In this document: positions 1 through 64,000 of the stretch, in pieces
Layout: every line of letters starts with the position of its first letter
How positions within the stretch are numbered: position 1 is the stretch's first letter
Assembly (NCBI GenBank): GCA_027490155.1
Contig: JAIXYP010000067.1
Span: forward strand, 1 to 64,000
Source: Cytophagaceae bacterium
GTDB lineage: Bacteria > Bacteroidota > Bacteroidia > Cytophagales > Flexibacteraceae
Reading direction: 5' to 3'
DNA length: 64,000 nucleotides
Translations under genes and position numbers: made by a program
The notes under the pieces: model-generated
Told to the model about the DNA's origin: nothing
Database searches by the model: none
Seen by the model: only the letters and a program-made list of their open reading frames with translations

Positions 1-1010
1 CCATCACCATCACACCTAATTTGAACGGTAATACTTTGTTCCAGCTCAATGATGGCAGAAATATTGCCTGAGTTGGTGTAGGTAAAGAAGTCCACATCCG
101 TTTGTTTGTTGCGGATGGCGATGTATTGATTGCTATTTAGCGTGGCACCGAATCGGATACGATAACGTCCAGCTGGCAACACCAACTGAACCATGTTGAC
201 ATTGATGTCTTGACAGCAGCTTTCATTGGGATCCCAATACCCCATAGGTGCCAACCCACAAGCCCCGGGATTGTACGGCCTATACCCATCACAAGCAGCC
301 GCACTATCTTTTATCTCTGGCTGCTTCATCATCCCAAATGGGTAATAGTCCATCTGGTTTTGGACGTAGGCACGGTAAGCCCCATCAAGCATCACCATTT
401 TGCCAGATTCATGTAGTCTATTGCGCTCATCATCAGTCGGTTCGTACTTACGCTTATCGGAGATGGTGGTACGCACATTGCCTAGATGGTCCTTGAGCTC
501 GTAAACTTTTTGGCCTGTTTTTGCAGTGGCGATACGGATGGGGTAGGTGGTGGATATACGATTATATAGTGGTTTAATCGTGTCGGTACCACTATCCAGA
601 GCAGTATACAGCTGGGCTCCAATGATATTTGGTTTGCGAATCCCAATTCTATCAGACCCATAGATTGAAGTCTCGATTTGGGTGCAAATGATGACTGGGA
701 TGGGCATCGTTCCTCCACCAGGTGGGGCTGCTTCAGTCTGTGGGATTTGGTCAATTGGCAACAAGTCTAATCTTCTGGTGTACACCGCCAACGAGTTCCC
801 TGACAAATCTCGCACATGATAGGTCACTAGTGAGTCATAATGCGGGCTTTTGCACGAGCGCACCACCTCAGCCACCCGATTGCCAGCACCGTCATATCGG
901 TATTGGAGGGTGGGTTTACACCAAGGGCTGCACATACCTGTCACACTTAGCAATAACACAAGGATGGTTGCTAGGTGGTGGAGGATGTATGAATTGTTAA
1001 CAGATGGCAC
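1..1010 (-). CDS. Rhs/YD-repeat protein, N-terminal part (3' end beyond left edge)
   Basis: Reading the minus strand from a GTG at 1010-1008 gives an uninterrupted frame to the left edge; an in-frame TAA lies at 1043-1041. It starts with a hydrophobic segment (ILVLLLSVTGMC) that looks like a signal peptide, possibly a lipoprotein one. Typical Bacteroidota Rhs landmarks follow in the usual order: YDGAGNRV, RDLSGNSLAVY, IYGSDRIGI, ELKDHLGNVR and DYYPFGMM. After that comes an inserted stretch with several cysteines. The NGKE/YDYGAR core expected next would be off the window. An internal ATG (935-933) is an alternative start but would remove the signal peptide. Only one YD unit precedes the core region, so this is a very short Rhs protein compared with typical family members of well over 1000 residues. 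Same strand as the Rhs core/lipoprotein pair upstream. Family assignment is firm; start codon is uncertain. Confidence 0.7.
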   Translation of the reverse strand, partial: MPSVNNSYILHHLATILVLLLSVTGMCSPWCKPTLQYRYDGAGNRVAEVVRSCKSPHYDSLVTYHVRDLSGNSLAVYTRRLDLLPIDQIPQTEAAPPGGGTMPIPVIICTQIETSIYGSDRIGIRKPNIIGAQLYTALDSGTDTIKPLYNRISTTYPIRIATAKTGQKVYELKDHLGNVRTTISDKRKYEPTDDERNRLHESGKMVMLDGAYRAYVQNQMDYYPFGMMKQPEIKDSAAACDGYRPYNPGACGLAPMGYWDPNESCCQDINVNMVQLVLPAGRYRIRFGATLNSNQYIAIRNKQTDVDFFTYTNSGNISAIIELEQSITVQIRCDGD

Positions 1011-1188
1011 TCTAAAAGTGTAAGTAAGGGGAGGTAAAAGTTAGCATTGCTAAGGTATGGAAAGTTTGAGGTTTTGCCAACGTGTTTCAAAATCTTGTTT
1101 TGGGCAATAGTTGTATTCCAATTTGTAGCTCTAGTTTGTCGTGCAAGAATGAAGTAGCTTTGAAAGGGCATACTTCCATCTTTAAAAA

Positions 1189-1659
1189 TTACTCTGCTAT
1201 TACAGAAACATCAATGATTTCAGTAAATCTTAATAAGGAATCTATTTCAGATTTTGTGCCAATATAAAATTCTGTAAACCTATATCTATCATTGCTGGTA
1301 TTATCCATTTTTTGAGTTCCTGACGGGCCCATTAATCCTACAATTACATTGTCAGGCACTTTTTTTAGTAGAACAAAAGAGGGTATTCGATTTCTTGTGT
1401 CGAGATCTCCTCGATAGAATTCTACAAATCCGATCCAACCAAGGTTTTCTGAAAATTGCGTTTTTAATATACCATTTGGGGGTATTTCGTAAACACGCTT
1501 GCCATCTTTATAGTTTATGGGTTTGCCGTTAACTTGATTGAATAGTACTATAATATGACCTTTGTAATTCGCTGGAACAAGAACAATTTCTTGCTCTGCC
1601 CTGTCGCAAGACGCGAGCAGAGATAAGAATGCAAAACCTATGAAAATAATTATTTTCAT
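1189..1659 (-). CDS. lipoprotein, candidate immunity partner of the Rhs C-terminal domain
   Basis: 156 residues. It starts with a lipoprotein signal (MKIIIFIGFAFLSLLASC, lipobox LLASC), so the mature protein should be anchored to a membrane through Cys18. The body (VLVPANYKGHIIVLF, YEIPPNGILKTQF) resembles a widespread family of small Bacteroidota lipoproteins, perhaps DUF6843, whose function is unknown to me. Its ATG overlaps the TGA of the upstream Rhs core gene by four bases (ATGA, 1656-1659), which implies translational coupling. In Rhs loci the gene immediately after the toxin-bearing C-terminus is normally the cognate immunity protein, so immunity is inferred from position. A lipidated immunity protein would imply a toxin that acts in the periplasm or on the envelope. 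Confidence 0.75.
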   Translation of the reverse strand: MKIIIFIGFAFLSLLASCDRAEQEIVLVPANYKGHIIVLFNQVNGKPINYKDGKRVYEIPPNGILKTQFSENLGWIGFVEFYRGDLDTRNRIPSFVLLKKVPDNVIVGLMGPSGTQKMDNTSNDRYRFTEFYIGTKSEIDSLLRFTEIIDVSVIAE

Positions 1660-2585
1660 TTATTGAAGTCCTCCTTGACCTTTTGATTCCATTGTTCAAC
1701 AGTGTACTTGCGTTTATCTTGCCTAACACCAGTGAAGTTGCCTTTCTTGTCAAACTGCACTTTCATATTTACTTTGAATAGATCTTTCTTGTTGTCACCG
1801 GCAAGATCCCAAAGTCCACCATTTTCTCTTTTGGCACCAAGAAACAATTCTTTGCCAGACTGGTCCTTAATAAACGCCTCCGTACTTGGGAAAGCATCAC
1901 CGGAAAAAGAACCTGTAATACTAAGAGTTCCATTGCTAAGATCTTCACTAAACGATAGTCCAGCATGTACATCTAAACTAGGTGTAAAAAATGAAGGTGT
2001 GATTGGATCTTTGCCTGAATGGCTAAAGCTAAATGAGCAAAATCCTTCTGCAAAGGTTGTCTCAAGTGAACTTAAAGGTTCTGCCCTATTAAAAACTGGA
2101 GGCATCCAAATCATTGGGTTGGCATTAATAAGACCACCAAATAAAATAGTATAATCACTATTTGAGGTAGGTTGTGTAGTCTTGTTGGCTGATGGGTCTA
2201 TAGTAAATTTGGAATTAACTCTAGCAGTGCCGGTAAATGATGGACCTCTACCATCTCCTGCAAATTTTCCAAGTGCAACTGTTGGTGTTGAAATAAATGA
2301 ACGAATAAACACCGGCCATGGGTATTTCCCATCAACGTCCATAAGTGAAATAGGATTATTAGCCCCATAAGAATATGGAGATAAATTTATTAACTTGTGT
2401 GTTAACGGATCCAATGTCAAGAACTTTCCAATCCCCCCATCATAAAGCCGTGCACCATAATCATACCGCCCCCCAAGAAGCCCCATGCTCTCCTTGCCGT
2501 TGTAGCGATATCTGTAGGCCGTATCCATGCCAGCTAAAATAGGACAAACCTTCGTCACCACCAAACTATCAATCGCCAAATCCAC
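1656..2585 (-). CDS. Rhs core with variable C-terminal (toxin-like) domain
   Basis: 309 residues from GTG. The N-terminal ~85 residues hold the Rhs repeat-associated core: YRYNGKES, YDYGARLYDGG, GKFLTLDPLTHK, SPYSYGANNPI and MDVDGK. After that boundary, where polymorphic toxin domains usually begin, comes a ~220-residue domain I do not recognise. It is rich in Phe, Ser and Gly and contains LSFSEDL, GSFSGDAFPS and WDLAGDNKK. The reading frame stays open upstream to 2681 and encodes a signal-peptide-like stretch (CFTRLLFIVIATQTSVA) but no ATG, GTG or TTG before 2585. Either a rare start codon (e.g. ATA at 2678) is used, or the 5' end is damaged. The stop overlaps the start of the lipoprotein gene. 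The gene looks like an orphan core-toxin module rather than a full Rhs protein. Confidence 0.75.
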   Translation of the reverse strand: MDLAIDSLVVTKVCPILAGMDTAYRYRYNGKESMGLLGGRYDYGARLYDGGIGKFLTLDPLTHKLINLSPYSYGANNPISLMDVDGKYPWPVFIRSFISTPTVALGKFAGDGRGPSFTGTARVNSKFTIDPSANKTTQPTSNSDYTILFGGLINANPMIWMPPVFNRAEPLSSLETTFAEGFCSFSFSHSGKDPITPSFFTPSLDVHAGLSFSEDLSNGTLSITGSFSGDAFPSTEAFIKDQSGKELFLGAKRENGGLWDLAGDNKKDLFKVNMKVQFDKKGNFTGVRQDKRKYTVEQWNQKVKEDFNK

Positions 2586-3003
2586 CTCACCTAGTATGCG
2601 AATGTGGGTTAAGGTGTCAGTAGCGACGGATGTTTGGGTAGCTATAACGATGAAAAGTAGTCGCGTAAAACAAAGTATCTTTTAATGTCTTAACATAACC
2701 GTAACAGATTGGGAGTTTGATCGCCCTTATTGCTATGCACTTAGTTTGCCAAGGAGTCGACTATCCCAGTTCGTACATTTGCTTCGATACGTTTCTGGTA
2801 ATAAAATCAGGATTTCGTTGGCAGTTTGGGCATCCAAATGCTGATTTGTCGTAATGGCTTGTATACAATGATTAATTCTGCTGCAACGATAGCCTTACTA
2901 AACCTGATTGCAGTTTATTTCGTACCTTTGCACTGGGTCGCACAAAGTGCTAAGTGACCCGCATAGTACTGGTCTGAGCAACCAACCCTTACCCTGAATA
3001 AAT
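2586..3003. other. intergenic region between divergent Rhs and giant surface-protein genes
   Basis: The left ~95 bases continue the open frame of the Rhs core gene and encode a signal-peptide-like segment on the minus strand. The rest has no convincing gene. It must carry the promoter of the giant surface protein; the best -7-like box is at 2923-2930. Confidence 0.5.
2923..2930 (+). promoter_or_regulatory. putative Bacteroidota -7 box (TACCTTTG)
   Basis: TACCTTTG fits the Bacteroidota -7 consensus TAnnTTTG and lies 73 bases before the ATG of the 4065-residue surface protein. I do not see a TTG at the usual ~19-20 base spacing upstream, so this is a weak call. Confidence 0.35.
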
Positions 3004-6000
3004 ATGTTTCGAACCGTACGACGGGTCAGCCTGATTATACAGGTTTATACTCGTTTAGTCGTCATACTGGCATCCTTGGTCAGCCTGATGCCCACGCTAG
3101 CCCTAGCAAGCACCAAAACTTGGTTGCCATCGACCACTGGCACCTTTAGCTGGACAACAGGCACCAACTGGTCTGGTAGTACGGTGCCAATTGCTGGCGA
3201 TCTGGTCATCATAGACCCCGCTGCTGTCCAGACCATATCCAACCTACCAACCATTAGTTTGGGTAGCTTAACGATAGGTGGCATCAACAACAGAGCCATT
3301 ACTTTCAGCGCCGTCACTGCAACCTTGACGGTTACTGGCGAAACCAACCTGAGCACAAGCGTTAGTTTTGCAACAGGCATAACTGTGGCTTACCTAGGCA
3401 ACTCCACACAAATTGGTGGCCTAGTACAATATCGGTCAAGCTTGAGTTGCAATGCCAATTTCACCGTAACAGGGTCCAGCACCCAGCTCGAGTTCATAGC
3501 TGCCAACTTAAATTTTTCAGGCACTGGCACCCTCAATATTACCAACGGAGCGCGACTGATCAACTCATCGTCTGGCACGGCCCTGATCAACATCAACACC
3601 ATTGACCTAAGTGCCAACGGTAATTACAGGCACAACCGAAACGGAGGGGTAGTGCCTACTGCCACTTGGGGCAGTAGCACACTATGCGAAATTGTAGGAA
3701 TCACCAACGCCCCTCCCACAGGTATCAATCAGTCCTTCTTTGACCTAACATGGGCATCTAGCCAAACTGCCAACATCAACCTCAATATTGGCGACGGCTT
3801 TCAGGTTCGTGATGACTTCTCTGTCACGCGAACCACCAATAGCAATACTGCAGCCAATGGCATCAACGGGAACAGCGCGATCGGTTTTGCCCTTACCCTT
3901 TATAGCTCGGCAGAGGCTGTTGATAGGGTATTTAGCATCGGGAAGAACTTCAATCTTATTGCGCCCAATGCCGCCTCGAGCAATGTATTTGTAGTCCTGA
4001 ATGCGGCCAGTGGTACCAACAGAATTACGTTCAACATCGGTGGTAATTTTAGCCTTAGGGGCGACCTGAACCAGACTATTTCTCCACGGTTTTTGCAGTC
4101 AACCGCATCAAAACCATGCACGGTGAATGTTGCAGGTTCCTATTTTCAGGGTGCACGTTCCGAGTACCATATACTGGACCCAGGCACAACAGTAGGTTGC
4201 GTCGGGACGCTCAGCGTAGCAGGGGATGCCTATGTAGGCACTGCCGCAGTTGCTGACAATGCAAGTAATAACGCTTTGTTGGCCGGGATCTGGTGGAGCA
4301 GTGCATCTGCTGCCTCCAACAACAATAATGCAACCCTTGTCGTGGGCAGTACTAGCATAGCTGGTCGTCTTATCCAGGCAACCTGTGGTGGCTATTTAGG
4401 AATAGTAGGCGGCAATACGGCCAACACGGGCAATACTGTCAGGTTCACTACCTATGGTGACGTTTTGCTTAATGGTATTGGCCTCAATTCAGCCAACACC
4501 CCCAGACCTGCCCTAGCTGGTTACTATACTTCCAACACCGTTAATAGTGCCAACATCACCATCGAGGCACTGGCAGTTAACGGTACAGGTGGCAACTTTT
4601 TACATGCCTCGAGTGGCGCATTTCTGCCCTTCTTTGCCAATGGTGCCACGCGTTTTGCAGGCAGTAGCTCGGCTTTTGTGCTCAATCTTGCCGGAAACCT
4701 CATATCAACTACAACGTCTGAGCACAACTACTTGTACACAAGCGGTACAGGCAATTCATTTACAGCGACCGTAGGAGGTGCCTTAAGCTATCAAAACACG
4801 GTAGCTAGATTTATATCAAGCAATGCCAACGACAATACCAGCACCATAAGTGCAGCAGGTATTAACATCATCTCAGGTACGACTACATTTTCGGACAATG
4901 GAGGCACTGCCGCTGGCTGCAGCTTGGTGGTAACATCTTCAAAACCATTGACGATCGGTGGCGGGACGGTAAATTTCCAGAACAATACCAGCACAGCAAC
5001 AACGAATGTGCTGGATGTAACTACCGCAGGTATTGTGCAGTCAGGTGGCATATTCAATATGTATCCATCCACTGTTGCTTCCCTGCCTGCTACACTCAAA
5101 CTTAATGGCGATGTAAGGCTTTCTAACGGTACACTTCAGTCTGCCGCTTCAGTTCCGGTAAGCACCAGACGGGGGCAACTCTTGTTTGCAAGTGGTAGCA
5201 ATTTGCTCACGATAGCCTCTGCAGGTTTTGTGTATAATAGTTTTGTGGATGTCGCCATCGCGAACGGCAGCAGTACACGGCTTACCATGTCCAGCAGACT
5301 AGCAGGCAATCTGATAAACGATGGCTCACTGCTTTGGCCCACAGGCAACAATGCAGCCCTGCTCACGATAACCGGCAATATCTCTGGCAACGGTTTGCTT
5401 AATATGTCAGGCGCGGCCCACCAGCTAACCATTCAGGGTCCAGGACCACATTCGTTTGATACCATCATTAACTCTGGCACTGGGTCAACAGTATGCTACA
5501 ACTCTAGCCTACCGCAGACATTAGCCGGGGCAAACTACGAGCGATTGATCCTGACGGGAGCTGGCGCTAAAACCCTCGGCAGTAGCACCATGGTCGCTTC
5601 GGATTTCATAATCCAGAGCGGCGGCAACCTGACGCTATCCGCCACTGGCAGTAAACTTGTGTTGAACGGAGTCGTTACCACCAATACATCAAGCATTATT
5701 GCAGGTGCAGGTGTTGCCGATTCCATAACAGTAAATGGACTGGTACAAACAGCCATTTTTGACCTAGGAACTTCTGCAATTGCCCACGTGCTAAGGTTTA
5801 ATAATGATTTGTATGGTGCGACGATAAATGCAACAAATAACACACTGGGTACGGTAATATTCGGTAAAAATGGAAATCAATCTATTCCAGGGGGCACCTA
5901 TAACAACTTAATTATTGATGGCTCGGGGGTGAAAACTACCAACGGCGCTACACTTTTGGTCAATACCTTTTTAACACTTCGGGGTGGACAATTGCTTGCA

Positions 6001-9000
6001 AACCTAGAAAATGACCCGTCGGTTAGTGCAAGCTCTAGTGGGCTACGCATAACTACTGGTGGGACCATTGTTATGGATGGAGGCGTATGTGGTACCAGCC
6101 CGAGAGTGGTAGGCACCAACGGTTTCTATAACCTGACTTATAACCAGTCAGCTACCTCGGGATATGAAATCAACCCCGCAGCGGGCGTATTGGCTACCCT
6201 TACAGTCAATGGCACATTAACATTAGGAAATAATATAGCCGTAGGAGATGCTGCAAATAGTGGGACCATTGTACTTGGTACTGCTGGTCGGATTAGGCTG
6301 GGCAACAGAAACCTAACCTACACTGCCAGCACGGCACCTGCAATCACAGGGACTTTTGGCCAAACCAATGCCTATATCGAAACCAATGGGGTCGGCAATC
6401 TGATTTTTAACCTGGGCACCACCCGGGCAAACTATAACTTCACCTATCCACTATTTGCTGGTTATTATTCGCCGTTGACGATCAACAGCACAGCTGGCAC
6501 AGTTTCGGCCTCTGGGCTTACGATACGTGCCATAGCTAATAGGCCATCAGCAACAGGCACCAATGCCGGGGCTTTGCATTACCTATTATCTACCACGGGT
6601 GCATGGGCTGGTCTGACAGGGACAATTGACATTGGCTACAATACAGCAGTGGTAACTGGCACACAAGCCAGTTATGTCATGAGGCAGTACAACCTGACCG
6701 CAGGCGGTGGTTGGCAAACCTTGGCAGGTACAAATGCTGGCTCAGCGCCATTGTTTACCCATACGGCGTCTATCTCGACCTCTTTTGTTGCTGCAGCCAA
6801 TTATATCCTAGCCATTGGGGAGTCGGCTGCATTTCCTGCGACCATTTACTATTCGCGTCAGACAGGCAACTGGTCTGCAAACAGCAGTTGGAGTACGGCT
6901 AGCCATGCTGGCAGTGCAGCCACAGTGCCTCCTACAGGCGCAGTGGTGGTCATAGGTGCTGGCCATGTCATTACTGCCGATGTTAGCAATATCAACCTCA
7001 GTCAGGCAAATATTGTCACTAACGGCACGCTGGACTTAATGGAAACCAATAACCAGAACTTAGGTGAGGTAAATGGGGACGGAACACTACGGTTTACTGC
7101 TAATACAGCAGAGCCAACTTGGCCGGCTGGCGACTTTACAAGATTTTTTGGCAGCGGATCCAACAGCACGGTGTCCTACGCTGGCTCTGGAAGTTATAAT
7201 CTACCAACCGCAATAATTGGCTATAACAATCTTACAATCACCGGAGGTGGCACAAAACAAGGCCCAGCGATTGCAATTACCATTAACGGCATATTGACCC
7301 TAGGTAGTGCGACTGTCACAACAACATTTGCTGCTACAGGTGACCTGTACTTTACAAATGGTGGCACTGTTATCAATGTTCCTAATGGCAATTTTGCCTC
7401 ATTAAATCACCTTTCGGGTACAGCTTTCTTTACAGGCAATGGTATCCAGAATGTGGTAGCTGGCAATAATGGGCAGCTATTCTTCATGCGGAATATCGAT
7501 ATTGCTGCCCAGAGTATTTTACGGCTGACAGGTGGCAGTTCCAATAACCAATTCAATATTCAGGGTAATCTGCGTGTAGCCTCAACCAGCAGTGTTGGTT
7601 TTCAGACGGATGCTAATTTTAGTTTGGTCACCTTCATTGCAAATAGCACAGTCTCGGCCCCCAATGGCTCCACCCTAGGTTTTACCTCGGTTTCCATTGC
7701 AAGCAACGTTACAGTAATTAACTCGGCAAGTTGGTCCCTAAGGAGGGATATTCTCAACAATGGTACCCTTAATAATACTGCGGGTACCCTCTATTGGGGT
7801 TGCCCAACCTGCATTTCTGGTACGATATACTCCACCACAGGCACTGCCACAACAACATTTAACAATGTGGAGCAGACCATAAACACGTTCATGGCCAACT
7901 GGTCGATGAGCTTTACGGTTAATGGCACTTATTCCATGAGCCGATATACTAGTGGAGGTACAGATATGGGGGCGCTGATCAACGCTGATGGCGCTAATCT
8001 TACATTTGCATTCAACCATCTGAACATAGCCAATGGCACTCTTGCCACTGAACAGCCATCAGCACTTAGTACTACTCATACATTTTCGATAAGGGGAAAT
8101 TTAACCATTGGGGCAGGGGTTCTGAACCTAGTTTCTACCAACGGACTATTGGTCAATAATGCCAATTTAAACATCCTGGACCCTACTGCTAAACGGTACT
8201 TGATCGGCAATACAATAACCACCAACGTCGTCACGGTCCGGAACATCGTCGTAAGCAGCGGCACAGGCCTAGTAGATGTCAGTGGTACGGGTAGCATCAC
8301 CCTTACAGGGTCATTGACCCAAAACTCGGCCAATAGAATCCAGATGGTGAGCACGCCAGTTGCAAACACCACCTTACGCATTTTGTTCGTGTCTGGCACA
8401 TCAGTCGAAATTAATGGGTCAGGCACCGGTACCATCATCCTTCCTAACATATCCATCGGCACCTCTGGTACACGCCTAACATTAAGACGCCCAATTACCA
8501 TCACCGGCTCACAAACGTCAGGTGGGTCGGCCTGGAATACCCGTATGTTAGGCTTGGAAGGCGGACTAACGACAAACCCCGTTTTCAATACCAATGGTCA
8601 GGTTATTACCATCAATGGCCAAGGTGAGATTGTTTCCGCTTCATTAGATAATGGCACCGTACCAGGCAACTCCGACTGGATTATAGCGCCGAACGGAAGC
8701 CTTACCTTGCTGGGTAACATTTTCTTCGGCAAGCTGACCATGGGTGGTAACATGACCATATCAAATGATCTTTTTTGTAGGTCGACTGATGTAGATTTTG
8801 AAGAAAACACCATAACCTTGAACACAGGTACTGAACTCAGGGTATCTGGCGTGACTAGAACAAAGCACCCGAACGGATTATTTGTCAGTACAGGTAATGC
8901 ATCAGTTGTTGGGGGTACCTATTCTGATGGAGGCAACGGAATGCGGGTCGATTATCTTGCTGACCAGCCACAGGCCGTTACGGCACGCTGGTACACTCGC

Positions 9001-12000
9001 CTTGGCCTTCACGGAGGCATAAAACTGCTTTCGGGAGGTGTAACTGCACAAGACTCTCTGTTCTGTACCACCAGGGTCAGGTTCGGCACCACCGCCCTTA
9101 ACTTTGTCATAAATGGTGTTATGAGGGCTGCAACCGGCACTTTTGATATGACAGGGGCCAACCACAACCTGTTTTGCAGGGGCAGATCGCATGACCTCGG
9201 TACTTTAATAACTAGCATAGATTATACCTCCACCGTGACTTATGATGGGGGGCTTAACTGCAACATTTTCAGCAGTCCTAACTACCGTAACCTAACCATC
9301 AGCTCGAGCACTAAAACGATGTCAGGCCCAGCCACGGTAAGCGGAACGATTAACTTAACGTCTGGTACTGTCAATTTTGGCAATAATGACCTAACGCTAG
9401 GCCTCTCACCTCAACAACCTGGCAGTTTGACCTACACTGCTGGCATGTTTGTGCTGAATGGTACTGGTGCTTTCAACAGATGGTATGGCATCTCTGGCCT
9501 TCCTACCTCAGCTGCTGGCAACACGGCATTTTACCCCATATTTTCAACTGCGGGCGAAAATCGCAATGTTTATATCTACTTCAATAGTGCTAATGCCTTA
9601 GCAGTAGGTGGCGTAATCGGCATTGCCCAAGGTCAGGAAACTGGTATTGTTGCCCTCTCGCCTACTTTTAACGATGGCGGACAGCTACAAGAAAACAGGA
9701 CAAGATCATTCTGGTCATTCGCTAGTCCTATTCAACCTCCCGTATTGGCTAATGGAGGTGCAATGGCAGTACAGGTCTATGGTCAGGGAACTTGTGCCCC
9801 AGTTTCCAATGCTGCCGCCCAAGACCTAAGGCTGAACAAAGTAGGAAGTGCTGTAGGTACCAATCTGCCGGTTGCCCTAGCATCCACCACCTTACCAATC
9901 GTGGAGCGCACAAGCCTAGCACTTGCCGATCTTTTAGGTACCTTTTACATTACAGGATCAGCCACTAATCTCCCGGCCAACATCTGGAGAGCCATTGCCA
10001 ACGGCAACTGGTCGTCAGGTGCAGTTTGGGATATAGGCGTGCAACCAGCCTCGGACGCTGTTGTAATAATACCTAGTGGCAGGACGGTCAGCCTAACTGC
10101 CAATGCCAGTTGTCGGTCCGTTTTGGTGGAAAGTGGCGCCATTTTTACCACGGCAAACAATAAAGTAACCTTAGGTGCTGGTAGCATTTCGACCATCAAT
10201 GGCACCCTGAACACCGCCAACACAAGTGCAAGCCCGATTTTTGGAACGGCCACCTCCACTTTTGATGTTGTAACCAATGTTGCGCCTACACCTCCAGTAA
10301 TGGCATTGGGCAATACCTCCACGGTCAACTACAATGGGACAACTGCGCAGTTTGTACAGCCATTACAGTACAACAACCTGACCATAAGTGGCAGCAATAG
10401 ATCTGGCAATGTCGTTTTTGAAACGACAGGCATTATCAGCGTGAGAGGACAGTTTACCACAACTGCCACCTTTACTACTGGCAATGCGTACCAAACAGCA
10501 AGCTCATCATTCCGATTCAACGGAATCTCGTCACAGGTTTACGCCGGATCTTTTAATTTCCATAACCTAGACATTTCTTGTGCTGGCGGCATGAATATGA
10601 ATGGTACTATTGGGGTGACTGGTGACCTAACAGGAACTACAAACAACCTTACGGAAAACAACTGCAGTACATTCAACTTTAACGGAACGGGGAATCAAAC
10701 TATTCCAGCCAAGTCTTATTGTAACCTGAGGGTAACAAATGGCAGCCGCACCGTAACGCTGTCGAGTACCGGTACAATATTGGTTAGTGGTACGTTTACC
10801 CCCACTTATAGTGCTACTTACGTATCCACAGGGTCAACCTTTGATTATTCGATAGGAGGCCCCGTCGTTAACTTCCAGTACAATAATCTTGTTATATCAA
10901 ACTCTACCACCCGTGTTCTAGATAACTCAACGAACGGTCCGGGTGCAATACTGATAGCAGGCAGTTTTACATTGCCTGATGCTACCTTTTTGGTTACTAC
11001 TGGCAGCACCGTGACGTATAACGGAACAGGTGCTCAAACCATTTTGGGGGGCATCACCTACCATAACCTCAATGTGATAAACGACAGAGGAGCAGCCAAC
11101 ATAGCCATAGGCAATGGCAGTACGGTGACCGCCCAGGGCAATCTGAATCTATCCTTTACAACGACAGGTACCCAAGCTATTAGTACCATCGCCCTGCCCA
11201 GCACCAGTACAGAGCAAAGTATCACGCTCAACAACTCTGGATTTTTTCAAAACCTTATCTTGTCAGGATCAATAAAAAATCTCCTTAGCAATGTCAGGTT
11301 TGACGGAGGATCAACCATTACACTCAATGCCAACGTCAGGTTAAACGGCTTTGACTTTATTATGGGCAATACCAGCTCGAGCCTGTTCTGCAACTTTGCA
11401 GCAAGCCCTACTGGTCAGTTGATCTATAACAGTACAGGGGCTCTGGTACGGGTATATCCTAATGGGTTAACCTTGCCAGCAATTACTGCACCCTCTGGCG
11501 CTAACCAACACTTCAATTTCCCGATCGCAAACTTTGCGAGCCAAACGAGGCAAGTATATCTAATAAACAGTACCTCACGCGCATCGACTAGCACATGGTC
11601 CATCCGTATAGCCTACAACGAAGGCAACAATACGCAGGTAGCGCCAAACAACGTTACCGTCAATAGCCAACTGATTAACAGGATCACCAGAGGGAGTTGG
11701 CGCATCACCTCCGGATCTGTCGGTCTCACCAATTTAGGTTTGGCCTTTGCTAGTTTTGGTATGTTTAATGTTACCAACAGCAACTTGCTACGTGCTGTCT
11801 CGGGTAGTGATAATGTTCCGGCCAGCATTGCTGTACCAGCGGGTACGTGGTCGGGTACTGGCACCTTCCCGTCCTACTTACTTACCAGCACCAATGTACT
11901 TGGCGCTGCAGATTTCAATGATGATTTCTACTTCATTGGTTCTGAAAACACCAATTTCGGCAATGCCTATGTAGCAAATCTTCCGGGTGGCTCATGGGAT

Positions 12001-15000
12001 GAATCTACAACATGGCTGCCATTAGGTATACCTGATGCCTCGGCGGGCGTTATCATCCCATCGGGTACCAATGTTACGCTTAGCCAAAACCAAGCAGCTG
12101 ACTATCTGGATGTTCAGACAGGTGGCACCCTCGATTTGCAGGACAAACAGCTTACCCTCGGCAATGCCTCCCTTCATAATCTCAATGGTACGGTAATGAC
12201 GCAATCGCCATGCCTAATTGGTTGTGTCAATGCTGCCTTTCCTAGTCGTGCCACAACTGACTTTGCTGCACTCGGCACAGGGTCAACTGTTGTGTACAAT
12301 GGTAGTGGCGCACAAACCATTACCAATATTACCTACCAGAACCTAACCTCGTCAGGAGGTACCAGGACCATTGCTGGTACACTAACCATCAGAGGAACTT
12401 TTTTGGCTGGCAACTCGGTTTATAATACTGCCAACTCGACAGTCATATTTTCTTCGACTTCGGCTACGGTAATTCCGCCATGCAACTATTTTAACCTGAC
12501 CAGGACGGGGTCTGCCAATACGATTTTTGGCACTACTGGGGCCAACGGGAACGTGATCGGCATAGCTGGAGTCCTTACACTTGGTACAGGCACACTTGTC
12601 ACCACTGGCAGTACAATAGAGTATAATGGTGCTGGTTCCCAAACCATCGATGCACGTACCTATAACAACCTCATCATTAGTGGCAACCGAAGCGGGGGTA
12701 CCATTACATTTCCTGCTCTTGCACCTATCAGAATAACGGGGGCATATAGCAATACAGCAACCAATTCCAACTATTCGAATCTAAACTCGACCATCGATTT
12801 TGCATCTGCCAGTGTGCAGACCATTGCCCCAGGGGGCTATTTTAACATTACCAACACTGGTAACGGCCCGCGGGTCTTATCCAGCACAGGTGTCATTTCT
12901 ATTGCAGGTTCGTGGCAACGTGGTACAGGGGCCTACACCATCGGGACGTCTACTATTAACTACAATGGTACGGGAGCGCAGTCCATAGCAGGCGGACCTT
13001 ATTTCAACCTTATGCTCAGCAATGCCCGTGGCAGCTCAACTGTATCCTTGAACCCTGAGGCATTTTCCATTGCCAATGACTTTACCAATGTAGCCTCATT
13101 TACAGGCAGTGGGGCGTTTTCTACTGCCGGTTCCACCATCGATTTCACAAAATCTACGGCGGCAGTTATTCCTGGCTTTAGCTATTTCAGTATATCCAAT
13201 AGCGGTAATGGCCCTCGTACCCTCACTGGGACAGTATCTATAGCTGGCGCCTTTTCGACTGGCAGCGGCACCTATACCACAACGGGGTCTACCGTAAATT
13301 ATAATGGTGCCGGAGCCCAAACCATCGCTCAAATTGACTACAACAACCTAACTGTGAGTGGTGCCCGTACTGGCAGCCCAGCCATAAGCTTCGGAGCAGG
13401 TACTACAGGTATCGCTGGAGCCCTATCCCTCACTGCTACTGGCGCCACCTATAGTATCCCCTCGTCATCCACCGTTCATTTTAATGGTGCCAGTAATCAA
13501 CTGAATAACGCTATTGTGCCTGGGGTTTCATTCGCAAACCTCACCTTCAGCGGATCTGGCACCAAATCGTTCTCAGTGCCTTTTAGCATGCAGAATAATA
13601 CCACGTTAACATTAGCGGGTACAGCATTGCTTAATAATGCTACCAATAACCTTACCTGCGGTAGCACCATTAATATCATTAGGGCTGGCGGCTCAATCTC
13701 ATCTGCTCCTGTCTTTGGGTCAGTTGTAAACCTTGGTTATACCACAGCGTCGCAAACGGTAGGCAACGAATGGCCATCGTCAGCCTCCCTACTTGGTAGC
13801 GTGACCATTAACGTAGGTAGTGGTCAAACAGTAAGCCTAGCCTCTGCTTCGGTCCCAGTTGTTAATAATACCATAAACCTTACCTCTGGCGCACTAGACA
13901 TCCGTCCTGCAACATCCCTAACCCTGAACGGCACCGTAACCACTGGCAGTGGAACCCTAACAGGCGGAAGTACTGCCGTATTAACCATTGGTGGAACTAG
14001 TGGCGGAAACGTCGGTACCTTGGCATTTACAACTGGTAGCAATACGCTCCAAGATTTCAATATCAATCGCCGTGGTGGTGCCGCAAATCTGGTCCTTGGG
14101 TCTGATTTACAGGTCTTGAACGCCGTTACTTTTGCTACTAATGCAACTACCAGAATCCTGACTGGTTCTTTTACATTGGACCTAAGTACGACTGGGCAAG
14201 CGATCAATGAAGCTGCTGGCAGGTATGTAGTTGGTAGACTGCGTTCCACCAGAACTGTAAATAACACGGTGTCACCAATTACATTTGGTAATGTGGGGGC
14301 TGCGCTATCTAATTGTACTAACTGCAATCTGGGTACAGTTGTCATCACCCGAACTGCAGGGCCAGGGGTATCCCTTAGTGCAAATGGTAATAGGTCCATC
14401 AATAGATGGTGGCGTATTATGCCGACTCAACAGCCGACAAGTGCGCTCACATTATCCTTAAGCTGGAATTCTGATGACGATTTCTACGCCAGCCCAGCAA
14501 CCTATGCCAAAGTATGGCGCAGTACAAATTTGGGCTCTACCTGGACACATAATAAAAACCTGCCACCCTTAGTCTTTGCTAACAGAAGTGTTAGCCTTCC
14601 TGTTACCGCTTTTAGCGACTGGACCATTGCCACGGATAACAATCCATTACCAGTAACCTTCAGCTCAGTAGCCGCAAAGAAAATCGGTATGGAACAAGCT
14701 AGGGTAACTTGGGTTACTACGGCCGAAATCAATACCCACCACTTTGTAATAGAGCGCTCTGTCAACAACCTTTTCTTTGAGAGGGTAGGTACAGTGCAGG
14801 CCACTGGAAATTCTAATACAAATATCTATGCATTTACAGATACATGGACGACAGCCGAGAAGGTGTACTACCGCATAAGGGCAATAGACTTTGATAACCA
14901 AGAAACTATTTCGCCTACGGTGGTGCTGAAGTCAAAGACAGGTTCAGTTGATTTTCAGTTGTGGCCAAATCCTGCATTGCATAGACTTAGTCTGATATGC

Positions 15001-15201
15001 TTCTCAGAAACCACTACCTATGGGGATATCGTCTGTATCGACGCCAAAGGCAGACATGTGTTTAAGCAGCAAGTCATGCTTCAGGCAGGCAACAATACCA
15101 TCTCGTTAGACCAACACCTCAATGACTTGCCGGCAGGCGCCTATAGGGTTCAACTCGCAATTGATGGACAACTATACACACAGGTATTTGCCAAGCAATA
15201 G
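3004..15201 (+). CDS. giant repetitive T9SS-secreted surface protein
   Basis: 4065 residues. A long signal peptide (about residues 1-36, ending LALAS) is followed by a Thr/Ser/Asn/Gly-rich beta-repeat protein, probably a long beta-helix or stacked solenoid. At least four copies of a GNWSxxxxW...P...VIIPSG motif start the major blocks (near residues 40, 1280, 2320 and 3000). More than a dozen copies of a NYNGTGAQTI...YxNLxxSG motif occur, mostly in the C-terminal half. A fibronectin-like linker (VTWVTTAEINTHHFVIERS) and a type A T9SS sorting domain (LWPNPALHRLSL ... LPAGAYRVQL, from about residue 3980) end the protein. T9SS would move it across the outer membrane and probably attach it to the cell surface; adhesion or matrix function is inference. 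No catalytic domain is recognised. The gene stands alone with a long non-coding tail after it. Confidence 0.9.
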   Translation: MFRTVRRVSLIIQVYTRLVVILASLVSLMPTLALASTKTWLPSTTGTFSWTTGTNWSGSTVPIAGDLVIIDPAAVQTISNLPTISLGSLTIGGINNRAITFSAVTATLTVTGETNLSTSVSFATGITVAYLGNSTQIGGLVQYRSSLSCNANFTVTGSSTQLEFIAANLNFSGTGTLNITNGARLINSSSGTALININTIDLSANGNYRHNRNGGVVPTATWGSSTLCEIVGITNAPPTGINQSFFDLTWASSQTANINLNIGDGFQVRDDFSVTRTTNSNTAANGINGNSAIGFALTLYSSAEAVDRVFSIGKNFNLIAPNAASSNVFVVLNAASGTNRITFNIGGNFSLRGDLNQTISPRFLQSTASKPCTVNVAGSYFQGARSEYHILDPGTTVGCVGTLSVAGDAYVGTAAVADNASNNALLAGIWWSSASAASNNNNATLVVGSTSIAGRLIQATCGGYLGIVGGNTANTGNTVRFTTYGDVLLNGIGLNSANTPRPALAGYYTSNTVNSANITIEALAVNGTGGNFLHASSGAFLPFFANGATRFAGSSSAFVLNLAGNLISTTTSEHNYLYTSGTGNSFTATVGGALSYQNTVARFISSNANDNTSTISAAGINIISGTTTFSDNGGTAAGCSLVVTSSKPLTIGGGTVNFQNNTSTATTNVLDVTTAGIVQSGGIFNMYPSTVASLPATLKLNGDVRLSNGTLQSAASVPVSTRRGQLLFASGSNLLTIASAGFVYNSFVDVAIANGSSTRLTMSSRLAGNLINDGSLLWPTGNNAALLTITGNISGNGLLNMSGAAHQLTIQGPGPHSFDTIINSGTGSTVCYNSSLPQTLAGANYERLILTGAGAKTLGSSTMVASDFIIQSGGNLTLSATGSKLVLNGVVTTNTSSIIAGAGVADSITVNGLVQTAIFDLGTSAIAHVLRFNNDLYGATINATNNTLGTVIFGKNGNQSIPGGTYNNLIIDGSGVKTTNGATLLVNTFLTLRGGQLLANLENDPSVSASSSGLRITTGGTIVMDGGVCGTSPRVVGTNGFYNLTYNQSATSGYEINPAAGVLATLTVNGTLTLGNNIAVGDAANSGTIVLGTAGRIRLGNRNLTYTASTAPAITGTFGQTNAYIETNGVGNLIFNLGTTRANYNFTYPLFAGYYSPLTINSTAGTVSASGLTIRAIANRPSATGTNAGALHYLLSTTGAWAGLTGTIDIGYNTAVVTGTQASYVMRQYNLTAGGGWQTLAGTNAGSAPLFTHTASISTSFVAAANYILAIGESAAFPATIYYSRQTGNWSANSSWSTASHAGSAATVPPTGAVVVIGAGHVITADVSNINLSQANIVTNGTLDLMETNNQNLGEVNGDGTLRFTANTAEPTWPAGDFTRFFGSGSNSTVSYAGSGSYNLPTAIIGYNNLTITGGGTKQGPAIAITINGILTLGSATVTTTFAATGDLYFTNGGTVINVPNGNFASLNHLSGTAFFTGNGIQNVVAGNNGQLFFMRNIDIAAQSILRLTGGSSNNQFNIQGNLRVASTSSVGFQTDANFSLVTFIANSTVSAPNGSTLGFTSVSIASNVTVINSASWSLRRDILNNGTLNNTAGTLYWGCPTCISGTIYSTTGTATTTFNNVEQTINTFMANWSMSFTVNGTYSMSRYTSGGTDMGALINADGANLTFAFNHLNIANGTLATEQPSALSTTHTFSIRGNLTIGAGVLNLVSTNGLLVNNANLNILDPTAKRYLIGNTITTNVVTVRNIVVSSGTGLVDVSGTGSITLTGSLTQNSANRIQMVSTPVANTTLRILFVSGTSVEINGSGTGTIILPNISIGTSGTRLTLRRPITITGSQTSGGSAWNTRMLGLEGGLTTNPVFNTNGQVITINGQGEIVSASLDNGTVPGNSDWIIAPNGSLTLLGNIFFGKLTMGGNMTISNDLFCRSTDVDFEENTITLNTGTELRVSGVTRTKHPNGLFVSTGNASVVGGTYSDGGNGMRVDYLADQPQAVTARWYTRLGLHGGIKLLSGGVTAQDSLFCTTRVRFGTTALNFVINGVMRAATGTFDMTGANHNLFCRGRSHDLGTLITSIDYTSTVTYDGGLNCNIFSSPNYRNLTISSSTKTMSGPATVSGTINLTSGTVNFGNNDLTLGLSPQQPGSLTYTAGMFVLNGTGAFNRWYGISGLPTSAAGNTAFYPIFSTAGENRNVYIYFNSANALAVGGVIGIAQGQETGIVALSPTFNDGGQLQENRTRSFWSFASPIQPPVLANGGAMAVQVYGQGTCAPVSNAAAQDLRLNKVGSAVGTNLPVALASTTLPIVERTSLALADLLGTFYITGSATNLPANIWRAIANGNWSSGAVWDIGVQPASDAVVIIPSGRTVSLTANASCRSVLVESGAIFTTANNKVTLGAGSISTINGTLNTANTSASPIFGTATSTFDVVTNVAPTPPVMALGNTSTVNYNGTTAQFVQPLQYNNLTISGSNRSGNVVFETTGIISVRGQFTTTATFTTGNAYQTASSSFRFNGISSQVYAGSFNFHNLDISCAGGMNMNGTIGVTGDLTGTTNNLTENNCSTFNFNGTGNQTIPAKSYCNLRVTNGSRTVTLSSTGTILVSGTFTPTYSATYVSTGSTFDYSIGGPVVNFQYNNLVISNSTTRVLDNSTNGPGAILIAGSFTLPDATFLVTTGSTVTYNGTGAQTILGGITYHNLNVINDRGAANIAIGNGSTVTAQGNLNLSFTTTGTQAISTIALPSTSTEQSITLNNSGFFQNLILSGSIKNLLSNVRFDGGSTITLNANVRLNGFDFIMGNTSSSLFCNFAASPTGQLIYNSTGALVRVYPNGLTLPAITAPSGANQHFNFPIANFASQTRQVYLINSTSRASTSTWSIRIAYNEGNNTQVAPNNVTVNSQLINRITRGSWRITSGSVGLTNLGLAFASFGMFNVTNSNLLRAVSGSDNVPASIAVPAGTWSGTGTFPSYLLTSTNVLGAADFNDDFYFIGSENTNFGNAYVANLPGGSWDESTTWLPLGIPDASAGVIIPSGTNVTLSQNQAADYLDVQTGGTLDLQDKQLTLGNASLHNLNGTVMTQSPCLIGCVNAAFPSRATTDFAALGTGSTVVYNGSGAQTITNITYQNLTSSGGTRTIAGTLTIRGTFLAGNSVYNTANSTVIFSSTSATVIPPCNYFNLTRTGSANTIFGTTGANGNVIGIAGVLTLGTGTLVTTGSTIEYNGAGSQTIDARTYNNLIISGNRSGGTITFPALAPIRITGAYSNTATNSNYSNLNSTIDFASASVQTIAPGGYFNITNTGNGPRVLSSTGVISIAGSWQRGTGAYTIGTSTINYNGTGAQSIAGGPYFNLMLSNARGSSTVSLNPEAFSIANDFTNVASFTGSGAFSTAGSTIDFTKSTAAVIPGFSYFSISNSGNGPRTLTGTVSIAGAFSTGSGTYTTTGSTVNYNGAGAQTIAQIDYNNLTVSGARTGSPAISFGAGTTGIAGALSLTATGATYSIPSSSTVHFNGASNQLNNAIVPGVSFANLTFSGSGTKSFSVPFSMQNNTTLTLAGTALLNNATNNLTCGSTINIIRAGGSISSAPVFGSVVNLGYTTASQTVGNEWPSSASLLGSVTINVGSGQTVSLASASVPVVNNTINLTSGALDIRPATSLTLNGTVTTGSGTLTGGSTAVLTIGGTSGGNVGTLAFTTGSNTLQDFNINRRGGAANLVLGSDLQVLNAVTFATNATTRILTGSFTLDLSTTGQAINEAAGRYVVGRLRSTRTVNNTVSPITFGNVGAALSNCTNCNLGTVVITRTAGPGVSLSANGNRSINRWWRIMPTQQPTSALTLSLSWNSDDDFYASPATYAKVWRSTNLGSTWTHNKNLPPLVFANRSVSLPVTAFSDWTIATDNNPLPVTFSSVAAKKIGMEQARVTWVTTAEINTHHFVIERSVNNLFFERVGTVQATGNSNTNIYAFTDTWTTAEKVYYRIRAIDFDNQETISPTVVLKSKTGSVDFQLWPNPALHRLSLICFSETTTYGDIVCIDAKGRHVFKQQVMLQAGNNTISLDQHLNDLPAGAYRVQLAIDGQLYTQVFAKQ

Positions 15202-15857
15202 CATGTAAGGTCGTTAAACGGACTTTTTTCCTAGCGCATTTAAGTTATCGGGTTTGGTCTAGGTTGGTGCAATCGGTGCCAAGTGTGAAGAATTTGTCTG
15301 GCGGGTGGTCCCACCTCGAAAATTGGTAAGCCCCTTTGCCGATTTCTAGCTATGTGTCAGTGATCTCTTGTTTGTAATTGTTGTGGTAGTATCTGCTGAT
15401 AAGGTGCGGCTCGATCTAGGCCTAGCATACAGCCTTAGGCTACGCCTCTAGCTAAATAACAGCTATAGAATGGAGCCAAATTGGCCAAATAGTAGGTCAA
15501 GCCTTCGAAATGAGTCAATATTGTCCCCAAAGATATCCACGTTGGCTCAAGTCAAAAGGCTGGCTATGTTTCCCTTGCCGATTATACGGTTGTTAGATGC
15601 GCCATCAGGTAAAACGTAGGTTTAGGGTTGTTTAAATCGTCTTCACCTGTGATATCACTCTTTGGGCAACCGTAATTCAAAGGCCTATTCTTGGCCATGT
15701 ATAACTGTAAAATATGTGATTAGTGACATTAGGTGGTTTGCTGGCACACGCTATTTTGAGCGTTTATTTTTGGTATCTGAACGATTTTGCAACATTGTTA
15801 TATTGCTTAATTGCTTAAATATGTAATATTTTATTTCAAAAGACCTTTAGTAGTTCT
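15202..15857. other. intergenic region, nothing recognised
   Basis: About 650 bases after the giant surface protein. I see no reading frame with protein-like character, no clear hairpin terminator and no RNA gene. The last ~80 bases before 15858 are very AT-rich, as expected for the regulator's promoter. Confidence 0.4.
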
Positions 15858-17729
15858 ATGCGTTTCCTTAAATTTATGGTTCATAGACTTCCTTCATTAA
15901 GAGTAGCATTACTATTCGTTGGACTATGTTTTAGCCTGATCTTTAAGGTGGTAGCTCAGGGAAATTCGGATAGTTTGCGGCTAAGGCTGTCGGCTAACCA
16001 AACTGATCGTGATCGTGCCTTAACCCTGCTACGCATGGGCAATAAATTTGCTCGAAAGTTGCAGGTTGACTCCGCCTCGCTGTACCTGAAACGTGGACTT
16101 GACATGATGGCAGATCAACCAAGAGACTCGATGAATATCATTGGCAATGTTTGGTATGGCGCTTTCCTCTTGAGTGTAGAAAGAATACCAGAGTCGATCC
16201 CGTATCTGAAAGAAGTAGTTTACGAAAATAAAATTGTTTTCCCAGAAAAGTATAGACTTTTTGCTAGCCTTCGCTTAGCCAATGCATATCAACGCACTGG
16301 TAAAATTAAAGATGGAATCAGCATTTTAATGCAGGTGGAGCCAATTGTAAGACAGAATGATGACAAAACTAGTTTAGCAGATATATATTTCCTTTTGGGT
16401 ACACTGTATGGCATGGATGGTAATCATGATAAAGTCTTGAAATATTTTCAAGAATCCTATAAGTTTATCCCACCCACAGATCAATACCGAAAAGCTATGG
16501 TTGCCAACAGCCTAGGTAATATGTATGTCAATGGCAATAAACCTGCCGATGCACTGCCATATCTAAATCTGGCTTATCAAAGCGCTATAAAATTAGGTGT
16601 CATAAATAATGCTTATTTTACACTCAATAATATCGCTGTTTGCTATTTAAAACTCAAGCAGTACACGAGAGCTAATTCCTTAATCGATACCATACTCGAT
16701 TCACAAAACAAGCAAATAGATAACAATGTCATCGTTCAGGCCTTCTCCATAAAAGCGCAAATTCTTGAAAGCCAAGGTCATCTTCGTCAAGCAAGGAACA
16801 TCATTGATAGTGCAATAGCCCTCTACAGATCTGGTGGCGAAGTTAGTGTATTGTCTCCATTGCTATCAGAAAAGGCCCGATTTGACTCGCTATTAGGCAA
16901 TTATAAGGCTAGTCTTACGGCATTAAAAGAGGTTCAGCAAATTAAGGACTCGATTTACTCCCAAGATAAGGTCAAAGTCATTGAGGAAATGCGTGTCAAG
17001 TTCGACACTCAGAAAGTTGAGGAAAAAAACTCAGAGCTAACCACAACTCTCGAAACTGAAGCCAAGCTCCGATACCTATACATTATTCTTGGGGTTATAA
17101 TAGTTAGTTTAGCAGTTGTGTTGTTACTAATACAGAGGCAACGCGTAAATACTGCCAAGCAAAAGCAACTCCTTAGCCTGAAAGAGATTGAACGGGCAGA
17201 GCAAGAAAAGTCTAGGGCAAAGCAGGAAAAGGAAGAGGCGATAGATTTGGTTAAGATCACCGAAGAAAAGTTAGAGCTTCATATAGATCTGGCAGATGCC
17301 GAGAAAGTTGCACGAGAAACTAAGGAACGAGAGTTGATTGCTGCCCTTACGCTATCTGGCCACCGCAAGGATTTGTTGGGCAAGGTAGAGACTGTGATCC
17401 GCGAATACCCAAGTCTATCTCGTAAACTGGAGGACTTACTAGAAACTTTAGGTGATAGCAAGGAGCTTGACGAGGCATGGGAATCGTATAAAGGTAAATT
17501 CCTACAGCTGCACCCGGACTTTTTCGATAAGCTGCAAGAGTACGGTGCAGACCTCACACCCTACGATCAGCGGTTGGTTGCCTACATAAAACTTGGGCTT
17601 TCAATCAAGGAAGTTGCAAGTCTTCTATCCGTCACCGAGCCTAGTATCCATAATAGCAGGAGCCGGCTTAAGAAGAAGCTCCTGCTGGACCCAAGTCAGG
17701 ATTTGACTAAGTTTATTACCAATTTTTAG
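15858..17729 (+). CDS. TPR sensor/regulator with transmembrane helix and C-terminal HTH
   Basis: 623 residues. An N-terminal signal or anchor (LRVALLFVGLCFSLIFKVVA) is followed by a TPR-like helical region to about residue 390, which would lie in the periplasm. A transmembrane helix (YLYIILGVIIVSLAVVLLLI, about residues 404-425) and a Lys/Glu-rich coiled coil (about 430-500) come next. The C-terminal ~110 residues hold a LuxR-like helix-turn-helix (LTPYDQRLVAYIKLGLSIKEVASLL ... IHNSRSRLKKK, here given in parts). This TPR-TM-coiled coil-HTH layout is a common Bacteroidota one-protein signalling design in which a periplasmic sensor is linked directly to a DNA-binding domain. Target genes and signal are unknown; no kinase or receiver domain is present. 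It stands alone, with long non-coding DNA on both sides. Confidence 0.85.
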   Translation: MRFLKFMVHRLPSLRVALLFVGLCFSLIFKVVAQGNSDSLRLRLSANQTDRDRALTLLRMGNKFARKLQVDSASLYLKRGLDMMADQPRDSMNIIGNVWYGAFLLSVERIPESIPYLKEVVYENKIVFPEKYRLFASLRLANAYQRTGKIKDGISILMQVEPIVRQNDDKTSLADIYFLLGTLYGMDGNHDKVLKYFQESYKFIPPTDQYRKAMVANSLGNMYVNGNKPADALPYLNLAYQSAIKLGVINNAYFTLNNIAVCYLKLKQYTRANSLIDTILDSQNKQIDNNVIVQAFSIKAQILESQGHLRQARNIIDSAIALYRSGGEVSVLSPLLSEKARFDSLLGNYKASLTALKEVQQIKDSIYSQDKVKVIEEMRVKFDTQKVEEKNSELTTTLETEAKLRYLYIILGVIIVSLAVVLLLIQRQRVNTAKQKQLLSLKEIERAEQEKSRAKQEKEEAIDLVKITEEKLELHIDLADAEKVARETKERELIAALTLSGHRKDLLGKVETVIREYPSLSRKLEDLLETLGDSKELDEAWESYKGKFLQLHPDFFDKLQEYGADLTPYDQRLVAYIKLGLSIKEVASLLSVTEPSIHNSRSRLKKKLLLDPSQDLTKFITNF

Positions 17730-18208
17730 TCTTTTGCGAAATAAAAATGGCAAGTATGAGATAAGTATGAGGTCCTAGTTTGGCGAATAGAGTGTGCATG
17801 GTGACTTTTGGCTTTGCAGTTCCATAACCCATAACCCAGTCTATTCTCATTACCTTCCATCGTACCTGTATGCCAATCTTTACTTTGGCCGGGTTAAAAC
17901 CTGTACCGTTTAGGTCTAACATACCTTGACCAGCCTAAACGGTACCCGATGGTCGCTAACCGCCTAGTCTTCGTTTAGACTCTTTTCCCGCATGGCTAAA
18001 TCATAATGCGTATGCCCAGTTTAGGATATTGGGATCGGTTGCTCTTGTCAACAAGTCTAAAAAAACAGTGTCCACTTGTATCTACATCACCGATATGAGG
18101 TGCATCCATCAGGCTCCACCTGTATCATAAATCATGCTTCTGTTATGCTTTTTCATGAGCTCACAGCACTTTTTTGTACAGTGTGTCTAGCCCTGGAAAA
18201 CTTGGATA

Positions 18209-18586
18209 ATGGCAACTGCAGCGGAGGCGTCCGATGATAGTGACATTGCCCTAATATCTTCAACTATCAATTTTGCAGGTCCAAATACACGCGCTGTTCA
18301 CGATCGCAAACTAAAAGTGGATTATGGTGGCCTGACCTCAATGAGCATGATTATCTATGTACCGCTAGGGTCCAAGGGTTAGCCATTGACAGTCTATCCT
18401 AGGCCAACTAGTCCTGAACTTTTTGTACTTGGTTTAGAAGACGCGGCAACCATTAATCTACATAATGGGAACGGTCAACTACAGATTAGTCAGGCCGTGT
18501 TAGGTTCGCCATGTATTGACTAAACAAATTTGCAAAAGGGTATATGTATATATAGTCACCACAGCTCAGGAGGTACACCTAGGTAA
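18209..18586 (+). pseudogene. relic of a T9SS type A sorting domain
   Basis: One reading frame encodes recognisable protein interrupted by stops. ATG at 18209 opens 57 codons to TAG (18380-18382). The frame then continues with VYPRPTSPELFVLGLED, TINLHNGNGQLQISQ and SPCID to TAA (18521-18523). It continues again with TNLQKGICIYS to a third stop at about 18584-18586. The order matches the end of Bacteroidota secreted proteins: YPNPTS, a LYxxxGQ strand, IDLTNLxKGIY. Here the conserved Asn of PNP is Arg and stops replace two codons, so it cannot make a working signal. It is probably the tail of a lost surface-protein gene; no intact passenger domain is visible upstream. Confidence 0.6.
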
Positions 18587-18671
18587 GGTTGCGAAACAGT
18601 AGTAAGACCAACCAATCTAGTGGCCTTCTTACAGCTCTTGTGTTTTTAAGGTCCTAGGGTTTCATGGGCAT

Positions 18672-18788
18672 TTATTTGCGCGTGTAAGTTTCTCCATCAG
18701 GACCGATGATGCGAATCTTCCCGCCATATCGAAAGCCTGAACCATTAGGGCCTTTTTGCTTTGCAGTAGCTAACAGTTTAACGCCCAT
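18672..18788 (-). CDS. possible 38-residue small protein
   Basis: A minus-strand ATG frame encodes a short basic peptide (MGVKLLATAKQKG ... GKIRIIGPDGETYTRK). The frame is open for about 15 more codons upstream without a start. The composition is protein-like (alternating Lys/Gly/Ile, a GPDG turn), but I recognise no family. It may be a fragment of a lost gene rather than a functional small gene. Confidence 0.25.
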   Translation of the reverse strand: MGVKLLATAKQKGPNGSGFRYGGKIRIIGPDGETYTRK

Positions 18789-18943
18789 GCTTATGCCTGT
18801 TTTTCTTTGCTTATCAAGGTGTAATGAAAGGAATTGTTACAGCTATGTTAAGTATTCTTACAGGTTTCCTTTTTGTCTATCTTTACAAAACAGTTGAGTC
18901 CTAGATGCTCACCTCAGATTCGCTGACTTAAGCTGAAAAAAAT

Positions 18944-19501
18944 ATGAAAAATTCAGGAAAACTCATCTTGTTGCTGTTCATACCACTGGTTGTGGTTGCT
19001 GGACTCGTATTTGCTAATCGGGAAGTCGAGAGCCCTGCTGATCAAACGCCCAAACCCTTGTCCATTGCCGATAAGAAAGCTAGTCTGGAAGTCAGGAAGA
19101 GATGGGAAGCTTCTCCGGATGGCATTCGGTACAAAGCGTGGGAGGCTTCTCACGAGGGTAAAAAGGTGCACTCCAGTCATGATAAAATCAAGAAATCCAT
19201 AGCTGCCTTTGCCGATATGGAGGCGGTGGTAACCTCTGTTACTTATCAGCGTCCGGACAGTAAACCGTCTGGACCAAAATGGCTCATTGTCCGGATCAAT
19301 GACGAAGATTATATGATGCAATTCACGCCAAAGGAATTTCAGCAGCTGAGTAGATTGAAAGTTAACGACAAAATATTGGTTAGAAGCCGCAGTGTGGGCT
19401 TTTCGCCAAATCACCCGTATTTGATCGTATCAGGCGACTATATTGAGTTTGATAAAAAGACTCTTTTTGAACGCATTTTTAGCAAAAACAACGCTTGCTG
19501 A
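18944..19501 (+). CDS. hypothetical exported/anchored protein with OB-like domain
   Basis: 185 residues. A single N-terminal hydrophobic segment (LILLLFIPLVVVAGLVFA) should be an uncleaved anchor or signal peptide. A charged helical stretch (residues ~45-85) follows. The C-terminal ~100 residues have the strand pattern of an OB-like fold (AVVTSVTYQ, KWLIVRINDEDYMMQF, LKVNDKILVRSRSVG, YLIVSGDYIEF), similar in layout to small tRNA_anti-like exported proteins. I do not recognise a named family and assign no function. The gene stands alone between two non-coding stretches. Confidence 0.65.
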   Translation: MKNSGKLILLLFIPLVVVAGLVFANREVESPADQTPKPLSIADKKASLEVRKRWEASPDGIRYKAWEASHEGKKVHSSHDKIKKSIAAFADMEAVVTSVTYQRPDSKPSGPKWLIVRINDEDYMMQFTPKEFQQLSRLKVNDKILVRSRSVGFSPNHPYLIVSGDYIEFDKKTLFERIFSKNNAC

Positions 19502-19930
19502 AGATTGGTGGATAAATACCCAATGCACGCTCGTTTATAGCTTAGTCCACCAGTTGAAGTTTGAGGCCAATATTCGATTTTGATTATGGCACTATCTGGC
19601 ACAAGTTACCTAACTCTTGCTCCTATCAAGGTTTTATGCCCTCATAAGGTCTAACTTATGGACAAGGGTGAGCGGCAGTTACATACTGATACCTAGTTGA
19701 CACCACATAATCTACTACAAACCTAGTTTCCTTAGCGCCTCGTATCTATCTAAGGACTGATCCAAAAGTTTGATCTACCAATGGATTAGTATACACCATA
19801 GCCGCGCCAAAACACGTTATGAGGGTACAAAGCGTGGTCCAAACCAATCTGGTGCGTAACTTGGGGCTGCCGACGGCTCCCACCGTCAGCACCAGCTATA
19901 CCGACCTAACGCATTAGTATCCCTAACCCT
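19502..19930. other. intergenic region, possible short relic only
   Basis: No gene. About 19772-19917 on the plus strand holds a short stop-bounded frame with somewhat protein-like content (VVQTNLVRNLGLPTAP). It has no recognisable family and is not called as a gene. Confidence 0.3.
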
Positions 19931-22900
19931 ATGCCTGAAGCTGCATTTCCGGACCAAAATGGCCCCGTCTCCGCCTCTGGCGCCACGCACATAGCCCCTT
20001 TGTTGGCTCAGCTTCGTGGCTACAAACAAAAATATTACCTCAACTACCTCATCCGAGGGGTCTTGCTGGCACTTGCCCTGCTCTTGTCAGCTTTTCTTGC
20101 CGTTAATGCGCTTGAGTTCTGGGGTCAGTTCGATCCCTCCGTCCGGACTGTATTGGTTTATGCCTACCTGACCCTGTTGGTCATCGTGGTTAGTTGGCAA
20201 GTAGGGGTGCCCGCGCTGAACCTAATGCGGCTAGATGCCGTCCTGAGCAATGATGAAGCCGCACGGCAGATCGGGCGTCACTTCCCACAAGTGCAGGATA
20301 AGTTGGTGAACACCTTGCAGCTGGCTAGCATCTCAGCCACCGAGGGCAGCCTATTGGAGGCCAGCATCCGCCAGAAAACCAATGAGTTGCGGGTGATACC
20401 ATTTGTCAAGGCGATTGACCTAAGCAAAAACCGCCGATACCTCCGCTACGTGCTGCCACCTGTAGCCTTGGCCATGGTCTTGGGCATCTTTATCCCCCAA
20501 TTCTTCACCGAGGGTACAACCCGACTGGTTAATTATCAGCTGGCCTATTTGCCCAAAGCACCCTTTAGCTTTAACCTGCTAACTGAAAACCTAACAGCCT
20601 ACCGAGGGGAGGATTTCAGCATCAAACTCAACCTTGAGGGACAAACGCTGCCAGAACAAGTCTATGTATCCATCGGTGGTCGGCCACAGAAGATGGACCT
20701 AGTCGATGGTCAATATGTATTCGTGATCCGGAACATCCAGCGGCCAACCACTTTTCAGTTTCAGGCCGCAGGTTTTAACAGCCAAGCTTATGATATTGAG
20801 CTTAGAGCCCGTCCATCCTTGGTGAACTTTAGGGCGACGCTGAACTACCCAGCCTACCTCGGACGCCAGACAGAGCAGCTGGACAATGTCGGCAACTTCA
20901 CCCTGCCGGAAGGGACAACGGTCACTTGGTCGTTCAACAGCCAAGATACCGATAGCCTCATCCTCATCACTGGGGCAGATGGCAAACGCCAAGTGGCCAC
21001 AAGATCTGGCAATGAGTTTAGTCTCAGGACGCGGTTTATGCAGTCCAGCAACTATGAGATCGGCCTGCGGAATCAATATGCTCAGAATCAGGAGCCCATT
21101 CGGTACCAGGCAGATGTTATACCTGATCTAGCCCCTACCATCAGCGCTGAGCAATACCAAGACAGCAACCTCTATAACTACCTATTGCTGGGCGGTAACC
21201 TAGGTGATGATTATGGCCTAACTAGGCTAGCACTTCAATACCGCATCGTACGCAAACAGCAAGGAAGCAACAACACTGGGTCGAATTACAAAACCCTACC
21301 CATCCGGATCGCAGCGGGTCAGATCGCCCAACAGTATGTCTATAACTGGGCACTTGATAGCCTCGGCCTAGCCCCTGGGGATGTGATCGACTACTACCTC
21401 CAGGTCTGGGATAATGATGGTGTCCATGGCCCTAAGTCAACACGCACGGCCCAGATGCGCTTTGCCTTGCCAGATGCCCAAGCCATTAGCCAACAACTGG
21501 CGGAGTCTGGTGCCAAGGCCGAAAAACAAATGACCAGCAGTCTGCGCAAAGCCGAAAGCCTGCGCCGTGACCTCCAGAAAGCCGAAGAACGACTTAGGGG
21601 CAAAAACCAGCTTAATTACCAAGACCAAAAAGCGGTTGAGGATCTGCTGAAAAAGCAACAAGAGGTGCGCCAAGAAGTCGAGGCCATGCAGCAGCAATAC
21701 CAACAGCTGGCTGAGCAGCAAAACCGTTTTGAGAAACCTAATGAGGAGCTGGCCAAAAAGCTAGAAGACCTCAAGCAGATCATGGACCAGCTGCTGGACC
21801 CTGAGACCAAACGCCTGTATGACGAGCTCCAACGCCTGTTGCAGGAGAAAACCAAAAGTCCAGAGCAGCTCCAACAAGTACTGGATCAGCTCCAGAAAAA
21901 GGAAAATAACCTCAGCAAGGAGCTAGACCGTACCCTGCAACTCTTCAAACAATTGCAGGTCGATCAGCAGCTAAATAAGGCTGTCGAAAAACTCAATCAA
22001 CTAGCCGAGCGGCAAGAACAACTGGCGGACAAAACCGAAAAACAAGACCCCAAAGCCGGCGATAAAGACGCCAAGGCAGATAAAAAGGGAGACCAGAAAG
22101 GTGATCCTAAAGCGGGTGACAAAGACCAGAAAGGTGATCCTAAAGCGGGTGACAAAGACCAGAAAGGCGATCCTAAAGCAGGGGATAAGGACCAAAAAGG
22201 TGATCCTAAAGCTGGCGATAAGGACCAAAAAGGTGATCCTAAAGCAGGTGATAAAGGCCAAAAAGGTGACGACAAAGCAGGAAATAAAGATCAGAAAGGT
22301 GACGACAGCAAGGACGGTGACCAGCAGAACAAGTCTGATGAAAAGGCTGGCGAAAAAGGATCGGACCCCGAGCAAAACAAACTGAGCGAGGAGCAAAAAG
22401 AGCTTCAGAAGGAGTTTGAGCAAATACAGGATGACATCAAAAAGCTAGAGGAGCTCAACAAGGACCTAGAGCAACCCAACAAGCTGCCGGACAACGCCGA
22501 GCAGCAAAAAGATGTCAAATCCGAGCAAGAGCAGAGCAAACAAAACCTAGCCCAGAAGCAGAACAAAAAGGCAGGCAAAAACCAACGCAAGGCCGCCAAA
22601 AAGATGAAGGAAATGGCAGCGCAAATGGCTGCGGCTGCCGAGGAAGACGAGAAGGAAGAGAACGAGGAAAATGCCGATGACCTCGCCCGCATCTTGGACA
22701 ACCTAATCGCCCTCAGCTTTGACCAAGAAGGCCTCATGAAGGACTTTAGGGCCGTATATCCGTCTGACCCACGGTTTATTCCCCTAGGGCAGAAACAGCT
22801 CAAATTGCGTGACGATGCCAAGATCATTGAGGACTCGTTGACGGCCTTGGCCAAACGTGTCGCCCAGATCTCGACCTTCATCACCCGTGAGCTGGCTGAT

Positions 22901-23617
22901 ATGAAGAACTACATGGACGACGCTACCGTCGCCATCAAACAAAAGCGGCAGGACATAGCTGCAGGCAAACAGCAGTTCGCGATGACGAGCATGAATAACC
23001 TTGCCCTCTTGCTTAGCGATGTCCTGAAGCAAATGCAGGATCAACAGCAGCAGCAACAAAGCGCCGGCAGCAAGGGCAAAAAGAAGAAAAAGCCGAAACC
23101 TGGTCAGGGTAGCAGCCTTAGCCAGCTCCAGAAACAGCTCAACCAGCAGATTCAGCAGCTGCAACAAGGTCAAAAATCAGGCCGCCAGCTTAGCGAACAA
23201 CTAGCCCAGATGGCAGCTCAACAAGAGGCACTACGCAAAGCCCTAGCCGAGCTCGAAAAACAGCAGATGTCCAAAGACAAGGGCAATAAAGGCAATGGTG
23301 GCATCGGCCAGCTGAAGGACCTGATGGAAAAAACCGAGCAAGACTTGGTCAACAAACGACTTACCCCCGAGGTTATCCGCCGCCAAGGCGACATCCTAAC
23401 CCGTCTGCTAGAGGCCGAAAACGCCATGCGCGAGCGTGAACAAGACCCCAAACGCGAAAGCAAATCGGCCCAAGAGATCTTGCGTAACCTGCCGCCTAGC
23501 TTCAGCCAATACCTCAAGCAAAAAGAGCAACAGGTCGAGCTATTGAAGACCTTGCCGCCCAATTTGACTCCTTTCTATAAGCAGGAGACAACACGGTATT
23601 TTCAGGGGTTGAAGTAG
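19931..23617 (+). CDS. DUF4175-type large coiled-coil membrane protein
   Basis: 1228 residues. Two N-terminal transmembrane helices (about 40-66 and 73-94) and a third near 177-194 are followed by a periplasmic-like beta region (about 200-520). From about residue 525 to the end it is Gln/Glu/Lys-rich coiled coil. Length, topology and the N-terminal motif (SNDEAARQIGRHFPQVQDKLVNTLQL, given here only as a landmark) match the Bacteroidota DUF4175 family, whose role is not established to my knowledge. The coiled coil contains six consecutive 11-residue units (KGDPKAGDKDQ-type, 22097-22294), a charged spacer. A Lys-rich patch (KGKKKKKPKPGQG) lies near residue 1055. No enzymatic motif is seen. The gene is monocistronic as far as can be judged. 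Confidence 0.8.
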   Translation: MPEAAFPDQNGPVSASGATHIAPLLAQLRGYKQKYYLNYLIRGVLLALALLLSAFLAVNALEFWGQFDPSVRTVLVYAYLTLLVIVVSWQVGVPALNLMRLDAVLSNDEAARQIGRHFPQVQDKLVNTLQLASISATEGSLLEASIRQKTNELRVIPFVKAIDLSKNRRYLRYVLPPVALAMVLGIFIPQFFTEGTTRLVNYQLAYLPKAPFSFNLLTENLTAYRGEDFSIKLNLEGQTLPEQVYVSIGGRPQKMDLVDGQYVFVIRNIQRPTTFQFQAAGFNSQAYDIELRARPSLVNFRATLNYPAYLGRQTEQLDNVGNFTLPEGTTVTWSFNSQDTDSLILITGADGKRQVATRSGNEFSLRTRFMQSSNYEIGLRNQYAQNQEPIRYQADVIPDLAPTISAEQYQDSNLYNYLLLGGNLGDDYGLTRLALQYRIVRKQQGSNNTGSNYKTLPIRIAAGQIAQQYVYNWALDSLGLAPGDVIDYYLQVWDNDGVHGPKSTRTAQMRFALPDAQAISQQLAESGAKAEKQMTSSLRKAESLRRDLQKAEERLRGKNQLNYQDQKAVEDLLKKQQEVRQEVEAMQQQYQQLAEQQNRFEKPNEELAKKLEDLKQIMDQLLDPETKRLYDELQRLLQEKTKSPEQLQQVLDQLQKKENNLSKELDRTLQLFKQLQVDQQLNKAVEKLNQLAERQEQLADKTEKQDPKAGDKDAKADKKGDQKGDPKAGDKDQKGDPKAGDKDQKGDPKAGDKDQKGDPKAGDKDQKGDPKAGDKGQKGDDKAGNKDQKGDDSKDGDQQNKSDEKAGEKGSDPEQNKLSEEQKELQKEFEQIQDDIKKLEELNKDLEQPNKLPDNAEQQKDVKSEQEQSKQNLAQKQNKKAGKNQRKAAKKMKEMAAQMAAAAEEDEKEENEENADDLARILDNLIALSFDQEGLMKDFRAVYPSDPRFIPLGQKQLKLRDDAKIIEDSLTALAKRVAQISTFITRELADMKNYMDDATVAIKQKRQDIAAGKQQFAMTSMNNLALLLSDVLKQMQDQQQQQQSAGSKGKKKKKPKPGQGSSLSQLQKQLNQQIQQLQQGQKSGRQLSEQLAQMAAQQEALRKALAELEKQQMSKDKGNKGNGGIGQLKDLMEKTEQDLVNKRLTPEVIRRQGDILTRLLEAENAMREREQDPKRESKSAQEILRNLPPSFSQYLKQKEQQVELLKTLPPNLTPFYKQETTRYFQGLK
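22097..22294 (+). repeat. 33-bp tandem repeat (six units) inside the DUF4175 gene
   Basis: Six head-to-tail units encode KGDPKAGDKDQ (units 1-4), KGDPKAGDKGQ (unit 5) and KGDDKAGNKDQ (unit 6). The unit length is a multiple of three, so copy-number change would keep the frame. Synonymous differences between units (gcgggt/gcaggg/gctggc) show that they are not all recent copies. Confidence 0.9.
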
Positions 23618-23736
23618 GTAGGTGATCATGAAGGTTTGCTGGTACCCTTGACGAATCAATGGTTTGCAATCAATTGCAAATGGGTCAACTCGTTTAGTTA
23701 ACCCAATAAACTTACCAGTATCCAAGTTGCCATCAA

Positions 23737-24402
23737 TCAATCCTCATCAGGGAAATTAACCTCCACCAACTCGCTCCAGAACGGGATATTGCGCGGTTGA
23801 TCGGGGACTTCGATGTCTGGAAAAAGGGCTGCACCGAATTCATTAAAGAGATATGAGATTAGATTGCGCCCATAATAGATGATATCCGTTTGGTAAACAG
23901 AGAAAACGGGATTGTTTACCTCATGCGGCTCAGCTGGGATGAACCTATGTCCGTAAATTGGTATCAGTTTTGGTGCAGCTTCAACCTTTTGTTTGGCAAC
24001 TAGGAACATCTCTTCAAGCGTGGACGGTTTTTTGCCCCAAACTTCAAGCCAGAAGTCATTGTGTTCAATGTCAAACTCAATGCCTTCAAGGGGCCAATTC
24101 AACTCTGACTCAATCGCCGCTCGTGCTTCAACTGAGGTCAAAGCAAGGCGCCAATTCGTGAATGACTTTGAGACAGGCAATACCAACTGCAGAAACTCCC
24201 TATAGTCTGGCGGAAAGGTAAAGCCATACATGGCCTCTATTTGCTTGACCTCTTTGTTTGATAGCCCTTTTTCTACCTCTACCTTGGCGGCCTTCATCAG
24301 GTCGATCAGGTACTGATATTGTTTTGGTGGCTTTGGTTTGCCCCAAAGACGGCTCAGCCCATTAAAGAAATCCGCTACCCTGTTGTTTGATTCTGTTGCC
24401 AT
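23737..24402 (-). CDS. SMI1/KNR4 (SUKH) family protein
   Basis: About 221 residues from the ATG at 24402; an in-frame ATG at 24432 would add ten residues. SUKH landmarks are clear: GLSNKEVKQIEAMYGFTFP (given in part), PPDYREFLQLVLPV, LIPIYGHRFIPAEPHE and NPVFSVYQTDIIYYG. SUKH proteins are best known as immunity proteins for polymorphic toxins and as regulators. No toxin gene adjoins it here, so its role is unassigned. It lies on the opposite strand to both neighbours. No signal peptide is present, so it is cytoplasmic. Confidence 0.8.
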   Translation of the reverse strand: MATESNNRVADFFNGLSRLWGKPKPPKQYQYLIDLMKAAKVEVEKGLSNKEVKQIEAMYGFTFPPDYREFLQLVLPVSKSFTNWRLALTSVEARAAIESELNWPLEGIEFDIEHNDFWLEVWGKKPSTLEEMFLVAKQKVEAAPKLIPIYGHRFIPAEPHEVNNPVFSVYQTDIIYYGRNLISYLFNEFGAALFPDIEVPDQPRNIPFWSELVEVNFPDED

Positions 24403-24647
24403 GGTTTTACTGACTAGCTGGTATGGGGCCACATGCGCCCATTAAGGCAATAGTAGGGATTTTTCAGGATTGGTTTATCATTTGGCAAAGCTATCTCGCC
24501 CTTTGTGGTGATTGATGTTTGATCGCGCTCTAGGCTAACACCTCAAGTGCTTTCTTACCATAAGTCAAGGATTTGAGCCTAGATGCCCCGGTAGTTTTGT
24601 ATCAACAAGTTAACCACTTGTTCTCACAACCAACCCCCACCACAAAT

Positions 24648-25313
24648 ATGAACAAGCTCATCTGCCTGCTCCCTATCGCCCTTCTGTTAGCCCTATTGGC
24701 TGGCAAAACCATCGCCCAGACAAGTGCTGATGCGAAACCATCTGCCAACAAGTGGCCCGTCTTTGCTGAGGTCGGCATTGGCTTTGGCCAGACCCTGATG
24801 TTTGGCAACACCCCTGACAACCTCAAAGATGCCTTGGGTGGCGAGTTTACCCCAACGCTGGGCAGCAATGTGATTGCGGGCTTCTTCGTGGCCCCTGACA
24901 ACTGGCATGGCATCGGCCTTGGCGCCCGCATCAAAGGCACTTTTGGCAGCGGCGTCAAGGGCAAAAATGATCAGGATGACTACATCTATAACTACTATAA
25001 CCTTGGCTTCCATGCCAAGTATTACCCCTTCTCGGCAACCTTCAATAGGGGGCTATTCGTCAAAGGAGGGCTAGGTTTTGGCCAGATGACCACCAAAAGA
25101 TCTAATGAAGAGACCAACTCATTTGTGCATCAGTATGCCATTGGCCAGGTTCTGACGGCAAGCACTGGTTATACCCATTGGTTCGGATCGATGGGTCTGA
25201 CATTGGAGGCTGAGTTCGAATACGGAAGCCGCAATGGCACGGTCAATGGCAAAGGCGATGGCGTGTTGTTCCAGTCGGGTCAGTTAGGCGTTAATGCCTT
25301 GGTTACCTTCTGA
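24648..25313 (+). CDS. outer-membrane beta-barrel protein
   Basis: 221 residues from the ATG at 24648, chosen because it starts directly with a signal peptide (MNKLICLLPIALLLALLAGKTIAQ); the frame is open further upstream. The mature part has alternating hydrophobic/polar strands with Gly and aromatic residues (FAEVGIGFGQTLMFG, GIGLGARIKGTFGSG, GLFVKGGLGFGQM, LGVNALVTF) and ends in Phe, as expected of an eight-strand barrel of the OMP_b-brl type. Ligand or function is unknown. It is followed after 41 bases by a co-directional membrane-protein gene, so they may be co-transcribed, although an inverted repeat lies between them. Confidence 0.75.
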   Translation: MNKLICLLPIALLLALLAGKTIAQTSADAKPSANKWPVFAEVGIGFGQTLMFGNTPDNLKDALGGEFTPTLGSNVIAGFFVAPDNWHGIGLGARIKGTFGSGVKGKNDQDDYIYNYYNLGFHAKYYPFSATFNRGLFVKGGLGFGQMTTKRSNEETNSFVHQYAIGQVLTASTGYTHWFGSMGLTLEAEFEYGSRNGTVNGKGDGVLFQSGQLGVNALVTF

Positions 25314-25355
25314 TCAATCAATCATTTCTATCTATTTTAATCAATGATTTGATCA
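25311..25355. repeat. inverted repeat between barrel and membrane-protein genes
   Basis: Arms TGATCAATCAATCATT (25311-25326) and AATGATTTGATCA (25343-25355) pair with a three-base bulge. The repeat runs from the stop codon of the first gene to the A of the next gene's ATG. It could be a weak hairpin or an operator. Confidence 0.4.
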
Positions 25356-26149
25356 TGAAAACGCCCTCCAAATCCCTTCTACTGACAGCTGGCCTATTGG
25401 TCCTGGCCGAAGTATTGCTGCAGTTATTGGCTTTTAACGGATTGGCTGCCGTGTTTGAGTTCCCCGACGTGTTGCGCCTACCCGCTGCGGAAGTTATCCC
25501 TCGGTTTTTGGCGCAAGAGTCCACCATTGTCACTTGTTATTATCTATTCCTATGGTCATCCTTGCTCTACATTCCGCTGAGCTATTGGCTGGCCCATGCG
25601 CTGGACCAAGATCAGGGACGTCCATCTTTGGCAAGCCAATTGCTAATCGGTACTGGTATTGGCACTGCTATTTTGCAAGTGATTGGGTTTGTCCGCTGGG
25701 TGTTCTGGATGCCCTATTTGGCCCATCAATGGCAGGACAACCCTGCTACCCGACCAATGACCGAATCCCTCTATGAATTGATGAATCGGTATGCGGGTCA
25801 AAGTATTGGTGAGCATCTCGGCTTTATCCTGATGGCCGTCTGGACAGTTGTGCTGGGCTATATCCTGAGCCATCAAACGACAAAATGGGGTCGGGCCTTA
25901 GGTTTTGTTGGCATTACGTTAGGGCTGATGATTATGGTCAGCACAGCAGAGAACTTTGGTGGACCCAAAGCACCCATCTATGGCTTAATTAACCTTATCG
26001 CCAACATCGGATGGTCAGTTTGGGCAGTTGCACTAGGCATTTATTTGATGGTCCATGCACGGCGGCCTGCTAGTCAAATTGCGAATTCAATTGCCAATCC
26101 CACAGCTATTCATCCGGGTTCGCGTCCCGCTCCATCCCCCGCCGTCTGA
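25355..26149 (+). CDS. multi-pass membrane protein, possibly DUF4386-like
   Basis: 264 residues from the ATG at 25355. Six or so hydrophobic helices are visible, including LLLTAGLLVLAEVLLQLLAF, YYLFLWSSLLYIPLSYWL, LGFILMAVWTVVLGYIL and IGWSVWAVALGIYLMV. Size and spacing resemble DUF4386 proteins, but I cannot confirm the family. Its last 44-51 bases overlap the 3' end of the convergent Crp/Fnr gene. Confidence 0.55.
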   Translation: MKTPSKSLLLTAGLLVLAEVLLQLLAFNGLAAVFEFPDVLRLPAAEVIPRFLAQESTIVTCYYLFLWSSLLYIPLSYWLAHALDQDQGRPSLASQLLIGTGIGTAILQVIGFVRWVFWMPYLAHQWQDNPATRPMTESLYELMNRYAGQSIGEHLGFILMAVWTVVLGYILSHQTTKWGRALGFVGITLGLMIMVSTAENFGGPKAPIYGLINLIANIGWSVWAVALGIYLMVHARRPASQIANSIANPTAIHPGSRPAPSPAV

Positions 26150-26699
26150 TTCTGGAAAGGGACTCCGCTGTGATGCCGAGATAGGAGGCGATGTGTTTGA
26201 GGTTCACTCGCTCAAGCACCTTAGGCCGCTCTATGATCAGGTTTTGGTACCGCATCTCGGGGCTTTGGTTGGCAAGGACCTGAGTGCGTTTTTGTAAGCC
26301 TAGGTAAGCTTGCTCGGCCATATAGCGCCCAAACCGTTCAAACTCCGGGAACCGATCATAACAGTCATAGATCACATCCCGACCGAAACGCCAGACCACC
26401 GATGGCTCAAGTGCCTGGATATAAGCCTCAGCAGGCGTTTGGGTTAGGAAACTGCCATAATCCGTCATCCAGGCGCCTTCAAAAAAGAATTGGCTAGTAT
26501 GCTCCTCCCCCTCCAGCACGGTATAAACCCGCAATAAGCCCTCCTCGATGAAGTAGGCCGCATCAGCCACCTCCTGATACCGCAGCAAATGCCCCTTTTT
26601 GGGTAGCACTACCTTTGTGCCGCCAGCCATAAAAGCCTCCATCGCCTCGGCGGTTGGGGCTATTAGGCGTCTGATGCTTGTCTTGGGCGTGTGGGGCAT
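26106..26699 (-). CDS. Crp/Fnr-type transcriptional regulator
   Basis: 197 residues from the ATG at 26699 (an ATG at 26762 would add 21). A cyclic-nucleotide-binding-type beta-roll (FMAGGTKVVLPKKGHLLRYQ, AAYFIEEGLLRVY, SQFFFEGAWMTDYGSFL) leads into a dimer helix and a C-terminal HTH (LKHIASYLGITAESLSRIRR). The Arg/Ser-containing cAMP phosphate loop of true Crp is not evident, as in most Bacteroidota members. It is convergent with and overlaps the membrane-protein gene by 44 bases, so it may regulate or be antisense-coupled to it. Targets are unknown. Confidence 0.85.
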   Translation of the reverse strand: MPHTPKTSIRRLIAPTAEAMEAFMAGGTKVVLPKKGHLLRYQEVADAAYFIEEGLLRVYTVLEGEEHTSQFFFEGAWMTDYGSFLTQTPAEAYIQALEPSVVWRFGRDVIYDCYDRFPEFERFGRYMAEQAYLGLQKRTQVLANQSPEMRYQNLIIERPKVLERVNLKHIASYLGITAESLSRIRRRGMERDANPDE

Positions 26700-26899
26700 G
26701 GGTGGTACAATTGGCTTCAAATTTATTACGTATTTGTGGATGTTGGGTGGGAAAACAATCAATATAGGGCCTAGTCAAACGTTATACCCTTATATGGACC
26801 AGCAACAAAAAGCAAAACCTAGGTAGCTAAGTACCTGTGGACTTTACAATAGGAATCCTGCCCTAAAGTCATCATATTTGGTAAGTAAAGCTATGTGAT

Positions 26900-28024
26900 A
26901 TGAAAACCCTGGTGACCCTTGTTTTTGTTTTTTGTTCGTTGGTGTGCTGGGGGCAGGTGGAGCTTTACCCATCTGTGACATTCAGAGGCCATAAATATGG
27001 TGTGCATGGGGTTGCGATATCTCCTGATGGCAGCAAAATACTGACAATATCTTGGGACAGCATTGCCTTCCTTTGGGACAATAAAGGCAATAAGCTCGCA
27101 AGCCTCAAAGGTCACATGAGTAGGTTGAGGACAGGTGTTTTTTCCCCCGACGGAACCAAGATGTTGACATCCTCTTACGATGGTACGGCTCGCCTATGGG
27201 ATCTGAAGGGCAAAAACATCGCCACATTTATAGGGCATTCTCACTGGTTAGAGGGTGCGGTTTTTTCGCCTGACGGCAACAAGGTGCTCACAGCCTCGAA
27301 TGACAATACCGCTCGACTTTGGGACCTGAAAGGTAATAGCCTCGCAACTTTCAGTGGACACAAGGAATATGTAATGTCAGCAGTTTTTTCGCCTGATGGC
27401 TCTAAAATTGTGACCTCATCTTATGACAACACAGCACGGATCTGGGATCTGGAAGGTAAAACGATATCGACGCTAACGGGCCACAAAACTTGGGTACTTA
27501 CGGCTGCTTTTCCTCCCCAAGGTGACAAGATCTTGACTACCTCATGGGACAGCACAGCACGACTTTGGGATCTGCAAGGCAACACGATTGCAACTTTCAG
27601 CGGCGGAAAAGGCAGGGCATATCGTTCTCTTTTTTCCCCGGACGGGACCAAGGTATTGTTAGCCTGCCCTAACAATACTGCCCGCCTTTTTGATTTAGAA
27701 GGCAAGACCCTAGCAACCTTCCGTGGGCATACTACGTGGGTCAACAATGTAACATTCTCGCCAGACGGAACCAAAATAGTGACCTCTGCTGGGGATGGAA
27801 CTGCACGCCTTTGGGATCTACAAGGTAATACCCTCGCCATATTTAGGGGAATGGAATATAATGTCGCTACAGCGGATTTTTTCCCTGACGGTAACAAGGT
27901 TCTGATAAAGGCATCATCAGACTTAACAGCTCGCATCTATGACCTACCTAAAAACCTTGGGGCAAAGGGTGTTGCTAGCACCCCTTTACCAAAGAGGAAC
28001 AAGAGATCACTGAAGAATAAATAG
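26900..28024 (+). CDS. exported WD40-repeat protein
   Basis: 374 residues. A signal peptide (MKTLVTLVFVFCSLVCWGQ) is followed by eight WD40-type units of about 41 residues with the pattern FSPDGxKxLTxSxDxTARLWDLxGxxLAxFxGH, enough for one closed propeller of seven to eight blades. Blades 6 and 8 are degenerate (GG for GH; NNTARLFD, LTARIYD). It ends in a basic tail (KRNKRSLKNK). No enzymatic domain is seen; a protein-binding scaffold outside the cytoplasm is inferred. The next gene starts with an almost identical signal peptide and is a larger paralog. Confidence 0.9.
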   Translation: MKTLVTLVFVFCSLVCWGQVELYPSVTFRGHKYGVHGVAISPDGSKILTISWDSIAFLWDNKGNKLASLKGHMSRLRTGVFSPDGTKMLTSSYDGTARLWDLKGKNIATFIGHSHWLEGAVFSPDGNKVLTASNDNTARLWDLKGNSLATFSGHKEYVMSAVFSPDGSKIVTSSYDNTARIWDLEGKTISTLTGHKTWVLTAAFPPQGDKILTTSWDSTARLWDLQGNTIATFSGGKGRAYRSLFSPDGTKVLLACPNNTARLFDLEGKTLATFRGHTTWVNNVTFSPDGTKIVTSAGDGTARLWDLQGNTLAIFRGMEYNVATADFFPDGNKVLIKASSDLTARIYDLPKNLGAKGVASTPLPKRNKRSLKNK

Positions 28025-28099
28025 TAGTGTGGATGAACTCCAAACTAAATTCCCGACAAGTCACCATACCCACATCTTTGACAAGAAAATCTCCGAGAT

Positions 28100-31000
28100 A
28101 TGAAAACCCTGTTGACTATTGTTTTTGTGTTCTGTTCGTTGGCGTGTTGGGGGCATGACATTTACTCGGTGTTTGAGATCGATGGCTATATTATGGATGG
28201 CAGTACCAATGAACGACTTAGTCATGTGAATATTCTCAGTAGCAAACAACATCCAAATGATAGATATGGGCAAAGTGGCGACTACGAAGGTAGGTTCAAC
28301 ATAAAGGTTAGCCATGGTGAGGTCCTTAAGTTCAGACATCCAGGATATGACCCAGAAAATGTAACTATAAATGAACCTGGCACCTACTACATTTATTTGT
28401 ATAGAAGAGGAACACAGCATAGAAAGTTTTCACAACTCATTGCTACTAATCAAAAATTAAAGAACCAATTAAATGAATTCTTTAGTCCGATCAGGGAATT
28501 TCTGGGCAAGGGAGGTGTCTTTTCGCCAGATGGTACTAAGGTATTGACAGCATCAGGTTCGCAATACCAGTTCTGGAATACTGAGACAAAGAAGATGGTT
28601 GATGACACTTTAATTAAGCCGAGCAAAACAAAATCGGCAATATTTAGTGTAGAAACGAAGCCGGAATGGGTACCAATGGCCAATTGTGCCCGTGTTTGGG
28701 ATTTAAAAGGTGAGTTACAACTAGTGTTATCAGGCCATAGTGACGAGGTTACATGTGCAACATTTTCAAGAGATGGAAATAGAATCTTGACTGGATCTAA
28801 AGATGGCACAGCACTATTGTGGGATCTAGAAGGACAAACTCTTTGCATTTTCAAAGGAGATGGTCAATCAGTATTAAGGTCAGAAGTTGTATCAGTAGGC
28901 TTTTCGCCAAAAGGAGACATGGTCTTGACTGGATCATCGGATGGGACCGCCAAATTGTGGGATCTATCTGGCGGATTAATCCGAACCCTTAATGGCCACA
29001 AACAAAGTGTTACATCCGCTATTTTTTCCCCGGATGGTAGCAAGATATTGACAGCCTCCTATGATACTACCGCCCGTCTTTGGGATTTAAATGGTAAGAC
29101 CATCACCACATATACTGGGCATAATGAAGTCGTACTGTCTGCAGTCTTCTCGCCCGATGGAAGTAAGGTTTTAACTGCCTCACGTGACCAAACCGCGGCA
29201 CTATGGGACATAGGAGGAAATCGTATTAGTGAGTATATTGGTCATTATGATGAGGTCAGTTTTGCAGGTTTCTCATCAGATGGCAAACTTGTCCTAACCA
29301 GCTCAGCAGATGATTCAGATAGGATTTGGGATTTGAAAGGAGGGCAACTTTTTGTAAATTATAGCCGCTTGAATTTGCAGAAAATTGATTGGAACACAGA
29401 TGGCACTAAGGTATTGTTTTCTAGTAAGTTAAAATCCGCTCTCTACAGTATATCAGATAACCTTAGAACCACTTTAAGATCAATAGCTTTCGATACAATC
29501 TTGCCTAAAACAAGAAACTTCAATGGGAAGTTGCGTAGCTTGAATGAAGTGTCCTTACCTACCCTTCGTCCTTACTTGATCATTGAAAATCTTGCCCTTA
29601 GCGGATTAGGCCCCAACATGATCCAGGAATCAAATGAAAAGCCTATTGTTACAGCCACTATACGTAATCGAGGCAAAGGACCCGCACATGAAATTACTGT
29701 GTTTGCATATAGTACCCATCCAAGCTTCTATAGTCGTCCTAAAACTATAAATGCATTAGATCCTGGAGGAAGTACAAACATACATATAGATGTCGAGCCC
29801 ATTTGGGAGTTAAAGGATGGAGTACAAACACTCAGCTTGAGGGTCAAGGACAAAAATGATTATGATGCCGAACCTGCTTTACTAACCTACCGGACTAGAT
29901 CCCATTATAAACCTGTATTACAAATAGTTGAGCATCAATTTTTATCAGATGGGAAGGTGATCAGAAATGGCCAGCCTATCACCTTACACTGTACTATCTT
30001 TAATAATAGTACCGTAACAGCAAAAGGCGTAAAGGTGTCTTTTGCTGTCCCCGCCAATACTATGGCATTAAGTAATGCATCTTTCACCCTAGGTGACCTA
30101 GAAGACAGACAAAATGGTGAAGTAGCATTTAAGTTTCGCACAACAAAAGGCTTCACTAAGCCCAAAATCACAATTATTGCGAAGGTTACCGACTCAACAG
30201 GAAAATACACCAAGACAGTGCCTATGACTGTGGCAATTAATGAGATGGTGGCAGAGGCAAGTAACTATGAGATCAATCCATCGATAACCTTAACTAGTCC
30301 GGACAGTAATTTAGTGACAGCTTTATTTTCACCTGATGGTAAAAAAATCCTAGCCCTATATCAGGACAGTGCCGAACGGATAAGGCGTAATGAAGCTAGA
30401 TACTTAAGATATAGAGGTTTTGTTCATACCATTGATCTTGAGGATGATAGTAGCAATCCACAAAACAGCCTATATGACATTACGGCCAAACTATGGTCAT
30501 TGTCTACGAATTTGGATTCTGCGCTACAAATAATTTCAAGAGTGAAACTTAGGGAGCATAAAGGAAAAGTCACCTCCGTTGTCTTCTCACCAGATGGAAG
30601 CAAGATATTAACCCAATCAGAAGACGATACGGCACGCCTTTGGGACCTAAAAGGCAACGTTCTTACAACATTCAACAATAATAATAACAGAATAGAAGCG
30701 GTAGAATTTTTACATGATGGCAGTAAGATTTTAACAACTATCTATGGACACATGCCAATCTACGACTTAAAAGGCAATCATAAGGCCACGTATGAATATA
30801 AACCTATAAATCTAACTGACCAAGTCGATTCCTTGAATAGCGATAGGACTATAAACCCCTCCAAGGACAGCCTGATTAGCCTTATCTACCTTAATGGCAA
30901 TCAAACTGCTATTTTCAGTGGCAATAAATATTATACTGGACCTTATCTTTTCTCCCCAGATGGCAAGAAGGTTTTAATACAATCTAATGATAGCTCAGTT

Positions 31001-31462
31001 CAACTTTTGGACATTAAAGGAAATCAACTTGCCACTTTCCGTGGACATAAAGATTATGTTTGGTCTTATGTTTTTTCCCCGAATGGAAAAAAGGTCTTGA
31101 CCACCTCAAAAGATAAACAGGCACGTGTTTGGGACCTTAAAGGGAAGAGCCTTGCAACTTTTAGCAACCCAGCTTCAGGGATAGAGTCGGCTGTCTTTTC
31201 CCCAGATGGTAGCACGATTCTTACTAGTTCCTATGGCCATGTTCGTCTATGGGATCTCAGTGGCAAGTGTATTGCTAGATTCAAAGGATTTACTTGGGCT
31301 TTAAAATCGCTAACCTTTTCACCAGATGGCACTAAGATTCTTACAATCCATTATGATAATACTATGCATATTTGGGACATACCCAAAAATCTACTGACTA
31401 AAGCAACCGCTATCAGTCCTGCTCAAAAGAAAAGGAATAAGGTTGGTTTGGGTAAAAGCTAG
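28100..31462 (+). CDS. exported protein with two WD40 propellers around a CARDB-like region
   Basis: 1120 residues. A signal peptide nearly identical to its upstream neighbour (MKTLLTIVFVFCSLACWG) is followed by a carboxypeptidase-regulatory-like beta-sandwich (residues ~25-100; IDGYIMDGSTNERLSHVNI). A first set of WD40 units covers residues ~135-460. A CARDB-like double sandwich lies at ~487-715 (ATIRNRGKGPAHEITVFAYS, TIFNNSTVTAKGVKVSF). A second set of WD40 units covers ~730-1100, with several poorly conserved blades. The C-terminus is basic, as in the neighbour. It probably arose by duplication of the 26900 gene and insertion of the middle domains. Function unknown; a periplasmic or surface scaffold is likely. 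Confidence 0.85.
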   Translation: MKTLLTIVFVFCSLACWGHDIYSVFEIDGYIMDGSTNERLSHVNILSSKQHPNDRYGQSGDYEGRFNIKVSHGEVLKFRHPGYDPENVTINEPGTYYIYLYRRGTQHRKFSQLIATNQKLKNQLNEFFSPIREFLGKGGVFSPDGTKVLTASGSQYQFWNTETKKMVDDTLIKPSKTKSAIFSVETKPEWVPMANCARVWDLKGELQLVLSGHSDEVTCATFSRDGNRILTGSKDGTALLWDLEGQTLCIFKGDGQSVLRSEVVSVGFSPKGDMVLTGSSDGTAKLWDLSGGLIRTLNGHKQSVTSAIFSPDGSKILTASYDTTARLWDLNGKTITTYTGHNEVVLSAVFSPDGSKVLTASRDQTAALWDIGGNRISEYIGHYDEVSFAGFSSDGKLVLTSSADDSDRIWDLKGGQLFVNYSRLNLQKIDWNTDGTKVLFSSKLKSALYSISDNLRTTLRSIAFDTILPKTRNFNGKLRSLNEVSLPTLRPYLIIENLALSGLGPNMIQESNEKPIVTATIRNRGKGPAHEITVFAYSTHPSFYSRPKTINALDPGGSTNIHIDVEPIWELKDGVQTLSLRVKDKNDYDAEPALLTYRTRSHYKPVLQIVEHQFLSDGKVIRNGQPITLHCTIFNNSTVTAKGVKVSFAVPANTMALSNASFTLGDLEDRQNGEVAFKFRTTKGFTKPKITIIAKVTDSTGKYTKTVPMTVAINEMVAEASNYEINPSITLTSPDSNLVTALFSPDGKKILALYQDSAERIRRNEARYLRYRGFVHTIDLEDDSSNPQNSLYDITAKLWSLSTNLDSALQIISRVKLREHKGKVTSVVFSPDGSKILTQSEDDTARLWDLKGNVLTTFNNNNNRIEAVEFLHDGSKILTTIYGHMPIYDLKGNHKATYEYKPINLTDQVDSLNSDRTINPSKDSLISLIYLNGNQTAIFSGNKYYTGPYLFSPDGKKVLIQSNDSSVQLLDIKGNQLATFRGHKDYVWSYVFSPNGKKVLTTSKDKQARVWDLKGKSLATFSNPASGIESAVFSPDGSTILTSSYGHVRLWDLSGKCIARFKGFTWALKSLTFSPDGTKILTIHYDNTMHIWDIPKNLLTKATAISPAQKKRNKVGLGKS

Positions 31463-31511
31463 TGGAGGTTATTTGTTTGAACCATGATTAAACAGATTGA
31501 AATGATTTAAA

Positions 31512-31632
31512 GGATTCGTGTGTACTCATGCTCTCAAAGGGACTAGGTGCCTGATTTTAAGGTATTTACAACCCCATCCCATAAATCCGTTGAATCATAT
31601 TTCTAAAATCCTAGTTCAGACAGGCACAAAAG
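31512..31632 (+). repeat. intergenic repeat, copy 1 of about 115-120 bp
   Basis: Begins ggattcgtgtgt, has cccatcccataaatc about 61 bases later and ends near ttcagacaggcacaaaa. A diverged copy in the same orientation and with the same internal spacing lies at 36199-36312. A further cccatcccataaatccg occurs at 31633-31649, giving two copies of that 17-mer here. Confidence 0.6.
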
Positions 31633-31667
31633 CCCATCCCATAAATCCGCGTTCAGACTAATCACGA

Positions 31668-33722
31668 TTACTCCGCCACAGCAACTTCAAGCCAGCAGTC
31701 AGCAAGCTGGAGGGTGTGGGTGGCGCTAACATAATCGGCTGGAGAGGCGGTATGGACATTGATATATTGCTGCGGGTGCCGCTCTGTGATCGGGAACCAC
31801 GAGCTCTGGACCTGCAACATCAGCCGATGCCCAGGCAGAAGGGTATGGCAAATGTCGTTTAGGTCGATGACTAGTTCCGTAGCTTCGCCCGGGGTGAGAG
31901 GTGTTGGGTTGGCGCCACCGTTGCGATAACGGGCCCGCATGGCATCCCACCGTAGCAGCTGTTGGTATCCACCTGGGTGGTAATTGCTTTTGGGGATCGG
32001 CGCAGGGGCCAGGTTGCTATTAGCCTCAGGCACATCCGGATAGACGTCAATTACCTTGACAAAAAAGTCAGCATCCGTGGCGGTAGAGCGCAGTTTGAGG
32101 TGTACACGGGCCTTGCCACTAATGGTCAGAGATTTCATCAGGGGTTGGGTCTGGAACGAGAGCACATCGGGGCGTTTGGTGTTCGGGCGTTGGTCCTCCA
32201 ACATATACTCTTTCTCGAGGCCAGTACTTAGCACGGCAGAATGTGGCACAGGGTGCAGCGGATCAGCAAGGTAGGAGGCCGTGCTGGCTGGTTGGTCCTG
32301 CTGCTCACGACGAAGGGCACCACTTTGCTGCGGAAACCATTTGACTAAAGTGGTAGGTTTTCCCATGCGGGTGTTATGGGCAGGCCATTGGTTGTACCGC
32401 TGCCAGACGTTGCTGCCTCCCTCAAAAACATGGACGGTGGAAATGGGCGCACGCGCTCCTGTAGCCTCCGCATTGTTTTTGGTGTTGCTGCTGCCATCTA
32501 GGTAGTGCTGGAAGAACGGGAACTCAACGTTCTGTTGGTACCATTGGCTAGTGGCGGACCCAAACCGAACTGGCCCAATGGCCTTGCCCGAGTCACGCGC
32601 CCACTGCCCATGCCACCACGGGCCCATCGCCAAGTAGGCGTGTGTTTCAGGGCTGTTCTGGCGGATACTTTGGTAGTCTTGCAAGGCACCAAATAGGTTT
32701 TCGGTATCATAAAAGCCCCCTACGATCAGGACCGCAGGCTTAACCCGCCGAAAATGAGGTATGGCATTCCGAGCCACCCAATAGACATCATAGTCTTGGT
32801 GCGCAGTTAATGAGTCCCAGAAAGGGATCGTTTGGGTGAGGTAAGAGCGGCCCAGATCGGAGGTTGAGCCAGCCTGCAGGAAAAATTGGTAGCCATCAGG
32901 GTTGAGGTGGGTATATCCCTTGTTTCCCTTGGCGGTTGGTTTGGGTCGCTCTTGCCCAAAACCCGAAAAGAAATTGAAGGCATGTGGGGTCAGGAAGATA
33001 CCATGGCGCCTAAAGTCATCCCCTGTCCACCAGTCGGCAACTGGGGCCTGTGGGCTGGCGGCTTTGAGGGCTGGGTGCGCATCTAGCACAGACTGGCTGC
33101 TATAAAACCCTGGGTAGGAAATGCCCCAAGTGCCTACCCTGCCATTGTTGTTAGGTACATTTTTGACCAACCAATCGATGGCATCATAAGCATCCGTGGC
33201 CTCGTCGATCAGGGCAGCGGTTTTGCTACTCATCGGGGATTTGCGGGCCGCTGCAATTTCCGCCACTTGGTTATGAGGCCCTTTGTATGGTCGCATATCC
33301 ACAAACTCCCCTTCGGACATATACTTGCCCCGCACATCCTGATAGGCCACAATGTAGCCAGCCCTGACTACTTCCGGATTGGGACCTAGCCATGGCTTCA
33401 TGCTATCTGGTTCGTAAGGGCCAACGCCATAAGGCGTGCGTGTTAGCAGGATCGGATGGGGTTTAGCATTGTCCTTCGGCGCATAGATGACAGTATAGAG
33501 CTTCACGCCATCCCGCATCGGTACCATGGCTACCTGTTTGGTATAATTGGCACGAATGTATTTGGCCGTTATCGGCTTTTTAGCATCAGGTCCTTGCGCA
33601 TATCCTGCTGAAACTAGACTTATTTGAATGCCAATCAAACAAAACAATACTCGTGACAAGGTGGACCAATATATTGGCCATGAAGCCAACCGGGTGGTTG
33701 GGAGCAGCGCTTTAGTCATCAC
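31668..33722 (-). CDS. CocE/NonD-family hydrolase (X-Pro dipeptidyl-peptidase-like, S15)
   Basis: 684 residues. The signal peptide (FCLIGIQISLVSAGYAQG) indicates export. The alpha/beta-hydrolase domain carries the nucleophile in GISYPG (Ser202), preceded by the usual AIDWLVKN...GRVGTWG. The acid is probably the Asp in VGGFYDTEN, and the His is in GPWWHGQW. The C-terminal ~200 residues form the jelly-roll of the PepX_C type (SLTISGKARVHLKL, LLPGHRLMLQVQSSWFP). Members cleave acyl bonds, ranging from X-Pro dipeptides and glutaryl-7-ACA to cocaine ester; substrate cannot be read from sequence. It sits 62 bases downstream of an S9 peptidase on the same strand, which points to peptide degradation. 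Confidence 0.9.
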   Translation of the reverse strand: MMTKALLPTTRLASWPIYWSTLSRVLFCLIGIQISLVSAGYAQGPDAKKPITAKYIRANYTKQVAMVPMRDGVKLYTVIYAPKDNAKPHPILLTRTPYGVGPYEPDSMKPWLGPNPEVVRAGYIVAYQDVRGKYMSEGEFVDMRPYKGPHNQVAEIAAARKSPMSSKTAALIDEATDAYDAIDWLVKNVPNNNGRVGTWGISYPGFYSSQSVLDAHPALKAASPQAPVADWWTGDDFRRHGIFLTPHAFNFFSGFGQERPKPTAKGNKGYTHLNPDGYQFFLQAGSTSDLGRSYLTQTIPFWDSLTAHQDYDVYWVARNAIPHFRRVKPAVLIVGGFYDTENLFGALQDYQSIRQNSPETHAYLAMGPWWHGQWARDSGKAIGPVRFGSATSQWYQQNVEFPFFQHYLDGSSNTKNNAEATGARAPISTVHVFEGGSNVWQRYNQWPAHNTRMGKPTTLVKWFPQQSGALRREQQDQPASTASYLADPLHPVPHSAVLSTGLEKEYMLEDQRPNTKRPDVLSFQTQPLMKSLTISGKARVHLKLRSTATDADFFVKVIDVYPDVPEANSNLAPAPIPKSNYHPGGYQQLLRWDAMRARYRNGGANPTPLTPGEATELVIDLNDICHTLLPGHRLMLQVQSSWFPITERHPQQYINVHTASPADYVSATHTLQLADCWLEVAVAE

Positions 33723-33784
33723 AAATTCGGATTATTGGTGTATGGTAAGATACCTGATCATCAGACTGACCAGCAAAAGTCAAC

Positions 33785-36058
33785 CTAAAGGCTGCGGTCA
33801 AAAAAGGCCTTAATGGTCCGGAACAGGTGGACACGATCGGGGCCCAACACATTATGCGGGTGGCCAGGGTATATCATGTATTCGAACAGTTTTTTGTCCT
33901 TTATCAGCTGGCTGGCCATTTGCTGGCTGTGCTGCCAAAGGACTACATCATCGACCGTGCCATGGATCAGCATTAGTTTGCCCTTGAGGTTCTTGGCCTG
34001 CGACTTGAGGTTGTTGGCGGCATAGCCTTCTGGGTTTTGTTGCGGCCTGTCCATATAGCGCTCCGTGTACATGATCTCGTACAGGGACCAGTCGATCACG
34101 GGGCCACCAGCGCATCCTGCCTTGAAGACATCAGGTTGACGCGTCATCAGGCTAGTTGTCATGAATCCGCCAAAACTCCAGCCGGAAACACCCATTCGGG
34201 CAGGATCCACAAAGGGCAATTGTTTGAGGTACTCAACCCCTTTGAGCTGGTCTTGCATTTCGAGTGTGCCTAGCTGGCGATGCGTGGCGTTTTCAAAGTT
34301 AAGGCCTCGATTGCCAGACCCGCGCCCATCGAGGGTGAAGACCACATATCCCTCCTGAGCAAAGTGGTACATCCATAGGTCAGCGGACATATTGAAGCCG
34401 TTAGTGACCAGCTGCGCATGCGGCCCTCCATAGACATAGACAATGGTCGGGTAGCGTTTGCCCGGCACCATATTGGCCGGTTTGATCAGGCGACCATGCA
34501 ATGGGGTGCCGTCCTCAGCTGTTAGCCGTACCAGCTCAGGTTTCGAGACATTGTTTTCGGCCAAGGGATTAGCTGCCATATAAATCGAACTAGGTTTGGC
34601 CTTGGTCTGCTGATCCCAGATCAGGACTTCGTACGGCGTATCGGGATTGCTGTAGGCATCAAACACGTACCTGCCAGAGGGACTTGCCTTGCCGACGTGC
34701 ACTCCAGGGAAGTTGACATCAAGGTCCTGCAACTGCGCAGGTTTGCCACTCATGACCGATACCCTTGCTAGGTGTTTGTCCAGCCCAACATTAGCCGTGA
34801 TCTGACAGTTGATGATGGCCGATTTACCTTCCTGAGCGATGCTACTAACTTCCAAAACGTCAAAATCCCCTTTGGTCAGCTGCTGGACAACTTGCCCATC
34901 TTTGTGATAAAGGTAGAGGTGATTGTGACCATCACGCTCACTCATCCAGACGAAGTGCTCGGTGCCAGAACCAGCTGCAAACTGCAGTGCTTTAGGCATA
35001 AACATCGGTCCATGTTCGGGCTCAACATATTTGGGATGACGCTCCTCAAACAGGACTTTGTCAAAGGTACCCGTGCTGGCCACAAACCGTAAGAGTTTCA
35101 TGTGGTTCTGATCTCGGTTGACAACTGCTATATAGATAAAGGCGTTATCAGGGCTCCAGGTGATGTTGGTAAGGTATTGTTCGGGGTCGCCAAATCCGTT
35201 AGCCCCTGGGTTGATATAGATGGTAGCCTTGGTGCTGAGATTATAAACGCCAAGGGTAGCATGGTGGCTAGCAGTACCTGCCATCGGGTAGCGCAGCGGG
35301 TTGACCTTAGCGGGTTTGCTGGCCATATCCGTTATCGGGTACTCAGGCACCATACCTTGGTCGATGCGGTAGAAAGCCAACTGTTTGCCATCGCCAGACC
35401 AGAAGGTACCCTTGGTGATGCCAAACTCTCGTTGGTGTGCGGCATGGCCATAAAGGATGGTGTTTGTGCCAGCTGGCTCGGTGCTGATTTGTGTCCTGAT
35501 GCCCCCTTCGCTGATATATAGATTAGGACCAATGGTATAGGCATACGCCAAGTTGGCTGCGCTCAGGTCCGCATTATCAGCTTCTTCTGGTAGGGTATTG
35601 ACGGTTTTTTTCTGGAGGACACCACTCGTCCAGTCCAGTGTAACGACATCTTGACCGATGATGGCATAGCCTGTCGTTGGACTTGTCAGGCTGATACCAG
35701 GCAAGGCCTTTGCCCCAGTATTCAGGTCTGTGGCACGGAGTAGGGTGTCCACCACTGTTGCGGTCGGTTGGCGTTTCACCAAAACGTCTCTGCCACCTGC
35801 CGAGATCACATAGGCCACCTGATCGGCTGATTTGGGATTCGGTTTGTCAGCTGCGGGCGGAATCCATTGCAGCTGACGCAGGGTTGTGGGCCTTTTGGTT
35901 GGTCGGAAGCAGTCCTCCATCGTGAGGGGTACGCTGCTTTGTTGGGCCATAGCCTGCCCAGCGGTGGCCACAGATAGTGCAATCAGCGTCCTAAAGGCAA
36001 AGCGAGAAAATCCGGATTGGCCCGAAGGCCTAAACAAAATGTCAGTCAGGTGTAGCAA
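33785..36058 (-). CDS. dipeptidyl-peptidase IV-like S9 serine peptidase
   Basis: 757 residues. The signal peptide (ALSVATAGQAMAQQ) is followed by the eight-bladed DPPIV N-terminal propeller (about 60-490) and the catalytic alpha/beta hydrolase. Nucleophile Ser628 is in VSGWSFGGF (usually GWSYGG). Asp lies in HGTVDDVVLW and His in YPGHPHNV. The length (700-800) is normal for bacterial DPP IV. The family removes X-Pro or X-Ala dipeptides from peptide N-termini in the periplasm. The paired downstream S15-type hydrolase could have overlapping specificity. Probably first gene of a two-gene operon. Confidence 0.92.
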   Translation of the reverse strand: MLHLTDILFRPSGQSGFSRFAFRTLIALSVATAGQAMAQQSSVPLTMEDCFRPTKRPTTLRQLQWIPPAADKPNPKSADQVAYVISAGGRDVLVKRQPTATVVDTLLRATDLNTGAKALPGISLTSPTTGYAIIGQDVVTLDWTSGVLQKKTVNTLPEEADNADLSAANLAYAYTIGPNLYISEGGIRTQISTEPAGTNTILYGHAAHQREFGITKGTFWSGDGKQLAFYRIDQGMVPEYPITDMASKPAKVNPLRYPMAGTASHHATLGVYNLSTKATIYINPGANGFGDPEQYLTNITWSPDNAFIYIAVVNRDQNHMKLLRFVASTGTFDKVLFEERHPKYVEPEHGPMFMPKALQFAAGSGTEHFVWMSERDGHNHLYLYHKDGQVVQQLTKGDFDVLEVSSIAQEGKSAIINCQITANVGLDKHLARVSVMSGKPAQLQDLDVNFPGVHVGKASPSGRYVFDAYSNPDTPYEVLIWDQQTKAKPSSIYMAANPLAENNVSKPELVRLTAEDGTPLHGRLIKPANMVPGKRYPTIVYVYGGPHAQLVTNGFNMSADLWMYHFAQEGYVVFTLDGRGSGNRGLNFENATHRQLGTLEMQDQLKGVEYLKQLPFVDPARMGVSGWSFGGFMTTSLMTRQPDVFKAGCAGGPVIDWSLYEIMYTERYMDRPQQNPEGYAANNLKSQAKNLKGKLMLIHGTVDDVVLWQHSQQMASQLIKDKKLFEYMIYPGHPHNVLGPDRVHLFRTIKAFFDRSL

Positions 36059-36198
36059 GGGTAGTTATCTGGGGGGATAAGGTCAATGTCAGACCTAAAG
36101 ATAACAACCGTATTGATATGGCAATGCTGGGAGCCCACAGGGTCCGTTACTCGACTGGCTTTGTCTGAACTTATCTGCATCAGATTACACGGATTTTG

Positions 36199-36312
36199 GG
36201 GATTCGTGTGTGCTTACCTCAACATAGGTTCAGGTTCCTTTTGGTTCGGATTTATAAACCCATCCCATTAATCTGATATATCATTTTTCTGGAATCCGAA
36301 TTCAGGCAAAAA
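36199..36312 (+). repeat. intergenic repeat, copy 2 of about 115 bp
   Basis: Diverged copy of the element at 31512-31632: ggattcgtgtgtgct at the start, cccatcccattaatc 60 bases later, and ttcaggcaaaaa at the end. Same orientation as copy 1. It lies upstream of the S9 peptidase gene, so the two copies bracket the peptidase pair. Confidence 0.6.
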
Positions 36313-36324
36313 TTAGATAGGCAA

Positions 36325-36672
36325 TTATACCTCCTGCCCAAATGTCAAGAGATTATGGTCTGGGTCGAGGACAGAAAACTCGAGTTGACCCCATGGTTTG
36401 ATTTCAAGCGCGTTGCTGATGACACCTCGGCTTTGGTAGTCCTCATGGCAACTCCGGATGTCATCCGTCCGGATATAGACCTGCCCATCATTCTGGAGAG
36501 GATCAAGGTTAGTAAAGGCAAAAAAGTGGATCTCGATCTTATCCTTTTGCAGCAATAGGTAGTCTGGGTAATCCACTGCGCTGATATCCCGAAAACCCAT
36601 TTGGTTAACATAAAAATCACGGGTGATGGACTTATTGCGCATCGGCAACTTGGGGCAGATTTGGCGGAGCAT
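36325..36672 (-). CDS. VOC-family (glyoxalase/bleomycin-resistance-like) protein
   Basis: 115 residues with the paired beta-alpha-beta-beta-beta modules of the vicinal oxygen chelate fold: CPKLPMRNKSITRDFYVNQM, DYLLLQKDKIEIHFFAF, GQVYIRTDDI, and PWGQLEFSVLDPDHNLLTFG. The pattern closely matches Bacteroidota proteins annotated as bleomycin resistance proteins; these lack a complete metal-binding set and may only bind ligands. Candidate polar residues are His in EIHFF and Glu in QLEFS. Cytoplasmic. No operon partner. Confidence 0.85.
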   Translation of the reverse strand: MLRQICPKLPMRNKSITRDFYVNQMGFRDISAVDYPDYLLLQKDKIEIHFFAFTNLDPLQNDGQVYIRTDDIRSCHEDYQSRGVISNALEIKPWGQLEFSVLDPDHNLLTFGQEV

Positions 36673-36789
36673 GGATGGAGGTGTATCTGAGGGATTGAGC
36701 TCAAAAATACAATGTTCGGCTTATACCCATGCCTATTGCTGTGGTCATTGCTGCCCGATCCCAGCCAATTTTGTCTTACCTTTCGTCCC

Positions 36790-37365
36790 ATGAGTGACCA
36801 TGAGACGATCCTGAGCCCATCTTTGGGTGACACCGAAACGAGTATCTGCTATTGTTGTGCCGAGCCTGCCACCCAGATGCTGACCCTACCCCATGTCGGC
36901 TGGGGATCAGACTATGCCCGCGCCCTGCAATTTGAGGCCCCGGCCTGTGCCAACCATGCCAGTCCACCCGCAGACGAAAGCCAATTGGTAGCTGAGATCT
37001 TGCGCCTTGGTCAGGTTAAGTCTGCCAAGTTGCCGCTGGACCAAGTCAAAGCCCTAGAGTCCTATATCGCCCAGCTGGCCTATGCCAATTTCTATGGCAT
37101 CTTTGGCAAACCATGGGGTCAACCCCTACTGGTCCTGATCCCCAAACTATCAATATCGCCCCTGCATCGCCCATTGGCGCAAGAGCTAGAAGAGGAGCTG
37201 AGGGCCGAAATCAAGGAGAGTTTCCCAGAGGCGGGGCCTTACAAACTTCTGGACTACCAGTTCTTCGAAACCGAGTCCGAACAAGACGAAGACAATGTCC
37301 TCTGGATCCGGTTTCCGGCAGGGCTAGAGGCTTTTGTGTTACTTGCCAGCATCATGGATGAATAG
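36790..37365 (+). CDS. hypothetical protein with CxCC zinc-ribbon-like start
   Basis: 191 residues from the ATG at 36790; an ATG 26 codons upstream is possible. The N-terminus has CYCC (about residues 19-22) and later CANH, a possible zinc-binding set. The rest is acidic and mixed alpha/beta, with LLVLIPKLSISPL, EELRAEIKESFPEAG and FLxxS-like hydrophobic end. I do not recognise a family. A hairpin terminator follows at 37446-37483. Confidence 0.6.
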   Translation: MSDHETILSPSLGDTETSICYCCAEPATQMLTLPHVGWGSDYARALQFEAPACANHASPPADESQLVAEILRLGQVKSAKLPLDQVKALESYIAQLAYANFYGIFGKPWGQPLLVLIPKLSISPLHRPLAQELEEELRAEIKESFPEAGPYKLLDYQFFETESEQDEDNVLWIRFPAGLEAFVLLASIMDE

Positions 37366-37445
37366 TTGCATTCTGGCAAACGCATAATCAAAACAGCAAG
37401 TAAGATCAATTGATTAAGCTAAGATTATTTATTTGTCGAAATAAA

Positions 37446-37483
37446 AAACGGGGTATGATCATTGACTAGATCATACCCCGTTT
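37446..37483. terminator. bidirectional hairpin terminator
   Basis: Perfect 15-base arms (AAACGGGGTATGATC and its complement) around the eight-base loop ATTGACTA. A-rich DNA on the left and T's on the right suit termination of both convergent genes (36790 plus, 37507 minus). Confidence 0.85.
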
Positions 37484-37506
37484 GCGTATTAGCATCAATT
37501 GATTGG

Positions 37507-38952
37507 CTATAGACTGTTGGCCAAGGCCAGCAAACCAGCTTCGTCAAATGGGCGGCCTAGTAGTTGCAAACCGATTGGCATTCCCTCGCTAGTATGGCCA
37601 GTCGGGAAAGCCAAGGCTGGCATGCCTACCACATTGGCCTGGACAGTGAACACATCTGCCAAGAACATACTAAGCGGATCGGTGCTTTTTTCGCCAAACT
37701 TGAAGGCGACATCCGTGGCCACAGGCATCAGCAGATAGTCATGATTGGCCAAAATGGCTTCGGCCTCCTGCCTGATGAGGCGACGGACACGTTGGGCCTT
37801 GGTGAAGTAGGCATCGTAATAGTTTGCGCTGAGTACAAAGGTCCCGAGCATAATCCTGCGTTTGACCTCTGGGCCAAACCCTTCGGCACGGCTGTTTTTG
37901 TACAGACCCTCAAGGTCGACCTCTTTGTTGGTGCGGTGGCCATATCTGATGCCATCATAACGGCTGAGGTTGCTACTGGCTTCGGCAGCGGTCAGGACGT
38001 AATAGGTCGGTAACAAGTAGTCCAACATCTCAAGCTCTACAACGCTGGTGCTGTGGCCTAAGGCTTCCAGCTTCTGGACCGTATCGGCAACAGCAGCACG
38101 GGTGCTAGCGGCAACGGCTTCACTCTCCAGCCCATTGCGGAGGACAGCGATGCGTTTGGCGGTAGGTTTGGTGGCCGTAACTGCGGCGTAGTTATCCACT
38201 GGGCGCTCGCTAGCGGTGCTGTCCATGCCATCAGGGCCAGCCATCACACCTAGCACGGTCGCAATGTCAGCGGCATTATTGGCCAAAATGCCAATCGTAT
38301 CAAAGGATGAGGCATATGCCAAAAGCCCAAAACGACTGATGCGGCCATAGGTTGGTTTCAGGCCCAGGATACCGTTGTAGGCAGCAGGCTGACGTACCGA
38401 GCCACCTGTATCCGAGCCCAAAGAGATGGTACAATGCCCGTCCTGCACCGCTACGGCTGAACCTCCTGATGATCCGCCTGGGACACGTGTAGGGTCGATC
38501 CCGTTGAGCACAGGACCAAAGGCTGAGTTTTCGTTGCTGCTACCCATGCCAAACTCGTCACAGTTCTGCCGACCGATGATGATGGCATCTTGGTCTAGCA
38601 ATCGCTTGATGGCTGGGGCTGTAAATTGCGATACAAATGGTTTGATTTCCGGCTGTGCACCTGCCAAAATTTTGCTACCCGCCGTCACCACATGGTCTTG
38701 ATAACAAAGGTTGTCCTTAAGGCCGATGATAAGACCAGCTAATGGGCCTGCGGTACCAGCCTGTAGTTTTTGGTCGAGGGCGGCGGCTTTGGCCAAGGCC
38801 TCTTCTGCAAAAACTTCGAGCCAAACGTTGAGCTCGGGCCGGGCACTGATGTTGGCCAGATAGCCTTCTACCAGACGAACGACCGTAAGGCTACCGTCTG
38901 CAAGGGCTGAGCGGATGGCATCAAAACTAGTGGGGACAAGCGCTAGGGACAT
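37507..38952 (-). CDS. gatA: Asp-tRNA(Asn)/Glu-tRNA(Gln) amidotransferase subunit A
   Basis: 481 residues, the normal length. GatA releases ammonia from glutamine for transamidation of Glu-tRNA(Gln) or Asp-tRNA(Asn) by GatB in the GatCAB complex. The amidase-signature Ser-cisSer-Lys triad is present: Lys79 in GLKDN, cis-Ser in PGGSSGGSA (161/162), and nucleophile Ser185 in DTGGSVRQP. The next stretch (GILGLKPTYGRISRFGL) is typical of GatA rather than of other amidases. gatB and gatC are not in the window. It follows tatA on the same strand after about 240 bases. Confidence 0.93.
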   Translation of the reverse strand: MSLALVPTSFDAIRSALADGSLTVVRLVEGYLANISARPELNVWLEVFAEEALAKAAALDQKLQAGTAGPLAGLIIGLKDNLCYQDHVVTAGSKILAGAQPEIKPFVSQFTAPAIKRLLDQDAIIIGRQNCDEFGMGSSNENSAFGPVLNGIDPTRVPGGSSGGSAVAVQDGHCTISLGSDTGGSVRQPAAYNGILGLKPTYGRISRFGLLAYASSFDTIGILANNAADIATVLGVMAGPDGMDSTASERPVDNYAAVTATKPTAKRIAVLRNGLESEAVAASTRAAVADTVQKLEALGHSTSVVELEMLDYLLPTYYVLTAAEASSNLSRYDGIRYGHRTNKEVDLEGLYKNSRAEGFGPEVKRRIMLGTFVLSANYYDAYFTKAQRVRRLIRQEAEAILANHDYLLMPVATDVAFKFGEKSTDPLSMFLADVFTVQANVVGMPALAFPTGHTSEGMPIGLQLLGRPFDEAGLLALANSL

Positions 38953-39195
38953 GTACTATCAGGAAATGGGGTGGGCTGATTGGTTCGGGGTCTGGGGGGC
39001 CATCTGTGCCAATAATGGTCACAACACGGACCCCCAAAATAGCAAAAGGTGGCTCGTGGGCTCACCTTTTGACTTGTATTTGTAGTGTCTTGACTTTGCT
39101 GGACTGCTGCTATTGTTCGGGGATGTATCTCGGCAATCAGCTAGGATCGCTGGGCCATCAAACAAAAACAGGGAGTCAGCAATGTGGGAGCCTAA

Positions 39196-39423
39196 CTACT
39201 CTTGCACACGTTTGGTGCCAGCGTTGTTGGGGTCATTGATGCCTTTTTCGATCTCGTTCTTGATACCGCTAGAGGCATCTTTGAACTCACGGATACCTTG
39301 GCCAACACCACGTGCAAGCTCAGGGATCTTTTTGGCACCAAACAACAGGACTAGGCCGAAGACGATGAGGAATATTTCGCCCGCACCGAGGCCACCGAGG
39401 AACAATAAAGTTGCTATGATCAT
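39196..39423 (-). CDS. tatA: Sec-independent protein translocase subunit TatA
   Basis: 75 residues from the ATG at 39423. The longer open frame upstream would give a Cys-rich N-terminus not seen in the family, and a promoter-like box at 39456-39463 also supports the short start. A transmembrane helix (GAGEIFLIVFGLVLLFG) with the FG hinge is followed by the amphipathic helix KKIPELARGVGQGIREFK and a charged tail. TatA oligomers form the passage for folded proteins through the inner membrane with TatC, which is not in the window. Confidence 0.92.
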   Translation of the reverse strand: MIIATLLFLGGLGAGEIFLIVFGLVLLFGAKKIPELARGVGQGIREFKDASSGIKNEIEKGINDPNNAGTKRVQE

Positions 39424-39798
39424 AGCCGAGGGTAGGCTTATCGTAAAACCTGTGGCAAAGGTAAGCAATATTCTTACGCAATCTGCACAGAAGCCGGCCA
39501 AGGTTCGGTATTGGGCATTCACCGACTGGGCAAGGCTTACCCCATCTTCTATGCATGCTAAACACCGAAACATAGCACCCAGACCACCATGCCTAGCCAC
39601 CTGTTGCCAAACGTAAGTAGGCTGCTTGACCATCATTGCCTACCTTAGTGGCTACAGACCTGTGCCAGATGGCGCATCAGACCTTATTGTTTATAGCCCA
39701 AGTTGGCTATTTTTCGGGCCCTTCGACCTTTGCCTTAGCCGCTGGTTGCACCGACATATCTCCCTATAAATCGGGAAGTTTCCCGCCTTTTTTAGACC
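39424..39798. other. intergenic region between divergent tatA and hydrolase genes
   Basis: No gene is supported; the minus-strand frame here is only an upstream extension of tatA. It must hold both promoters; the tatA -7-like box is listed separately. Confidence 0.45.
39456..39463 (-). promoter_or_regulatory. putative tatA -7 box (TACCTTTG on minus strand)
   Basis: Matches TAnnTTTG and lies about 32 bases upstream of the proposed tatA ATG. An upstream TTG is present, but at about 15 bases rather than the usual 19-20. Confidence 0.4.
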
Positions 39799-40662
39799 AT
39801 GGACCGCAAAACCCTTAACCTCAAAAAAATAGGCTGGATAGCCTTAGGAGTCATTATCTTGGTCTATTTCCTCGTTTTGGGGGTCTATAAGCTGCTCGAA
39901 GACCATTTTGTTTATCACCCTGACTATACAACCCGCGAGGTTAACCACCTATTGCCAACCAAGCTGGGCCTTGACATTGATGAGGTGACGATCAACACCC
40001 CCGATGGGGAGGCTCTTTTTGGCTGGCTCACCTATGCGGACCCTGCCAAGGCCAATGGCCAATGGGTGATTTTCCTGCACGGCAATGCGGGCAACATTAG
40101 CGATATGGAGTACCCCCGCCGATATGTCGCCCTTAGCAAGATGGGGCTCAATGTTTTGGCTTTTGACTACCGTGGTTTTGGCAAAAGCTCTGGCACACCG
40201 TCCGAACAAGGGCTATACATTGATGCGCAAACTGCCTATGACTATCTGCGCAAAACCCGCAAAGTCTCTAGCGACGACATCGTGATCTATGGCTATAGCC
40301 TAGGCACTGGGGTGGCGTCCGAGCTAGCCTCGCACAACCATGCCGGCGGCCTTGTGCTGGAGGCACCCTATACCTCCTTGCCAGCTATTGGAGCTGGTCA
40401 ATACCCTTGGCTACCTGTTAGCTTGCTGATGAAAAATAGGTATGACACCAAGGGCCGCATAAGCAAAGTGAACTACCCCTTGCTTATCTTGCATGCTACT
40501 GAGGACAAAATCATACCATATGCCGAGGGTGAGGCAGTGCTGGCAGCAGCTACCTCGGCCAAAAGTATGGTGCCTCTGCGTGGTGACCACATTTCGGCAT
40601 CCATCCTTGATAGCGCTAAGTTCTATGGTGCGTTTGAGGTCTTTGTGAGTGGGCTGAAATAG
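39799..40662 (+). CDS. membrane-anchored alpha/beta hydrolase (ABHD13/17, YfhR-like)
   Basis: 287 residues. A single N-terminal transmembrane helix (IGWIALGVIILVYFLVLGVY) anchors it. The oxyanion motif is FLHGNAGN, then DYRGFGKSSG, the nucleophile Ser167 in GYSLGTG, Asp236 in HATEDKIIP and His264 in GDHIS. The arrangement matches serine hydrolases of the BEM46/ABHD13 type, usually acyl-protein thioesterases or lipases. Substrate unknown. Confidence 0.88.
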   Translation: MDRKTLNLKKIGWIALGVIILVYFLVLGVYKLLEDHFVYHPDYTTREVNHLLPTKLGLDIDEVTINTPDGEALFGWLTYADPAKANGQWVIFLHGNAGNISDMEYPRRYVALSKMGLNVLAFDYRGFGKSSGTPSEQGLYIDAQTAYDYLRKTRKVSSDDIVIYGYSLGTGVASELASHNHAGGLVLEAPYTSLPAIGAGQYPWLPVSLLMKNRYDTKGRISKVNYPLLILHATEDKIIPYAEGEAVLAAATSAKSMVPLRGDHISASILDSAKFYGAFEVFVSGLK

Positions 40663-40802
40663 ATTACCTAATATTGCTTAAACCTGACTAAATTGGGTCA
40701 TGCCAATACTTGAAGTTGGCAAACCAAGACCCTGACGATAATAATCCCAAAGAGTCCTATCTATTTGCTTTAGGCTTTGTCTGAGGCGGATATTACCTAA
40801 TT

Positions 40803-43800
40803 ATGTCTCCCAAAGAGAAGCAGCGCCTACTTGCGCTACATCAGTATAATATAATTGGCACCGAACAGGATGCCGCTTTTGACCGAATTGCAGAGCTTGC
40901 CTCCATCATTTGCGAGGTTCCGATTGCATTGGTCTCCTTTGTGGGTGCGGACACCCAGTGGTTTAAGGCCAAAGTAGGTGTCAGCCATAGTGCTGTCCCA
41001 CGTCTGCAGTCTATTTGTCAGTTCGTGATCGATAGCTCTGAGGCCTTAGTCATTGATGATGCCACCCTTGATAAGCGCTTTACGGATAATCAGCATATAA
41101 AGGGGCCACCAAAGGCCCGGTTTTATGCCAGCTACCCCCTCAATGACCCTGCTGGCTTTACACTCGGGACCCTTTGTGTCATTGATTTCAAACCCAAGGC
41201 CCTCACACCTGTCCAGCAAAAGGCACTAGGTCTGCTCGCAGATCAGGTGATGGTCCTAGTGCTCGAGAACCGCAAGCGCGAAGAGTTCAGGATATTCGAG
41301 TCTCTTTTTCGCCTCTCAAATGACTTAGTTTGTATTGCGGGCACGGATGGCTTTTTCAAATGGGTCAATCCGTCGTTTAGCCGTGTATTAGGATGGAACG
41401 CTACTGAACTATATCAAACGGCGTTTATGGATCTTATCCATCCGGAAGATCAAGATGCTACAGTCAATGCTGGTCTATTATTAGAACAAGGCCACGAAAC
41501 GATCAACTTTGTCAATCGCTATCGTGCCGCAGATGGCAGTTACCACACGCTGCAATGGAATGCTAGCCCCGAAACCAACACCACTAATATAATTGCCATT
41601 GGGCGCGACATTACCGAGGAAATCAAGAGGGAACGGCGCATAGCCGAAAGTGAAGAGCGGCTCCGGATCTTCTTCGAGAACTCGCAAGGCTTGATGTGTA
41701 CCCATGGGATTGATGGTAAATTCTGGACAGTAAACAATGCGAGCGCAAATGCCCTTGGTTATTCAGTAAAGGAGTTGATAGGCAAATCATTATTTGATTT
41801 TACACCGCCAGCAGTTCATACTCAGGTGCGGCAATACCTAGACACCATTGTAACCAAGGGAAGGTATAAAGGTCAATTGATTATAATCGCCAAAAATGGT
41901 GAGCCCCACATCTGGATGTTCAATAACGTCCTGGAAGTGGATAAGGACGGCAACCAATACGTGATTGGTAACGCGATCGACATTACACAAAGGCATAAGC
42001 TAGAGCAGGACTTAGCGCGTACCAAGGTCCTGCTAGAGCATACTAGCAAGGTGGCACGGGTCGGTGGCTGGGACATCGATATGGCGACCCAGACTTTAAA
42101 ATGGACCGACGTCACATACGAAATCCATGGCTTGGGCCCAGAGCACGTTCCAGACATCGAGAGTAGTATTAATTTCTATCGAGAAGGTGAGGATCGGGAG
42201 AAAATAGCCCATGCTGTTAACCAAGCAATGGCCACTGGGCAGGAGTGGGACCTAGAACTCCAGATCATCAATCGCCAGGGTGAGCCGATCTGGGTGCGCG
42301 CAAAGGGTAGTGCTGAGGTCATCGACGGGGTTTGCAAACGTCTCTATGGCACGTTTCAGGACATTAACGGCCAGAAGATGGCTGAGATCGAAAGGGCTAA
42401 GTCCAAAAAAATCCTGGATGACGTACTACATGCCGCTTCCGAGGTTAGTATCGTTGCCACTGATCTGGATGGTTTGATCACGGTCTTTAACCATGGAGCA
42501 GAGCTGATGCTAGGCTACAGCTCGGACGAAATGATCGGCATCCAGAGCCCGCTAACCTACCACTTAGACGCTGAGCTAACGGCCCGCAGACAGGAGCTCT
42601 CATCGGGTCTTGACGAGGCAATTAATGAGTTTGCTGTCCTGACAACAATGGCCACAGCCGACAGCTCCAAACAACGTGAGTGGACCTACGTCCGTAAAGA
42701 TGGTAGCCAGTTGACTGTCTCATTGATCATGACCCCGATTGTGGACATCAACAAAAACACCATCGGGTACCTAGGCATCGCGACCGACATCACGGCCCAG
42801 CGCCTTGCCGAAAAGGCACTAGCTTCCGAGCGAGCACGGCTATTGGCATTTGTGGAGCACGCCCCTGCAGCAGTGGCCATGTTAGACAAAGACATGCTGT
42901 ACGTTGCTGTCAGCCAACGCTGGGTAGATGAATACAAACTATCAGGGGTTGACTTGATTGGTAAGTCCCATTACGAGATTTTTCCGACCATTACCGACGA
43001 CTGGAAGGACATCCATCAACGATGCTTAGCAGGTGAGATCATCACAAATGACGAGGACGCCTGGACACCAACTGGCTGGGATCATGTACAATACCTCCGT
43101 TGGGAAGTGCGGCCTTGGTACCAGCTTAATGGCACCATTGGCGGCATCATGATGTACACCCAAGATATCACCGTAATCTGCCAACAGCGGGACGAGCTCC
43201 AGAAAGCCAAAATAGCAGCCGAAGAGGCCAGCAAAGCCAAATCCGAGTTCTTGGCCAACATGAGCCATGAGATCAGGACACCACTGAACGGCATTATCGG
43301 CTTTACTGACCTTGTCCTCAAGACAGGTCTGGATAATACCCAGGCGCAGTACCTCAACATCGTTTCCCAGTCTGGCACGGCCCTGCTTTCGATCATCAAT
43401 GACATCCTGGACTTTTCCAAAATCGAGGCAGGTAAACTAGACCTAGACATCGAGCGAATCGACCTCTATGACCTTTGTAGCAGGGCCGCTAGTGTGATCA
43501 GCTTTCAGGTCAAGGGCAAAAATCTCGAAATGCTCCTGAACTTGCCGCCCACATTACCTAAGTTTGTTTGGGTTGACGCTGTGCGGTTATCCCAAATCCT
43601 GATCAATCTGTTGGGGAATGCTGCCAAATTTACCCAGAAAGGTGAGTTGGAGCTCAAGATCAGCGTCCTACAATCCGAAAACGACCAATATTCCTTACGG
43701 TTTGAAGTCCGTGACACGGGCATCGGGATCAAACCCGAAATGCAGCGCAAAATATTTGAGGCCTTTGCACAAGCTGATGGCTCGACCACCAAGCAGTATG

Positions 43801-45155
43801 GTGGTACAGGTCTTGGCCTTGCCATTTCCAACAAGCTACTAGCCCTGATGGGATCGGAGCTTAGGCTCGAAAGCACAGTCGGCCAAGGGAGCACCTTCTA
43901 TTTTGATTTGACCGCCAAGGTCGATGTCGCCGAACCACAAAGTTGGCCAGCGCTAGACCGCATCAAGCGGGTCCTGATTGTGGATGACAATGCCAACAAC
44001 CGCACCATCCTAGAGCAAATGTTGTTGTTGCGCAACATTGCATCCGTGCAGGTCAAAAATGGACTAGATGCGCTCAAGCTTTTTGATGAGGGACAGACCT
44101 TTGATGCCGTCCTGATGGACTACCAAATGCCCTATATGGATGGGCTGGAGACGGTCCGGATCATCAGAGCTAACTTTTTTGGACCAGCCGACCTACCCAT
44201 TATTCTGCTCCATAGCGCTGTTGATGACGCCAAGCTGAGCCAAGCCTGTAATGAGCTCGGCGTCATCGAGCGGATGGTCAAACCAATCAGGATGCCTGAC
44301 CTTTTTATTACGTTAAGCAATCTCAACAGGCCTATACATGAGGTCTTAGAGCCTACCGAGCCTCAGACAAGCACGATAGCCCCAGCCTATACGATCCTGA
44401 TCGTCGAAGATAATAAAGTCAATATGCTGCTGATCATGACCATGTTACAGCAGCTTTTGCCTGGCTCGAATTTGCTGGAGGCCAGCTTTGGCGCCGAGGG
44501 CATTGCAGCGTGCAAGGCAAACCAGCCGGACCTCGTATTTATGGACATCCAGATGCCAGACATGAATGGCTATGAGGCTACCCAGCAGATTCGGCAGGCC
44601 GAAACTGACCGCCGAACCCCCATCCTGGCCCTAACAGCCGGCAACCTAAAAGGTGAACGCGAACGCTGCCTCGCTGCTGGTATGGATGACTTTATCACCA
44701 AACCTTTTGTGCTGGAAACCTTGCAGTTGGCCTTACGGAAGTGGCTAGGTCCGCAGAGTTCTAGTTTGATATCCAAAGGGTCTAATGCAGTAATTAGTGC
44801 TCTGGATGTGGCAATACCAAACAAACGGTTTGACCTTGCGACATTCCTGAAATATGGTGGAAATGATTTGACCGTTCTTAAAGCGATGATCACGATGGCC
44901 AACCAAGACTATGAGGCCATTAAGCAGACCATACAAGATGCGTTTGAACAAAAGGACTTATTGGCCATTAAGCGTGTCGGGCATAAACTATATGGTAGTG
45001 CAGCCACCCTTGGCCTGATCGCCTTGGCCGATCTGGCCCGCAAACAGGAACGCCTCACATCCGTCACAGAAATTGACCCACAAGATTTGGATCGTCTGTT
45101 ACTCGAAATCCATGAAGGGTTGGCATTGATTAATGGGTACGTTGGTACGTTGTGA
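40803..45155 (+). CDS. soluble hybrid sensor histidine kinase (GAF-PASx5-HisKA-HATPase-REC-REC-HPt)
   Basis: 1450 residues with no transmembrane helix. An N-terminal GAF domain (~15-160; [16 protein letters not shown]) is followed by about five PAS/PAC units (~165-810; [28 protein letters not shown]). HisKA has the phosphoacceptor His822 in [12 protein letters not shown]. The ATPase has [17 protein letters not shown] and [10 protein letters not shown]. Two receivers have VLIVDDN with Asp1106 (MDYQMP) and LIVEDN with Asp1248 (MDIQMP). A C-terminal HPt has His1394 (GHKLYGSA). All phosphorelay residues are intact, so it can pass phosphate to a separate regulator, which is not encoded nearby. The signal is cytosolic and unknown. 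Confidence 0.92.
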
Positions 45156-45205
45156 TGGGGGGATTGTCTGGTTTTGATTTTAAATCAATTAAAAAAACTG
45201 ATTTA

Positions 45206-46021
45206 TCATTTAAACGATTCTTGCTTGTATTTAAGAAAATTATTCAGCTGTAAAAGGTTATCACCTTTTGAAAACCGCTCACGGTGGCTATCATCAACCT
45301 TTGCATGGCATGCAATGCATAAACATTGTAGGTTAGATGGACTATTATCTATTTTGTTATTGTTAATATGGTGAAGATGTATATACAGATAAAGAGCTGG
45401 CTTTGGAATAAAGCCACATGCCTCACAAGTGTATCCTTTAGACTCACGTACCGATTTACTAACAGTTGACCAGTCTTTGGTGTAGCCATTAATATCCACT
45501 TCGATAGCGGATGAGCGATGGGTGTTTGAGGAATCAAAATCTGACTCCTCTTGTATAGTGCCAAACTCGCTAGTTGTGGTGTAATTAACATTCTTTAATT
45601 TAAGGCAATTTTTACATGAATATAAATTCTTATTTTCTAACAATGCATTTTCATTGTCAATATCGATAACATCAACTAACTTTGCGTTACTAATTACGTA
45701 ATCTGATTCAAAGCGATTTTTGGCAATAAAACTCTGAATGGTTTCACAGTTCGCTATGTGAAATTTAGGCAAATCTTTATGCCTTGCAACATAATATCGC
45801 TTTTTGTAAACATATGCTTTAATTAGGCGACCTTCAAACTTGTATTTAATACCGTCTTCATCAAAAACAACATTCTTAGCGTCAATAGCTTTTTGTAAAT
45901 CCTCCTTTACGACCCTAAAGGTTTGTTTATCAACACGAGGGAAACCTAAGTCATCCAGCAGTTTTGCCAAACCAGCAAAATCATGTAAAGGTGTTGACGA
46001 GTTGTTTGAATTTGAGTCCAT
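45206..46021 (-). CDS. zorE: HNH endonuclease, ZorE-like effector of a Zorya system
   Basis: 271 residues. The C-terminal HNH domain has zinc cysteines C199-x2-C202 (TCEACGF) and C235-x2-C238 (CIACH), HH at 217-218 (IHLHHIN), Asn230 (SPSNLQ) and His239. A central CKNCL pair (Cys136, Cys139) and KFHIANCETIQSFI match an N-terminal domain found with other HNH nucleases. The start codon lies two bases after the stop of the MotB-like gene, and the MotA-like gene is two bases before that. In type II Zorya the motor proteins ZorA and ZorB go with an HNH nuclease ZorE, thought to nick or degrade invading DNA. The gene is AT-rich compared with its flanks, suggesting transfer. Confidence 0.78.
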   Translation of the reverse strand: MDSNSNNSSTPLHDFAGLAKLLDDLGFPRVDKQTFRVVKEDLQKAIDAKNVVFDEDGIKYKFEGRLIKAYVYKKRYYVARHKDLPKFHIANCETIQSFIAKNRFESDYVISNAKLVDVIDIDNENALLENKNLYSCKNCLKLKNVNYTTTSEFGTIQEESDFDSSNTHRSSAIEVDINGYTKDWSTVSKSVRESKGYTCEACGFIPKPALYLYIHLHHINNNKIDNSPSNLQCLCIACHAKVDDSHRERFSKGDNLLQLNNFLKYKQESFK

Positions 46022-46023
46022 AA

Positions 46024-46731
46024 CTATTTAGCCAATAAAGAGTCGATAACAAGGTCAGAAGTAGTAACAATGCGGATTTCAACCCGTCTAGACTTCTCAA
46101 GGTCAGGCTGTTTTCCAGAAGAATAAACTAGTTGTTTGTCAGCATCTAGCATCCGGCCAAAAGATAAACCATTGGCCGTAAACCAGAAATCAAGTCGGAG
46201 TTTTTGAGCATCACCAAGCCGTTTATATGCCTCTAGATTACGCATAAACTTCATTACGCTTGTTGAACGCATTTGTGACAACTGAAGGTTACAAAGATAG
46301 TTGTCCTGGTCTGGACACTCCACACGTTTAGATATGTCCGTATGACCCTCAATTCTTATCTCTGCAATTTTTTTGGCATACTCGTCCTTAGATACGATTG
46401 CTAAGTATTTTGCAAAAAACTCTGCAAGTATTTGTTCAAACCGTGGTGTCAACTTTGACTCACCAAGAGGGAATAATACCGCAGGATTGGTGAACCGAAT
46501 AGATAAATCATTATCGATCTCCATTTCCCATGCTTGTTTATTATTTTTGAATACCTCATTAAGCTCTTGATATATTTTGAGCTTAGACTCTTGATAGTCC
46601 TTGACAATTCTGTCTTGGTCTTTTTTTTGCTGCTCAACGAGAATCATAAACGCTGCTGATATAAACAGGAACACAACCATCAGCAAGGTCATAAGATCCG
46701 CGTACGGGATCCAGAAGCTTTCCTTTTTCAT
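46024..46731 (-). CDS. zorB: MotB/OmpA-like protein, ZorB-like
   Basis: 235 residues. A single N-terminal helix (LMTLLMVVFLFISAAFMILV) carries the conserved MotB-type Asp12 in PYADLMT, the expected ion-pathway residue. A short coiled linker leads to an OmpA/MotB peptidoglycan-binding domain with the hallmark EGHTD (His130), LSQMRSTSVMKFM and RRVEIRI. Known ZorB dimers sit in a ZorA pentamer and use the proton motive force. The gene overlaps neither neighbour but is separated by only two bases on each side, so translation is probably coupled. The lone MotAB-like pair with a nuclease, not flagellar genes, supports a defence role. Confidence 0.82.
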   Translation of the reverse strand: MKKESFWIPYADLMTLLMVVFLFISAAFMILVEQQKKDQDRIVKDYQESKLKIYQELNEVFKNNKQAWEMEIDNDLSIRFTNPAVLFPLGESKLTPRFEQILAEFFAKYLAIVSKDEYAKKIAEIRIEGHTDISKRVECPDQDNYLCNLQLSQMRSTSVMKFMRNLEAYKRLGDAQKLRLDFWFTANGLSFGRMLDADKQLVYSSGKQPDLEKSRRVEIRIVTTSDLVIDSLLAK

Positions 46732-46733
46732 AA

Positions 46734-48215
46734 CTATCGTTTATTAGCTGCTATAACCATACGTTGAATACACTGGTCAAGACTTGATAGCGTATTGCTG
46801 AGCCGCTCATAGAACTCCCCATTATATCTAGTTGCAGCATTTGTCAATTCAGCATTGCTTTCCTTGATCATTGAGGCAGCATTTCTCATCTCATTGCGAT
46901 ACAATTCCCATGCTGTTGACTTCATGTTCGACACCTCGTTAAGTGCAACGACTAGATTCTCTGCGGCTTTCCTAAACTCGATTTCTTTGGCTACCCAGTC
47001 TTGCAAGTTCTTGGTCGTCGTTGCGTAAGCAGCTGAAGCAGTGTTATTGGTCTTAGCAGCCTGCTCAAGGTTTGTTGCAGCCTTGTTGAGGGTGCCCGAT
47101 TCAACGAATACCTCTTTCAGCTCGTTTGTGGCCTTCCTGAGGTTGCTAGAGTCGTTTGTTATTTCTGACAAAGATTTGCCAACAGACATTAGGTTGGTAT
47201 CTACACCTGCAAGGTTCTTCTGAACCTGTACGAACTGAGCGGTAAGAGCACTGATTTGATCCTTGTTTTCCCGCTGCCAGTCTACCATGTTCTTAACGCT
47301 GTTGTTAAGCTCTGCAAAGTTTTCCTTTACCAGCTTGTTGATTAGCTCGGTCATTTGCTCATTAAACTGAGCAGTAGCCTCCTTCATTACCTCAACAAGT
47401 GCCTCTGTGTTACTTTTCTTGAGCAAATCGGTAAATTCATCAAACTTAACCTCAAGCAAATTGTTGCTGGCATGAATACTTCGAACAACTTCCTCGATGT
47501 TTTTACCAATAATTTCCTCCTGCTTGGATAGTACGGCTAGGATACTGTTACCAAGATTAAGATTGTCACTGATCGACTTTTCTGTACGAGCACTTTCTGC
47601 TTCAAACCGCTTAGCAGACTCATACTCAAGGTTTTTGACAGCTGTCTCTACATGATCCATTGAGCTTGTCATTTGCTTCGTTTGGGTGTCGCTATCCAGC
47701 TTAAGGTCGTTTATCCCTTTCACCAAATCTCTCAAAGCAGTTGTTTGAAGATTGCTTTGCGTAGCATCTGAGTCCTTAAAGTAGGCAAGAAGCTCCCCGA
47801 GCTGGCTTGACATCATCGATAAGGCTGAAAGCTCATCTGACGAACGTTTGGGTTTATTGGGGTTGTTGTCTATCCTGTTTTGTACGCCCTCAGTCCACTT
47901 CTGAAAAACAATTAGACCGACTATACCTGCGATTGTCGCAATAAACGAAATCTTGAGACCGTCAAGTAAATCTGATATACTCGTTTGGGTATTATTGATG
48001 TCAAAATCCCATAAACCCAGTACGATACCAAATGCTGTTAGTCCAATACCAACCGTTGGGAAAAGTGCGGGTAGACTATCGAAAACGTACTTACTGCTAA
48101 GTAATCCACGCTTTCCATCAGGATCATTTAGCTCTGACTTTTGGTAGCTCATAATCGCCATTATGGCAAAAACAATACACAAAAAAAATATTACTGGTAT
48201 GAAGATTAGTTCCAT
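46734..48215 (-). CDS. zorA: MotA/ExbB-like protein with long coiled-coil tail, ZorA-like
   Basis: 493 residues. Three hydrophobic segments are visible: IFIPVIFFLCIVFAIMAIM (1-22), LFPTVGIGLTAFGIVLGLW (~50-70) and ISFIATIAGIVGLIVF (~88-105). The motif FPTVGIGLTAFGIVLGL is the MotA/TolQ/ExbB pore signature. From ~110 to 490 it is an uninterrupted coiled coil, far longer than in TolQ or ExbB. This long cytoplasmic tail is the hallmark of ZorA, where it is thought to pass the phage-sensing signal to the effector. First gene of the zorA-zorB-zorE operon. Confidence 0.82.
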   Translation of the reverse strand: MELIFIPVIFFLCIVFAIMAIMSYQKSELNDPDGKRGLLSSKYVFDSLPALFPTVGIGLTAFGIVLGLWDFDINNTQTSISDLLDGLKISFIATIAGIVGLIVFQKWTEGVQNRIDNNPNKPKRSSDELSALSMMSSQLGELLAYFKDSDATQSNLQTTALRDLVKGINDLKLDSDTQTKQMTSSMDHVETAVKNLEYESAKRFEAESARTEKSISDNLNLGNSILAVLSKQEEIIGKNIEEVVRSIHASNNLLEVKFDEFTDLLKKSNTEALVEVMKEATAQFNEQMTELINKLVKENFAELNNSVKNMVDWQRENKDQISALTAQFVQVQKNLAGVDTNLMSVGKSLSEITNDSSNLRKATNELKEVFVESGTLNKAATNLEQAAKTNNTASAAYATTTKNLQDWVAKEIEFRKAAENLVVALNEVSNMKSTAWELYRNEMRNAASMIKESNAELTNAATRYNGEFYERLSNTLSSLDQCIQRMVIAANKR

Positions 48216-48278
48216 GTCACAAAATTTGAGGCAAAGTTAACAGACAGGCCAACCTAGACAACAAAAGCGCAAAAAAAT

Positions 48279-48353
48279 CTAAGTTGCCGAATTTACATCT
48301 TCGGCAATCGCGGCTATCCCCTGAACAACCTGATCCATAGCCTCGGCAGGCAT
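48279..48353 (-). other. 24-codon frame overlapping the kinase stump stop
   Basis: ATG at 48353 overlaps the TGA of the kinase fragment (TGATG) and encodes a short peptide (MPAEAMDQVVQGIAAIAEDV...) ending in TAG at 48281-48279. The coupled arrangement looks like the start of a following gene that has been lost. It is not a recognised family. Confidence 0.25.
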
Positions 48354-48640
48354 CACCCCCACCCAATCCCAACCTGATTCCCACCATCAATAACAGCCTG
48401 ATCCAGGTGCCAACCGTAGCGTTTGCAGATTTGGCGGACCAATTGTAAACCTAGCCCTGTGGAGCCCAATGTGGCGGATGGGGTATTGCTGCGGCCTGTT
48501 GCTAATACTTGGGCTAGATCAAATCCTTGGCCGTGGTCTCGTATCAAAAGGTTATTAGCCTCCAACAACACTTCTATTTGCTGGTCCGCAGGGCCATATT
48601 TAATGGCATTAATAACGAGGTTATAGACAGCCAGCTCCAC
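48353..48640 (-). pseudogene. truncated histidine kinase ATPase domain
   Basis: 95 residues from GTG contain the N box (VYNLVINAIKYG), G1 (IRDHGQGF) and G2 (GSTGLGLQLVRQI) of a HATPase_c domain and end normally (GGNQVGIGWG). There is no HisKA domain: the frame runs about 14 codons further upstream to a TAG near 48678, and beyond lies the terminator of the next gene. It is best read as the 3' stump of a deleted kinase gene. Located between the Zorya operon and the T9SS genes. Confidence 0.7.
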
Positions 48641-48743
48641 TAGGCTCCTATGTCTATTACTTTCCCACTTAAGGCACTAATTGGCTTGATATTTCCAAGC
48701 CAGGAAGCGCAAATGTTGCCAAATTAGGACCTTGATAGAAACA

Positions 48744-48773
48744 CCAACGGGCGCCCACTAGGGCGCCCGTTGG
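48744..48773 (-). terminator. hairpin terminator of the 48800 T9SS gene
   Basis: 13-base arms CCAACGGGCGCCC / GGGCGCCCGTTGG around ACTA, followed in the direction of transcription by a weak T-rich run (TGTTTCT). Arms identical to the hairpin at 56108-56137. Confidence 0.75.
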
Positions 48774-48799
48774 CATACACTCCACCAAAATAATACTCC

Positions 48800-51700
48800 T
48801 TACTCCTTCACCAATTTAGTCACCCCAAACCCAAGTGCCTGTACCATGTAAACACCTTTAGCAAGGGCCGATAGATCTAGGCCAAGCTCTGTAGTATTGG
48901 CAGGCATAGTGGCGGTTAGGACTACTTGGCCCACTGCGTTGCTGATGCGGAAGGTGGTCGCTTGGCTACTTGGTGTGGCAAGTTGCAGCAATACCTTGTT
49001 GCTAGCTGGGTTAGGTGTCAATAACACCTTGTTGCTGATCGTGGCACCTAGGCTAGTAACTCCTGAAGGATTAACCACTAGGCTAAAGCGACCATTGTTG
49101 GCACCTTGCACGGCACTGAAGCTGTAGCTTGCTGCATCCGCAACCAAAGTGCTGATACCAGTTTGGTTATCCAATAGGTAAATTGACCATTGCGGATTGC
49201 TAAGGCTAGCCAATCCCTCAAATGTTATGGTATAAATACCAGCCGATGGTGCCGTCAATGCTAGTGGATAGGCAGTTGTGACAGTTGGGATCGGCTCGGC
49301 CAAGATGGCCATTGGGGTGCTGCTGTTCAGGAACGAGAGGTTAACCCCGGTTGCGGAGGTCATCTTGTTGGCCTCGAGATTTTGGTCAAAACCAGCGGTT
49401 GCTGTGGCATCCCAACGAAGGGCTATTTGGTCTTGCAGGTTAGGGTTATTGACACCAACAATATTCAATTTAATCACATCAGAGACTGAGCCTTGACGCT
49501 GTATAGCAGGATTACTAAACGCATCAATTGCAGACTCATTGACACTGAGGCTAGCGTTAGCATTGTTGGCCCAAACCATAAAGCCTTGGCCCGAAGGAAT
49601 CAGATTGGTGCCACCATTGACGCCTACTCCGTTGATGTAGGTGGCATTGTTGCTGAACTTGTGGCGATAGATATAGGTGGCGTTATAGACGTTGGTTTTG
49701 GTCCAGGCACCACTTGCATCCCAGTCAATGGTAGCGGCGTAGGGGTTAGCAATCAAGTTCCAACCATTTTCGGTAGTCGTACCGGTGACAGCACAATTGG
49801 CACCAGTGCAAAACAAAAGCGGGAAGGTATGGGAGCCAGACTTAGGTGCACCAGAGGATTTCCAGAGCCCCGCGGCACCAGTGAAGAACTCTGCCGTCCG
49901 GAACCAAACACGGTGACCAACACCCACCGCAGCGGCTTGGGTTGGCCCTGTTGGCTTTTTGTATCCGCCAGCACCAACACCTGTGTAGAACGGATCAAAT
50001 GATGCGATGGAAGTCCCCGTTGGCGTGGCCTGATTATAGGTGCCGATAGCATACGGGTTGTTGGCCGACCAGAGATTAACATTTTGGCCTTGTGTCTGTG
50101 CACCTACCAAGACCCAGGCACCTCCACCAGATGCTAGGCTAGGGGCCATGTACCGCTCGACAGTGAAGTTGGCAGCATTGGCCATGGTACCACCATCGGG
50201 CCACAGCTGCGCCGTTTGGCTTGCTGTTGATTTGAGGGTTACACGATTGTTGTTAAGGTCAAATGTATTGCCACTAAGGGCCAAGATATTGGTAACGTCA
50301 AGGTCAACCTCCGTTTTGGTTTGTCCAAATATCATCAAGACTTTAGCCGCAAACGGGCTCCCTTTAATGATAGCAGGGTTAAGCGGTCCGCCTCCAATTT
50401 GCAATGCAGCCAGTCCTGAGCCGGAAGTAATGCTACCTTGGTTATGGAGGATATTTGTCACATAAAGGCCGTCAGACTGGATGTTGTTAAATAGAGTAGC
50501 ACTAGGGCTAATCAGGATTGAGCGGATAACTGTACGGCCAGTAAGTGTCACCACAGCACCTGGTCCTATCGTAACGGAGTCCAGAAAAGTGGGGACGGTG
50601 CCTGTTGACCAGTTGGTAGCAGATGTCCAGTTTCCTGTGCCGCTAAAAACAAATCCTGATCCGCCTGTTACTGTTACAACAGCACCATCAGACACTGCCG
50701 AGGTACAAGGACCTGTTATCGTCTGGACGGTATAAAGGCCACTAGTGCTTACAATGATCGATTGGGTAGTGGCATTGTTAGACCAGAGATAACTAAACCC
50801 GGCCGGCGCAGTTAGCGTCACAGAGCCACCGGCCCCGAAGGTGGTTGGGCCGCTGGCCGAAATGGTTGGCTTGCTCGGAGGGGAGGTTATGGTTACAACT
50901 GTCGCAGTGGATACTCCAGAGGTGCAGCCTGCTGTTATGGTCCGGACTGTGTAGTTGCCAGTGGTTGTGACATTGATAGCGCGTGTGGTTGCGCTGTTGG
51001 ACCACAAGTAGCCGAAGCCAGCTGGGGCTGTAAGGGTTACTGAACCACCAGAGCAGAACGATGTAGGCCCACTTGTGGAAATGATTGGGGTGCTAGGCGG
51101 GGTAACCACCGTTACGGTAGTGGCAACAGATACAGCTGAGGTACAGATACCAGAAATCGTCCTGACGGTGTAGCTGCCACTAGTGTTTACCTCTATGGAT
51201 TGCGTTGTCGCATTGTTGGACCAAAGATAGCTGAATCCAGTTGGTGCTGTCAGAGTGACAGATCCGCCCACGCAGAAAGTAGTTGGACCGCTGGCAGTGA
51301 TACTAGGACGGCCTGGTGGAAGGAATACCATGACCGGCATGGCAGCTGAAATTGCCGAGGCACAACCCCCACTATAGGTATTGACTGTATAGTTGCCACC
51401 GATCTTGACCGTGATTGATTGTGTTGTATCTCCGTTTGACCATGCGTATTTGTAGCCAGCAGGTGCTGTAAGTGTAACAGAGTCACCATGGCAAAAGTTG
51501 ATTGGTCCACTAGCCGTGATGACAGGGGTTGGAACGGTACTTACTGTAACGACCGTAGGGTCTGAAACCGCCGAAGTGCAACCATCCAAAACTGTCCGGA
51601 CCGTATAGTTGCCCGATGTCGTAACATCAATAAATCGGTTTGTGGAGCTGTTTGACCACAAGTAGCTATATCCTGCTGGTGCCGAAAGCCTGACAGAGCC

Positions 51701-54700
51701 GCCTGGACAGAAAGTTGTTGTGCCGATAGCAACTGTGATGGTAGGCGCAGCCGCAACCTCCGCGGTTACAACTACAGGGGCTGATGCAGCTGATGTACAA
51801 CCAGCCGCAATCGTCCGGACGGTATAGTTGCCACTTGTTGTCGCGACGATGCTTTGGGTTGTCTCATTATTGGACCATAGGTAGCCAGTCACCACATCGG
51901 CAGGGGCTATTTTCCTGACCCTAATAAAATCAACAATAAAAATATTGGTAGTACTGTCAGCTCCTACGCTTCTAATCTGTGAGAACTTGGCATCAGCAAT
52001 CGGGCCATCAGTAGTTCCGCTTGTCGTGCCAGCAATGGTCGTGACATCACCACTTGGGGTAATTTTCCGGATGAGTGGATTATCTCCAACAATTAAGTTA
52101 CCAATCCGGTCGATAGCGATGGATGAAGGGATACTAAACTTTGCAGCAGTCCCGTTGCCATCCACAGTGCCGCTTGTGGAGCCAGCAAAGGTGCTAACTA
52201 ATCCGGCTGGTGTGATTTTCCTGATCTGGAAGTTGTTTGGGTCAGCGACATAGACATTTCCGCTTGCATCAACGGCTACATCAGTAGGGAACCTAAACCT
52301 AGCTGCTGAGCCTAATCCGTTAGTGCTGCCAGATGATCCTGCAAGACCTGCGAAGGTGCTAACTAGGCCACCAGGTGTAATCTTACGGATGGTGTGATTT
52401 TGGTAATCAACAGCATAGATATTACCACTCTGATCCATGGCCATAGCGACGATTGAAGAGAACTTGGCAGCCGTTCCTTGGCCATCAGTATTACCAGTAG
52501 TGCCAGCCCCTACAAAAGTGCTTACGTCCCCACTCGGGGTGATTTTGCGTATGACGTAGTTGTCGGCATCCGCAACATAAAGGTTACCTGCGGCATCGAG
52601 GCAAACTGCTGTTGGACCTTTGAACCTAGCCGTTGCAATTGGTCCATCTACATAACCTGATGCGGTACCAGTGATTGTACTAACTACACCAGCAGGCGTA
52701 ATTTTGCGTATGCGGTGGCCTGATTGGTCCGGAATGTACATGTTGCCAATGCGGTCTATGGCAAACTTTCGTGGGTTTGTGAACCTAGCGATTTGACCAT
52801 CCCCATCTGTTGAACCTAACTCGGTAGCTGAACCGGCATAGGTGCTAACGGTTGCTGTTGCAGCAGGCACTGATAGGTTTACCGATTTGCCCAAGCAAAA
52901 CGTCGTAGGCCCACCAGCCGAAATAACAGGGGTTGATGGTGTATATAGCCGTACGATTATTGCCGCTGACACCGCTGAGGTGCATCCGTTCGAAATTGTC
53001 TGGACAGAATAACTGTCCTGGGTGTTGACTACGATGGATTGTGTGGTCGCATTGTTGGACCATAGGTAGCTGAACCCTGCTGGGGCGCTTAGCGTAACAC
53101 TGCTACCGGCGCAGATGGTGATAGGGCCAGAGGCAGTGATTGTTGGTGTCACAACTGTCTGAGTGACAACAATGGGGTCCGAAGAGGGTGATAAGCAACC
53201 ATTGGCCGAGGTCCGGACCGTGTATGAACCAGTTGCATTAACGTTAATTGACTGTGTAGTTGCATTGTTAGACCACAAATAGGAAAAGCCAGCTGGAGCA
53301 GTCAAAGTCACTGTCCCGCTTGCCTCGCAAAGATTGGTAGCAGTAGTTGGGGTGATAGCTGGCTTGCTTGGTGTACTGACAGCTGTCACAACAATAGGCT
53401 GAGACGTGGCCGAGGTACAGCCGTCAACAATAGTACGCAGGGTATAGGTGCCTGCGGTGCTTACAAATGTGGACTGGGTCGTTTCGTTATTTGACCATAG
53501 ATAGGTGAAGCCAGCAGGGCCAGAAAGGTTGACACCGCTTCCGGAGCAAATTGCGGTAGAAGCGTTTGCAGAAATTAGTGGGGTGGTAGGGCAGGAAGAT
53601 TTGGAAATGGCGGCAAATCCGTATTGGCCACCCCCTGCGGTTGTCGTATAATTGCCCCCAGCATAGACCGTAGTGCTATTTTGGGACAAGGTATAGATAT
53701 CACTGTTTGGGTTGGGATTCCAGCCCCGAGCGAGCCCTGTGACTGAGTCAATGGCCGCGATATAGTTACGGGTGATGCCGCCAACGGTACTGAAACGCCC
53801 GCCAACATATATGGTGCTGGCCCCAGCCATAACTGCTGATACGCCATCATTAATATTTGGGTTCCAGCTAGTGGTTGTGCCCGTTGTGGCATCAATGGCT
53901 GCTAGGCGATTGCGTGTCTGCCCCCCCATAGTGGTGAAAATCCCACCAGCATAAACCAATGGACCCTTGACGGAAATGGTTGTGACCCAGCTTCCGGCGT
54001 TTGGGTTCCAGCTGGAGGCTGTGTTTGACGACGTGCTAAGGGCTGCAATATTGTTGCGTGTCTGCCCACCTACCGACGTAAATGCGCCTCCGACATAAAC
54101 CGTTGTGCCATTGAGTACCAATGAATAAACCTCTCCGTTTGCATTCGGGTTCCAGGTTGTGGCGGCACCATTCGATAGGTTAATGCCTGCAAGTCGGTTT
54201 CTGGTTGTTGAGCCAGCGATGGAGGTAAAATTACCCCCAGCGTAGAGGGTTGTCCCGCTAATGGCCATGGTGTTGACCGTGCCGCCAATGTTCGGGTTCC
54301 AGGTCGTGAAGTTGCCCGTTACCGAGTCAATGGCTGCAATCCGGTTGCGGGTGGTGCCTCCGATGCTTGTGAACGAGCCTCCGACATAGACAGTACCATT
54401 ATTGACCAAGATCGTTTCAACATCTGCATTAGCATTGGGGTTCCAGCTAGTGGGTTGGCCAGTGGTTGCGTTTAAGGCAACAAGTCTGTTACGTGTCTGC
54501 CCGCCAACCGACGAAAAGGCTCCTCCCATATAAATGGACGTACCACTGATCCCCAAGGTGTTTACGTAGGCATTAGGGTTGGGGTCCCAGGTGGAAGCTA
54601 GCCCGGTGCTTTGGCTTAGGGCTGCTACGAAGTTCCGTGTTTGCCCGCCGATGGTGTTGAAATATCCGGCTGCATATACAGTTGTCCCTGACACTTGGAG

Positions 54701-55735
54701 GTTGTAAACCTGACTATTAGCATTAGGATTCCAGCTAGTAGCTAGGCCAGTCGTGACGTCAAGTGCTGCAATATTGTTGCGTGTTTGCCCGCCAATGGTT
54801 GTGAACGTGCCACCTATATATAGGGTAGAACCCGATAATGCCATTGTGGATACTACAGGATTGGCACTTAGGGTTGTGCTAAAGCTAGTAGCAAGCCCTG
54901 TTGTGGCATCGAGTGCCGCAATCCGAGTTCGGCTCTGCCCCCCGATGGCCGTAAATGTCCCAATGACATAAATGGTGTTTCCATTGGCAATAATCGACGA
55001 GACGGTCAGGTTCGCATTCGGGTTCCAGGAGGTAGCAAGGCCTGTTGTGGCGTCAAGGGCTGCAATGCGGTTGCGGGTTTGCCCACCGATCGAGGTAAAG
55101 GTACCACCAACCAAGATGTTAGAGCCAGAGATTGCTATCGACATGATGGCACCATTTGCAGCTGGGTTCCAACTCTGCACAGCGGCAGTGCTCTCGTCAA
55201 TAACAGCTAGGCCACTGCGGGTTTGTTGACCTACTACTGTAAATGACCCAGCAATATAGATTTTACCATCATTGATGACGATGGAATTGACTGCACCACC
55301 AAGGATGTTGGCATTCCAGTCCATATCGAGCGTGTAGTCAGACAAGAGGTGGGCCATATAGCTCCGGGCCACGTTGCCAATCCGGGTAAAGTGGCCACCA
55401 ATGTACCAACCTCCGTTCCCATCTGGCACCGCTACCGTGACCGAGCTGTTAGGTTTCGGAATGGCTGTCGTGAGTGGCTGACCAGTTGTGAGGCTAACCG
55501 GCGAAGTAAACCCAGTATATGGGCCTACAGAAGTGAAGTTGCCCCCAAGGTAAATGGTATTGCCAGATCTCTGGATAGCATTGACACTCCCATTGGCCAT
55601 CCAGAGTGTTGTGTCAATAGTCTGGCCAGTGGTCATCTGGCTGGTGAGGCCTACTAGCAATGCAAAAAGCAGCTTAGTACACCATTGGCTTACCAACCTT
55701 GCTGACAAGGCTTGTTTCGTCCGGTTCAGGTTCAT
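48800..55735 (-). CDS. T9SS surface protein with delta-60-type propeller, Ig-like repeats and a nested NHL propeller
   Basis: About 2311 residues from the ATG at 55735, which starts the signal peptide directly (TKLLFALLVGLTSQMTTGQ); an ATG at 55786 adds 17 residues. In order: about 14 units of ~47 residues (IYVGGxFTSIGGQTRNRIAALD..T....SWNPN), nine Ig-like units of the FCxGGSVTLTAPAGFSYLWSNNATTQSI type (cited in parts), and inside the fourth of these a six-unit NHL propeller (about 52860-51893). A GNWTSATNWSTGTVP block, the shared GWNLIANPY...IDWDASG module and a type A sorting domain (LLTPNPASNKVLL ... KGVYMVQALGFGV) complete it. Secreted and attached at the surface; binding function inferred. 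Confidence 0.88.
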   Translation of the reverse strand: MNLNRTKQALSARLVSQWCTKLLFALLVGLTSQMTTGQTIDTTLWMANGSVNAIQRSGNTIYLGGNFTSVGPYTGFTSPVSLTTGQPLTTAIPKPNSSVTVAVPDGNGGWYIGGHFTRIGNVARSYMAHLLSDYTLDMDWNANILGGAVNSIVINDGKIYIAGSFTVVGQQTRSGLAVIDESTAAVQSWNPAANGAIMSIAISGSNILVGGTFTSIGGQTRNRIAALDATTGLATSWNPNANLTVSSIIANGNTIYVIGTFTAIGGQSRTRIAALDATTGLATSFSTTLSANPVVSTMALSGSTLYIGGTFTTIGGQTRNNIAALDVTTGLATSWNPNANSQVYNLQVSGTTVYAAGYFNTIGGQTRNFVAALSQSTGLASTWDPNPNAYVNTLGISGTSIYMGGAFSSVGGQTRNRLVALNATTGQPTSWNPNANADVETILVNNGTVYVGGSFTSIGGTTRNRIAAIDSVTGNFTTWNPNIGGTVNTMAISGTTLYAGGNFTSIAGSTTRNRLAGINLSNGAATTWNPNANGEVYSLVLNGTTVYVGGAFTSVGGQTRNNIAALSTSSNTASSWNPNAGSWVTTISVKGPLVYAGGIFTTMGGQTRNRLAAIDATTGTTTSWNPNINDGVSAVMAGASTIYVGGRFSTVGGITRNYIAAIDSVTGLARGWNPNPNSDIYTLSQNSTTVYAGGNYTTTAGGGQYGFAAISKSSCPTTPLISANASTAICSGSGVNLSGPAGFTYLWSNNETTQSTFVSTAGTYTLRTIVDGCTSATSQPIVVTAVSTPSKPAITPTTATNLCEASGTVTLTAPAGFSYLWSNNATTQSINVNATGSYTVRTSANGCLSPSSDPIVVTQTVVTPTITASGPITICAGSSVTLSAPAGFSYLWSNNATTQSIVVNTQDSYSVQTISNGCTSAVSAAIIVRLYTPSTPVISAGGPTTFCLGKSVNLSVPAATATVSTYAGSATELGSTDGDGQIARFTNPRKFAIDRIGNMYIPDQSGHRIRKITPAGVVSTITGTASGYVDGPIATARFKGPTAVCLDAAGNLYVADADNYVIRKITPSGDVSTFVGAGTTGNTDGQGTAAKFSSIVAMAMDQSGNIYAVDYQNHTIRKITPGGLVSTFAGLAGSSGSTNGLGSAARFRFPTDVAVDASGNVYVADPNNFQIRKITPAGLVSTFAGSTSGTVDGNGTAAKFSIPSSIAIDRIGNLIVGDNPLIRKITPSGDVTTIAGTTSGTTDGPIADAKFSQIRSVGADSTTNIFIVDFIRVRKIAPADVVTGYLWSNNETTQSIVATTSGNYTVRTIAAGCTSAASAPVVVTAEVAAAPTITVAIGTTTFCPGGSVRLSAPAGYSYLWSNSSTNRFIDVTTSGNYTVRTVLDGCTSAVSDPTVVTVSTVPTPVITASGPINFCHGDSVTLTAPAGYKYAWSNGDTTQSITVKIGGNYTVNTYSGGCASAISAAMPVMVFLPPGRPSITASGPTTFCVGGSVTLTAPTGFSYLWSNNATTQSIEVNTSGSYTVRTISGICTSAVSVATTVTVVTPPSTPIISTSGPTSFCSGGSVTLTAPAGFGYLWSNSATTRAINVTTTGNYTVRTITAGCTSGVSTATVVTITSPPSKPTISASGPTTFGAGGSVTLTAPAGFSYLWSNNATTQSIIVSTSGLYTVQTITGPCTSAVSDGAVVTVTGGSGFVFSGTGNWTSATNWSTGTVPTFLDSVTIGPGAVVTLTGRTVIRSILISPSATLFNNIQSDGLYVTNILHNQGSITSGSGLAALQIGGGPLNPAIIKGSPFAAKVLMIFGQTKTEVDLDVTNILALSGNTFDLNNNRVTLKSTASQTAQLWPDGGTMANAANFTVERYMAPSLASGGGAWVLVGAQTQGQNVNLWSANNPYAIGTYNQATPTGTSIASFDPFYTGVGAGGYKKPTGPTQAAAVGVGHRVWFRTAEFFTGAAGLWKSSGAPKSGSHTFPLLFCTGANCAVTGTTTENGWNLIANPYAATIDWDASGAWTKTNVYNATYIYRHKFSNNATYINGVGVNGGTNLIPSGQGFMVWANNANASLSVNESAIDAFSNPAIQRQGSVSDVIKLNIVGVNNPNLQDQIALRWDATATAGFDQNLEANKMTSATGVNLSFLNSSTPMAILAEPIPTVTTAYPLALTAPSAGIYTITFEGLASLSNPQWSIYLLDNQTGISTLVADAASYSFSAVQGANNGRFSLVVNPSGVTSLGATISNKVLLTPNPASNKVLLQLATPSSQATTFRISNAVGQVVLTATMPANTTELGLDLSALAKGVYMVQALGFGVTKLVKE
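51893..52860 (-). repeat. six-unit NHL propeller inserted in an Ig-like domain
   Basis: Six units of about 53 residues with FxxPxxVAVDxxGNVYVADxxNxxIRKITPxGxVSTFAG-type sequence. The Ig-like domain is split: SVNLSVP before it, GYLWSNNETTQSI after it. Confidence 0.8.
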
Positions 55736-55803
55736 ATTCAGGTTATTCAGGCAAAAGATGAGTTGTGCTGCAGTCATACTTGACATCCAGACACAAAGAC
55801 GAA

Positions 55804-55834
55804 CTAAAGTATATCATTTTTGGGGCGATGTCAA
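55804..55834 (-). promoter_or_regulatory. putative promoter of the 48800 T9SS gene
   Basis: On the minus strand, TTG (55834-55832) is followed after 20 bases by TACTTTAG (55811-55804), close to the Bacteroidota pattern TTG-N19/20-TAnnTTTG. Transcription would start about 60 bases before the proposed ATG at 55735. Confidence 0.45.
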
Positions 55835-56107
55835 GTTTAATGGGCTTTTAATCATGGCTGGAGAACATGGGTTTCATCATGGATGCTATTCAATCACCGT
55901 AAATTGGGTATTCGTCGATGTTTTTAATTTATTTGTCCGATAATTTACCAAATTAGGTTATTCGGAATTTGGTGTATTGAGGCCCTAATTTTGATAATCC
56001 TTTGCAAGCACCGTCGGCTAAGGTGCATACAAGTAGCTCAATGCTGATGGACTAAGAGTATTTGTCATTATGAGTCAGCAACAAGATTTTTAGGTAGGAT
56101 ATAAACA

Positions 56108-56137
56108 CCAACGGGCGCCCGCAAGGGCGCCCGTTGG
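56108..56137 (-). terminator. hairpin terminator of the 56160 T9SS gene
   Basis: Same 13-base arms as at 48744-48773 (CCAACGGGCGCCC / GGGCGCCCGTTGG), loop GCAA, then TGTTTAT in the direction of transcription. Confidence 0.75.
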
Positions 56138-56159
56138 CATACTCTTAAAATAATACTCG

Positions 56160-59100
56160 TTACTCCTTCACCAATTTAGTCACCCCAAAGCCAGGGGCCT
56201 GCACCATATAAACTCCTTTAGCAAGGTTGCTAAGGTCTAGGCTGACCTCTGTGCTATTGACTGGCATGGTGGCGGTCATCACCACTTGGCCCACTGCGTT
56301 TGTCAGGCTGAAGGTTGTTGCCTGTTCGGTTGGTTTGGCCAGCTGGATGGTGGTGCTATTTAAGGCCGGATTCGGTGCCATCAGGATGAGGTTCTGGACA
56401 GCACTACCGAGGCCAGTTACGCTGTTCGGGTTCAGGACCACGCTGAAGCGACCGTTGTTCGCACCTTGCACCGCACTGAAGGAATAGGTGGCGGCATCAG
56501 TCACCTGTGTTGTGATATTGGTTTGATTGTCCAGCAAATAGAGCGACCAATGTGGATTGCTCAAGCTAGACAGTCCCTCAAATGTGATGGTATAGATACC
56601 AGCCGATGGTGCCGTCAATGCCAGTGGATAGGCTGTTGTGACAGTTGGTTGTGGCTCAGCCAAGATGGCCATTGGGGTGCTAGTTGCTCCGCTGTTATTG
56701 ACAAAGGCCAAGTTTACACCCATTGGGTTATTCATCTTTGGGGCCTCTAGTTTGCGATCCAAGCCAGTAGTTGCTAGGTTATCCCAGCGGATGGCGATTT
56801 GGTCAGCTTGCTGGTTGCTGCTACGGATATTGACCTTCAAAACATCAGACAGTGCAGCGGCGCGGGTAAAGGACTGCACATCGCTCGAGATCACAGCCAC
56901 GGAGGCTATGAGGACAGGGTTGGACGAAGAGGCCCAAACCATAAATCCTTGTCCAGATGGGATGTAACGGCTACCTCCATTGACCCCTACTCCGTTGATG
57001 TAGGTGGAAGTGTTGGCTGCTTTGGAGTTGGCGATATACGTTGCGTTGAAGATATCGCTCCGGACCCATCCATTGCTCGCATCCCAGTCGATGGTGCCAG
57101 CAAATGGATTGGCGATTAGGTTCCAGCCATTTTCGGAGGCGTTGCCACCACCTGCACAGTTGCTGCCAGCACAATATTTCAAGGTCCAGGTATGGGTCGT
57201 GATCAGCGGAGCACCATTGGTGCGCCAAGTTGCGGCACCTGTGCCAAAAAACTCTGGTGTCCGGAACCAAACACGGTATCCTTGCCCAATAGGTGCTGCT
57301 ATGGTCGGTCCGCTCAGTTTTTTGTAGCCATTGGCCCCTGATAGCGGGTAGTTAGGGTCATACTCATAAAGCGAGGCACCTGTTGCGACGTTAAGGTTGG
57401 TATAGGTTGCAGCTGCGTAGGGGTTGTTCTGTGCCCAAACGTTAACGTTCTGACCAGTGGTCTGCGCACCTACCCAGATCCAGGCACCGGTAGCAGTGGC
57501 AAGGCTTGGGCTATGGTATCTTTCCACGACAAAGTCCTGCCCATCAAGTAAATTTCCGCAGGCCAAGACCAGCGATGCCGTGCCATTGGCAGTTGATTTG
57601 AGGGTGATGCGTTTGCCGTTGGCGTTGAAGGTAAAGCCTTGTAAACCAAGCGAGTGGTATAGGGTCAGGTTGGTTTCCGTTTTAGCATGTCCCCGCAGGA
57701 CGATGGAGTTGAGCGTCAACGGATTGCCTTTGATTAGGCCGATTCGTGAAGTCCCACCTTGGCCAATAAACAATGCATTGAGCTGCCCAGGCACGGATGT
57801 AACCGTCCCTTGGTTGTCAAATACATCGGTTACTTTTAGTTGGTTATCGTTCCGGAAGTTGAGGGTGGCACCCGGCAGGATGGTCAACGAACGCACAGTT
57901 TGATCCGCATTAAGGTTCAGGACAGCACCAGAGGCGATCGTGGCCGAGTCCGTATCAGTGGGCACCGTCCCGGTTGACCAGTTAGCAGCCGAAGACCAGT
58001 CGCCAGTACCAGTGAAAACAAAGCCATTAGCAGCGGCATTGACCGTAACGACCGTAGTAGCAGAAACTGCAGAGGTACATCCACTAGCGATAGTACGGAC
58101 GGTATAGCTGCCACCTGTTGTCACGTTGATGGACTGGCTAGTCTCGTTGGTTGACCAGAGGTAGCTAAAGCCTGCAGGAGCTGTCAGAGTTACAGATCCA
58201 CCTGCTGTAAACGTCGTCGGGCCGCTTGGGGTTATGGTTGGCGTGCTTGGTGGGGTGTTGACTGTTACAATCGTCGCAGCAGAAACTGCTGAGGTACAAC
58301 CACTTGCAATGGTCTGTACGGTATAGCTACCACCAGCAGTTACATTAATTGATTGGCTGGTCTCGGTGGTTGACCAAAGGTATGTGAAACCAGCTGGTGC
58401 TGTGAGTGTAACTGAGCCGCCAGTACAGAAAGTCGTTGGGCCACCAGCAGAAATGGTTGGGGTAGCTGGCGGGGTATTTACAGTAACAACTGTAGCGGCC
58501 GAAACAGCCGAAGTACAACCATTGGCAATCGTGCGGAGGGTATAGCTACCACCAGCAATTACATTGATCGACTGGGTGGTGGCTCCTGTGCTCCAGAGAT
58601 AACCTGACTTGACCACCCTAATAAGATGGTTGTTAAAGTCAGCTACAAATAGGTTTCCTTCCTGATTTACGACGACACCAGTTGGTCCGTTGAACTCTGC
58701 TACAGTCTCGTCTCCGTTAGTTAAACCTTGTGTGGTACCAACAAAAGTTGAAACAAGCCCTGAGGTGGTTATTTTCCTGATTCGGTTATTGCCTTTGTCT
58801 GCCAAATAGATGTTGTTATTGGCATCAATGGTCAAGCCGCCAACCTGATTAAACTTGGCAGCAGAGCCAACACCATCACTGAATCCCTGGCTGCTACCTG
58901 CAATTGTAGTAACAACGCCAGTAGGCGTGACTTTTCTTAATCGGTGTGATCCGTAGTCAGAGACGATCAAATCGCCATCCATATTGATGGCAATACCGTA
59001 AGGTTGCGAAAATTGGGCTCCTGTACCAGTGCCATCGGCCGTCCCCTGGGTAGAGCCTGCCAAAGTAGATACTAGCCCTGCTGGGGTTATTTTTCGGATT

Positions 59101-61133
59101 AAGTGGTTTTCAAAGTCCGTAACATAGAGATTACCACTGGCATCAATCGCGACACCAGATGGCACCGCAAATTGTGCTGCGGTACCTGTACCATTAACGC
59201 TACCCTTCGTGGCATTGCCAGCAAAAGTCGAAACCAGTCCTAGAGGCGTTACCCTCCGGATGCGGTTATTACCAGGGTCGGCCACATAAACATTGCCACT
59301 TTGATCAATGGCCATACCACCAGGACCATCAAATTTGGCCGCAGTGCCACTTCCCTCTGCAAATCCGAAAACACTACCCGCTAGTGTAGAAACCTGACCA
59401 GCAGGGGTGATTTTACGAATGCGATGGTTGGTTACCTCGGACACATATAGGTTTCCGGAGGCATCAACGGCTAGATTACCGGGGTTAGAAAACTGAGCGG
59501 CGCTTCCTGAACCATTCGCCGTTCCTTGTATACTTCCAGCAAAAGTACTAACCTGAGATAACATGGCTGGCCCAGTTAGTGTTACCGATCCGCCAGTGCA
59601 TAAGGAAGTTGGGCCGCTTGCGGAAATTGTCGGAGTAGCTGGTGTTGCTACCGTCACCACAATAGGGGTAGAGGCGGCAGAGGTACAACCGTTGGCAATC
59701 GTACGCACAGTGTAGCTACCACTAGCTGTTGCTACAAGGTCGGCTGTGGTTGCGCCATTGCTCCAAAGGTATCCAGTGATTGTAACAGGTTGGGTGATCC
59801 TCCGAATCTTTTGATTGTTAGCATCTGCAACATAAACAGTACCGCTTGCATCCACTGCTACACCTGTCGGGAAACTAAACTTAGCTCCAGATACAGGGCC
59901 ATCTACGTATCCACGTGTTGAACCAGCCAAGGTGCTTACCAGTCCTGTTGGGCTGATTTTGCGGACTCTATCATAGTTTATCGCCTGGACAGTTTGAAAA
60001 TTAAATTCAAAGAACGGATCGGCTACATACAAGTTACCTTCAGTATCCCGGGCAATACCTTGGATCTGATCAAACATAGCAGCTGTCCCTTGGCCATCTG
60101 CAATACCTTTAACTCCCCCGGCTACGGTACTAACCAGTCCTGTTGGGCTAATTTTCCTGATTCGCCAGTTTCCAAAATCGCTGACATATACGTTGCCAGC
60201 CGGATCTAGGCAGAGGTGTATAGGTGCCCTAAATTTGGCAGCTGCCCCTTGCCCATCCGCATAGCCGGATGTTGAACCAGCTAGCGTGCTTACCAATCCT
60301 GTTGGGCTGACAACCCGGATGCGAGAGTTAAGGAAATCAGCAACATAAACATTACCTGCAGCATCAACGGCCACACCGCTGGGGGAGTCAAACATGGCAG
60401 CTGCCCCTTGGCCATCAGCAAAACCTTGTGATGAGCCAGCTAAAGTAGTAACGAACCCTGTCGGGCTAATTTTGCGGATGCTATGATTGCCCCGATCTGC
60501 TACATACACATTTCCTGCAGCATCAACGGCCACACCTTTGGGTCCGGCAAACTTGGCTGCAGTTCCTTGACCATCTGCAAAACCTTCACTTGAGCCAGCA
60601 AAGGTGCTGACCATCCCTGTCGGGTCGATTTTGCGGATGAAACTATTGAGTTCATCAGCTACATAGACATTTCCTGCTGCGTCAACAGCGATTCCTTGAG
60701 GATTGTTAAACTGAGCGCTGGTTCCTAGTCCGTTAGCAAACCCTTGTGCGGAGCCGGCATGGGTGCTTACAGTTGCAACAGTACTTTGGGCGGTGACGGA
60801 CAATGTCACCGAGCCACCGGCACAGAACGTTGTTGGGCCGCTGGCGGTGATTGTGGGTGTGGTAGGCGGTGTACAAGTCGTAGAGGCATTCCGAACTGCA
60901 ATTTTGGTTTGGTTTTGCCCACCAAAGCTGTTGAATTGTCCCCCTAAACAGATGGTATTGCTCGACCTGACCACGCACTTGTTGGGACCATCAGGATACC
61001 AAAAGGTATTGTCCATTGTCCAAGCCTGTGCGCTCAGAATGGTTAATAGTAGCATGCTACACAGCAAGGTGGCATGGTACATAGTTTTCGTTTGGGCCTG
61101 ATTCCAAGTCATGGCCTTCTTTATCCAGGTCAT
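56160..61133 (-). CDS. T9SS surface protein with two NHL propellers nested in Ig-like domains
   Basis: 1657 residues. A signal peptide (ATLLCSMLLLTILSAQAW) is followed by a single remnant of the delta-60-type repeat (CLGGQFNSFGGQNQTKIAV), then four Ig-like units. The first two are each interrupted by six NHL units (residues ~118-449 and ~526-842). Ig units 3 and 4 are uninterrupted. A GDWSSAANWSTGTVP block, the GWNLIANPF...IDWDASNGW module and a type A sorting domain (LMAPNPALNSTTI ... KGVYMVQAPGFGV) end it. It is a paralog of the 48800 gene: the last ~30 coding bases and the terminator are nearly identical. Secreted, surface-attached; function unknown. Confidence 0.88.
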   Translation of the reverse strand: MTWIKKAMTWNQAQTKTMYHATLLCSMLLLTILSAQAWTMDNTFWYPDGPNKCVVRSSNTICLGGQFNSFGGQNQTKIAVRNASTTCTPPTTPTITASGPTTFCAGGSVTLSVTAQSTVATVSTHAGSAQGFANGLGTSAQFNNPQGIAVDAAGNVYVADELNSFIRKIDPTGMVSTFAGSSEGFADGQGTAAKFAGPKGVAVDAAGNVYVADRGNHSIRKISPTGFVTTLAGSSQGFADGQGAAAMFDSPSGVAVDAAGNVYVADFLNSRIRVVSPTGLVSTLAGSTSGYADGQGAAAKFRAPIHLCLDPAGNVYVSDFGNWRIRKISPTGLVSTVAGGVKGIADGQGTAAMFDQIQGIARDTEGNLYVADPFFEFNFQTVQAINYDRVRKISPTGLVSTLAGSTRGYVDGPVSGAKFSFPTGVAVDASGTVYVADANNQKIRRITQPVTITGYLWSNGATTADLVATASGSYTVRTIANGCTSAASTPIVVTVATPATPTISASGPTSLCTGGSVTLTGPAMLSQVSTFAGSIQGTANGSGSAAQFSNPGNLAVDASGNLYVSEVTNHRIRKITPAGQVSTLAGSVFGFAEGSGTAAKFDGPGGMAIDQSGNVYVADPGNNRIRRVTPLGLVSTFAGNATKGSVNGTGTAAQFAVPSGVAIDASGNLYVTDFENHLIRKITPAGLVSTLAGSTQGTADGTGTGAQFSQPYGIAINMDGDLIVSDYGSHRLRKVTPTGVVTTIAGSSQGFSDGVGSAAKFNQVGGLTIDANNNIYLADKGNNRIRKITTSGLVSTFVGTTQGLTNGDETVAEFNGPTGVVVNQEGNLFVADFNNHLIRVVKSGYLWSTGATTQSINVIAGGSYTLRTIANGCTSAVSAATVVTVNTPPATPTISAGGPTTFCTGGSVTLTAPAGFTYLWSTTETSQSINVTAGGSYTVQTIASGCTSAVSAATIVTVNTPPSTPTITPSGPTTFTAGGSVTLTAPAGFSYLWSTNETSQSINVTTGGSYTVRTIASGCTSAVSATTVVTVNAAANGFVFTGTGDWSSAANWSTGTVPTDTDSATIASGAVLNLNADQTVRSLTILPGATLNFRNDNQLKVTDVFDNQGTVTSVPGQLNALFIGQGGTSRIGLIKGNPLTLNSIVLRGHAKTETNLTLYHSLGLQGFTFNANGKRITLKSTANGTASLVLACGNLLDGQDFVVERYHSPSLATATGAWIWVGAQTTGQNVNVWAQNNPYAAATYTNLNVATGASLYEYDPNYPLSGANGYKKLSGPTIAAPIGQGYRVWFRTPEFFGTGAATWRTNGAPLITTHTWTLKYCAGSNCAGGGNASENGWNLIANPFAGTIDWDASNGWVRSDIFNATYIANSKAANTSTYINGVGVNGGSRYIPSGQGFMVWASSSNPVLIASVAVISSDVQSFTRAAALSDVLKVNIRSSNQQADQIAIRWDNLATTGLDRKLEAPKMNNPMGVNLAFVNNSGATSTPMAILAEPQPTVTTAYPLALTAPSAGIYTITFEGLSSLSNPHWSLYLLDNQTNITTQVTDAATYSFSAVQGANNGRFSVVLNPNSVTGLGSAVQNLILMAPNPALNSTTIQLAKPTEQATTFSLTNAVGQVVMTATMPVNSTEVSLDLSNLAKGVYMVQAPGFGVTKLVKE
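58608..59558 (-). repeat. second six-unit NHL propeller inside an Ig-like domain
   Basis: Six units (LAVDASGNLYVSE..., ending NHLIRVVK). The Ig-like sequence before is SVTLTGPAM and after is SGYLWSTGATTQSI. Confidence 0.8.
59787..60782 (-). repeat. first six-unit NHL propeller inside an Ig-like domain
   Basis: Six units (IAVDAAGNVYVADELNS..., ending NQKIRRITQP). The Ig-like sequence before is SVTLSVTAQ and after is TGYLWSNGATTADL. One unit carries an extra ~10 residues (FFEFNFQTVQAINYD). Confidence 0.8.
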
Positions 61134-61397
61134 TGATTTTCGATGAGTATTGGGTGAAGAGAAAGGACTTTTCGCCTTGATCGCAATTTGGCGCGATATT
61201 CAGCTTGACAAAACTAGGGGATAGTTCGAGGTATTAGTAACCTAAATACGAAAAGTATCTTACACGGCTTAGTTTTGGACCGACTATGATCATCATGCAA
61301 ACTAGGCCAACAGTGGTAGGTGATTTGGTTGGGTCCGGAGTAAAACTTGACATTGCCAACATCCGAACCAAACACCTGTATCCGTAGTTTTGCCTTT

Positions 61398-62171
61398 ATG
61401 ACTCTCTCAGACCAATTTTTGGCCAACATCGAGGCCAAAGCATCAGCCCTTAGCCAGCATCCAGTTTACGCGCTACTTAGCCACCCAGATGCCATCCCGA
61501 CATTTATGGAGCATCATGTATATGCCGTTTGGGATTTTATGAGCCTCGTAAAGTCTTTACAACAGGATCTGACCTGTGTGCAGCTGCCTTGGCGACCTGT
61601 TGGCAGTGCCAATACGCGCTTCCTGATTAATGAGATTGTCTTGGGTGAGGAGTCCGATGTTGATGAGTTTGACAAGCGCATCAGCCATTTCGAGCTATAC
61701 CTCAAAGCCATGGACCAGGCCAAGGCCGATACCACTGCTATTACCAAGGTGCTTGACGGCTTAGGTGCTGGGCTGCCTGTTGCAGAAAGCCTCCAACTAA
61801 GCGGAGGGCCTGCTGGAGCAGTGTCATTTTCGGACCATACCTTCCGCGTTATTGCTGATGAACCTGTTGGCGTTCGTGCTGCCGTGTTTGCCTTTGGTCG
61901 GGAGGACCTGATCCCGAAGATGTTCCTGTCGATGATCCAGAGCATGTCCAGCGAAGAACAAGCCCGCCTATCGACGTTCAAGTACTACCTAGAGCGCCAC
62001 ATCGAAGTCGATGGCGGCCATCATAGCCACTTGGCTTGGGAAATGACCCAAGAGCTATTGGGTGACGATGAGACCATGTGGGCACGTGCTGCTACCATTG
62101 TTGGCGAAAGCCTAGAGGCCCGCACCAAGTTGTGGGACTCAGTGGCAGAGGCGTTGGGTGTAGGTGTTTAG
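61398..62171 (+). CDS. DUF3050 protein (heme-oxygenase-like fold)
   Basis: 257 residues from the ATG at 61398; an upstream ATG (61347) would add an unlikely 17-residue start. The all-helical sequence has FMEHHVYAVWDFMSLVKSLQ, NEIVLGEESDVDE and ERHIEVDGGHHSH (each a landmark), matching DUF3050. Such proteins adopt a heme-oxygenase-like fold in which His/Glu sets often bind a di-iron centre; the reaction is unknown to me. TAGTTTTG at 61385-61392 fits the -7 consensus but lies only five bases before the ATG, so it may be coincidence or a leaderless start. A terminator follows at 62321-62349. Confidence 0.85.
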   Translation: MTLSDQFLANIEAKASALSQHPVYALLSHPDAIPTFMEHHVYAVWDFMSLVKSLQQDLTCVQLPWRPVGSANTRFLINEIVLGEESDVDEFDKRISHFELYLKAMDQAKADTTAITKVLDGLGAGLPVAESLQLSGGPAGAVSFSDHTFRVIADEPVGVRAAVFAFGREDLIPKMFLSMIQSMSSEEQARLSTFKYYLERHIEVDGGHHSHLAWEMTQELLGDDETMWARAATIVGESLEARTKLWDSVAEALGVGV

Positions 62172-62320
62172 TATTAGTTGGCTAATCTCCGAATTGGTCA
62201 ATTCAATTTGATGTAGGCACCCATAATAGTTTTTTGTATCTCCCAAACAATAACCTCGGTTTCATAGGAGACATTATTTCTTTTTCGACTATACCCTCAG
62301 CTTCTTATCCCCCAAACAAA

Positions 62321-62349
62321 ACAGCCCCTCACAAATTGCGAGGGGCTGT
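62321..62349. terminator. bidirectional hairpin terminator
   Basis: 10-base arms ACAGCCCCTC / GAGGGGCTGT around ACAAATTGC, with an A-rich run on the left. It serves the convergent DUF3050 and right-edge T9SS genes. Confidence 0.8.
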
Positions 62350-62408
62350 CGGTGGTACTTCTGAATAGGGTTTCAACACATTATCCTGATTGATAAATGG
62401 GTTGGGAA

Positions 62409-64000
62409 TTATTCGATGACTAAGCGTTGGGTACTCATGCCCTCAACCTGTACGAAGTAGATCCCTGTACGGAGGCTTTGGGTGCTGATAGCTTGGTCAG
62501 ACCAGGTGCCAGCCATTACGCTTTGGCCCAAGGCATTAACAATATTGTAGCGTGTACCGGCCAACACACCAGAAAGGGTTACTTTGTCAGTAGCTGGGTT
62601 CGGATAGAGGCTAAAGGCGCGACCAATGTTGTTGGCTAGGCCAGTAACTTGGTTGTTGACAACGATAGCATACTGATGTCCCGCTAGGATGGTGACAACA
62701 GCTCCTTCGCTGATTGGGCTAGTCTGACCATTGGTTTGATCTAGGAGGTCAAGGCTGATGCCAGCATCAAAGCTCTGTAGGCCGCTGAAGATGATTGAAG
62801 CACCTACACCAACCAAACGCAGCGGAATGATGGCAGAGGCAGTTGGCATAGGCCGTGCGTCGATCATCAAGTTTTTGCCATCGATGGTGGTGGTAGCAAT
62901 ATCCACACCGTTGTCGCTGCGCATATTGACGGCATCAAACTGATCATCTAGGAGGTCAGTAGCACCGGCAAGTAGGCGTAGTGCAGCTTCATCAGCTTTG
63001 TTGTTGGCACCGACAAGCTTCATCTTGAGGACGTTGCTGATGGCACCTTGGCGCAGGAAGCTAGCAGTGGCAGTTGTCTTAACGTTTTCGGTCGCGATCA
63101 TCTGCGGATTAGCAGCAGTTGCACGGATGAAAAACGCTTGAGACGACGGGATCACAGAGGTGCCACCATTGACACCAACACCGCCAACATAAGAGGCAAA
63201 GTTGCCATCGCTCCAGTTAAAGACATAGATCGCATTAGCGACATTTAGTCTGATCCAGTCGGCAGCATCCCAGTCGATATTAGACGGATATGGGTTGCCC
63301 ACCAAGTTCCAGCCATTGTCAGTTGCACCACCAAGATCAGAGGTGTAAGCACAGCCAGAAGCGCAATACTTCAGGTTACGGAACGTAAAGTCACCAACTT
63401 GAGGTGTGCCACGGCTAAACATGGTAGAAGAACCATTGTTGAGGAAGCTGTTCCAGAACCAGACACGTGCACCAACACCAGGTCCGATTATCTGAGCTGG
63501 CGAAGTTGGCTTAACGAAACCACGATTGGTACGGACAGATGTGCTAAGCGCATCATATAGCCAGAGCGATGAATTGACAGAGTCAATATTAGGATCGTAG
63601 GTCGCCCAGTTGTAGTTGTTGGCATAAGACCATGTGCTGACAGGTGCGTTTACTGTAGGTGCTGTTACATAGAACCAAGCACCGTTAGGTCCGCCTTTGC
63701 TAGGGTCGAGGTAACGCTCAGTATAGAAGTTAACTGCACGCGAAAGGCTCGCACCAACACCCATCGGGGCTAGACGGGCAGTCCCGCTGCTGTTTGACTT
63801 CAGTTTAACGACGTAATCTGACAGATCAAATTGGCCTTGCTTGACATTTAGCTCATTCCAGATATTGATCGGACTTAGCAGACGTGTCCTTGTAGGACCA
63901 TCTAGTGTAAAGGTCCCGATAGAAGGTACGCCTCCTATGGTAGTTGTGCTCGGCATGGTTAGCTTGATCTCGCCAGTACCTGCAATGGTACCCATATTGC
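62409..64000 (-). CDS. C-terminal part of a T9SS surface protein (5' end beyond right edge)
   Basis: About 530 residues visible, frame open to the right edge. It shares the C-terminal module of the two paralogs at 48800 and 56160: GTARLAPMG, NFYTERYLDPS, GWNLVGNPYPSNIDWDAADW, GVGVNGGTSVIPSSQAF and SNVLKMKLVG. A type A sorting domain (FSLYPNPATDKVTLSG ... TGIYFVQVEG) ends it. Repeat or binding domains that would tell its role are outside the window. Its terminator differs from that of the two paralogs. Confidence 0.88.
   Translation of the reverse strand, partial: NMGTIAGTGEIKLTMPSTTTIGGVPSIGTFTLDGPTRTRLLSPINIWNELNVKQGQFDLSDYVVKLKSNSSGTARLAPMGVGASLSRAVNFYTERYLDPSKGGPNGAWFYVTAPTVNAPVSTWSYANNYNWATYDPNIDSVNSSLWLYDALSTSVRTNRGFVKPTSPAQIIGPGVGARVWFWNSFLNNGSSTMFSRGTPQVGDFTFRNLKYCASGCAYTSDLGGATDNGWNLVGNPYPSNIDWDAADWIRLNVANAIYVFNWSDGNFASYVGGVGVNGGTSVIPSSQAFFIRATAANPQMIATENVKTTATASFLRQGAISNVLKMKLVGANNKADEAALRLLAGATDLLDDQFDAVNMRSDNGVDIATTTIDGKNLMIDARPMPTASAIIPLRLVGVGASIIFSGLQSFDAGISLDLLDQTNGQTSPISEGAVVTILAGHQYAIVVNNQVTGLANNIGRAFSLYPNPATDKVTLSGVLAGTRYNIVNALGQSVMAGTWSDQAISTQSLRTGIYFVQVEGMSTQRLVIE

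Follow-up and report, generated by a model that had tools for sequence, protein, structure and literature searches.

NHL propellers nested at a fixed loop of Ig-like domains in type IX-secreted proteins of a Cytophagaceae bacterium

Two neighbouring frames with split Ig-like domains

The window, that is the whole stretch of 64,000 nucleotides analysed here, carries two neighbouring open reading frames on the minus strand, ORF A and ORF B, both intact, which carry uninterrupted Ig-like domains as well as Ig-like domains that contain an NHL propeller (Table 1). In a Pfam scan, NHL repeats (PF01436, cut-off 20) scored 257.5 bits in ORF B and 53.8 bits in ORF A, and the Ig_7 family (PF19081) reached 31.0 bits over the whole of ORF B against a cut-off of 27.3. 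All 14 uninterrupted domains that were scanned matched Ig_7 with an E-value of at most 0.1 (best 1.9e-5), and the split form matched the Pfam model weakly. Both proteins end in a sorting domain scoring above the cut-off of 23 (TIGR04183, 30.5 and 32.4 bits) and the host genome encodes SprA, a component of the T9SS translocon (2362.6 bits, cut-off 200), which identifies them as T9SS type A cargo.

Table 1. Features of ORFs A and B and of the adjoining Zorya genes, in window positions
Feature	Position	Strand	Remarks
ORF A	48800..55786	minus	2328 aa; N-terminal DUF5122 propeller, 8 uninterrupted Ig_7-type domains, 1 Ig-NHL-Ig module, T9SS type A tail
Three uninterrupted Ig domains upstream of A1	52952..53581	minus	53387-53581, 53165-53362, 52952-53146
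Module A1, Ig N-half	52871..52930	minus	PVISAGGPTTFCLGKSVNLS; strands A-B
Module A1, NHL propeller	51908..52849	minus	six-bladed
Module A1, Ig C-half	51767..51883	minus	YLWSNNETTQ...; strands C-G
Five uninterrupted Ig domains downstream of A1	50675..51745	minus	
ORF A, T9SS type A sorting domain	48836..49018	minus	
ORF B	56160..61133	minus	1657 aa; 2 tandem nested modules, 2 uninterrupted Ig domains, T9SS type A tail
Module B1, Ig N-half	60798..60857	minus	
Module B1, NHL propeller	59796..60770	minus	six-bladed; blade 5 with ~12 extra residues
Module B1, Ig C-half	59655..59771	minus	
Module B2, Ig N-half	59574..59633	minus	
Module B2, NHL propeller	58611..59552	minus	six-bladed (AlphaFold2 model)
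Module B2, Ig C-half	58485..58601	minus	
Two uninterrupted Ig domains downstream of B2	58047..58460	minus	
ORF B, T9SS type A sorting domain	56199..56378	minus	
ZorA2	46734-48215	minus	E 2e-107
ZorB2	46024-46731	minus	E 7.5e-74
ZorE2, HNH nuclease	45206-46021	minus	E 1.6e-69

The DUF5122 propeller with which ORF A starts is long (53642-55609, minus strand). ORF B has a stub of about 50 residues resembling the DUF5122 blades of ORF A (60870-61025, minus strand), as if such a propeller had been lost from it. ORF A is adjoined by a type II Zorya anti-phage locus (45206-48215, minus strand). Elsewhere in the window, a 4065-residue protein (3004-15201, plus strand) has a G8 domain and a sub-threshold match to a T9SS tail, and no Ig-NHL modules were seen in it.

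Position of the insertion within the Ig-like domain

Each of the three propellers of the window interrupts an Ig_7-type domain after strand B (GGSVTL) and before strand C (YLWSN), the N-half ending in ...SV.LS/T and the C-half beginning with YLWSN/T. We built a 65-position HMM from uninterrupted Ig domains of the host genome; it was split at one constant place in all 15 modules of that genome (see below), the upstream flank covering only the first 20-31 positions in every copy and the downstream flank only those from about 20-27 to the end. When the split and uninterrupted domains of the window were aligned together with MAFFT, unguided, a single gap opened, between ...APA and GF.YLW. Expressed in Ig strands, the junction is the loop that joins strand B (SVTL) to the strand with the conserved Trp, strand C. 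Searched against PDB sequences, the Ig model returned weak matches to eukaryotic Ig domains only (E-value 0.07 and worse); in these, VTL falls within strand B and YxW within strand C, a numbering that agrees with a B-C junction.

An earlier sequence-only reading of this DNA had described NHL propellers within an Ig-like domain at a fixed GGSVTL/YLWSN point, and both the split HMM match and the alignment gap concur. It had counted six NHL units per propeller, and we likewise counted six blades in each of the three; its boundaries (51893-52860, 58608-59558 and 59787-60782) are off by tens of bases at most. The same domain was also said to occur uninterrupted elsewhere in both proteins, where we found ten such copies.

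Predicted fold of the nested module

Module B2 was modelled with AlphaFold2 (mean pLDDT 95.6, pTM 0.88). Ten-residue blocks across its Ig halves reached pLDDT values of 80-97, from an input alignment that included uninterrupted Ig rows, which favour pairing of the two halves. The propeller has 24 strands in the model, the first of which (31-36) precedes blade 1, and the last blade lacks a fourth strand of its own. This fits a six-bladed, velcro-closed propeller in which strand 31-36 serves as the outer strand of the last blade. Since the first strand would complete the last blade, the two ends of the propeller should meet, as insertion into a single loop requires. The propeller matched solved NHL-type structures with Z-scores of 32-45 at ~20-35% identity, among them SUPPRESSOR OF QUENCHING 1, NHLRC2, TRIM71 and teneurins. 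Repeats scoring over the Pfam cut-off and a model with one six-bladed propeller together assign it to the NHL repeat propellers (PF01436).

Copies in the host genome and in related bacteria

Profile searches of the genome and of retrieved stretches yielded 15 complete nested NHL modules, spread over five contigs and six proteins. The window accounts for three of them, a single frame of 5144 residues for six, and three further proteins for two each. A full-length module profile, built from these same modules, matched all 15 end to end (E-values of 1e-166 to 1e-196). Besides these, one protein is truncated by the end of its contig, barely within an insertion, and the Ig halves of one copy (C6, L019) are badly eroded. 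The three propellers first noted are thus the right number for the window and a low one for the genome.

Two modules are also present in G100, a second species of the genus, in a 3824-residue frame that resembles a 3812-residue frame of the host, and the C36 module pair is kept in this species. Another genus of the family has one nested NHL module (Cytophagaceae bacterium H1_MAG_00022; G101 = L094). In the samples searched, the nested NHL version was seen only in the host genus and this one other genus of its family, and within genus and family we saw no propellers at unrelated points of homologous proteins. When 395 genomes of the class were searched for the NHL-Ig junction, no match spanned it outside the host genome; the other genomes matched either the blade part alone, ending near position 53, or the Ig part alone, starting near position 46-51. 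Apparent spanning matches in two genomes (G398 and G357) turned out on inspection to be plain Ig repeats. Among viral contigs, 67 Ig-like matches were obtained, none with a nested pair of N-half and C-half. In other Bacteroidota (L093, L095, L096 and L097), related NHL propellers precede intact Ig repeats instead of lying inside one, so nesting is not required for such propellers.

Other domains in the same loop

The same B-C point is occupied by a LamG domain (PF13385) in another protein of the host genome (C10) and in a genome of the same family (G027), and a Sphingobacteriales MAG (L100) has LamG at this point twice. A LamG-Ig junction profile matched 13 of the 395 class genomes, which belong to nine genera, and on re-examination the Ig N-half was present upstream of the insert in most of these loci. 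A Ferruginibacter MAG (L118) carries a Kelch propeller in the loop, also twice; the model of this module is moderate (pLDDT 71) with low confidence in the Ig part, and its best structural matches are Kelch domains. The Kelch junction gave one match in the same 395 genomes, to the Ig part only. Finally, a BetaGal_ABD2-like domain sits in the loop in G116. The sequence-only reading had envisaged the Ig-NHL-Ig junction as something to look for across Bacteroidota: other inserts do occur in the loop, LamG in many genera, but the NHL-Ig junction was not found beyond the family (395 class genomes).

The junction is not a chance product, because 15 modules fit the full-length profile and three other types of insert share it in other bacteria. 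With unrelated domains in exactly this loop, it seems to serve as a general socket from which binding domains are held out. On balance we lean slightly towards the broader view that Ig_7-type repeats of Bacteroidota offer their B-C loop as a general, repeatedly used socket to at least four unrelated folds (NHL, Kelch, LamG and BetaGal_ABD2-like), and that this is an independently evolved T9SS counterpart of the split presenter domains of RTX adhesins.

Three further arrangements were seen. One protein of the host genome (L014 (C10), 3064-3975, minus strand) carries both NHL- and LamG-bearing split Ig domains. In L031 (G049, ORF 1-2748, minus strand), two NHL propellers seem to interrupt He_PIG (PF05345), a different Ig-like family, the first part of which precedes and the last part follows each propeller; judged from these matches, this is possibly the same principle in another domain family. 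In the second insert of L215 (G311), the usual starting motif of LamG seems to stand behind the domain (GLWHFDE after the LamG match), perhaps reflecting a circular permutation.

Origin of the copies

The module had been proposed to duplicate as a whole unit. The C10_1/C10_2 and C26_3/C26_5 pairs do look like module duplications, and the conservation of the C36 pair in the second species also speaks for this view; however, the nested Ig flanks are scattered over a poorly resolved tree of 65 columns instead of grouping as a single clade (10 label changes, 13.7 in shuffled data), and some are nearly identical to uninterrupted Ig domains. The C-half of C19_1 is 97% identical to an uninterrupted Ig domain of the same protein, and that of B2 is closest to an uninterrupted one as well (89%). 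The comparison of propellers with their flanks, which the same reading had put forward, is divided in the same way: propeller distances go with flank distances (Mantel r 0.49, p 0.002), but the flanks do not group together on the tree. These flanks, the two C-halves closest to uninterrupted domains, and the acceptance of four unrelated domain types by the loop across the phylum would all suit a different history, in which Ig repeats already present acquired the propeller or another insert time and again, as a cassette entering their B-C loop. We regard this as possible but doubtful, and it is compatible with the display function proposed below. The correlation of propeller and flank distances speaks against it, as do two residues that are commoner in nested than in uninterrupted C-halves, namely G (12/15 against 6/42, Fisher 8e-6) and A (7/15 against 0/42, Fisher 2e-5), at sites picked post hoc and in rows that are non-independent; moreover, homogenisation among tandem Ig repeats would yield the same tree.

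Of 1092 comparisons of blades, 261 paired a blade best with the one of the same index, where chance would give about 182. Blade order is barely conserved between copies, and exchange of blades has blurred the histories of the propellers. The most economical origin is duplication accompanied by frequent exchange between tandem repeats.

Proposed function and alternative explanations

We consider it likely that each unit is a split Ig-like presenter domain that displays an NHL propeller on an Ig stalk at the surface, probably for multivalent binding. The chain would lay strands A and B of an Ig_7-type domain, exit via the B-C loop, fold an entire NHL propeller of six blades, in which the first strand closes the last blade and brings both ends together, and return to lay strands C to G. 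The uninterrupted Ig repeats in a row would form the stalk, from which the propeller would project sideways, and the proteins would leave the cell by the T9SS; given their type A sorting tails, they are probably anchored on the cell surface. That the propellers are carried by Ig repeats, as first suggested, is supported by the sequence anatomy.

The propeller could instead be an ordinary separate domain, like a bead on a string, with Ig-like halves that are unpaired linkers or degenerate leftovers, an arrangement to which the non-nested order of NHL then Ig in other Bacteroidota and the eroded halves of C6 (L019) would lend themselves. We hold this to be very unlikely, as the halves are better conserved among modules (mean identity 0.67 and 0.63) than the propellers (0.54), the N-half and C-half complement each other in 15 copies and also where the insert is unrelated, and the B2 model is confident in both Ig halves. 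It is also improbable that the nested propellers have no display role and stem from neutral expansion of repeat-rich proteins: although NHL nesting is confined to the host family in the samples searched, and in most C26 propellers the blades resemble one another closely (0.63-0.71), pointing to recent shuffling, the frames are open across 1657 to 5144 aa, the junction and the halves have been kept while the propellers drifted to ~54% identity, and Kelch, LamG and BetaGal_ABD2-like domains occupy this site too.

Relation to known systems

A binding domain within an Ig-like fold is known from integrins, where the beta-I domain is inserted in the hybrid (Ig-like) domain; that is a eukaryotic receptor with a different insert. 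The closest parallel is found in RTX adhesins, whose split Ig-like domains are described as holding domains that bind sugars or peptides out from the axis (PMC10865825, PMC12077191). The earlier statement that no description of the arrangement was known therefore needs correcting. In both cases a complete foreign domain breaks the sequence of an Ig-like domain, and there are several inserts per protein; the strand order of the B2 model implies that here too the ends of the insert would lie together, and here too the insert would be held off a long axis of Ig repeats. The differences are that RTX adhesins carry a type I secretion signal whereas the host proteins use the T9SS, and that FrhA, an RTX adhesin, is split after one short strand (12 aa) whereas the host-type split follows strand B; the inserts of the split Ig domains of T9SS proteins in Bacteroidota are NHL or Kelch propellers, LamG or BetaGal_ABD2-like domains, in up to six copies per protein. 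No RTX repeat family was among the Pfam matches of ORFs A and B, which had Por_Secre_tail instead. Given this absence and the T9SS tail, our claim is that the modules work like RTX split domains, not that they belong to them. Taken with the RTX parallel, the anatomy of a long secreted protein with an Ig stalk and held-out domains makes it most likely that the propellers would act as multivalent extracellular binding (adhesion) modules.

The component families are themselves known. Ig_7 (PF19081, Ig-like domain CHU_C associated) matches the uninterrupted repeats, but here another domain interrupts the Ig fold. NHL propellers (PF01436), including the teneurin-like NHL (PF25021), SUPPRESSOR OF QUENCHING 1, NHLRC2 and TRIM71, share the six-bladed fold, but those of the host are nested in a further domain; no RHS/YD family, such as would form a teneurin-like shell behind the propeller, was among the Pfam matches of ORFs A and B. 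In the open-licence literature, a limited sample, we found no description of NHL, Kelch or LamG domains inside T9SS Ig domains. The principle is already known; the T9SS setting, the B-C insertion point, the propeller cargo and the copy number are new as far as that literature shows.

If the proposed display function is true, the modules would be a natural case of one Ig loop taking inserts of ~150 to 340 residues and of four different folds. The junction (strand B, foreign domain, YLWSxG) would likewise be a sequence signature by which to recognise binding domains in giant surface proteins exported by the T9SS, few of which have known ligands; the split-domain rule already serves this purpose for RTX adhesins.
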